Origin: an uncultured Hyphomicrobiaceae bacterium
GTDB taxonomy: Bacteria > Pseudomonadota > Alphaproteobacteria > Rhizobiales > CALHAX01
NCBI GenBank assembly: GCA_937931785.1
Contig: CALHAX010000098.1
Location: forward strand, 1 to 35,221
Direction: 5' to 3'
Length of the DNA stretch: 35,221 nt
Both the position numbers and the translations under genes were made by a program. The notes below the pieces were generated by a model. It saw nothing but the letters and a program-made list of their open reading frames with translations, did no database searches and had not been told where the DNA came from. Shown in pieces: positions 1 through 35,221 of this stretch (its first letter is position 1; every line of letters begins with the position of its first letter).

Positions 1-2073
1 AATCCAGAGTTTCTGTCCACCAGAAATTACGACCGTGCATTCTACATCCGCATCGCCCGTGCCACTGCCTACGACGCCGAGCTTTTTCATAAAGCTGTTC
101 GATGCATTGCTGCTTTTGCACGTGTTGAACCCCAGGGGTACAACCGTGATGCAGCACAAGATGCGATAGCCTCCCTATTTCAGATCCATTTGTCTGGAAC
201 TAGCGCTACTCCCCAAATGCGCGCTGACTTAGTTGGATCAATGCTTGCTGCACCAGAACTAGAACAACAGAAACTTGGGTTGTGCTGTCTCGAAGCTGCA
301 CTAGAGGCTTCTCACTTCTCAGCAACATACGATCCCGAGTTTGGTGCAAGAAAAAGGGGATATGGGTGGCGACCTAAACTTGTGCGAGATGTCTCCCTTT
401 GGTTTGGATTGTTTCTGAGCATTGCCCAGAACTTTGGAGAGGCACGTACGCCGATCGGAAACCGCATTAGAAGTATGGTTGGGCATAAATTTCCTGGGTT
501 GTGGAAGCATGGAGCTGTTCTCGACGAGATGGAGCGCATTGCGGCTACCTTTCACCATTCAGGTGGTTGGCCTGAAGGTTGGCGCGCCACAAAACTGACC
601 CTCAAGTACAACCGGACAAAAATGCCTACAGACGTACTCGCCCGCCTTGTAGCGCTTGAAGAAAAACTGCGTCCTGTCGACTTGGTTGGCTCAGTCCGAG
701 GGCATGTGTTTGGTGACGGACTAAGTGTCGTTGATGTAGACGATGATGAAGAGACCAGCGGGGTCGAAAGCTACGAGCGTGCCCAGGCGAAATCCAAGGA
801 ACTGGGTCGTTTGGTTGCTGTTGACGATGACGCGTTCGCTACACTTTTGCCCGAAGTGATGCGAGAGAATACGATGTTTGTCATGGCTTTCGGTGCAGGG
901 GTTGGTGAACTGCTCCCATTGTCGGATAGTATTGTTGAAAAACTACGTTCGCTGTTCGCAGAGATCCCAAACAAAGAACTCTCCGTTGCATTCGTCATGT
1001 CGTTCCTTGGGGCTGCGCATCGGCAAGATGAGAGCGCCGTCGAGACCTTTCTTGACATGGCTTTGGAAGATGGCATTTTTGCTCCATACTTCCCATTGTT
1101 GCAATGTGGCGTTGAATTGAACGACGCCGGCGTCGCTCGTTTACATCGAGCACTTGAACTTGGTCATGCGCCTGTGCACCGCTATCAAACTCTTGCAAGT
1201 GGTAGGGCGACAGACCCTTTAACGATACGCGAGGTTGCCTCGCTTGTAACTGCGATTTCAATACGTGACGGTGGACAGGTCGTCGCCATCGACATCCTCG
1301 CCATGGTTGTTCACTGCTCCGGCAACAAGGAAACTGAATACAAGGACGAGCTCAAAAATTTCTGTGGCACGTTTCTGTCCCAGCCATTCAGTTTGCCAAG
1401 CGATCATCTGAACGATCACTTAAACTACGAAATCAGACAACTCATTAAATATGCCGTTGTTGGACAGGGGCGAGAGACCGTTGCCGTAGATATATATCGC
1501 GCACTAGAGGAAAACAAAGACGACACACGGCTGTTCAGGCAAGACCGAAATTTGGAACCACTCTTAAAGCATCAGCCCATTGCAATGCTCGATGAAATAT
1601 TCGTACCGGATCAAAATGGCAGCTATGTTGATGCACAGAACAAGCTTTCGACAAACTGGTCTCGAGACGCAGCCGCAATAGACCATGCACCTGTAAGCGC
1701 GGTCATGGAGTGGTGTTCGGTGGAGCCCAACACTCGCGTGCCGTTCATCGCTTCGTGCCACAATCCGTTCTCAGATGCCGAAAAACCACCCTACGAATGG
1801 CAAGAACTCGCACTGGAGTTACTTCGGCAGGCCTCGGATAAAAGCGAGGTTCTCGAGTTGATTGTCGATCATGTTTTTCCCACGGGCTGGTCAGGTTCCC
1901 GCGCGGCGATCATTCGGCAGCGTGCTGAGCTGTTTGATCAACTGCCATCACTTGTAGACGGTGTAACGGAAGAACATGTTCGTCCTATCAAGCAGCGACT
2001 TGATGAGGTTGTGGAAAGTGACGAACAACATGAGGCGGAAAATGACCGTATTCGAGATGAGCGGTTCGAGTAA
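1..2073 (+). CDS. Large hypothetical protein, 5'-truncated by window edge
   Basis: The reading frame is open from base 1 to the TAA at 2071-2073, giving at least 690 residues, and no start is visible, so the real gene begins to the left. I do not recognise a named domain with certainty. The N-terminal visible part has helical, HEAT-like texture followed by the stretch DPEFGARKRGYGW near residues 112-124, then a largely helical body with many acidic residues and a highly charged C-terminal tail (DEQHEAENDRIRDERFE). No signal peptide or membrane segment is seen. Its length, helical C-terminal character and location on a tRNA-linked island fit the sensor end of a large STAND/NACHT-type or SIR2-linked NTPase, but this is inference only. 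The base composition seems more AT-rich than the core genes to the right. Confidence 0.75.
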   Translation, partial: NPEFLSTRNYDRAFYIRIARATAYDAELFHKAVRCIAAFARVEPQGYNRDAAQDAIASLFQIHLSGTSATPQMRADLVGSMLAAPELEQQKLGLCCLEAALEASHFSATYDPEFGARKRGYGWRPKLVRDVSLWFGLFLSIAQNFGEARTPIGNRIRSMVGHKFPGLWKHGAVLDEMERIAATFHHSGGWPEGWRATKLTLKYNRTKMPTDVLARLVALEEKLRPVDLVGSVRGHVFGDGLSVVDVDDDEETSGVESYERAQAKSKELGRLVAVDDDAFATLLPEVMRENTMFVMAFGAGVGELLPLSDSIVEKLRSLFAEIPNKELSVAFVMSFLGAAHRQDESAVETFLDMALEDGIFAPYFPLLQCGVELNDAGVARLHRALELGHAPVHRYQTLASGRATDPLTIREVASLVTAISIRDGGQVVAIDILAMVVHCSGNKETEYKDELKNFCGTFLSQPFSLPSDHLNDHLNYEIRQLIKYAVVGQGRETVAVDIYRALEENKDDTRLFRQDRNLEPLLKHQPIAMLDEIFVPDQNGSYVDAQNKLSTNWSRDAAAIDHAPVSAVMEWCSVEPNTRVPFIASCHNPFSDAEKPPYEWQELALELLRQASDKSEVLELIVDHVFPTGWSGSRAAIIRQRAELFDQLPSLVDGVTEEHVRPIKQRLDEVVESDEQHEAENDRIRDERFE

Positions 2074-2179
2074 CAAGCACTTATGTTCAAATAATCGCAT
2101 TCGAAAAATTAGCGGTGAATCTGTGCGGAATCTCGCCGCGACGGGATTGCTTTGTTCCCTACTCATAGGGTCGGTTGTG

Positions 2180-2479
2180 TCACTCTGCGGCTTCCGTAGA
2201 AGTGTAGGCTTGGTCAGGGCGATTGGGTGATTGGGGGTATTGGAGTTCTAGCTGACCGTCGGCGACCATCGGTGCGAGATGTCTTTCACGCAGCCCCGCA
2301 GGCTCGAGCTTGCACAGCTGCGCTATCTGGTCAGCTGTGAGGAATCTCCCAAGGCAGAGTGCCCGGATTGTCGATCGCATTACGTTTGCGGAAACGCCAC
2401 GTTTTGTGGAAACCGGCGCTATTATGTGTTGAGTCGGCATCGTTATGTAAGGAGCATCCAGATTAAGTAGCGCAAACAA
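2180..2479 (-). pseudogene. Remnant of AlbA_2/RecG-like ATP-binding regulator (C-terminal winged helix)
   Basis: The frame encodes about 99 residues whose last 65 match, from memory, the C-terminal winged helix of ATP-binding proteins with an AlbA_2 (Schlafen-like) domain. The helix RALCLGRFLTADQIAQL is followed by LRERHLAPMVADGQLELQYP and the typical ending PNRPDQAYTST. The N-terminal AlbA_2 and ATPase parts, normally several hundred residues, are absent; a TGA lies in frame shortly upstream and the only early start is a TTG at 2479. It therefore looks like a broken 3' fragment and not a working gene. Its position between the large partial gene and a tRNA-derived repeat fits decay inside a mobile island. 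A small functional winged-helix protein starting at the internal ATG near residue 14 is possible but less likely. Confidence 0.55.
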
Positions 2480-2679
2480 AGCGGATGTTTCACTCAGAAT
2501 TCAGCGCCTGTCGCTACCGACTCAATTACCTGTCATCCAGGAGAAAAATTCAGCGAGCGTTGCAGCATTCCTCCCTACACAGAACGTTTTCCAATCCTCC
2601 GGACATAACGGGAACATACGGGGATAATTGGAAAACATATATCGTTGTGTTTCAATAACTTAGTGCGTATATGTTCAAA

Positions 2680-2724
2680 TTCGTAATGACGGGGTCGGGT
2701 GTTCAAGTCACCCATGCGGCACCA
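2680..2724 (+). repeat. 3' half of tRNA-Thr(CGU): attachment-site scar of an island
   Basis: The sequence matches the 3' half of a tRNA. It has an anticodon loop TTCGTAA (anticodon CGT) at 2680-2686, a variable region, a T arm with stem GGGTG/CACCC around the loop TTCAAGT at 2697-2713, an acceptor strand ATGCGGC, discriminator A and an encoded CCA ending at 2724. Bases upstream of the loop do not pair with the 3' anticodon strand, and there is no D arm or 5' acceptor (GCCGCAT) in place, so this is not a complete tRNA. tRNA-Thr(CGU), like E. coli thrW, is a known site for tyrosine integrases. A 3'-end copy in this orientation marks the right border of an element whose intact tRNA lies to the left. 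The surrounding stretch 2480-2821 holds no gene that I can support. Confidence 0.8.
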
Positions 2725-2821
2725 TTTTTTATAATGAATTTCAACGCATCGCACCAATAAGCTCGCGGCGAAATAAAGTACGCTGTCTCTCGGCACCTGA
2801 GTTGTCGTCAATGGCACAAAC

Positions 2822-3169
2822 CTAAGTTCGTAACAGACCAACAACCAACTGTGCTGTCAGATCGACAGCGTGTTCGATACTTTTGGAAATCGCTGCCGCA
2901 TCACGGACATCCGGTGGGTAAAGCGCGCTTGCTTCGCCACTGTAGTGACGCCAGATCGCACGGGTGACACCGTTGCGACGGCACAGAATGTTGAAGTCCT
3001 CAGTCAGATCGAACGACCAGCCAATATCACCATAACCACCCGTATCGCCCAACTGCTGGTGCAGTGCGCGCATCTTTGCCTCTATGGCAATCAGCTCCGC
3101 TGGCTTTTCCGCAAGCTGGGCTTGCCGAATACGTGCCGCGCGGATCAGGGCTTGTTCAAAGTCTGACAT
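2822..3169 (-). CDS. Hypothetical protein, 115 aa
   Basis: The start is the ATG at 3169, preceded by a G-rich ribosome site (GGGGGA), rather than the upstream codon at 3196. The protein begins MSDFEQALIRAARIRQAQL and is soluble, with an amphipathic N-terminal helix rich in Ala, Arg and Glu and a second half containing WSFDLTEDFNILCRRNGV and WRHYSGEAS. There is no signal peptide, membrane segment or cofactor motif. I do not recognise the family. It is the first gene to the right of the tRNA-Thr scar, so it probably belongs to the core chromosome, and it is transcribed away from the aldehyde oxidoreductase operon. Confidence that it is a real gene rests on length, ribosome site and protein-like composition. 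Confidence 0.6.
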   Translation of the reverse strand: MSDFEQALIRAARIRQAQLAEKPAELIAIEAKMRALHQQLGDTGGYGDIGWSFDLTEDFNILCRRNGVTRAIWRHYSGEASALYPPDVRDAAAISKSIEHAVDLTAQLVVGLLRT

Positions 3170-3496
3170 ACATCCCCCACACCGTGTTGTCCTCACGTAC
3201 AGATTGGACAGACAACACGAACACGATATCTAAGATGATTCGCACAGCTGCGGTATAGCCGACCGGCCACGGCCCCCACATGTGTATCAAATGACGATGA
3301 AATTTTCCCAATGCTTGCCGTTACTATGGCTCCGCATGCGTGACCTCGCCAAAAACGTGGCTTGATTGCTGGACTGCAAAAGCCTTTAATCGGCATGCAA
3401 CGTGTGCGACCGGCATTGAATTCGGCGCATGGAACGACGCAGGAGGAAACGCAGCATACGTCACGACATATGCTGACCCATATAGAAAGGGCTGCA
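3170..3496. other. Divergent intergenic region upstream of the aldehyde oxidoreductase operon
   Basis: This 327-base gap separates the minus-strand hypothetical gene from the plus-strand operon. It contains one good sigma-70-like promoter (3362-3390, listed separately) and a strong Shine-Dalgarno-like AGGAGG at 3441-3446 that has no start codon at a useful distance; the nearest in-frame ATG, at 3470, is 23 bases away. I looked for a molybdenum/tungsten cofactor riboswitch and for a sigma-54 -24/-12 site and could not support either. Confidence 0.5.
3362..3390 (+). promoter_or_regulatory. Sigma-70-like promoter of the aldehyde oxidoreductase operon
   Basis: The -35 element TTGATT (3362-3367) and -10 element TTTAAT (3385-3390) are separated by exactly 17 bases and match the consensus at 4 and 5 of 6 positions. 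A transcript starting near 3397 would carry a 5' leader of about 100 bases before the ferredoxin start at 3497. This is the best promoter match seen in the gap, but it is a visual call. Confidence 0.5.
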
Positions 3497-3970
3497 ATGC
3501 AACGTGCTCTCGTGATTGATCCGGGCAAATGTACCGGGTGTAAACAGTGCGAACTTGCCTGTTCGTACGTCAAGGAAGGCGCCTTCAACCCCTCAAAGTC
3601 ACGCATTCGAGTGTTCGATTTCCACCAGAATGCACGCTTTGTGCCCTACACTTGTACCCAGTGCGACGAAGCCTGGTGCCAGCAGGCCTGCCCCACCAAC
3701 GCCATCACAACCGACGCGTTCGGCGTCAAGAACGTCAACGACAACCTGTGCGTTGGCTGCAAGGTGTGTACGATCGCCTGCCCGTTCGGCACGGTGAATT
3801 ACAATGTCGCGACCGGCAAGGTCATCAAATGCGACCTGTGTGGTGGTGACCCGGCCTGCGCCTCGGCCTGCCCGACCGACGCGATCGCTTATACGGACGT
3901 TGAACAGGCTGGCTTCGACAAGATGCAGGCCTGGGCACAGAAAACCGACGCTGGCGCACTACAGGCCTAG
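3497..3970 (+). CDS. aorA: Four-cluster ferredoxin subunit of aldehyde oxidoreductase (AorA-like)
   Basis: This 157-residue cytoplasmic electron carrier has sixteen cysteines arranged for four [4Fe-4S] clusters: C12/15/18/22, C53/56/61/65, C85/88/91/95 and C112/115/121/125. That is the pattern of the DmsB/HycB polyferredoxin group. The start is ATG 3497, preceded by AGAAAGG at 3484-3490; longer in-frame starts add residues that do not look like this family. It is followed 85 bases later by the tungsten-type catalytic subunit and then by a FAD oxidoreductase, the same order as the AorABC enzyme described from Aromatoleum aromaticum. It should pass electrons from the W-pterin subunit to the FAD subunit. 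The subunit letter is assigned by analogy. Confidence 0.92.
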   Translation: MQRALVIDPGKCTGCKQCELACSYVKEGAFNPSKSRIRVFDFHQNARFVPYTCTQCDEAWCQQACPTNAITTDAFGVKNVNDNLCVGCKVCTIACPFGTVNYNVATGKVIKCDLCGGDPACASACPTDAIAYTDVEQAGFDKMQAWAQKTDAGALQA

Positions 3971-4055
3971 GATGAGCAATCCGCAGGTGTGGCGCGATAG
4001 TTCTCGCGCACCAGGCAAGCCTGCAGAAAGAACCTTGAATGCAAGGAGAATAATT

Positions 4056-5903
4056 ATGGCATGGATGCGAAAACTCCTCCGTGTAAATCTCACCACCGGA
4101 AACATTGTCGAAGAGCCGCTCAACATGGAGTGGGCGCAGAAATATCTCGGTCAGCGCGGGCTGGCTTCGAAATATTTAACGGAAGAAATCGATCCGAAAG
4201 TTGATCCGCTCAGCCCGGACAACAAACTGATCTTCTGCACCGGCCCGTTGACGGGTACGAGTGCATCGACCGGTGGGCGATATTCCGTGATCACGAAAGG
4301 GGCTCTGACGGGGGCAATCGCCTGCTCCAATTCAGGCGGATACTTTGGCCCGGAACTGAAATTTGCCGGTTACGACATGATCATCTTCGAGGGTAAGGCG
4401 GAAAAGCCGGTCTACCTGACGGTGATCGACGACAAGGTGACTTTGCAGGACGCAGGCGACCTGTGGGGTAAGTCGGTCTGGGACACGGAAGCCGCCATCA
4501 AGTCCAAACATCAGGACTCGATGATGCACATCGCCTCTATTGGCATCGCCGGTGAGAACCAGGTGCTCTACTCCTGCATCGTCAATGATCTCCACCGTGC
4601 TGCCGGACGCTCGGGGGTCGGAGCCGTTATGGGTTCGAAAAATCTCAAGGCCGTTGCGGTTCGCGGAACGGGCGGTGTCAAGGTCGATGATTTCATGGAG
4701 TTCATGAAAACCACCGAAGCTGGCAAGAAGGTTCTGGCTGACAATGCCGTAACGGGTGAGGGCCTGCCGACTTACGGTACGCAGGTTCTCATGAATGTCA
4801 TCAACGAGGCAGGTGCCTTGCCGACTCGCAACTCGCGCGATGTCCAGTTTGAAGGTGCACACGACATCTCAGCCGAAGCCATGGCGGAACCATCCGGCAA
4901 AGATGGCAAGCCGAACCTGCTTGCAAACCAGGGTTGCTTTGCCTGCACAATCGCGTGTGGGCGGATTTCCAAGATCAACGAGGAACACTTCACCGTCGTC
5001 AACAAACCGGAATACTGGCATGCGTCAGGGGGTCTTGAATACGAGGCTGCGTGGGCGCTGGGGGCGGCGACAGGCATCAACGATCTCGACGCACTGACCT
5101 ATGCAAACTTTATCTGCAACGAACAGGGGCTCGATCCAATCTCGTTCGGCGCGACCCTCGGTGCAGCCATGGAGCTTTGGGATCTTGGCATCCTGAACAG
5201 CGAAATCACGGGCGGTCTTGAGTTGAAATTTGGTTCCGCTGAAGCGCTCACAGCCGCGGTTGAAGCGACAGGTAAGGCTGAAGGGTTTGGTGCGGAACTC
5301 GGGATGGGATCTGCCCGTCTGACGGCCAAGTACGGCAAACCCGAACTCTCACAAACGGTGAAAGGTCAGGAATTCCCGGCCTACGACCCGCGCGGCATTC
5401 AGGGCATGGGCCTGACCTATGCCACATCGAACCGCGGCGCCTGCCACCTGCGCTCTTACACCGTGTCGTCCGAAATTCTCGGTATCCCCGAAAAAACGGA
5501 CCCTCTGGTGACGGAAGGAAAAGCCGGTCTTGTGAAGGCCTTCCAGGATGCAACGGCTGCTGTGGATAGCGCCGGGCTATGCGTATTCACAACGTTTGCA
5601 TGGACTCTTGAGGATATTGCTCCGCAAGTGAATGCAGCCTGCGAGGGAGAGTGGACTGTCGACACCATGCTCGAAGCGGGGGAACGGATCTGGAATCTGG
5701 AACGTCAGTTCAACAATCAGGCAGGCTTCACGGCAGCCGACGACAAGCTGCCTGAGCGCCTCATGAAGGACGCCGCCAAGACTGGTCCTGCCGAAGGGCT
5801 GGTTTCCGGCCTCGATGTCATGTTGCCGGAATACTATGAACTTCGAGGTTGGACAGCCGACGGCGTCCCCACCAACGAAACAATGGCGCGGTTGAGACTT
5901 TAG
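4056..5903 (+). CDS. aorB: Tungsten-type aldehyde:ferredoxin oxidoreductase catalytic subunit (AorB-like)
   Basis: This 615-residue protein is the full length usual for the AOR family, which oxidises aldehydes to carboxylic acids at a W-bis-pyranopterin site. The start is ATG 4056, set by AAGGAGAA at 4043-4050. Visible family features are GGRYSVITKGALTGAIACSN and the following GGYFGPELKFAGYD in the N-terminal pterin-binding domain, AGRSGVGAVMGSKNLKAVAV, and the [4Fe-4S] ligands C294, C297 and C301 (CFACTIAC), with the fourth, C509, in DSAGLC. All four cluster ligands are present, so it should be active. The substrate cannot be read from sequence; broad aldehyde detoxification or amino-acid and aromatic-aldehyde breakdown are the known roles of mesophilic members. 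The protein is probably cytoplasmic; no signal peptide is seen. Confidence 0.95.
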   Translation: MAWMRKLLRVNLTTGNIVEEPLNMEWAQKYLGQRGLASKYLTEEIDPKVDPLSPDNKLIFCTGPLTGTSASTGGRYSVITKGALTGAIACSNSGGYFGPELKFAGYDMIIFEGKAEKPVYLTVIDDKVTLQDAGDLWGKSVWDTEAAIKSKHQDSMMHIASIGIAGENQVLYSCIVNDLHRAAGRSGVGAVMGSKNLKAVAVRGTGGVKVDDFMEFMKTTEAGKKVLADNAVTGEGLPTYGTQVLMNVINEAGALPTRNSRDVQFEGAHDISAEAMAEPSGKDGKPNLLANQGCFACTIACGRISKINEEHFTVVNKPEYWHASGGLEYEAAWALGAATGINDLDALTYANFICNEQGLDPISFGATLGAAMELWDLGILNSEITGGLELKFGSAEALTAAVEATGKAEGFGAELGMGSARLTAKYGKPELSQTVKGQEFPAYDPRGIQGMGLTYATSNRGACHLRSYTVSSEILGIPEKTDPLVTEGKAGLVKAFQDATAAVDSAGLCVFTTFAWTLEDIAPQVNAACEGEWTVDTMLEAGERIWNLERQFNNQAGFTAADDKLPERLMKDAAKTGPAEGLVSGLDVMLPEYYELRGWTADGVPTNETMARLRL

Positions 5904-5910
5904 ACAAGTG

Positions 5911-5945
5911 GCGGTGCGATGTTGGATTAACCGGAATCGCACCGC
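5911..5945 (+). other. Perfect 10-bp hairpin between aorB and aorC
   Basis: GCGGTGCGAT at 5911-5920 is perfectly complementary to ATCGCACCGC at 5936-5945, with a 15-base loop. It begins 7 bases after the aorB stop and is not followed by a T run, so it resembles an mRNA-stabilising or processing hairpin inside an operon more than an intrinsic terminator. Confidence 0.6.
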
Positions 5946-6056
5946 TCCAGTACCCGGCATGTTTGGCGAGCGCCTTTACTGTTCTGGCGTCATCCGCGCG
6001 GTTGGGGGAACCAGATGAAGTCCTGCAAGTGCGGGCTGAATGGAGTGAAACTGTCT

Positions 6057-7316
6057 ATGGTCGATCCACACCACGTCATCATTGGAGCCGGCCCTGCGGG
6101 GGTAACCGCGGCGGAAACGCTCCGTAAACACGACGCGAATGCGCGCATTACGATCATAGGGGAAGAGCCGGAAGCGCCGTATTCCCGCATGGCGATTCCG
6201 TATCTCCTGGAAGGTGATATCCAGGAGGCAGGCACGCATTTGCGTACCGATGCGGAACACTTCAATTCCCTCGATATCAATGTTTCGCGTGAACGTGTCG
6301 GGACAGTCATGGCCGGTCAGAAGCGCCTCAAGCTTGAGAATGGCAATGATGTAGAGTTCGATAAACTCCTCATTGCGACGGGATCAAGTCCGATCAAGCC
6401 GCCGATCGATGGAATGGATCTTCCCGGTGTCCATAATTGCTGGACGCTTGCCGATGCCCGTAAGATCAATGATCTTGCCGTGTCAGGCTCCAACGTCGTT
6501 CTGCTTGGCGCCGGGTTCATTGGTTCCATCATCCTTGAAGCGCTTGCGTCCAAAGGAGTGAACCTCACGGTCGTTGAGATGGGCGATCGCATGGTGCCAC
6601 GTATGCTCGATGAAACCGCAGGAAACATGCTCAAATCCTGGTGCGAGGAACGCGGGATTCGAATTCTCACCTCAACGAAAGTGACTGAGGTTGTTGAGGC
6701 AACAGGTGGTCTTCATGTCGTCACGGACGGCGGCGAACGGCTCCCCGCAAAACTCTTTGTGGTCGCAGCGGGTGTGAAACCAAATTACGGCTTCCTGGCG
6801 TCAAGCGGTATAGAAGTCGGGTCAGGTGTCCACGTCGACAATCATATGCAAACCAATGTTCCCGGCATCTACGCGGCCGGAGACGTGGCCGAAGCCAGAG
6901 ACCTGTCGACCGGTGGCTATGACGTGCTCGCCATCCAGCCGGTTGCGGTTGAGCACGGCTACACCGCGGCCATGAATATGGCCGGCCACCCAACCGAACA
7001 CCGTGGAAGCCTGAACATGAATGTGCTCGATACCGTCGGGTTGATCTCTTCATCATTCGGATCATGGATGGGTGTGGACGGCGGAACCCGAGGCACGCTG
7101 GCCGACCAGTCCGGTTATCGCTACATCCGCCTTGAGTTCGACGATGATCGCCTCGTCGGTGGTCAGGCCGTCGGACTGACGGAGAATATCGGCATTATGC
7201 GCGGTCTCATCCAGACAGGCTTGCCGCTCGGGTCCTGGAAAGACAAGCTCATCGCAGCGCCTGAACGTCTTGCCGAAGCCTACATCGCAACGGCCCACGG
7301 CATCTCTCACGCATGA
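6057..7316 (+). CDS. aorC: FAD/NAD(P)-dependent oxidoreductase subunit (AorC-like)
   Basis: The protein has about 419 residues and the two-dinucleotide-fold layout of the pyridine nucleotide-disulfide oxidoreductase group. An N-terminal FAD motif (VIIGAGPAGVTAAE) is followed by a second NAD(H) motif near residue 150 (VVLLGAGFIGSIILEAL) and the late FAD motif GIYAAGDVAEA. It lacks the redox CxxxxC of disulfide reductases, as in ferredoxin and nitrite reductase-type members. I chose ATG 6057 (GGAG at 6042-6045) because the fold begins at once; ATG 6015, preceded by GGGGG, would add 14 residues and is a real alternative. Within the operon it is the likely electron exit that reduces NAD+ with electrons from aldehyde oxidation. 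Confidence 0.9.
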   Translation: MVDPHHVIIGAGPAGVTAAETLRKHDANARITIIGEEPEAPYSRMAIPYLLEGDIQEAGTHLRTDAEHFNSLDINVSRERVGTVMAGQKRLKLENGNDVEFDKLLIATGSSPIKPPIDGMDLPGVHNCWTLADARKINDLAVSGSNVVLLGAGFIGSIILEALASKGVNLTVVEMGDRMVPRMLDETAGNMLKSWCEERGIRILTSTKVTEVVEATGGLHVVTDGGERLPAKLFVVAAGVKPNYGFLASSGIEVGSGVHVDNHMQTNVPGIYAAGDVAEARDLSTGGYDVLAIQPVAVEHGYTAAMNMAGHPTEHRGSLNMNVLDTVGLISSSFGSWMGVDGGTRGTLADQSGYRYIRLEFDDDRLVGGQAVGLTENIGIMRGLIQTGLPLGSWKDKLIAAPERLAEAYIATAHGISHA

Positions 7317-7356
7317 TTGAAACAGAGAGGGTGGAAAATCGGATACATCACGCCCC

Positions 7357-7608
7357 ATGAAAGTAAAACTCAAACTTTACGCAACGCTTGGCAAATACCT
7401 TCCGCCAACCGCGAAGCGGAACGAGATCGACCTCACGGTAGACGAGACCACGTCCGTGCTCGATCTGCTCACCAGCCATAACGTTCCAATGGAAACCTGC
7501 CACCTGATCCTGGTGAACGGTGTATTTTCTCCACCAGCCAACGCAGCCAACGCGACCCTCAAGAATGGTGACATTGTTGCCGTGTGGCCTCCCGTGGCAG
7601 GCGGCTAA
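7357..7608 (+). CDS. MoaD/ThiS-like sulfur carrier protein
   Basis: This 83-residue protein has a ubiquitin-like beta-grasp and ends in the diglycine needed for activation (PPVAGG). It begins MKVKLKLYATLGKYLPP, typical of MoaD-like proteins linked to tungsten enzymes. The known role of the family is to carry a C-terminal thiocarboxylate that supplies the dithiolene sulfurs of molybdopterin; here it is probably dedicated to the tungsten cofactor of the neighbouring oxidoreductase. It follows the FAD subunit by 40 bases, and its TAA overlaps the ATG of the next gene by one base, so the two are translationally coupled. The family call is firm; the dedication to tungsten is inferred from context. 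Confidence 0.88.
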   Translation: MKVKLKLYATLGKYLPPTAKRNEIDLTVDETTSVLDLLTSHNVPMETCHLILVNGVFSPPANAANATLKNGDIVAVWPPVAGG

Positions 7609-7916
7609 TGCGCACGATATCTAGCGAAACCAGCACGGTCACAAAATTGATGGCCGCAAACCCTTCCGAATTTACGCGCGGCATGGAGCGCGTGACGCGA
7701 GACATGACGGCGCGTAAGGACGGGGAGGTAACAATAATCAATCTTCCGGGTGGAACGGTGTCCATCACGTATAGCCCGAAGGAAGGTCGCCGCCTCAGTC
7801 CCCTGATTGTGATGCCGGCCGCCGATGTGATATTCACGTTCACCAACGTCGAGGAAGCGGATCGCGCGGCCTTCATTGCCAAATTCGACCTCGTCTTCCA
7901 GCGTGGCGGCGGTTAA
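7608..7916 (+). CDS. Small AOR-operon protein of unknown function, Gly-Gly-Gly C-terminus
   Basis: This protein of about 102 residues starts at ATG 7608 inside the stop of the MoaD-like gene (TAATG), which fixes the start better than the upstream codon at 7584. It is soluble and contains a central beta-rich part (VTIINLPGGTVSITYSP, then RRLSPLIVMPAADVIFTF) and a helix, EADRAAFIAKFDLVF, ending RGGG. I do not recognise a named domain. Its coupling to the sulfur carrier and its place at the end of the operon suggest a role in tungsten cofactor handling or enzyme maturation. The triple-glycine end resembles the tails of ubiquitin-like proteins, but no such fold is evident from sequence alone. Confidence 0.8.
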   Translation: MRTISSETSTVTKLMAANPSEFTRGMERVTRDMTARKDGEVTIINLPGGTVSITYSPKEGRRLSPLIVMPAADVIFTFTNVEEADRAAFIAKFDLVFQRGGG

Positions 7917-7928
7917 CCCAAATCAACC

Positions 7929-7948
7929 ATGCGACCTGATGGTCGCAT
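7929..7948 (+). terminator. Hairpin after the AOR operon
   Basis: ATGCGACC and GGTCGCAT form a perfect 8-bp stem with a TGAT loop, starting 13 bases after the last operon gene. There is no clear T run after it, so it may end transcription weakly, protect the 3' end, or be an operator for the genes downstream. Confidence 0.4.
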
Positions 7949-8038
7949 CTGGCACTTCATAAAATTTGAAATCGTATTAAGGTTCGAATCACTGGCTGCT
8001 CCGTTGAGTTGACAGGCAAAGCATACAAGAAGCGTGAA

Positions 8039-8062
8039 GCGGCTCTCCCGTTACAGAGCCGC
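8039..8062 (+). promoter_or_regulatory. Inverted repeat ahead of the desaturase gene
   Basis: GCGGCTCT at 8039-8046 pairs perfectly with AGAGCCGC at 8055-8062 around an 8-base spacer, and it ends 25 bases before the chosen GTG start of the desaturase. It could be a protein-binding operator or a leader hairpin. A nearby TTGACA at 8009-8014 has no -10 element at the right distance, so the promoter is not located. Confidence 0.4.
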
Positions 8063-8087
8063 GACAGGAAAGCAACAGAGGAACGCA

Positions 8088-9062
8088 GTGACGAAAAGAG
8101 CGGGCTCGGGGGAGCCTGAAAACCACCATATGCATCATGGCAGATCGCAACCCCACACCAGTTGGACCATAGAATGGCCAACGTGGGGATTGATTGCGGT
8201 GTGTTATGGGGGGTGGCTCACTCTAACGTACGCATACCATTCTATCCCGCTCTGGATATTTGCACCCTGCACCGCCTATATCGTTGCGCTTCATTCTTCT
8301 CTCCAGCACGAAATTCTCCACGGTCATCCAACACGCAATGCCACAATCAACGAGGTGATGGTTTATTTCCCCCTTGGCCTGTTCGTCCCGTACCGTCGTT
8401 TCCGCAACACCCACCTTCGTCATCACTGCGATGAACGCCTGACAGATCCCTACGACGATCCGGAAAGCTGGTATGTTTGCCCAGAAAAATGGGGGCAGTC
8501 GTCCGGTGTAATACGATTGTTGCTTCGCATAAACGCGACACTGGGTGGTCGCCTGATCATTGGTCCAGGCCTCGCGATGTTTGGGCTCCTCCGTCAGGAT
8601 GCGCGTGATATCCTCTCCGGTAAGGCGCCACTCACGGCTCGTGCCTGGCTCCATCATGTGATCGGCCTTGTGGTTGTGAGTCTATGGCTGGTCGGAATTT
8701 GCGGAATGAACCTCTGGACGTACATATTCTGCACTGCGTACCCCGGCATGAGTCTCCTTCTCATTCGCAGCTACGCGGAACATCGTGCGAGCGAAGATCC
8801 AAACCACCGCACAGCAATCATCGAAGCTTCACCGTTCTTCAGTCTTCTTTTCCTGAACAACAATCTGCATTACGTACATCACCAAAGACCACGTGTGCCT
8901 TGGTATGACCTTCCACGTCTGTACCGTGCTAGCGCCGAGGAGTTCCATGTTCGTAACGCAGGCTACGGATTTTGTGGTTACGGTGATTTGTTCCGTCGCC
9001 ACTTTTTTCGTGCGCACGATGATATCGTGCATCCTCTAAGCCCGAAAGAAAGGAAGCAATGA
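8088..9062 (+). CDS. Membrane fatty acid desaturase family protein
   Basis: This integral membrane di-iron protein carries the three histidine boxes of the family: HEILH near residues 75-79, HLRHH near 108-112 and HYVHH near 260. Hydrophobic segments lie before the first box and between the second and third. The GTG at 8088 is the best start because AGAGGA at 8077-8082 precedes it by 5 bases; the ATG at 8034 has no such site. Members desaturate acyl chains, while close relatives act on other lipids or amino-alcohol substrates, so the substrate is open. It overlaps the next gene by four bases (ATGA), so the pair is coupled. No partner ferredoxin or reductase is adjacent. Confidence 0.88.
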   Translation: MTKRAGSGEPENHHMHHGRSQPHTSWTIEWPTWGLIAVCYGGWLTLTYAYHSIPLWIFAPCTAYIVALHSSLQHEILHGHPTRNATINEVMVYFPLGLFVPYRRFRNTHLRHHCDERLTDPYDDPESWYVCPEKWGQSSGVIRLLLRINATLGGRLIIGPGLAMFGLLRQDARDILSGKAPLTARAWLHHVIGLVVVSLWLVGICGMNLWTYIFCTAYPGMSLLLIRSYAEHRASEDPNHRTAIIEASPFFSLLFLNNNLHYVHHQRPRVPWYDLPRLYRASAEEFHVRNAGYGFCGYGDLFRRHFFRAHDDIVHPLSPKERKQ

Positions 9063-9859
9063 TTGCGTCTCTCCCGATGTATCGCAACACTGCGACCCAG
9101 GGAGCCTGTGATCGCTTCTGGACCGTCTGGGCAGAAAAACTTCGCAAACGTGGCATAGACGCCCCTATGCACCTGACAATCGAGGACGATGCTGAATCCA
9201 CGTGGTCTGATCCGGCGTTATTGATCTCCCAGACGTGTGGATACCCTTATGCCTCCAGCCTCCGGGACAAAGTACGCCTTGTCGCCACGCCACACTACGC
9301 GGTCGAGGGATGCAATGGCCCAGCCTATTGCAGCTGGATTGTTGTCCATGTCGACAGCATAGCAACTATTCTTCAGGATCTTGAGGGGCTTCGCGTTGCG
9401 TTCAATGGTTCTGGATCGCAGTCGGGCTACAACAATTTTCGCGCCGCCATCGCACCACTGACCCACGGTAAAAAGTTTTTTTCCGAAACTCATCAAACGG
9501 GAAGCCATGCAGAATCGATGCGTTACGTAGCCGATGGAAAAGCCGACTGCGCCGCCATCGATGCCGTCAGCTGGGTGCTGACGCTCGAAGAAGAGCCTTT
9601 ACTTGAAAAAAAACTACGGCGCATGGCTATAACGCCAGAAGTTCCCGGATTGCCGTTCATCACATCAGCAGATCGCAGCGATGAAGACGTGACTGCCATG
9701 CGCAATGCTCTCTTGGATACGTTGTGCGATGCCACTCTGAGCGAAGACCTGGCGATACTGAAACTGTGCGGAGCAACCGTTCTTGATGACAGTGCATATG
9801 ACGTCTGCCTGACGATGGAGCGCGCCGCGGTCGAAGCCGGTTATCCCAGATTGGCCTGA
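9059..9859 (+). CDS. PhnD-like phosphate/phosphonate-type substrate-binding protein without signal peptide
   Basis: This 266-residue protein belongs to the PhnD/SsuA-type periplasmic binding fold. It starts ASLPMYRNTATQGACDRFW, has the ligand-site region SQTCGYPYASSL, the central LRVAFNGSGSQSGYNNFR and the second-lobe ADGKADCAAIDAVSW. These follow the family layout, but no signal peptide or lipobox precedes the first strand, and no permease or ATPase genes are next to it. It therefore probably works in the cytoplasm, perhaps as a ligand sensor or a partner of the desaturase with which it overlaps by four bases. An unseen upstream signal sequence is excluded by the overlap, because the preceding codons encode the desaturase in another frame. 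Confidence 0.82.
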   Translation: MIASLPMYRNTATQGACDRFWTVWAEKLRKRGIDAPMHLTIEDDAESTWSDPALLISQTCGYPYASSLRDKVRLVATPHYAVEGCNGPAYCSWIVVHVDSIATILQDLEGLRVAFNGSGSQSGYNNFRAAIAPLTHGKKFFSETHQTGSHAESMRYVADGKADCAAIDAVSWVLTLEEEPLLEKKLRRMAITPEVPGLPFITSADRSDEDVTAMRNALLDTLCDATLSEDLAILKLCGATVLDDSAYDVCLTMERAAVEAGYPRLA

Positions 9860-9995
9860 CCGGACGTCGCCAATGTGTAAAAATCCTTAGTGCCAGTCAT
9901 GCCGGGGGATTGCGTCGCCCGAATCGCTTGTCTATTGCGAAGGATCAAGAATTGAAGCGGAGCAATCGCTCGCGAAAACGAAGTGAGGACACCCC

Positions 9996-12422
9996 ATGGC
10001 AGAACTTCAGAGCCACGCCAAATGCGTGATCATCGGTGGTGGCGTCATGGGTGTCGGGCTCCTTTATCATCTGGCTGAGGAAGGTTGGACCGATACGGTG
10101 CTTGTCGAGAAAGGCGAGCTGACGTCCGGTTCTACGTGGCATGCCGCAGGGCAGTGTCCGCACTTCACGGGCTCATATAATCTTGCCAAGATCCATTACG
10201 AAGGCACGATCCTGTATCCCAAACTCGAAGAGCTGACCGGACAGGCCGTCTCGTGGCACGGCTGCGGTGGCGTGCGGCTGGCGCAGACCGATGCTGAGGT
10301 GGAGTGGTTCCATCACGTGGCGGGCATGGCGCCTTTGATCGGCTATGAGTGCGAAGTCGTTGGCCCGGAAGACATCAAGCAGTATCACCCATACCTTGAA
10401 ACGTTCGACGTGAAGGCCGGTTTCGTGACGTTCACAGATGGTCACGTTGCCCCCGCCGACGTGACAATGGCCATGGCCGCTGGAGCGCGAAAGCACGGCG
10501 TTACGATTTCCAAACGCAACCGCGTCACAGATGTCAATTTGCTTCCGTCCGGCGAATGGCAGGTTGTGACCGAGCAAGGTACGATCACATGTGAGCATGT
10601 CGTGAATGCCTGTGGTTCCTACGCGGACATCGTTGGCTCCTGGACCGGACATAATGTGCCGATAGCTAATATGCTGCATCATTACATTATCACCGAGCCG
10701 CTCCAGGAACTCGTTGATATGGAGAAAGAACTTCCTGTTATTCGCGACCCTTACTCGCACTGTTACATCCGCGAGGAAGCGAACGGCATCCTGATCGGTC
10801 CATATGAAACCGCTGGCGCAACGACCTGTTTCAACGATGGCATATCCTGGGATTTCGAGAACGAACTCGTCCCGGACGAGATGGATCGTCTGATGCCATG
10901 GCTCGAGAAAGCGACCGAGCGTTTCCCAATGTTCGAGAAGGCGGGCCTGAAGTCAGTTATCTCCGGCGCGATCACCCACACACCGGACGCGAATTTCCTC
11001 CTCGGCCCCGCACCGGGCGCAGCCAACTACTGGATGGCGAATGGCGCGTCCATCGGGATCTGCCAGGGCGCAGGGGCAGGCAAGTATCTCGCCCAGTGGA
11101 TGGTCCACGGTGCCGCCGACATCAACATGGCCGAGTTCGACCCGCGCCGCTTCGGTCCGTGGGCCACATTGGAATACGCCAAGGTCACGTCGATCAACGA
11201 CTACCAGAACATGTACACCTGCCTGCCGCCCGGTGATCAGCACGAAGCAGGTCGTCCCGTCCGCACATCAAGCCTCTACGACAAGCACAAGGCCGCCGGT
11301 GGTCTCTTTCAGCAAGTCATGGGCTGGGAACGCGTCCGCTGGTACGACACGGCGGGTGAGGGAGAAAAATACTCCTGGAAGCGATCGAACTGGTGGGGCG
11401 CTGTGAAAGAGGAGGCGCTCGCTGTCCGCAATGCGGTCGGCCTGATGGACCTTTCGACGTTTGCCAAGTTCGACGTTCGTGGCAGGGATGCTGCCACCGT
11501 CCTCAATCGTATCACAGCCAACAAGATGCCCCGCAAGGATGGCGGCATCGTCCTCACCCACTTCCTGAACGAGGGTGGACGGATCATGGGTGAAGCCACG
11601 ATTACGCGAATGGCTGAGGATCACTTCTATGTTCTGGTGGGAGCAACGGCACAACACACCGACTTTGATTGTATCACGAATGCCGTACAGGACGGGGAAG
11701 ACCTTATCATCGAGGATCATACGGAAAAGGTCGGCACACTGGTGCTCGCCGGCCCGAAGGCGCGCGATGTGCTCTCCGCTGTAACATCCGATGACGTGAG
11801 CCACGAGAATTTCCGCTGGCTGACCGGAAAGGTTATCTCCATTGAGGGGACAGAGATCGTCGCACTGCGTGTGAACTACGTCGGCGAACTCGGTTGGGAG
11901 CTGCATGGACCAATGGACAAGCTGCCTGCGATCTTCGATGCGCTGATGGCAGCGGGTGAGCCGCACGGCATTCGCCTGTTCGGCTCCTATGCCATGAACG
12001 CCCTGCGGATGGAAAAAGCCTATCGCGGTTACGGCAGCGACATTACCACCGAGATCACCATGGTCGAAGGCGATATGGAACGCTTTGTCGACTGGGACGG
12101 CGCGGAGTTCGTTGGCAAGCAGGCCACACTCAATTCCAGGCAGCAAGGTGCGCGCATCAAGCTGGTATACCTTGAGGTCGATGCGAAAGACGCGGATTGT
12201 GTTGGTGGTGAAACGGTCTACGCAGGCGATAAACCTGTTGGCGTTACGACCACCGGTGGTTACGGTTTCGCCGTCGAAAAGTCTCTCGCCTTCGCTTACG
12301 TTGAACCGGAGCTTGCGTCCGACGGAGGTGTTTTCACCATCGACATCCTTGGCGAACGCCGTGCCGCAAAAATCATCCCGCAACCTGCGTATGATCCAAA
12401 GAACGAACGACTGCGGAGCTAA
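9996..12422 (+). CDS. FAD-dependent dimethylglycine/sarcosine dehydrogenase with GcvT domain
   Basis: This 808-residue two-part enzyme has an N-terminal DAO-type flavin domain, with CVIIGGGVMGVGLLYHL at 10-26 and the STWHAAG motif whose H49 is the residue that binds FAD covalently in this family. It has a C-terminal tetrahydrofolate-binding GcvT-like domain from about residue 430 to the end. Such enzymes demethylate methylated glycines, feeding one-carbon units to folate. A GTGAGGAC ribosome site precedes ATG 9996. The length matches intact family members and no break is seen. Whether the substrate is dimethylglycine, sarcosine or another N-methyl compound cannot be read from sequence. The gene stands alone, 136 bases after the PhnD-like gene. 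Confidence 0.93.
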   Translation: MAELQSHAKCVIIGGGVMGVGLLYHLAEEGWTDTVLVEKGELTSGSTWHAAGQCPHFTGSYNLAKIHYEGTILYPKLEELTGQAVSWHGCGGVRLAQTDAEVEWFHHVAGMAPLIGYECEVVGPEDIKQYHPYLETFDVKAGFVTFTDGHVAPADVTMAMAAGARKHGVTISKRNRVTDVNLLPSGEWQVVTEQGTITCEHVVNACGSYADIVGSWTGHNVPIANMLHHYIITEPLQELVDMEKELPVIRDPYSHCYIREEANGILIGPYETAGATTCFNDGISWDFENELVPDEMDRLMPWLEKATERFPMFEKAGLKSVISGAITHTPDANFLLGPAPGAANYWMANGASIGICQGAGAGKYLAQWMVHGAADINMAEFDPRRFGPWATLEYAKVTSINDYQNMYTCLPPGDQHEAGRPVRTSSLYDKHKAAGGLFQQVMGWERVRWYDTAGEGEKYSWKRSNWWGAVKEEALAVRNAVGLMDLSTFAKFDVRGRDAATVLNRITANKMPRKDGGIVLTHFLNEGGRIMGEATITRMAEDHFYVLVGATAQHTDFDCITNAVQDGEDLIIEDHTEKVGTLVLAGPKARDVLSAVTSDDVSHENFRWLTGKVISIEGTEIVALRVNYVGELGWELHGPMDKLPAIFDALMAAGEPHGIRLFGSYAMNALRMEKAYRGYGSDITTEITMVEGDMERFVDWDGAEFVGKQATLNSRQQGARIKLVYLEVDAKDADCVGGETVYAGDKPVGVTTTGGYGFAVEKSLAFAYVEPELASDGGVFTIDILGERRAAKIIPQPAYDPKNERLRS

Positions 12423-12550
12423 AGTATTGAAATAAACCCCGGTGGTTTCCGCGATGGGCATCGAGGTGCGATACTTGTGAGCCATGATTCCAATTGAATC
12501 AAACGCGCTATAAGATACGGCAGATCAGGTCATAGTAAATTGAGCCCACC

Positions 12551-13231
12551 ATGCCAGACAGTCTTTCCGTAGTCATGATCGGCGCAACAGGTGCTGTGGG
12601 CGGTCATGTCGTTGAAACGCTTGTCGGCAGAGACAACCTGAAACAGTTGACGCTGCTTGGCCGTCGGCCGGTCGAAGGCGTGACCAGTGAAGTGGTGCGT
12701 CAACACGCAATCGATATTTTTGATCCATCCACCTATGAGGCATATCTGTCTGGGCATCGCACGGCCATCTGCACATTGGGGGTGGGGGAGCCAACCAAGA
12801 CCAGCCGACACGACCTCGTGAAAATCGACAAAACGGCAGTGCTCGACTTTGCTACGGCATGCAAGGTCGCTGGCGTCAGACATTTCGAATTACTGGGCTC
12901 AGTCGGTTCAAACTCCAGATCCTGCTCTTTTTTTCTGCGAACCAAAGGTGAACTGCAGGACGGGTTGCGGGCACTCGATTTCGAACGCCTGAGCTTGTTC
13001 CAACCATCAATGATACTCACGCCCACCAATCGCTACGGCCTCTCTCAGGCTCTGACGCTTGCGGTCTGGCCTTACCTGACGCCGGTTCTGGCAGGGGGAC
13101 TGCGCATATACCGCGGCATTCGGGTGGATATGCTGGGGCGTGCGATTGCCAACAATATCACGAAAGGCAAGGTGGGAACCGAGGTGCTCTTCTGGGACGA
13201 CTTCATGTCGTTGTCCGGTGAGAAGATTTAA
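12551..13231 (+). CDS. TIP30-like NAD(P)-binding oxidoreductase
   Basis: This 226-residue atypical short-chain dehydrogenase has an N-terminal Rossmann motif (VVMIGATGAVGGHVVETLVG) and the segments VRHFELLGSVGSN and RLSLFQPSMILTPTNRYG that mark the HTATIP2/TIP30-like group. The family binds NAD(P) but its bacterial role is mostly unknown. No strong ribosome site precedes the ATG at 12551, but it is the natural start of the fold. It ends 6 bases from the end of the convergent cyclopropane synthase gene, and no terminator hairpin is visible between them. Confidence 0.85.
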   Translation: MPDSLSVVMIGATGAVGGHVVETLVGRDNLKQLTLLGRRPVEGVTSEVVRQHAIDIFDPSTYEAYLSGHRTAICTLGVGEPTKTSRHDLVKIDKTAVLDFATACKVAGVRHFELLGSVGSNSRSCSFFLRTKGELQDGLRALDFERLSLFQPSMILTPTNRYGLSQALTLAVWPYLTPVLAGGLRIYRGIRVDMLGRAIANNITKGKVGTEVLFWDDFMSLSGEKI

Positions 13232-13237
13232 GCACTT

Positions 13238-14476
13238 CTATAACCGTTCTGCTTCCCTCTTCTTCAACTCCTGCAATGCCTCGAAAATATAATCACGGCG
13301 GATGGAACTGGCGTCGCGGTTGCGCGAGAGCTGCATGTGAAACACTTCTTGTGCACCGGTCTGAAACATCATCTCGCAGCTGACAAGATAAAATTCCCAC
13401 ATCCGGCAGAACCGTTCGTCGTACATTTCGGCAACGCGGTCGCGGTTGGCTTCAAAGCGTGTGTGCCAGTGCCGCAATGTCATGGCGTAATGCAACCGCA
13501 GGAATTCGCAATCCGTCACCCAGAGCCGGTTTCGCTCGACCACGGGGAACACTTCCGAAAGGGCAGGGGAGTAGGCGCCAGGGAAGATATACTTGCGCAA
13601 CCAGGCACTCGCCGTGCTTGGCGGGCTCATATGGCCGATGGAGTGCAGCAGCATGACACCATCATCCGGCATCAACTCGTTCACCTTGCCGAAGAACTCG
13701 TCGTAGCGTGGCACACCCACATGTTCAAACATGCCGACAGATACAATCCGATCGTACTGCTGGTTCAACTCACGGTAATCGCGCAACTCGAATTTCACAC
13801 GGTCGCTGACACCGGCTTCCTTGGCACGCTCTACCGCAAGCGCATGTTGTTCCGTCGACAGCGTCACACCGTGAACGTGGACGTCCTCCATCTGGGCGAG
13901 GTAAATCGCAAGACCGCCCCAACCACACCCAATATCAAGAATCTTCTGGCCGGGCTGGAGGTCGAGCTTCGCCGCGATCAATCGACATTTCGCAACCTGC
14001 GCTGCCTCAAGTGTGTCGTCGTCATTTTCAAAATAGGCACACGAGTAGAACAAGCCATCGTCCAGGAACAGTCGGTAGAAGTCGTTCCCGACATCGTAAT
14101 GATGCGCAATGTTTTGCTGTGCCTTGCCGATCGGGTTTGACTGTTGAAAACGTTTCAAACGTCTCGAAACGGCGCCTGCAACGCGTTGAAATCCTCGTGG
14201 TCGCCCTGTTGGCTTGTTCCGGTTTGTTGAAATGAGAGTCAGGAATTCACGCAGCGAGGAGTCCGGGAAGCTCAGTGTGCCATCCATGTAGGCTTCGCCC
14301 GCAGCCAGTTCTGTATTGAAGAACAGCGACTTGTAAAGCTTGGGATCTGTCAGCGCCATGGTCACTGATGGTCCCGGTGCTCGACCGCCAAACACATGTG
14401 TACCCCCGTCCGCATCGGTTACGGTGAGCGTGCCGACCTGCACAAGATGGGACAACAGTTTCGAAAGTGGGAACAT
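13238..14476 (-). CDS. cfa: Cyclopropane-fatty-acyl-phospholipid synthase family methyltransferase
   Basis: This 412-residue SAM-dependent enzyme methylenates the double bonds of unsaturated phospholipid acyl chains. Visible features are an N-terminal lipid-binding region, NIAHHYDVGNDFYRLFLD, the SAM motif KILDIGCGWGGLAIYLA, SVGMFEHVG and the tail region WHTRFEANRD. The start is ATG 14476, supported by GAGGAGAGG immediately upstream on the coding strand; the codon at 14491 lies upstream of that site. The protein has the usual family length and no missing motif. The window also contains a desaturase, so membrane lipid unsaturation and its later cyclopropanation may both be served here, although the genes are not in one operon. 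Confidence 0.93.
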   Translation of the reverse strand: MFPLSKLLSHLVQVGTLTVTDADGGTHVFGGRAPGPSVTMALTDPKLYKSLFFNTELAAGEAYMDGTLSFPDSSLREFLTLISTNRNKPTGRPRGFQRVAGAVSRRLKRFQQSNPIGKAQQNIAHHYDVGNDFYRLFLDDGLFYSCAYFENDDDTLEAAQVAKCRLIAAKLDLQPGQKILDIGCGWGGLAIYLAQMEDVHVHGVTLSTEQHALAVERAKEAGVSDRVKFELRDYRELNQQYDRIVSVGMFEHVGVPRYDEFFGKVNELMPDDGVMLLHSIGHMSPPSTASAWLRKYIFPGAYSPALSEVFPVVERNRLWVTDCEFLRLHYAMTLRHWHTRFEANRDRVAEMYDERFCRMWEFYLVSCEMMFQTGAQEVFHMQLSRNRDASSIRRDYIFEALQELKKREAERL

Positions 14477-14574
14477 GCCCTCTCCTCGCATTCACAACAT
14501 TTGGCCGGCGAAGGCCGGGACGCGCCGGACTGGTTAGCACGGTTGCAATGCGAGATGTAAGAGCGGGAAGGTCG

Positions 14575-15528
14575 TTACTCCAATGCGCGGCGTAACAGAA
14601 ATGGCAACGTCAAGCTGAGGCCGAGGAATCGCAGCAACTGGTGCCCGGCAACAAATGCCGCATCGTAGCCGAGCGAAAATGCCAGCACGGACATGGTGTC
14701 CAACCCGCCTGGCGAAAATGCGAGCCAGATGTGACCGAATGCGTCTCCGAGAAGCAACGCAATTAGCCACGCCCCCGCGGCCGTAATTCCGGCAGAGATG
14801 GCGAACACGGCCAACCCCGCTACGGCGCTTTCGACAAGCAGTGCACGGTCAATCCCGGCAAAGCGGGTGCCAATGACGATTCCGGTGCCTATGAAGCCTG
14901 GCCAGGCGAACCACTCAGGCACACCGCCCTCGATCACACCGGCACCTGACAGGACAATCCCCGCAATCATCGAACCGACAAACTCCGGTGCCGCAATACG
15001 CAGATGCGACGCAACGAGACTTGCAGCCACTGCAAGCAAGGCCAGCCCGCCAAGCTGAATGATTGTAATGTGCGGTGTGGTGTTCAACGTCGCAGTCGCA
15101 CCAACGCCGGCCAACCCCAGAACAGCGGGGATAACAAGAAACAACGCACCAATGCGTACGGTCTGCAGCACTGCGACGCGGCGGACGTCAGCGCCAATAT
15201 CCTCTGCAAATGCAAGAACGAAGGAGAACGCCCCTGGCACGCACGACATGACGGCTGTCTTGCGGTCGAGCTGATAGACTCGCATCAGAAACCATGGTCC
15301 GACAAGCATCAGGATCACAACACAGACGGCCAGTCCCGCAAGACTGAGTGGCCAGGTTGGTAGCGAAGCGAGGGTGCTCTGGCTGACACCGGCACCGAGC
15401 GTGGCCCCCATGACGGTGAAGGCACCGCGGCGAAAGATATTTGGTACGCCGATGGGAGCACCGGCCAGTGCAGCCAATGCGACGGCCGCCATGGCACCGC
15501 TCAGCAGTCCTGCAGGAAAGCCACTCAA
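14575..15528 (-). CDS. AbrB-family (AmoA-like) integral membrane protein
   Basis: The protein has at least 317 residues and about nine or ten hydrophobic segments in two related halves, as in the AbrB-duplication family (once annotated as ammonia monooxygenase). Typical pieces are RRGAFTVMGATLGAGVS, KTAVMSCVPGAFSFVLAFA and the second-half HIWLAFSPGGLDTMSVLAF. The role of this family is poorly known; a transport or regulatory role has been proposed. The listed start is a TTG at 15528, but the same frame continues upstream with a clearly hydrophobic family-like stretch (LPFIVTLLIGTTGGILG) and has no ATG, GTG or TTG there before the in-frame TAG. The true 5' end is therefore uncertain (see findings). 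Confidence 0.8.
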   Translation of the reverse strand: MSGFPAGLLSGAMAAVALAALAGAPIGVPNIFRRGAFTVMGATLGAGVSQSTLASLPTWPLSLAGLAVCVVILMLVGPWFLMRVYQLDRKTAVMSCVPGAFSFVLAFAEDIGADVRRVAVLQTVRIGALFLVIPAVLGLAGVGATATLNTTPHITIIQLGGLALLAVAASLVASHLRIAAPEFVGSMIAGIVLSGAGVIEGGVPEWFAWPGFIGTGIVIGTRFAGIDRALLVESAVAGLAVFAISAGITAAGAWLIALLLGDAFGHIWLAFSPGGLDTMSVLAFSLGYDAAFVAGHQLLRFLGLSLTLPFLLRRALE

Positions 15529-15678
15529 ATGACCGAGAATCCCACCGGTCGTGCCGATCAGCAGCGTAACAATGAAAGGCAGAGCAGACTCCGCGTCATG
15601 CGAGGGGCAAGGCCCTCGACGCTATCACGAGCTTATGTAGCGTCACAACGGGGCAACGCATATTGCCGTAGCGCCTGC

Positions 15679-16830
15679 TCAACCGTTACCATAGCCTGCA
15701 TTACGTGACGTGGACAAAAACGAGCGGACAGGATGGGCATGAGGGGCATGGGCTGGCTTTCTGTCATCGTGCACACCAACCCAGGCGGGGCGTTCATAAA
15801 GCAGGTTCAGCGGCGTTTGCCGGACCACCATGTAGGCAACAAGCGGACTGATGAGCGCCACCAGCCAAACAACACCTGATGCAATACCCACGTCAGTAAT
15901 CACCCCGGTTTTGAGCAACACAACGCGCGTCACCGCCATTGGGATGGCAAAGGAGATGTAAATGACAATCGAATTCTGACCGCAGAAGCGCACAAACCGG
16001 GCCATATCAAATTTCGACAATTGACTGGCCAGTGTGACAATCGCAATACCGCCCATGCCGCCAAGAGCAAGAGAGATAAATGGCAAGTCGCTGGCAACGT
16101 CCCAGCGTGCAAATGGACTCGTCGTGTACGCAAGAACTCCGTTCAGGACAGCCCAACCTGCCAAGCCGGAAAGAGCAAGCGGTGTATTGTACGACGCCCA
16201 GTTTGCGATTGCGAAAACATGCGGGGCGAGCAGGTATCCAGCGAGAAAGAAAACGTAATATGGCGCAATGAAGTGATCCAGTGTGTACCAACCGGTTTGT
16301 ACTGGAAGGATTTGCAGGAGTGCAGCGCTTGCGAGTAAAGCCCATGCCGGTACATCACGAAGAAGCTTCGTCGCAACAAAGAACAGCGGCAGCACATAGA
16401 TGAACCACAGAGTCGGGAATGGATGAACAAGTGCGGTTACAAACTGTGAAACAAGTTCGTTGATATCCAAACCGCTGGTTGCCGCAGTTTTGATCGTCGC
16501 CTGAATTACAGTCCAGATGACGTAGAAATAGGCAAAATGAACCACTTTCTTGTCGAGGTAGTGTGTCCATGTTCGCCCGATCGCGAGGGACAGGAACAGA
16601 CCTGAAAGGAGAAAGAAATCGGGCATCCGGAAGGGTTTGGCATACGCCACAACATGGTGCATGAACCCGAAATCACCCAGCCCCTGCTCCGCGTAGGCTT
16701 CTCCTACGCCAAGCGTAGAATGCATCATCACAACGAGAATGATACAGATCCCCTTGGCATAATCAAACCATGCAATGCGGGATGAAGAGCGCTCGGATAG
16801 ATGGACGAGCGCAGCGCGTGTCGGATGCAT
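15679..16830 (-). CDS. Acyltransferase-3 family membrane protein
   Basis: This protein of about 383 residues has roughly ten transmembrane segments and the N-terminal hallmark WFDYAKGICIILVVMMHST, in which the Arg/His-containing first helix of the family is recognisable, plus MPDFFLLSGLFLSLAIG. Family members acetylate or succinylate sugars, glucans or lipids at the inner membrane. The specific acceptor is not predictable. ATG 16830 is preceded on the coding strand by AAGGTG at a usual distance. The C-terminal tail after the last helix is short and His- and Arg-rich. The gene is separated from rpe by 169 bases in which I see no further gene. Confidence 0.88.
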   Translation of the reverse strand: MHPTRAALVHLSERSSSRIAWFDYAKGICIILVVMMHSTLGVGEAYAEQGLGDFGFMHHVVAYAKPFRMPDFFLLSGLFLSLAIGRTWTHYLDKKVVHFAYFYVIWTVIQATIKTAATSGLDINELVSQFVTALVHPFPTLWFIYVLPLFFVATKLLRDVPAWALLASAALLQILPVQTGWYTLDHFIAPYYVFFLAGYLLAPHVFAIANWASYNTPLALSGLAGWAVLNGVLAYTTSPFARWDVASDLPFISLALGGMGGIAIVTLASQLSKFDMARFVRFCGQNSIVIYISFAIPMAVTRVVLLKTGVITDVGIASGVVWLVALISPLVAYMVVRQTPLNLLYERPAWVGVHDDRKPAHAPHAHPVRSFLSTSRNAGYGNG

Positions 16831-16999
16831 GTCCGGGACACCTTGTTCAAGGACGCAAGAATTCTGATCCTTATCCTAGCACCGTGCATGCCAGATACTG
16901 CGAACCCGCGATGACATTTCCGCGATATGCGCATCCTGCGGCCGGTGGTCGAGCTGTATTGCGTTAACCTGGTCGGGCGCAGGGCCGAACGCAGATAAG

Positions 17000-17668
17000 T
17001 CACCCCATCGCCTTCAGGGCGCTTTCTCGAATGGCGGAGATATTTTCCTCGTAAGAGGCACCCTTGAAGACGCCTGATCCGGCAACGGTCACATTTGCAC
17101 CGGCCTCCGCTACGAGATGCACGGTGTTTCGGTTCACGCCGCCGTCAACTTCCAGATAAATATCCCGACCAGAAATCATCTGGCGGATACGTCGGATTTT
17201 TTCGCACTGGCTCGCGATGAATGACTGGCCGCCAAAACCTGGATTGACTGTCATCACGAGGATGAGGTCCACCTTGTCCATCACATAGTCCAACACGCTT
17301 TCCGGCGTACTTGGGTTCAGTGATACGCCAGCCTTCTTGCCAAGCGAACGGATCAGCTGCAGCGAGCGATCCAGATGCGGACCGGCCTCGGCATGAATCG
17401 TAATGATGTCGGCCCCGGCTTTCGCGAACGCTTCGATATAGGGGTCTGCCGGGGCAATCATCAGATGTACGTCCAGAATCTTGTCGGTATGTGGGCGCAG
17501 CGCAGCAACAACATCAGGACCGATCGTGATATTAGGAACAAAATGCCCATCCATCACGTCGACATGAACCCAGTCGCAGCCCGCCTTGTCTATCGCTCGC
17601 ACTTCTTCGCCAAGTCGTGCGAAGTCGGCAGAAAGAATAGAAGGGGCGATGAGGAATTGATCAGTCAT
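17000..17668 (-). CDS. rpe: Ribulose-phosphate 3-epimerase
   Basis: This 222-residue TIM-barrel enzyme interconverts ribulose 5-phosphate and xylulose 5-phosphate in the pentose phosphate pathway. All family motifs are present: [14 protein letters not shown] at the N-terminus, [13 protein letters not shown] with the metal-binding His and Asp, [13 protein letters not shown] and the phosphate-binding VDGGVN. The start is ATG 17668 by family length; the longer open frame to 17794 would add 42 residues of poor quality that run into the divergent gene. The metal ligands and catalytic aspartates are intact. It is transcribed divergently from the TerB-like gene with about 80 bases between them. Confidence 0.96.
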
Positions 17669-17750
17669 CGGTTGGGTGTCCACTTCGCGGTCTCGCATGG
17701 CCATGCCCGATGCGTTATGTAACGCACTCAGGCTACCGGGGACGCATATC

Positions 17751-18209
17751 ATGGAAAAATTTCTTGGCAAGCTCACCAGATGGATGGGGGCCAACGATAC
17801 AAAGCTGCCAACGGCGCAAGACGACGTTCAGTTCGCTGCAGCCGCTCTGATGGTGCATGCCATGCGGGTCGACGATGTCGAGGATCCCGATGAAGTGAAA
17901 CGCGTGCGGGACGTGCTTGCAGATCGGTTTGATCTCGATCGTGATGACCTGAACACCGTGATCGCAAAGGGGACGCAAGCCGATGATGAAGCTGTCGATC
18001 TCTATCGCTTTACGAAGATCTTGACCGCAAATTTGGATCAAACCGGTCGGCAGGACATTGTTCGAATGCTTTGGCAGGTGATGTTTGCTGACGGCAACAT
18101 TCACGAATTCGAAAGCAATCTTGTCTGGCGGGTGGCCGAACTGATTGGTGTATCGCGCGCGGATCGCATCCGGTTACGACAGGAGGTCACCGCAAACCCG
18201 AAGGCATAA
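17751..18209 (+). CDS. TerB-like (tellurite-resistance fold) protein
   Basis: This 152-residue acidic helical protein starts at ATG 17751 ([13 protein letters not shown], with GGGGAC just upstream). It shows the TerB-fold pattern: [19 protein letters not shown] as a first metal-type acidic loop and the paired later motif [24 protein letters not shown]. The family binds metal through such acidic loops and is linked to stress and envelope functions; the stand-alone alphaproteobacterial members have no proven job. There is no ter operon here, so tellurite resistance should not be assumed. The upstream open frame to 17676 is an extension over the divergent promoter region and was not included. 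Confidence 0.85.
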
Positions 18210-18227
18210 CGTCGGCAACAAACTTGC

Positions 18228-18734
18228 TTAGAGTTCGCTGCTGTAAGCCTGCCAACCTTCGGGTGCACTCCATTGGCCACCAAAGTTCCAGCTTCCATCG
18301 CCAACGGTGAAGATCGGTGCAACAACTTCTCGACCCGTCAACGCTTCAAGGCGTTCAACGAAATTCGAGCCATCCCGACCCGCTCCAACTGCACATCCGA
18401 CCAGAACGATTTTCGCGTCCTCGGACAGGTAGTGTTTCCATTCCGCAACAAGCTCGCCGTAGGGACCGAGTGTATCACCAGCGAAACCGTAGAGCCCAAG
18501 TGCCAGTTCCCCGGGACGTCCATATCCGACCAGCACAAGTTCACTGACCCGCTTGAGTTTGCGAAGGATCATCGTCACATCCAGGATGAAGTCTTCGTCC
18601 CGCGAGATCCGCAGCGATGCATCCTGTGGCCGCAAGGAGTCTTGCAGCAACTTCAAATCCAGCAGCCCGTCATCGAAAACATACAGTGATCGGTGCGCCA
18701 GAATATCAAAGGTGAACTCAACAGTAGTACTCAT
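18228..18734 (-). CDS. Stand-alone DUF4347-domain protein
   Basis: This 168-residue protein starts at ATG 18734 (MSTTVEFTFDILAHRSLYVF). It follows the DUF4347 pattern: an early strand ending in the equivalent of D-x-x-L/D, a region SELVLVGYGRPGELALG like the usual 'HIVSHGxPGxLxLG' segment, then AKIVLVGCAVGAGRDGSNFV and LEALTGREVVAP, and a final GGQWS. In the usual proteins this domain is the N-terminal part of very large secreted adhesins; here it is a free, signal-less protein. The usual His of the SHG segment is replaced by Tyr-Gly (VGYGRPG). It is convergent with the TerB-like gene, with 18 bases between them. Confidence 0.75.
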   Translation of the reverse strand: MSTTVEFTFDILAHRSLYVFDDGLLDLKLLQDSLRPQDASLRISRDEDFILDVTMILRKLKRVSELVLVGYGRPGELALGLYGFAGDTLGPYGELVAEWKHYLSEDAKIVLVGCAVGAGRDGSNFVERLEALTGREVVAPIFTVGDGSWNFGGQWSAPEGWQAYSSEL

Positions 18735-18934
18735 TGACGCAATAACTCTCTGCACATGTACACCCAAAACACGTGTATCCCCGGACTACACGCGCTAGAA
18801 ATCAGGCAAACGATTCGTTCACGTTCATTATGGGAACGGTTCCGGACCATTGAATCGAACGGACCTATCGATATCGTTAATATGCGGATGAAAAGCGTAA
18901 CAATCCGCCGTCGCGACGCCGGGAGAGCTGGAAC

Positions 18935-19831
18935 ATGTCGAAGGAATGGCGAAACAGATGGCGCCACAGGCATTGGCAACCTGGTCCCGAACAGAACCGC
19001 TATAACGGTCTTGAGCCGATCGTCTGCATAACGGGCGGATCAGATGGCATCGGTCTGGCTCTGGCGCACGAATTCGTGGCAGAAGGGCGCGCTCTTCTGC
19101 TTGTTGCGCGCGATCCTTCGCGTTTGGAGTTGGCCGCCCGCGAAATCACGCGCAGGAAGCCAGGGGCGCTCATTCTGACTCACTATATCGATTTGTTGAA
19201 TCCGGAGAACCGCAGGGTCCTGGAAGCACATGCGGCGAGTCTTGGCTATTACATCGACGTACTGGTGAACTCTGCCGGCTCAGGTTTATCCGGACCGTTC
19301 ATCAGCCACAGTACACATAATATCCGCGATCTTATAGAATTGAACATCACGGGCGTGACGGATCTCTGTCGTCGCCTGCTACCGGGCATGGTCGCGCGTG
19401 GTCGGGGGGGGATCCTGAACGTGTCCTCCATGGCCGGCCTCGTACCAGGGCCGCATCAGGCGGCCTATTACGCAAGCAAGGCCTACATGAATTCGCTTGG
19501 AGCCGCATTGGCCAACGAAGTGTCCGGCAAGGGCGTGCGCATCACCACACTCGCCCCGGGCGCCGTGGATACACAGTTTCACGAGCGGATGGAAGCTGAG
19601 GGGAGTCGTTACTTGCGGTTTCTTGGGGTTCAGTCACCGGACGTCGTGGCAAAGGCTGGCTACGCAGGGTTTCAGCGCTGGCAACGTTTTGTCGTTCCCG
19701 GCCTGGTGCACAAGATCAACGCGTTTGCGTTACATCTGCTGCCAAACTGCATTACAGTACCGATGATGGCGTTTCTCTTGCAGCGGCCAACCATACAACC
19801 ACATCTCGACAAGGACAAAACGGCACGATGA
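18935..19831 (+). CDS. Short-chain dehydrogenase/reductase
   Basis: This 298-residue classical-type SDR has an N-terminal extension of about 27 residues rich in Trp, Arg and His, then the cofactor motif TGGSDGIGLALAHEF, the NSAGSG loop, the catalytic Ser in NVSSMAGL and the YYASK active-site pair. The Arg in the loop after the second strand (VARDP) suggests NADP(H). It is closest in style to the DltE/YqjQ-like acyl or steroid-type SDRs, but the substrate is open. GGAGAG lies upstream of ATG 18935. Its TGA overlaps the next ATG in ATGATG, so it is coupled to the amidotransferase gene that follows. Confidence 0.88.
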   Translation: MSKEWRNRWRHRHWQPGPEQNRYNGLEPIVCITGGSDGIGLALAHEFVAEGRALLLVARDPSRLELAAREITRRKPGALILTHYIDLLNPENRRVLEAHAASLGYYIDVLVNSAGSGLSGPFISHSTHNIRDLIELNITGVTDLCRRLLPGMVARGRGGILNVSSMAGLVPGPHQAAYYASKAYMNSLGAALANEVSGKGVRITTLAPGAVDTQFHERMEAEGSRYLRFLGVQSPDVVAKAGYAGFQRWQRFVVPGLVHKINAFALHLLPNCITVPMMAFLLQRPTIQPHLDKDKTAR

Positions 19832-20622
19832 TGGATCGGGACAACGAGCTGCTGAGAGACCGGGGACGTAGCATCCTGGGCGGTAACGTATCCCTCAATG
19901 TGCCAGAAAAAGTGCTGCCCGAACGCAAACCGGTGCTTTTGATCCTGCATCAGGAAAAATCAAATCCTGGACGCATTGCGCAGTGGCTGGTCGCAAACGG
20001 TTTTCCGCTCGATATCCGCAAACCGCGTTTTGGTTGCCCATTGCCCGAGACGTTGGAACATCATGCCGGTGCTGTCATTTTCGGTGGTCCCATGAGTGCT
20101 AACGATACAGATGATTTTATCAAGCAGGAGACAGACTGGATCCGTGTTCCTCTGCGCGAGAACAAGCCATTTCTGGGCGTCTGCTTGGGTGCGCAGATGT
20201 TGGCGCGGCACCTTGGTGGAGAAGTGACACCATGTCCTGATGAGTCGATCGAAGTGGGGTACTATCCACTCTCCTTGACGGATGCCGGTCGCAATCTCTG
20301 TGAATGGCCTGAGCACGTTTACCAGTGGCATACGGAAGGTTTCTCAATCCCGGATGGTGCTACGCGGCTGGCTGGCACGGAGCGCTTTCCGAACCAGGCG
20401 ATGACGTATGGTCCGGCTGCAGCAGGCGTGCAGTTCCATCCTGAAATCACATACGCTCTCGTTAACCGCTGGACATCGCACCGGCCTGATCGATTGGCAA
20501 CAAAAGGCGCGCGGCCGCGCCATGAGCACTTCGAGAGCCATTTTCGCCATGCCGGCAAAGTAGCGAACTGGATCGATAGTTTCATGCGCCAGTTGCTTCG
20601 TACTGAGCTGCCTGTGAAATGA
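19828..20622 (+). CDS. Class I glutamine amidotransferase-like protein
   Basis: This 264-residue protein has the complete GATase1 triad: the nucleophile C119 in FLGVCLGAQML, and H204 and E206 in VQFHPEIT. It also shows the oxyanion-type GGPMSAND segment. It lacks any synthetase domain, so it belongs to the free amidotransferase-like group (GuaA-N-like, COG0518), whose members may hydrolyse gamma-glutamyl compounds or serve a separate synthase. About 35 residues precede the fold, and the start may be either ATG in the ATGATG at 19828. It shares a four-base overlap with the SDR upstream, which makes a two-gene operon likely. The actual substrate is unknown. Confidence 0.9.
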   Translation: MMDRDNELLRDRGRSILGGNVSLNVPEKVLPERKPVLLILHQEKSNPGRIAQWLVANGFPLDIRKPRFGCPLPETLEHHAGAVIFGGPMSANDTDDFIKQETDWIRVPLRENKPFLGVCLGAQMLARHLGGEVTPCPDESIEVGYYPLSLTDAGRNLCEWPEHVYQWHTEGFSIPDGATRLAGTERFPNQAMTYGPAAAGVQFHPEITYALVNRWTSHRPDRLATKGARPRHEHFESHFRHAGKVANWIDSFMRQLLRTELPVK

Positions 20623-21175
20623 AACCGTGAAACTGGTCTGAATCCAGTCAACTGGCAAACTGTTTGCAAATAACCTGTCGCCGGATGGAATAAGTGTAAC
20701 GCGTATCCAGCCGGCGATGTGCGATCGGCCGTTGCATCTGACCCTCGTGGTGAGCGTAGGACGCGCCGGTCGCACAGTTGAAGGTCTGTTAACGTTCCGG
20801 AAACCAAGAAGCTAGGCAAGTGTGGTGCAAATGGAGGGCACGAAGCATAAAGGGAGGATGACTGGACATTTGTCACATCTTCCATGTTCGGCAATTGATA
20901 CACGCAGTAACGCCGAGTTTCTTAGTGAACTCGCTACGGTCCGTGATATGCCACTTGCTGCACAGGTCCGTTTCATGCGGAACAAGCAGAACCGCGATCG
21001 CGCGATGTGTGTTCCGACCAACACCTTGAGCCGTCTACTCACGCCCTGATTGGCGGTCACACGCCACGATATGCGTTTGGCGATCTACTCTCTACACACA
21101 GTCTGGCTTGCAGCGCGATCATTGCCCCGCTACACCCGAGCACACACAACCACCGGCTGAACGAGGGTGCATGCC
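20623..21175. other. Gap without a convincing gene
   Basis: This 553-base stretch has one plus-strand frame (20822-21049) with no good ribosome site and no protein-like pattern, which I do not accept. It contains the palindrome GCAAAC-T-GTTTGC at 20655-20667, which could be an operator, and a 5-bp repeat ACTGG...CCAGT at 20630-20646. No RNA gene is recognised. Confidence 0.4.
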
Positions 21176-21502
21176 ATGGCTGGGTTCACAGGCCTTTTCC
21201 TGTTTCTACAAATGTTGATCGGTTGGTACATCTTCATCGTCTTTATCGACGTTATACTGTCGCTGTTAATCAATTTCGGCGTCCTGAACAGTTACAATCC
21301 GGTAGTCTCGTTCATTCATCGAGCAACGTTTGCACTAACTGATCCCGTTTTACGCCCAATTCGCAACCGTATCCCGATGGCCGGTAACATAGATCTGTCA
21401 CCTCTGATCTTGATATTCGCTCTCTATTTCCTCAATGGCGTTGTCATTGGGAATTGCGCGCAACCGGGTTTCATATCGGGTGTTCTTTGTCCCGCAATTT
21501 AG
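21176..21502 (+). CDS. YggT family membrane protein
   Basis: This 108-residue protein has two hydrophobic segments (residues about 4-35 and 70-95) separated by the YggT signature region, here NPVVSFIHRATFALTDPVLRP. The start ATG 21176 is preceded by GAGGG; the GTG at 21167 is less suited. The family is widespread and is linked to osmotic or envelope roles without a proven mechanism. In alphaproteobacteria it is usually followed by a DUF167 gene and often by folD. Here folD follows, but an intact DUF167 gene is missing. Confidence 0.88.
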   Translation: MAGFTGLFLFLQMLIGWYIFIVFIDVILSLLINFGVLNSYNPVVSFIHRATFALTDPVLRPIRNRIPMAGNIDLSPLILIFALYFLNGVVIGNCAQPGFISGVLCPAI

Positions 21503-21503
21503 C

Positions 21504-21626
21504 CAGTCGCGGACCAGTCCTCTGAAGACGGCAGCAGCAATCGTGACGGTTGAAAAACGCGTTGCGATGTGGTTGGGCGTATCTAAAGTCGTGCGCGGTG
21601 CTGAAAAGCGATATCAGGTCGCGTAA
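21504..21626 (+). pseudogene. Possible DUF167 (YggU-like) remnant
   Basis: The frame directly after yggT reads [20 protein letters not shown] followed by [11 protein letters not shown] and a stop. This resembles the C-terminal half of DUF167 proteins (small residues, then LAKxLGVxKxxVxxVxGxxxRxK). The N-terminal half and a start codon are missing. Its place between yggT and folD is where DUF167 normally lies. It may be chance; the confidence is low. Confidence 0.25.
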
Positions 21627-21741
21627 CAAAGTCTCTCGATATTGCAGGAGATCCAGACATGCGCGGGGAGAGCGCAAGAGCGGGGGTCTCGGAGTTGAAG
21701 AAAAACCCAAACCGGACACGACGGAAAAAAGAGGACGAAAA

Positions 21742-22629
21742 ATGGCTGAAGGTGCATTGATTGACGGCAAGGCTGTTGCCGCCGAATTGAGAGAGAGTAT
21801 TGGCAAGGCCGTCACGACCCTGAAGGCGAGTCACAATCTGACGCCAGGTCTTGCAGTCGTGCTGGTTGGTGAGGATCCCGCCAGCCAGGTTTATGTTCGC
21901 AACAAGGGCAAGCAGACTGTCGCTGCTGGCATGCAATCGTTCGAACACAAGCTCGACGTATCAACGTCTGAAGCGGATGTTCTGGCAATTGTCGAGAAGC
22001 TGAATAACGACCCGCAAGTGCACGGAATTCTCGTGCAGCTCCCATTACCGGATCAGATCGACTCGCAGAAGGTTCTGAATGCAATTAATCCGGCTAAGGA
22101 CGTTGACGGCTTTCATCCTGTGAATGCCGGACGTCTCGCTACTGGTGAACCTGCACTTGTTCCCTGCACACCGCTTGGCTGCGTCATTCTTGCGAAGAAG
22201 GTTGCGCCGTCTCTCTCTGGTATGGATGCCGTCGTGATTGGTCGCTCCAACATTGTTGGCAAGCCGGTCAGTCAGCTTTTGCTCCAGGAAAGTTGCACCG
22301 TCACAATCGCGCATTCTCGGACAAAGGATTTGCCGGAAGTCTGTCGGCGTGCAGATCTCGTTGTTGCTGCTGTGGGGAGACCCGAAATGGTACGGGGTGA
22401 TTGGATCAAACCCGGTGCAATCGTGATCGACGTAGGCATCAATCGGGTCGAGGGGGCAGATGGAAAATCGAAGCTCGTCGGCGATGTTCACTTCGATGAA
22501 TGCCGCGCGGTGGCTTCGGCCATTACGCCGGTACCAGGTGGTGTCGGCCCGATGACCATCGCGTGCCTGCTGCGCAATACCGTGCAAGCCGCCTGCGACG
22601 CCAATGGCATCACAATGCCTGCAATCTGA
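21742..22629 (+). CDS. folD: Bifunctional methylenetetrahydrofolate dehydrogenase/cyclohydrolase
   Basis: This 295-residue cytoplasmic enzyme interconverts 5,10-methylene- and 10-formyl-tetrahydrofolate. It carries YVRNKGKQ with the catalytic Lys55, [20 protein letters not shown] and the C-terminal PGGVGPMTI, plus the NADP-binding [17 protein letters not shown]. The start ATG 21742 follows GAGGA at 21731-21735; the longer open frame upstream is non-coding in character. The length is normal for the family. It is likely co-transcribed with yggT 239 bases upstream and may end at the hairpin at 22691-22724. It links functionally with the folate-dependent dehydrogenase at 9996. Confidence 0.97.
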
Positions 22630-23052
22630 CGCTCTGTCCGGGATGCAGCTTGAAAGGAAAAAATCCTGATTGGGTTGCATCCTTGGTTGGACGCCAGTGT
22701 CGGAAGAATTCCGGGTGCTGGCGTTTCAATTTTGAGAACGTATTTCGGATAGCGAAGCCTCGGATTCCGGCAATAACGCGGAATTCAATCCGGTTGCATT
22801 TGTCATAATTCTCCAAAATCAGCGCCTGGAGCCTGTATTTTCGTTCCGTGCGACGTTTTGTCAGTTGCGCGTGCAACAAATAGGGCGTTTTACCTCCCCC
22901 GCAACGTTCTGTTGCTTAGTCATTCTCATCCGCCGTGGCGATAGTGGAGAGCGCGTCGGACGCAAGAATGCTGAACTCGACCCGAGTATATCGGGCCTCC
23001 CCAAACCACAGGGCCAGACAGGCTCTAGAAACACAACTCAAGAGGAATAGTG
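22630..23052. other. Gap between folD and rlpA
   Basis: No gene is supported in these 423 bases; the minus-strand frame at 22610-22879 has a poor, basic composition and runs into folD. The gap contains the hairpin described at 22691-22724 and the leader of the RlpA-like gene, with its ribosome site at 23041-23047. Confidence 0.45.
22691..22724 (+). terminator. Two-tier hairpin downstream of folD
   Basis: ACGCCAG (22691-22697) pairs with CTGGCGT (22718-22724), and inside it CGGAA (22701-22705) pairs with TTCCG (22709-22713) around a GAA loop. Only an interrupted T-rich run follows, so it is a probable but imperfect terminator 62 bases after the folD stop. Confidence 0.5.
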
Positions 23053-23721
23053 ATGAGACACGTGGCTCTCGCCGTGGGTGCATTCACGCTCATGGTTGCG
23101 ACTCAGTTTTTCGCCCCAACCGACGCATCGGCAGCGCAGTACGGCAAGGCGTCGTACTATTGGCAGCCGCAACCGCTTGCGTCTGGTGGTCGGTTCAATC
23201 CCAACGCAATGTCTGCAGCTCATAAAACACTGCCATTCGGCACCAAGGTGCGTGTTACGCGCACATCGACGGGTCGTTCTGTCGTGGTAACAATCAACGA
23301 TCGCGGACCATACATCGCTGGTCGTATTATTGACCTTTCAAGGGCAGCAGCACAACGCCTGGGTATGACAGCCGCCGGCGTCACGGCAGTACGTGTCGAC
23401 GTCATTGGCCGTGGTTCGGTTCGCAACCTCGCACTTGGTGGTAATGGCGGAAAATACGGCGGCAATAATGTTGGCAAAAAAAGCCGCAGCAAGAAAGTTG
23501 CGTCCTCGTCCTACGGCAAAAAGAAATCGTCGGGGAAACGGAAATCTGCAACCAGGAAAAAATCCGGCAAAAAATTTGCTGGTGTTCCGAAAGCGCTCAG
23601 CGGGAAAAAAATTATTTCCGTTAAACGTCGCTACAGCCTGGGCGGCAAGGTGCGAACAACATCAGGTCGCATTCCAAGCGGTGCAACGCTCCTGATGGAA
23701 GAGATCACATACTACAACTGA
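23053..23721 (+). CDS. rlpA: RlpA-like septal ring/peptidoglycan-associated protein
   Basis: This 222-residue protein has a signal peptide ([15 protein letters not shown], cleavage near ASA-AQYG) and then a double-psi beta-barrel domain at about residues 30-125. It shows [46 protein letters not shown] and the family's VRVDVIG. Such proteins are lytic transglycosylases or their relatives that act on denuded glycan at the septum. There is no lipobox Cys and no SPOR domain; the C-terminal 90 residues are instead very rich in Lys, Ser and Gly. The start ATG 23053 follows AGAGGAA at 23041-23047 by 5 bases. A strong terminator follows at 23754. Confidence 0.9.
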
Positions 23722-23753
23722 CGTTATCTCGCGCCATTGTTATAAAAAAGAAA

Positions 23754-23783
23754 GTCGCTGCCCATCCGCAGCGGCTTTTTTTT
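23754..23783 (+). terminator. Rho-independent terminator after rlpA
   Basis: GTCGCTGC (23754-23761) and GCAGCGGC (23768-23775) form an 8-bp stem with one G-T pair around CCATCC, followed at once by eight T residues. It lies 33 bases after the rlpA stop. Confidence 0.92.
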
Positions 23784-23937
23784 GCCTTTTGAGGCCCGGA
23801 TTTCTGAAATGAACGAGTCTCTTTGAACCAAAGCACTTCATCATGCGTCGACAGATTGACGCTTGCATCGAGACAGGCAATCAATTCCTATATGTGTTTC
23901 GCGGACTGAGATGCAATCGGGAGAGGATACGGACATC

Positions 23938-25329
23938 ATGCGGGTGGTTGCATTGTGCGTTGCAGGGCTGCTTCTGATGAACTTTGGAGGTAGAGCGAAC
24001 GCTGCGGATGATGCGTGGCGTTTCAAGGTGGTGGCAAAGCTTGGGCAACTCCAGTCTCGTGAAAGTTGCTTCACGACGCCAAGGCAGTCGCGCTACGTTC
24101 ATATTCTTGGTGTGCAACCCTCATCGCTGAAAGTTCCGCCCGCCCGTCAGTCGCAACTGATCAACACACTGAGTGAGGCGATTCTTTCCAATACACCCAA
24201 TCGCGTTACCGTCGCCCGCCAGTTTCAGGACATCGCCACACGATCAGCGTCGATTAGCCAGGAGCGTATCCGCGAAATTCAGGCACTTGCAAGCGAGGCT
24301 GAGCAGGCTGAGATCACGATTTTGTTGCAGCCAGTGCGCAAGGTGGCCAACCGGCTGGACCTGCAAGTTGCGATCTGGGTGACAGATCAGGAAAAAACCG
24401 GCGACAACAAGATCAGCTGTGTGACGCCGTTTTCGACATCCGTGATATTTTCTGATGACGCCGATCCGCAATGTGCCCGCGCATGGCGTCAGTCTCAGTT
24501 ACGTGACGATATCATCGGGTATCAGGGGTTCATAGATTTCTTTCCTGATTGTGCCGAAGCTCTGGAGGCCCGCCAGCTGATCAACGAAAAGCGCAAGCAG
24601 GAGCGTGCAGAGAAAAAAAATCAGAGCTGCAGGTCCGCTTTTGTCGAAGCGCGCACAATGGGAACGCTGAAAGCCTACCGCGATTTCGTCACGCGCAATT
24701 TTGATTGTCCGGAGATTGTGGGGGCCCGCGCAGCGATCGACGCGTTGGAAGATCTCGCACCGGAGACCAACACAACAACCAATGGTACGGGTCGCAGTGG
24801 GTCGAAGAGCAGAGATAAGACGACGAACCGCCGGTCAAACGCAACGACCAGTCATGCCAATCGTCCGACCTCACCCCGCGAGACCTGTGCACGAAAGGAC
24901 GGTATCGGTCTCTATTGCGTCAGCTCCGTCCTTGCGACGCAGGGCATCAACAAGCAGCACTACGGCCCGCGCTCGCTCTTTGATGGTTCGGACCAGACGG
25001 CCTGGTCCGAGGGTTTGAGTGGCTATGGTGTGGGTGAGTGGGTTGTAATCGCATTCGATCAACCGACATCCGTGTCTGGCATATTCCTGAAAAACGGTTA
25101 TCCCCGCAAGGCTGGACATTTCAGCAAGAATTCCGCCCTGGGGCAGGTGGATATCCGCCTTTCGAACGGGGCCAGTTACACCCGCAATGTTGCCAATCAT
25201 TCGCGCTACCAATGGCTTCGTTTCAAGTCGGCCGAGGTCAAATGGATTCAGATGATTATCCGCAAGGTGCGGCGTGGCAGCCGATGGAAAGACACAACCG
25301 TCAATGAACTTCGACCAATCGTCCCATGA
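23938..25329 (+). CDS. Secreted protein with C-terminal NADase-type/discoidin-like domain
   Basis: This protein of about 463 residues has a signal peptide (MRVVALCVAGLLLMNFGGRA, cleavage near ANA-ADD); the start ATG 23938 is chosen by GAGAGGAT nine bases upstream. The N-terminal 160 residues are unrecognised. Two related repeats of about 40 residues follow (CARAWRQSQLRDDIIGYQGF... and CRSAFVEARTMGTLKAYRDF...), each with paired cysteines, resembling repeats seen in secreted caspase-like proteins. Then comes a Thr/Ser/Asn-rich linker and a C-terminal domain with YGPRSLFDGSDQTAWSEG and GVGEWVVIAFDQP that matches the NADase-type glycan-binding (discoidin-like) family. A role in binding envelope sugars is inferred. 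Its stop overlaps the next gene. Confidence 0.82.
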   Translation: MRVVALCVAGLLLMNFGGRANAADDAWRFKVVAKLGQLQSRESCFTTPRQSRYVHILGVQPSSLKVPPARQSQLINTLSEAILSNTPNRVTVARQFQDIATRSASISQERIREIQALASEAEQAEITILLQPVRKVANRLDLQVAIWVTDQEKTGDNKISCVTPFSTSVIFSDDADPQCARAWRQSQLRDDIIGYQGFIDFFPDCAEALEARQLINEKRKQERAEKKNQSCRSAFVEARTMGTLKAYRDFVTRNFDCPEIVGARAAIDALEDLAPETNTTTNGTGRSGSKSRDKTTNRRSNATTSHANRPTSPRETCARKDGIGLYCVSSVLATQGINKQHYGPRSLFDGSDQTAWSEGLSGYGVGEWVVIAFDQPTSVSGIFLKNGYPRKAGHFSKNSALGQVDIRLSNGASYTRNVANHSRYQWLRFKSAEVKWIQMIIRKVRRGSRWKDTTVNELRPIVP

Positions 25330-26147
25330 TGCGTGATTTCAAGAGAGTGCAACATGCCGTTGGGACTGTGCTGGTGTTGAGTGCAGTATCCATCACGGCG
25401 GTCTTGCCGACAAGCGCCGCAGACCTGCCAAAGGGATTTGTTTATCTCCGCGATGTCGATGCCAGCATCCTGCAGGATATGCGCTATGCAACATCGAAAA
25501 ACTTCACTGGCAGGCGTGTGCCTGGCTACGAGTCCGATGAATGCGTGCTTGCGAAGCCTGTCGCAAAAGCGCTGGCATCCGTCCAACTCGATTTGCTCGC
25601 ACGTTCCCTTAGCCTGAAGGTCTATGATTGCTATCGCCCGGATCGCGCCGTGAAAGCATTCCTGCGTTGGGCAAGAAGTTCTGAGAGCACGCCCAAAACC
25701 CGGGCTTACCATCCCGGCATCAGCAAGGCACAGGTGATCAGCCGCGGCTACGTTGCACCACGGTCCACGCATTCAACTGGACGCGCGGTCGACCTCACCA
25801 TTGTTGACGCAAGAAACGCGGCACCTGCACCTCAAGTCGATGTTCCGGAAACATCCTGCGTCGCGCCTGCAAGCAAGCGCGCACCAGACACAGGCGTTGA
25901 TATGGGCACGGACTATGATTGTTTTCATGCTCGAAGCCACACGAATAGTCCGGCCATCAAGGGAGACGCGAAGCGTTGGCGCAAGACACTTGTCGATGCG
26001 ATGCGGAAACACGGATTCCGCAACTATGCCAGGGAATGGTGGCACTTCAATCACCCTGCATCCGGATTCGATGCACGCCTTGATTTCATCGTGCCGAAAC
26101 GTGTTGCAGTTCAGCCCATAAGCCCCGAGAAACAGGTCCCGGACTGA
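25326..26147 (+). CDS. VanX/DdpX-type D-alanyl-D-alanine dipeptidase (M15D)
   Basis: This 273-residue zinc peptidase is probably exported, with a hydrophobic signal segment GTVLVLSAVSITAVLP ending near SAA-DLPKG. The catalytic features are intact: the zinc ligands H149 and D156 in STHSTGRAVDL, and EWWH with catalytic E237 and zinc ligand H240. Family members cleave D-Ala-D-Ala, either in vancomycin resistance or for recycling of cell-wall dipeptide. No van regulatory or ligase genes are nearby, so recycling or wall turnover is more likely. It overlaps the discoidin-like gene by four bases (ATGA), pointing to a shared envelope function. Confidence 0.92.
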   Translation: MMRDFKRVQHAVGTVLVLSAVSITAVLPTSAADLPKGFVYLRDVDASILQDMRYATSKNFTGRRVPGYESDECVLAKPVAKALASVQLDLLARSLSLKVYDCYRPDRAVKAFLRWARSSESTPKTRAYHPGISKAQVISRGYVAPRSTHSTGRAVDLTIVDARNAAPAPQVDVPETSCVAPASKRAPDTGVDMGTDYDCFHARSHTNSPAIKGDAKRWRKTLVDAMRKHGFRNYAREWWHFNHPASGFDARLDFIVPKRVAVQPISPEKQVPD

Positions 26148-26289
26148 ACGCACTGTAGCATAGTGTACGCTATAAGACGTATTTTGCGCCTCCGCGACAT
26201 GGCGCTCGTTGCAATGTCATCCAGCACTTCCTAATTGACATCCAACCGTCCGGTTTCCGAACGGCATACCTGCTCTGGAGCCTGCAAAC

Positions 26290-27075
26290 ATGTCTCGCGA
26301 CCGCATCGCTGCGCTGCTCGGCCAGTCCTGGTTCGAGCCCGCCATTCTTGCGCTTATTGTATTGAACGCGGTCATCCTCGGGCTCGAAACCAGCCCGACA
26401 GCCATGGCGTGGTTCGGCGGAGCTCTCGAAATTCTCGATACAATCATTCTCGGGATCTTCGTGGTTGAAGTTGCAGCGCGCCTTTACGTGGATCCACGCG
26501 GGTTCTGGCGCGATCCATGGCGTGTATTCGATTTTCTCGTTGTCGCTATTGCGTTGATCCCGACAACGGGCGCGCTCTCTGTCCTTCGTGCGTTCCGTAT
26601 TCTACGCGTGCTGAGATTGATTTCATCCGTCAAGGCCATGCGCCGGGTCGTAACCGGTTTACTGTCTGCTCTTCCGGGAATGGGGTCGATTGTTTTTCTC
26701 CTCGGAATCATTTTCTACGTTTTCGCTGTGATCTGTACGAAGCTTTTTGGAGCAGACTTTCCGGAATGGTTCGGATCCATTGGCGCATCGTCCTACACGC
26801 TCTTCCAGGTCATGACTCTGGAAAGCTGGTCCATGGGTATTGTGCGCCCGGTGATGGACAAATACCCACTCGCCTGGATGCTGTTCGTCCCGTTCATTGT
26901 CGCAACCGCGTTCACGGTCCTGAACCTGTTCATCGGCGTGATCGTGGATGCCATGCAATCCGAACATGAGGCGGAAGCTCACGCCGAACGCGACGCCATG
27001 ATGAGCGAGACGAAGATGATTCTGAAAGAAGTCCGGGAACTGCGCGCAGAAGTTTCAGAATTGAAGGGACGTTAA
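26290..27075 (+). CDS. Voltage-gated sodium channel, NaChBac/BacNav family
   Basis: This 261-residue protein has six transmembrane segments and is one subunit of a tetramer. S1 to S3 cover about residues 14-92. The voltage sensor S4 carries R100, R103, R106 and R109 spaced every three residues, the pore helix precedes the selectivity filter T176-LESWSM-182, S6 runs at about 196-222, and a C-terminal coiled coil follows at 224-261. The filter sequence is the same as in the sodium-selective bacterial channels. An inverted repeat, CCGTCCGG-TTT-CCGAACGG, sits 25 bases ahead of the start at 26246-26264. It is a single gene, convergent with the lrp gene. Confidence 0.93.
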   Translation: MSRDRIAALLGQSWFEPAILALIVLNAVILGLETSPTAMAWFGGALEILDTIILGIFVVEVAARLYVDPRGFWRDPWRVFDFLVVAIALIPTTGALSVLRAFRILRVLRLISSVKAMRRVVTGLLSALPGMGSIVFLLGIIFYVFAVICTKLFGADFPEWFGSIGASSYTLFQVMTLESWSMGIVRPVMDKYPLAWMLFVPFIVATAFTVLNLFIGVIVDAMQSEHEAEAHAERDAMMSETKMILKEVRELRAEVSELKGR

Positions 27076-27086
27076 AGCCTGTTCAG

Positions 27087-27530
27087 TCAGGCCCGCTCAT
27101 CCTTTGGTGACCCCATGACAACATAGGATGTAATGGAGCGGACTTGCGGAAGTGTACCCAGCACATCCGTGTGGAACACCTTGTACATCGAAAGATCCGC
27201 CACCTCGACCCGCAGCAAATACTCGATCGTGCCTGTAATATTATGGCATTCGCGCACTTCGGGCGCGCCCGCGATGGAGCGCTCGAAGGCTTCCTGTGCC
27301 GCTTTGGAGTGGTCCGACAAGCCGACGCCGATATACGCGACGAACCCGCCGCCAACCGCTGTACGGTCCAACACCGCCCGATAGCCCGTAATTGTGCCGT
27401 TGCGCTCCAGTTCCTGTACCCGGCGCAAGCATGCGGACGCGGACAGGCCGACACGTGAGGCAAGCTCGGTATTGCTGACACGGCCATCATATTGAAGTTC
27501 GCGCAATATTTTACGATCGATATGATCCAT
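27087..27530 (-). CDS. Lrp/AsnC family transcriptional regulator
   Basis: This 147-residue DNA-binding regulator has an N-terminal winged helix (MDHIDRKILRELQYDGRVSN then LASRVGLSASACLRRVQELE) and a C-terminal RAM-type effector domain with the family-typical GTIEYLLRVEVADLSMYKVF. Proteins of this kind sense amino acids and bind DNA as octamers. It is transcribed divergently from the LysE-family exporter, a common arrangement in which the regulator controls the exporter. The direct repeat GCAATATTTT at 27503 and 27545 lies across the start of this gene, so self-regulation is plausible. Confidence 0.93.
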   Translation of the reverse strand: MDHIDRKILRELQYDGRVSNTELASRVGLSASACLRRVQELERNGTITGYRAVLDRTAVGGGFVAYIGVGLSDHSKAAQEAFERSIAGAPEVRECHNITGTIEYLLRVEVADLSMYKVFHTDVLGTLPQVRSITSYVVMGSPKDERA

Positions 27531-27554
27531 TGCGACAGATTATTGCAATATTTT
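27503..27554 (+). promoter_or_regulatory. Paired GCAATATTTT sites at the lrp-lysE divergent promoter
   Basis: GCAATATTTT occurs at 27503-27512 and again at 27545-27554, in direct orientation, 42 bases apart, which is about four DNA turns. The second copy overlaps a possible exporter promoter (TTGCAA at 27543-27548, then AAGAAT at 27566-27571, 17 bases between). AT-rich phased sites are what Lrp-type octamers bind, so these are candidate operators. Confidence 0.45.
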
Positions 27555-27611
27555 CTATTCAAATCAAGAATACGCAACCAATTTGATCCTGAAAACGCAT
27601 AACGTTGCGAC

Positions 27612-28205
27612 ATGAGCTATAATCTTTTCACAGCCCTCGCCGCCTTTGCGTTCGTATCGTCCATCACGCCAGGACCCAACAACCTCATGCTGATGGCCTC
27701 CGGCGCAAACTTCGGATTTCGCCGTACCATTCCGCACATGCTTGGCGTGGCGGTGGGCTTTGTCGCCATGGTCATCATCGTTGGCGCCGGCCTCGTACAG
27801 ATCTTCAATGCCTGGCCCGTCAGCTATTCGGTTCTCAAGGTCATTAGCGTCACCTATCTGCTCTATCTTGCATGGAAGATTGCAAACGCGGCACCTCTAT
27901 CTGAAGAGGGAGCATCCGGAACGCCGATGACGTTCGTGCAGGCTGCGTTGTTCCAGTGGGTCAATCCCAAGGCGTGGGCTATGGCTTTGACGGCGGTTAG
28001 CGTTTACGCGCCGTCTCAGGGCCTTTGGGCCATCATCGTCGTGGCAATCATCTTTGGCACGATCAACCTGCCATCTGTTGGTATCTGGGTGACGCTGGGT
28101 CAGCAGATGCGCCGCTTTCTTGGCAGCGCGAAACGCCTCCGCGCATTCAACATTACGATGGCGTTGCTATTGATCGCATCTCTGTACCCGGTGCTGGTCC
28201 CATGA
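27612..28205 (+). CDS. LysE/RhtB family amino acid exporter
   Basis: This 197-residue inner-membrane protein has about six hydrophobic segments and the family signature SITPGPNNLMLMASGANFGF at residues 17-36 followed by MLGVAVGFVAMV. Later parts include WVNPKAWAMALTAVSVY. Members export amino acids or small amines driven by the proton gradient. The substrate cannot be told. The ATG at 27612 is right for the family. The AsnC-type regulator lies divergently upstream, and the pair forms a self-contained export module. The gene is convergent with the DUF1330 genes, 23 bases away. Confidence 0.93.
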   Translation: MSYNLFTALAAFAFVSSITPGPNNLMLMASGANFGFRRTIPHMLGVAVGFVAMVIIVGAGLVQIFNAWPVSYSVLKVISVTYLLYLAWKIANAAPLSEEGASGTPMTFVQAALFQWVNPKAWAMALTAVSVYAPSQGLWAIIVVAIIFGTINLPSVGIWVTLGQQMRRFLGSAKRLRAFNITMALLLIASLYPVLVP

Positions 28206-28228
28206 AAGGAATGTCCGGTTGCGCCCAG

Positions 28229-28531
28229 CTAACGAACACCTTCGACGATTGAAAGGTTCAGAGTCGCACATCCCTCGCGCAGTTTGATCGCGGCTTGGTA
28301 CTCTGGTGAGGTATAGCAGGCGCGTGCGCGCTCGTAGCTTTCAAACTGAACGACCACGTTCTTCTCCCCGACCGATGATCCCTCGTGCTGCTCACGTGCG
28401 CCCGCTTGTACGAGATACGTCGCGTCCCAATCCTTGAAAATTCCACGCACAGTGCGCAGATACGCCATAAACGCACCCGCATCGTGGATCGTGAGATGGA
28501 CCAGCCAATAACCCTTTGGAACGTCCGTCAT
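28229..28531 (-). CDS. DUF1330 family protein, copy 3
   Basis: This 100-residue protein of the DUF1330 (dimeric ferredoxin-like barrel) family begins MTDVPKGYWLVHLTIHDAGA and contains EGSSVGEKNVVVQFESYERA, the usual central segment with aromatic and acidic residues, then ACYTSPEYQAAIKLREGCA. It is the last of three minus-strand paralogues, 3 bases after copy 2. Family members are small cytoplasmic proteins related to EthD and monooxygenase-type barrels, and their function is unknown. It lacks a charge-rich tail or any cofactor motif. Confidence 0.9.
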   Translation of the reverse strand: MTDVPKGYWLVHLTIHDAGAFMAYLRTVRGIFKDWDATYLVQAGAREQHEGSSVGEKNVVVQFESYERARACYTSPEYQAAIKLREGCATLNLSIVEGVR

Positions 28532-28534
28532 GGC

Positions 28535-28825
28535 TCAATCCACGCCTTTGATGATCATGATATCACTCTCCGCATAGGCTTGGCGTAATTTGGCCGCAGC
28601 CTGGTATTCTGTAGACCTGTAACACGCGAGCGCTTTTTCATAGGTCTCGAATTCGATCACCACATGGCGCGACCGCATCGGCCCTTCTGGCGCTTCGAAC
28701 GCCCCACCCCGCACAAGGAAGGTGGCATTCCACGCTTCAAAAACGGGATTGTCCGCTGCAATATACTTTGGATAATTCTCCGGATCCGTTACGTCGACGT
28801 GCGCAATCCAATAGCCTTTGGCCAT
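28535..28825 (-). CDS. DUF1330 family protein, copy 2
   Basis: This 96-residue middle paralogue begins MAKGYWIAHVDVTDPENYPK and shares with copy 1 the first 17 residues nearly identically, then RHVVIEFETYEKALACYRST and EYQAAAKLRQAYAESDI. Its ATG overlaps the TGA of copy 1 by one base (TGATG), so translation is coupled. The barrel fold, a dimer interface and a shared small-molecule pocket are expected from the family; the ligand is unknown. Confidence 0.92.
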   Translation of the reverse strand: MAKGYWIAHVDVTDPENYPKYIAADNPVFEAWNATFLVRGGAFEAPEGPMRSRHVVIEFETYEKALACYRSTEYQAAAKLRQAYAESDIMIIKGVD

Positions 28826-29115
28826 CAGTCAACTCCTTCAACAATCACGATGCTTGCAACGCCTGCATCCAGCCGGTGCGCACGGGCTGTCTGATACCCG
28901 TCCGAGTTCCAACATGCCACGGCATCGTCGAACGTCGGGAATTCTGTCACGACATTACGCGTGCGCCCGTCACCTTCCATGACCTGATGTCGCCCGGCAC
29001 GGGCCAGAAACACACCACCGTGCGACGCAATGACATCAGGCGCCAAAGACGCGTACTTTGCGTAGTTTTCCGGGTCGGTTACATCGACCGATGCAATCCA
29101 GTATCCTTTGGCCAT
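28825..29115 (-). CDS. DUF1330 family protein, copy 1
   Basis: This 96-residue first gene of the trio begins MAKGYWIASVDVTDPENYAK and continues LARAGRHQVMEGDGRTRNVV, TEFPTFDDAVACWNSDGYQT and ARAHRLDAGVASIVIVEGVD. The body differs more from the others than its start does: the RSTEYQAA-type segment of copy 2 is replaced by NSDGYQTA. A ribosome site (AGGAAGAG) precedes the ATG on the coding strand. The trio is divergent from the VOC gene at 29260. Confidence 0.92.
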   Translation of the reverse strand: MAKGYWIASVDVTDPENYAKYASLAPDVIASHGGVFLARAGRHQVMEGDGRTRNVVTEFPTFDDAVACWNSDGYQTARAHRLDAGVASIVIVEGVD

Positions 29116-29259
29116 GCTGCTCTCTTCCTGATGTGATGTGTATAATCCAGAGCGGTACTATGGTCTGACCGGCGCGTGCAGAACAAGAGAAGCATTGCTG
29201 CACAACACGTCACGGCTTAGGATTTTCCGCACCGAACGCCCAACCTGGAGACAGCAATC

Positions 29260-29634
29260 ATGACTGGACATGGCACGTTTCACTGGAACGAATTCCTGAG
29301 TACCGATGTGGAAGCTGCAAAAACGTTCTTCGCCGAAACGATCGGCTGGACCTATAACGGCATGGACATGGGGTCGATGACCTACTGGGTTGCAATGCAG
29401 GATGACAAGCCGGTGGCAGGTGTCATGCAGATGCCGAAGAACATGCCCGAGGGAACACCGTCGCATTGGATGAGTTATCTCGCCGTGGATGATGTCGACG
29501 CGCGCCTGACGGAAGCGAAGGCTGCAGGAGCTACGGTACTGAGCGAACCGTTCGACGTGCCGGACACGGGCCGAATCGCGATCCTGAAAGATGTAACGGG
29601 TGGCGTCATGGGCTGGATGACTCCGACAAGCTGA
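29260..29634 (+). CDS. VOC (glyoxalase/bleomycin-resistance) superfamily protein
   Basis: This 124-residue protein contains a single pair of beta-alpha-beta-beta-beta units. It begins MTGHGTFHWNEFLSTDVEAA and includes the characteristic FFAETIGWTYNGMDMG, SHWMSYLAVDDVDARLTEAK and VPDTGRIAILKDVTGGVMGW. It is most like the COG3324 group of unknown specificity. A metal site of the glyoxalase type is not clear, so it may act without metal or bind a ligand. A GGAGA site precedes the ATG. The next gene starts 8 bases after its stop, so the two are probably one operon. Confidence 0.9.
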   Translation: MTGHGTFHWNEFLSTDVEAAKTFFAETIGWTYNGMDMGSMTYWVAMQDDKPVAGVMQMPKNMPEGTPSHWMSYLAVDDVDARLTEAKAAGATVLSEPFDVPDTGRIAILKDVTGGVMGWMTPTS

Positions 29635-29641
29635 CAGGCGA

Positions 29642-30211
29642 TTGCAAACCCCGACACACCTTCTGGTCGCCAGCGCAACTTTGGCGAGACCCGGCCAAAC
29701 ATGGCCAAACGCAGCCGTGTTGCTTGGCGCATTACTGCCTGATCTGTCGATCTACATCCTGTTTGGCTGGTCGAAGCTGGCCGGGATCCCGGAGACACAA
29801 GTCTGGCGTGAATTGTACTGGCAGGATCCTTGGCAGATGTGGTCAGCAATCTCGAATGCGGTGCCGCTCTGGGCTGCGCTGCTCGTCGTTGGTCTGGTGC
29901 TACGCAAACCGTGGGTCTGGGCGTTTGCTGGTGCTGGATTGCTGCATCTCGCACTCGATTTCCCGGTTCACCACGACGACGCTCACAAGCACTTATGGCC
30001 GCTCACCAATTGGCGGTTTCACTCCCCCCTCAGCTACTGGGACCCGGCCCATTACGGCCATATCGTATCGCTGGTCGAGATCGCTTTGGGCGCGACTTGC
30101 ATTGTCATTCTCTGGCGCCGCTTCCTGTCCATTCCCATCCGCACCCTCCTCGCCACCGCGCTGCTCGCGTATGCTGCAGTGCCGGTGTACTTCCGTTTGG
30201 CGTTGGGATGA
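29642..30211 (+). CDS. Membrane protein, YdjM-like metal-dependent hydrolase family
   Basis: This protein of about 189 residues has three or four hydrophobic segments and conserved polar pieces: MQTPTHLLVASATLA at the start, GALLPDLSIYILF, LLHLALDFPVHHDDAHKHLW and HSPLSYWDPAHYG. The His/Asp-rich clusters beside membrane segments match the family of inner-membrane hydrolases related to YdjM, whose substrate is unknown. The start is a TTG at 29642, since no ATG fits, and a weak AGGCGA precedes it. The clusters probably bind a metal at the membrane surface; this is inference from the spacing. Confidence 0.75.
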   Translation: MQTPTHLLVASATLARPGQTWPNAAVLLGALLPDLSIYILFGWSKLAGIPETQVWRELYWQDPWQMWSAISNAVPLWAALLVVGLVLRKPWVWAFAGAGLLHLALDFPVHHDDAHKHLWPLTNWRFHSPLSYWDPAHYGHIVSLVEIALGATCIVILWRRFLSIPIRTLLATALLAYAAVPVYFRLALG

Positions 30212-30234
30212 GCCGGTCGCAACAGTCTGAAAAA

Positions 30235-31095
30235 TCACGATCCGGTGGCTTCTATTGCGGCGCTCGCAGTATCGACTGCCGTGCTTGCGTCCGGCGCGCC
30301 GCTATACGCGAGCCAGAGCAGAAACACACCCAACACCAGTCGGTAAATCACGAATGGTGTGAAGCTCATGCGTTTCACGAGGGCCATTAGAAATGCAATC
30401 GCGGCGAGGGCAGAGAAAAATGTTAGAAAGGCTGCCAACAAGGCGTCTGAGGGCACAGGCTCACCCGCTTCAAGGAATTCCAGCACTGTGAACAGACCAG
30501 CTCCTGCGATGGCGGGAATGCCGAGCAGGAAGGAAAAGCGGGCAGCCTCGGAACGCTCGAAGCCAAGAGCCCGTGCGGCGGTCATAGTGACTCCGGAGCG
30601 GCTCGTACCCGGGATCAGGGCGAGGGCCTGGGCAAAGCCGATTGCGATCGCAGGCGCAAAGCGCATGTCTTCCATTGCCTTGAGGCGTGGACCAAAGCGG
30701 TCAGCGAGGTACATCAGGATGGCGTAGATGATTGCGGTCCAGCCAATCAGCTCAATGCTGCGGAGATTGGCTGCGATGCCGGATGTCTTCAGGTAGAGCG
30801 CAAAGGCCACAGCAGGGATCGTTGCAATAAGGATCATGAGCACCATGCGGGCCCAGTCGGTCATACGACCACGCAAGAGGTCGAAGAACCCGCCAATCAA
30901 GCTCAGCACATCGCGCCAGAAATAGACGATGACGGCGAATAGCGAACCAACGTGCACCATTACGTCCGTGACAAGACCTTGGTCTGCCATGCCGGTGAAA
31001 TAGGGCACCAGGATTAGGTGTCCGGACGACGAAATCGGCAGAAATTCTGTAATGCCCTGCACGATCGCAAGAATCACGATTTGCTCGATGGTCAT
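30235..31095 (-). CDS. uppP: Undecaprenyl-diphosphate phosphatase
   Basis: This 286-residue inner-membrane enzyme recycles the lipid carrier of wall synthesis by removing the terminal phosphate of undecaprenyl pyrophosphate. The two conserved signatures are present: QGITEFLPISSSGHL near residues 13-27 and PGTSRSGVTMTAARAL in the second half. About eight membrane segments are visible. The start ATG 31095 is chosen because AGAGGGA lies just upstream on the coding strand; the open frame to 31134 is an extension. It is the only copy in this window and it confers low-level bacitracin tolerance in other species. Confidence 0.96.
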   Translation of the reverse strand: MTIEQIVILAIVQGITEFLPISSSGHLILVPYFTGMADQGLVTDVMVHVGSLFAVIVYFWRDVLSLIGGFFDLLRGRMTDWARMVLMILIATIPAVAFALYLKTSGIAANLRSIELIGWTAIIYAILMYLADRFGPRLKAMEDMRFAPAIAIGFAQALALIPGTSRSGVTMTAARALGFERSEAARFSFLLGIPAIAGAGLFTVLEFLEAGEPVPSDALLAAFLTFFSALAAIAFLMALVKRMSFTPFVIYRLVLGVFLLWLAYSGAPDASTAVDTASAAIEATGS

Positions 31096-31268
31096 ACGTC
31101 TGTCCCTCTGTCGTGCCATGATGCACCACATCACGGTGCCGTAACCGCCAACGTGACCTGATCCGCCGTGCGGACCAAGCTATTGTTTGCGACTCACGCG
31201 CGCTCTATACCGGAGCGGCGCACAACGTGAAACGCGCCGATCCCATGAGAGTCACGGTTTTTAGTCGC

Positions 31269-31985
31269 ATGACGACATTGAGACACTACCGGCTCTGCCC
31301 GCATTCCCGCTCGATTCGCATATTGCTGGGCGAGCTGAGCATTGCCACGACGCTGATCGAAGACAAGCCCTGGACATGGCCCGAAGACCTGCTGGCGGTG
31401 AACCCTGCTGGTGAACTGCCGGTTCTGGTGACGCGCGAGGAAGAACCTGTCTGTGGGGCTTATGCCATCTCGGAATGGCTCTCCGAGGATGTCGTGCGCG
31501 AACATCCGGATGGATCCGGCGGGGAACGTGCGCGGCAAGGGCATGTGTTCCCTGGGTCCGCAAGCGAGCGGGCCGAAGTCCGTCGTCTGGTCGACTGGTT
31601 TCATGGCAAGATGCATCGCGATGTGACCGGGTTCCTTCTCGAAGAGAAGGTCTACGCGCGCTTTCGGGCCGAAGGCGGTGGTTCGCCGGATGCAGAGATG
31701 TTGCGCTCCGTACAAAGCAATATGCGTCAGCACTTGCGCTACGTCGAACATCTGACGAGTGCGCGCAAGTGGTTGGCAGGTGAAACGTTGTCATTCGCTG
31801 ATCTTGCAGCCGCCGGGCAGATCTCAGTCGTCGATTATCTGGGCGGAATCGACTGGGCCGGGCATGACGCAGCCAAACTCTGGTATGCACGGATCAAATC
31901 GCGACCGTCCGTTCGTGAGATCCTCTCAGAGCGCGTGCCCGGGGCACCTGTACCACCAGATTATTATGACGATCCGGACTTTTGA
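31269..31985 (+). CDS. Glutathione S-transferase-like protein
   Basis: This protein of about 238 residues has an N-terminal thioredoxin-like domain beginning LRHYRLCPHSRSIRILLGEL, with the Cys-Pro-His-Ser site, then AVNPAGELPVLV (cis-Pro) and CGAYAISEWLSE, which binds the gamma-Glu part of glutathione. An all-helical C-terminal domain follows (HLTSARKWLAGETLSFADLA). The start is uncertain: ATG 31269 fits the fold best, although no clear ribosome site is present, and GTG 31227 or ATG 31245 are possible. It overlaps queG by 20 bases. Its place with queG and an epimerase is a recurring alphaproteobacterial arrangement, and its substrate is unknown. Confidence 0.88.
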   Translation: MTTLRHYRLCPHSRSIRILLGELSIATTLIEDKPWTWPEDLLAVNPAGELPVLVTREEEPVCGAYAISEWLSEDVVREHPDGSGGERARQGHVFPGSASERAEVRRLVDWFHGKMHRDVTGFLLEEKVYARFRAEGGGSPDAEMLRSVQSNMRQHLRYVEHLTSARKWLAGETLSFADLAAAGQISVVDYLGGIDWAGHDAAKLWYARIKSRPSVREILSERVPGAPVPPDYYDDPDF

Positions 31986-33159
31986 GACCGTGATCACATC
32001 GAACAGACTGCGCAATGCGATCGACACGGAAGCCCGAGCTGCAGGGTTTGACGTTGTCCGAGTGATGCGCGCAGTGGATTTTCCGGCGGAGCATGACGCG
32101 CACTATCGGGCTTTCGTTGCTGCAGGGCACTACGGTGATATGGGGTGGATGGCGGAGACGGCTGACCGTCGAACCCATCCGCAACGGCTTTGGCAGGATG
32201 CAAAATCCGTCATCGTGCTCGGCATGAACTACGGGCCGGATTATGATCCGACAGCCGTGCTTGAGAGGTCTGAACGGGCTGCGATCTCCTGCTATGCCAA
32301 GGGCAAGGATTATCACGTTGTCATAAAGAAAGCGCTGAAGCGTGTGGCCGGGTGGTTGCATCGCACGCAAAATGTTGAAGTGAAGGTGTTTGTTGACACG
32401 GCTCCCGTTATGGAAAAGCCGGTGGCAATGGAGGCTGGGGTTGGCTGGCAGGGCAAGCACACCAATCTGGTATCGCGCGATTTTGGGTCGTGGCTGTTCC
32501 TCGGTGCAATCTTCACCACGGCGGAGCTGGAACCGGATACTTCGGAAACCGATCACTGTGGCGGATGTCGTCGGTGCCTCGATGTTTGCCCGACCAATGC
32601 GTTTCCAGCGCCCTATCAGCTCGACGCGCGGCGTTGCATTTCGTACCTCACGATCGAGCACAAGGGGCACATTCCGGTGGAGTTCCGCACGGCGATGGGC
32701 AACCGCATTTTTGGATGTGACGACTGCCTGGCTGTCTGCCCGTGGAACAAGTTTGCCCAGCGTGCGCAGGAGCAACGGTTTGCGGCGAGGGACGAGACAG
32801 ACAATCCGCCGCTGGCCGAACTGCTGGCCATGGATGACGCGGCGTTCCGTAAACGGTTCCAGGGTACCCCCGTGCGCCGGACAGGGCGTGAGCGGTTTAT
32901 GCGCAATGTATTGATCGCGGCTGGCAATTCAGGTGCACTCACACTCGTCCCACAGGTAACGGCTTTGCTCGAAGATCCATCGTCGTTGGTTCGCGCAATG
33001 GCAATCTGGGCATTGGTGCAACTCCATGACACCCATGACAGTCACAGAGAATTTGTTCGGCTTCGCACGCAATACCTGCCAGATGAACCAGATGATGTGG
33101 TTCGCCGGGAATGGGCGGCGCGCACGTTCGATGACACGGCAACGGAAACACTGGAATGA
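31966..33159 (+). CDS. queG: Epoxyqueuosine reductase
   Basis: This protein of about 397 residues carries out the last step of queuosine tRNA modification, reduction of epoxyqueuosine with cobalamin and two [4Fe-4S] clusters. Visible are DTAPVMEKPVAMEAGVGW and QGKHTNLVSRDFGSWLFLG of the cobalamin part, the ferredoxin-like cluster CGGCRRCLDVCPTNAF, the second cluster DDCLAVCPWNKF and a C-terminal HEAT-like helical repeat. The start ATG 31966 lies inside the end of the GST gene; a later GTG at 31990 is the alternative. All cluster cysteines are intact. The gene overlaps the epimerase by ATGA. Confidence 0.95.
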   Translation: MTIRTFETVITSNRLRNAIDTEARAAGFDVVRVMRAVDFPAEHDAHYRAFVAAGHYGDMGWMAETADRRTHPQRLWQDAKSVIVLGMNYGPDYDPTAVLERSERAAISCYAKGKDYHVVIKKALKRVAGWLHRTQNVEVKVFVDTAPVMEKPVAMEAGVGWQGKHTNLVSRDFGSWLFLGAIFTTAELEPDTSETDHCGGCRRCLDVCPTNAFPAPYQLDARRCISYLTIEHKGHIPVEFRTAMGNRIFGCDDCLAVCPWNKFAQRAQEQRFAARDETDNPPLAELLAMDDAAFRKRFQGTPVRRTGRERFMRNVLIAAGNSGALTLVPQVTALLEDPSSLVRAMAIWALVQLHDTHDSHREFVRLRTQYLPDEPDDVVRREWAARTFDDTATETLE

Positions 33160-34019
33160 CGCATTTGCTGGCCATGGGCCTCGGTTACACGGCACGGGTT
33201 GTCAGTGATCAGTTGAAGGCTGACGGTTGGTCCATAACCGGGTCGGCCCGCTCGGCGGAAAAGGTCGCTGCGATGCAAGCAGAGGGCTTCGGAGCGGTTG
33301 CGTTCGATCCGGCGCAGGAGGTGATGCCGGAGAAACTGCCTGGTGACATCACACATCTCCTGATTTCGGCTGCTCCGGGAGCGGACGGCGATCCGGTTCT
33401 CGGTGCGCTCGACGATATGCTCGTCACGCTGCTCCACCTCGAATGGGTTGGTTACCTCTCCACGATTGGCGTGTACGGCAATGCGGATGGGGCGTGGATT
33501 GATGAGAGCGCCCAGCGAAAACCATCGTCGGAGCGGGGCAAGCGGCGTGTAATTGCAGAGGATGCCTGGTTGGCATTCGGCGCGCGAACCGGCATCGCCG
33601 TCCAGATCTTTCGATTACCGGGAATTTATGGTCCCGGTCGAAGTCCGCTGAACAAGGTTGCAGATGGAAAATCCCGTCGTGTCATCAAGCCGGGGCAGGT
33701 GTTCAACCGGGCCCATGTGGGGGACATCGCGCAAGTTGTTCTGGCTTCGATGGCGCAGCCCAGGGCTGGGGCTGTTTACAATGTATCTGACGACGAGCCC
33801 GCACCGCCTCAGGAGGTCATCGCATATGCTTCTGAATTGCTGGGAGTTGAAGCGCCGCCGGAAGTGGATTTCGACACGGCAGATATGACACCAATGGCGC
33901 GGAGCTTTTACTCCGACAACAAGCGCGTCGGCAACGCGTTGATCAAAAACGAACTGGGCGTGACGTTGAAGTATCCGACGTACCGGGAAGGGTTGCAGCA
34001 GGTGTTGGAAGCGATGTAA
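33156..34019 (+). CDS. NAD(P)-dependent epimerase/dehydratase-like protein
   Basis: This 287-residue atypical extended SDR resembles the YeeZ-like group. It begins MTHLLAMGLGYTARVVSDQL, where GxGYxA is the modified cofactor motif, and includes VGYLSTIGVYGNADG, EDAWLAFGARTGIAVQIFRL, PGIYGPGRSPLNKV and NRAHVGDIAQVV. The catalytic YxxxK is not obvious, as in other members of this group. The ATG overlaps the queG stop by four bases, so it is translated with queG. It was once suggested to act in sugar-nucleotide metabolism; here no such partner genes occur. Confidence 0.85.
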   Translation: MTHLLAMGLGYTARVVSDQLKADGWSITGSARSAEKVAAMQAEGFGAVAFDPAQEVMPEKLPGDITHLLISAAPGADGDPVLGALDDMLVTLLHLEWVGYLSTIGVYGNADGAWIDESAQRKPSSERGKRRVIAEDAWLAFGARTGIAVQIFRLPGIYGPGRSPLNKVADGKSRRVIKPGQVFNRAHVGDIAQVVLASMAQPRAGAVYNVSDDEPAPPQEVIAYASELLGVEAPPEVDFDTADMTPMARSFYSDNKRVGNALIKNELGVTLKYPTYREGLQQVLEAM

Positions 34020-34149
34020 ACGCGCGCTGAAAACCGCAAGTCATTGAAACGTCAGAAGAGGCGGGTCGCGCTGTATCTTCCGATCAAGCTGCAAGGGCTG
34101 CTGCAATTACGAAGTCAAAGCCGCAATCTTCGGTTACTCGTTTGAGCAT

Positions 34150-34935
34150 TCAAGAGAGAGTGCGTTGTATTTCCGAAAGAAACTTCTCGGCAGCCAGCTT
34201 CGGTTTGCTAGCTTGCGTGATCGGCCTGCCAACCACCAGATAGCTAGCCCCAGCCTGCAATGCGCGGCGCGGCGTCATCACCCTGCTCTGATCGTCTTCG
34301 CCTTCGTCACCAAATCGAATTCCTGGTACTTTAATAATAAAGCCTGGATTTAAATCACGTGTTGCATCGCGAATGGCGGAGGCTTCATGGCCTGATGCAA
34401 TTACCCCGTCAAAACCACTCTCGCAAGCATAACGGGCTCGACGTAGGACCAAATCTGCAGGCGTAAGTGAGGTGCCCCAGTCTTCCAAATCATATTGATC
34501 CGCACTTGTCAGGACGGTAACAGCTAAAAGCTTTAGTTTGCTGTTGTGTCCACGACCTTCAATGGCCGCGGCCATTGTCTTGCGATCGGTTCCGTGAACG
34601 GTCAAGAAGTCGAACCCCAGTTTCGAGATATTCTCGACTGACTTTTTCACCGTATTGGGGATGTCTAAAAGCTTCATGTCCAGAAAGACGTTTTTACCTT
34701 CGCCGACCAATTCCTTAGCCAGTTTTAATCCGTCCCCGAACAGTAGTTCGAGACCGATCTTATAAAAATCGACGGTCCCTTCTAGCTCGGACACCATATC
34801 CCGTGCTTCATCGTAGGTTTGAAAATCGAGAGCAACAATAAGCTTTTCTCGATGCCTATCAGTAATGTTGCCGCACAGATTGCTCACAGGTTCCTCGTCC
34901 ACTGAACAAACAGTGTCGCTTCCAATCTCAAACAT
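34150..34935 (-). CDS. pyrF: Orotidine 5'-phosphate decarboxylase
   Basis: This 261-residue TIM-barrel enzyme makes UMP from OMP. Visible are LIVALDFQTYDEA, the catalytic DMKLLDIPNT (here FLDMKLLDIPNTVKKSV), TVHGTDRKTM, FIIKVPGIR and the phosphate site LVVGRPIT. The catalytic Lys-Asp network is intact. It has about 30 extra residues at the N-terminus (from MFEIGSDTVCSVDEE) compared with the compact bacterial form; the start at 34935 has AGGA eight bases upstream and looks genuine. Its codons are more AT-rich than its neighbours' by eye. It is beside dnaJ, with an inverted repeat between them. Confidence 0.95.
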   Translation of the reverse strand: MFEIGSDTVCSVDEEPVSNLCGNITDRHREKLIVALDFQTYDEARDMVSELEGTVDFYKIGLELLFGDGLKLAKELVGEGKNVFLDMKLLDIPNTVKKSVENISKLGFDFLTVHGTDRKTMAAAIEGRGHNSKLKLLAVTVLTSADQYDLEDWGTSLTPADLVLRRARYACESGFDGVIASGHEASAIRDATRDLNPGFIIKVPGIRFGDEGEDDQSRVMTPRRALQAGASYLVVGRPITQASKPKLAAEKFLSEIQRTLS

Positions 34936-34983
34936 ATCGAAATCCTGCCCCTTAGCCCACAGAGTTCACTCGGAAAACTGCTT

Positions 34984-35023
34984 GACTCTACGAATCGACC
35001 TACCATTAGCGATTCGTAGTGTC
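34984..35023 (-). terminator. Long inverted repeat between dnaJ and pyrF
   Basis: GACTCTACGAATCG (34984-34997) pairs with CGATTCGTAGTGTC (35010-35023) with one mismatch in 14 and a 12-base loop. It lies between dnaJ and pyrF, both on the minus strand. The T run after it on that strand is weak, so it may end dnaJ transcription or be an operator for pyrF. Confidence 0.55.
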
Positions 35024-35082
35024 ATCTGAAAAGGGTGAAACTCGAGCTAATTTATGTGAGTAAGTGTGTCGCGCTTGTGTCC

Positions 35083-35221
35083 TTAAGCATCCCCGTCAAA
35101 AAACGCCTTCACGCGTGAGAAGAATCCGCTTGAATCCGGGCTGGTTGTGTCGGTCGATGCCTCTTCGAACTCCTTCAGGAGCTCTTTCTGCCGCTTGTTC
35201 AGGTTTTTCGGCGTTTCCACT
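35083..35221 (-). CDS. dnaJ: C-terminal end of chaperone DnaJ, cut by window edge
   Basis: The minus-strand frame enters at base 35221 and ends at a TAA at 35083-35085, giving the last 45 residues. They read VETPKNLNKRQKELLKEFEE and end VKAFFDGDA, with SSGFFSRVK between. This is the C-terminal tail of DnaJ, with the conserved TPxxLxxxQxxLLxxFxE segment. The rest of the gene (J-domain, zinc fingers, substrate domains) lies to the right. The tail length and the FFDG-type ending are normal. Confidence 0.9.
   Translation of the reverse strand, partial: VETPKNLNKRQKELLKEFEEASTDTTSPDSSGFFSRVKAFFDGDA

Follow-up and report, generated by a model that had tools for sequence, protein, structure and literature searches.

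A genomic island that very probably split a host tRNA-Thr(CGT) gene at its anticodon loop in an uncultured Hyphomicrobiaceae bacterium

In an uncultured Hyphomicrobiaceae bacterium, a genomic island has very probably inserted itself, by way of a 9-bp core, into the tRNA-Thr(CGT) gene that the host carries behind hemY. The insertion point is the anticodon loop, and the gene was split by this event into a 5' half on contig C112 and a 3' half in the stretch of DNA analyzed here. That stretch (the window) comprises 35,221 nucleotides and is the whole of contig C98 in an assembly of 134 contigs (3.66 Mb, 99.27% complete). Judging from the sequence, the target tRNA is not rebuilt at this site, and its two halves lie on separate contigs.

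Results

The 3' half of tRNA-Thr(CGT) in the window

The tRNA fragment in the window is 46 nt long and comprises one stem base, the anticodon loop TTCGTAA, the 3' strand of the anticodon stem, the variable loop, the T arm, the 3' acceptor strand, and an encoded CCA (Table 1). The original prediction of an isolated tRNA-Thr(CGU) 3' half at 2680-2724, running to the encoded CCA, holds with one base to be added at its left end, and no complete tRNA was found in the window by ARAGORN or by Rfam at the gathering threshold. In the alignment, the window matches the intact 76-nt tRNA-Thr(CGT) genes of six relatives back to 2679, and the bases before that position disagree. A 44-nt pattern from the fragment, allowing up to 3 mismatches, matched 7 of 61 genomes including its own, and the other six matches were intact 76-nt tRNA-Thr(CGT) genes. 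Allowing up to 3 mismatches, the 22-nt T-arm/acceptor end has a single occurrence in the window and none in 100 shuffles, which rules out a chance match. A nested island that reaches to the TerB gene and is marked by a further tRNA 3' end was also rejected, as the window has one copy.

Table 1. Features of the window and of the right junction
Feature	Position	Strand	Basis
Probable integrated island, right end	1..2678	.	Interior absent from assembly
PD-Lambda-4_A-like putative defence protein, C-terminal part (690 aa), cut by contig start	1..2073	+	PADLOC PDLC03991, E=2.3e-88, profile positions 585-1283
Small ORF, weak Fic-like_C match below curated cut-off	2180..2479	-	E=0.00073, 19.8 bits vs cut-off 27
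Host tRNA-Thr(CGT) gene 3' half, anticodon loop to CCA (right junction)	2679..2724	+	Alignment with intact genes; partner 5' half on C112
Attachment core ATTCGTAAT, 9 bp common to both junctions (anticodon loop plus one base either side)	2679..2687	+	Junction comparison
TerB, SDR, and GATase genes, host block	17751..20622	+	Same order after tRNA-Thr(CGT) in G339

The Rfam tRNA search of the assembly gave 32 genes, 30 of which were given as loci typed by ARAGORN. Thr(GGT) and an intact Thr(TGT) are among these 30, and Thr(CGT), Asn, and Cys are absent from them. Because the Asn and Cys tRNAs are also missing among those typed, the absence of an intact Thr(CGT) gene is weak evidence, and such a gene may have been lost from the assembly. 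In the same genome, contig C48 (L013) ends a single base beyond the CCA of tRNA-Arg(CCG); this end may mark a further integration site at which the assembly broke.

The 5' half on C112

The 5' half of tRNA-Thr(CGT) is located on C112 at 10474-10512, where it is the exact and sole match in the genome, with hemY (HemY_N, E=1e-13) upstream. Beyond ATTCGTAAT, this half continues into non-tRNA DNA, and a restored intact tRNA gene was not found at the left junction. The flanking bases on both sides of ATTCGTAAT differ between the two junctions. When the halves of C112 and the window are combined, the acceptor and anticodon stems pair at 12 of 12 positions, and swapping halves among five split loci gave only 5-11 of the 12 pairs. 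Joining the flanks in silico yielded one normal tRNA-Thr(cgt) as judged by ARAGORN. No contig was found that continues C98 or C112, and the first 240 bases of the window overlap no other contig.

The fragment in the window had been interpreted as a duplicated tRNA 3' end, for which a second copy was expected in the genome. It is instead the gene's own 3' half, present in a single copy (with up to 3 mismatches allowed, its last 32 nt recur nowhere else in the 3.66-Mb assembly) and accompanied by the separate 5' half on C112. The missing second copy does not refute the island, because its cause is an unrepaired split and not the absence of an island. The placement of an island end at 2724, with the island to the left, is borne out by the 5' half and the integrase-type ORF at the other junction. 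Both an intact tRNA and an integrase had been expected to the left of base 1; an integrase-type ORF does lie beside tRNA sequence on C112, but the tRNA there is not intact.

The two ends of the island

At the C112 end, an ORF that starts 279 nt past the 5' half matches Arm-DNA-bind_3 (E=9.7e-13) and ends at the contig end after 147 aa; we read it as the putative N-terminal part of an integrase. The catalytic part was not found in the assembly, whose two Phage_integrase matches fall in ORFs (381 and 348 aa) internal to other contigs. At the window end, the 690 aa of the truncated ORF correspond to the C-terminal 699 positions of protein A in the PADLOC models of PD-Lambda-4, and, unlike in a complete PD-Lambda-4 system, protein A, here with a putative defence role, is cut at the contig end. 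This protein has no Pfam match and no match among phage records; it matches 28 plasmid records, with 25-31% identity in the best 15 of the 28. Its N-terminal part was likewise not found in the assembly, and since this holds for the catalytic part of the integrase as well, the interior of the island is missing from the assembly. No tRNA was found in the two assembled island ends, either on the window side (ARAGORN and Rfam) or on the C112 side.

The integrase fragment had no match among phages, with only the two island ends available for comparison, and a search of genome_contigs and viral_contigs gave no useful relatives. Within the order, it matches 8 of 397 genomes, its own included. No tRNA was found by ARAGORN within about 1.5 kb on either side of the seven other loci, five of which have isolated tRNA 3' ends close by, and one (G355) of three examined over a longer stretch is a canonical tRNA-Ala(CGC) island. 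These seven loci gave no support to the idea that tRNA genes are also split by relatives of this integrase in the order.

The genes around the two halves

The TerB-SDR-GATase block lies 15 kb to the right of the 3' half in the window. In G339, tRNA-Thr(CGT) is followed by these genes in unchanged order, and the right flank of the window is therefore native. TerB stands directly after the tRNA in G024 and about 9.5 kb from it in G339. On the other side, hemY precedes the intact tRNA-Thr(CGT) in four of six relatives (L034-L037). The flanks around both halves thus seem, from their gene content, to be native, with the island in between. The 15 kb between the tRNA 3' end and TerB (2725-17750) contains an aldehyde ferredoxin oxidoreductase gene set and is a variable stretch, perhaps made up of older insertions.

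Broken tRNA-Thr genes elsewhere in the order

Matches to a 5'-half pattern were compared, across 397 genomes of the order (the present one among them), with those to the same pattern extended into the 3' half. The resulting counts are lower bounds, with about 150 matches listed per pattern and further matches existing. Splits with a longer core, such as that in G207, are missed, and TTAGCGGGTC, the junction most often seen in the split family, is matched by the longer pattern too, with G092 as an example. At least 10 genomes differed between the two patterns, as read from the per-genome counts, and inspection left broken genes in at least six: a tRNA-Thr(CGT) gene in the present genome, G157, G359, and G339, and a tRNA-Thr(TGT) gene in G249 and G071. 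Among the rejected candidates, the difference is explained by a contig end in G001, G113, and G156, and in G325 by an intact gene whose loop is variant.

The complete arrangement exists on one contig of G157, where the 5' half is followed 190 nt on by an intact, divergent tRNA-Thr(CGT), then by a tyrosine integrase gene, and then, at a distance of 21.7 kb from where the 5' half begins, by the 3' half, with a core of 7 bp (TTCGTAA) common to both halves. In G359, whose halves are on two contigs, an intact divergent tRNA-Thr(CGT) lies on the opposite strand, 96 nt inside the element from the 3' half. In G339 (L076:2614-17214), hemY, the 5' half, and an integrase are followed 14.5 kb on by an intact tRNA-Thr(CGT) whose 5' half is identical; an isolated 3' half was not found on the contig. 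This is perhaps a mirror-image element restoring the 5' half, and G339 was for that reason not counted as a case of tRNA replacement.

Three further observations were made in this survey. The tRNA-Thr(TGT) genes of G249 (L079:664-701) and G071 (L081:2033-2070) are broken at the same place, and each of these genomes has an intact TGT gene on another contig. G207 (L211:8287-8494) has a tRNA-Thr(CGT) broken further along, with a longer remnant, an adjoining intact gene, and TAGTAGGG repeats. A broken tRNA-Thr(CGT) with the TTAGCGGGTC junction is found at G092:C2:271971-272012, seen as a 42-nt match alone.

Split tRNA-Thr(CGT) genes across bacteria

A scan of genome_contigs with the 5'-half pattern, in which position 40 was required not to be G, found at least 117 stretches, and 80 loci among the matches listed were analyzed; the pattern picks splits by design and these counts are lower bounds, so the scan says nothing on how frequent splits are. 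One of the loci, L146, is apparently C49 of G359, as its contig has the same length and the same junction sequence. None of the 80 loci listed has an ARAGORN tRNA over the 5' half. At 60 of the 80, the broken gene is followed on its own strand by an intact tRNA-Thr(CGT), the two starts lying 103-211 nt apart (133-137 nt in 35 of these 60), and at 2 of the 80 the intact gene lies further on or on the opposite strand. At the remaining 18 of the 80 loci listed no intact Thr(CGT) was seen, with less than 400 nt available downstream in 6 and at least 700 nt in 12. In the control, a second Thr(CGT) was found at none of 14 intact-gene loci within the stretch examined, two of these stretches ending just past the gene. 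Over its first 38 nt, the intact gene is identical to the broken half in 15 of the 60 cases and different in 45, the few largest differences being register shifts of the comparison. The spacer between them starts with TAGCGGG in 35 of 60, and TAGTAGG occurs at least twice in 29 of 60 spacers, as against none in 200 rounds of base shuffling; we infer that these sequences are arm sites of integrases.

Both halves were found around an intact gene at two of the 80 loci listed: L126 of Comamonas badia (5.3 kb, a 3' half ending in TCA, stems paired at 11 of 12 positions) and L132 of a MAG from the Rhodospirillales (2.0 kb, stems paired at 12 of 12). A 3' half was not seen at the other 78, where most of the stretches end within 8 kb. 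None was found beside the integrases of six scan loci, and the far end of most scan loci is for this reason unseen. Among the 80 stretches listed, hemY was detected by tblastn in 34 (E up to 1e-10). One Arm-DNA-bind_3 integrase family is represented in six of the stretches by complete or partial copies, and the large proteins neighboring it have a VapE-like domain in both of the two tested. The integrase fragment of the present island had no match in the ORFs of the 80 loci listed and is therefore not close to that family. In viral_contigs, the junction sequence seen most often had no exact match, and a search of phages and plasmids with the junction module returned no record covering 80% of the query, the matches listed (30, 30, and 20) corresponding to about the tRNA part alone. 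In two Neomarinimicrobiota MAGs, the gene adjoining the broken 5' half encodes a serine recombinase (Resolvase PF00239), at L103:4803-5777 (+) with E=6e-29 and at L159:1-713 (-) with E=4e-27.

Discussion

The integrase of the island would have its crossover site in the anticodon stem-loop, which is an inverted repeat around the 7-nt loop, and the island would recombine through ATTCGTAAT into the tRNA-Thr(CGT) gene behind hemY. Because the 9-bp core is too short to rebuild the tRNA, the gene would be left as a 5' half and a 3' half with the island between them; in the cases resolved, attP appears to share just 7-9 bp with the gene, so that integration would cut the tRNA in two. The island is supposed to have the integrase gene at its left end and the PD-Lambda-4-like defence gene at its right end. 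C112 and the window probably represent the two ends of one element, and the element's own integrase probably made the insertion.

The cell would keep tRNA-Thr(CGU) if the element brings one, as most of the elements seen appear to do. A spare intact tRNA-Thr(CGT) in the element was seen in G157, G359, L126, and L132, and such a gene inside related elements could, to go by its sequence, make good the loss. For the present island, the chances seem about evenly divided between a spare tRNA-Thr(CGT) in the unassembled interior and a cell that lives on tRNA-Thr(UGU). The latter, which is a sub-case of the split, means that tRNA-Thr(CGU) was lost and that ACG codons are read by tRNA-Thr(UGU), and we place it just short of an even chance. 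It agrees with the intact Thr(TGT) in the assembly, with the lack of a spare in the assembled island ends, and with the 12 of 80 scan loci listed that have at least 700 nt downstream and no Thr(CGT) there; phage Daredevil is also described as splitting its target without a spare, though it plates clear (PMC10865867). The presence of a spare beside the broken half in 60 of the 80 loci listed argues against it, and in G359 the spare sits at the other end of the element, while the interior of this island is unseen.

It is improbable that C112 and C98 are unrelated, whether through misassembly or through different events or strains. A draft of 134 contigs in which no read or contig joins the halves, and in which the beginning of the window overlaps no other contig, would allow it, but the perfect stem pairing, the one common core, and the apparently native genes outside each half argue against it, as does the same layout on single contigs elsewhere (G157, L126, and L132). 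Still less probable is an ordinary tDNA island, whose 3' half would have rebuilt the gene at the left junction, leaving the fragment in the window as the displaced copy. Such an event is the usual outcome in tRNA genes (PMC4383910) and fits the orientation and the far-end integrase gene, but the 5' half on C112 enters non-tRNA DNA, unless C112 is misassembled, and the assembly has a single 3' half (up to 3 mismatches). Destruction of the gene by a transposon or decay, in place of site-specific recombination, has only the lack of a 5' half in the window in its favor and is the least credible, given a 3' half complete to CCA and a break at the anticodon loop with a short common core and an adjoining integrase-type ORF.

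The split of the gene by an island resembles the tRNA-dependent lysogeny of actinobacterial phages (mycobacteriophages), for which an integration scheme with cores of 8-17 bp is given in Table 2 of PMC10865867, whose authors also mention Lj965 of Lactobacillus. In both, integration occurs in a host tRNA gene via a short core (9 bp here) without rebuilding the gene, and the cognate tRNA arrives with the element, here in related elements. The elements described there are temperate phages of Actinobacteria, whereas ours is the end of an island with a putative defence gene in an alphaproteobacterial order, and the target is tRNA-Thr(CGU); the tRNA is reported to be proven necessary in actinobacteriophages (PMC10865867), whereas here we hypothesize that the spare, known from related elements, is needed by the host and so locks the island in. 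Two Sinorhizobium meliloti prophages were reported to inactivate tRNA-Leu(UAG) and to bring a substitute (PMC11476347). These prophages, of the type of Mesorhizobium phage vB_MloP_Lo5R7ANS, are similar in that a tRNA gene is broken mid-way in an alphaproteobacterium and the substitute is in the element, but they are prophages at tRNA-Leu(UAG) in two strains (PMC11476347), as opposed to the many genera with tRNA-Thr(CGU) here. phiLM21-like prophages are described as restoring their targets (PMC12429752). Canonical tDNA islands, as treated in the Islander paper, share the integrase, the tRNA target, the anticodon-loop crossover, and the terminal tRNA fragment with the present island, but their target tRNA is restored (PMC4383910). 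Our literature search, which was thin on subscription journals, found no report of islands that split and replace a tRNA, or of tRNA-Thr(CGU). The novelty seems to be that tRNA-dependent integration, known from actinobacterial phages and a Sinorhizobium prophage case, is found here in what appear to be genomic islands, mostly of Proteobacteria.

A broader reading, which we put forward tentatively while leaning slightly against it, is that mobile elements have converged on the anticodon loop of tRNA-Thr(CGU) as a docking site. There, genomic islands as well as phages would break the host gene and put their own tRNA in its place, as an addiction-like lock against loss of the island. Several unrelated tyrosine integrases, and apparently serine recombinases in Neomarinimicrobiota, would have reached the site in Alpha-, Beta-, and Gammaproteobacteria as well as in other groups. 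According to the Islander paper of 2014, only tyrosine integrases were then known to target tRNA genes (PMC4383910). Island finders of the Islander type rest on a target tRNA restored by the island (PMC4383910). An island that leaves the gene broken and supplies a spare ends differently, and such finders could overlook it or misplace its boundaries. At one locus, often hemY-tRNA-Thr, a host tRNA gene would be exchangeable for a foreign one, and a phenomenon of actinobacterial phages would extend to islands with defence genes. If the spare is indeed needed while the gene stays unrepaired, loss of the island would be costly, and tRNA replacement would therefore act as a maintenance strategy. The spare tRNA may thus make islands that cut tRNA-Thr(CGT) at this spot hard to lose.

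Elsewhere in the window, on the minus strand of 28229-29115, three ORFs of 96-100 aa stand in tandem and begin alike (KGYW...). They appear to be one small gene in triplicate, and their products are putative DUF1330 proteins.
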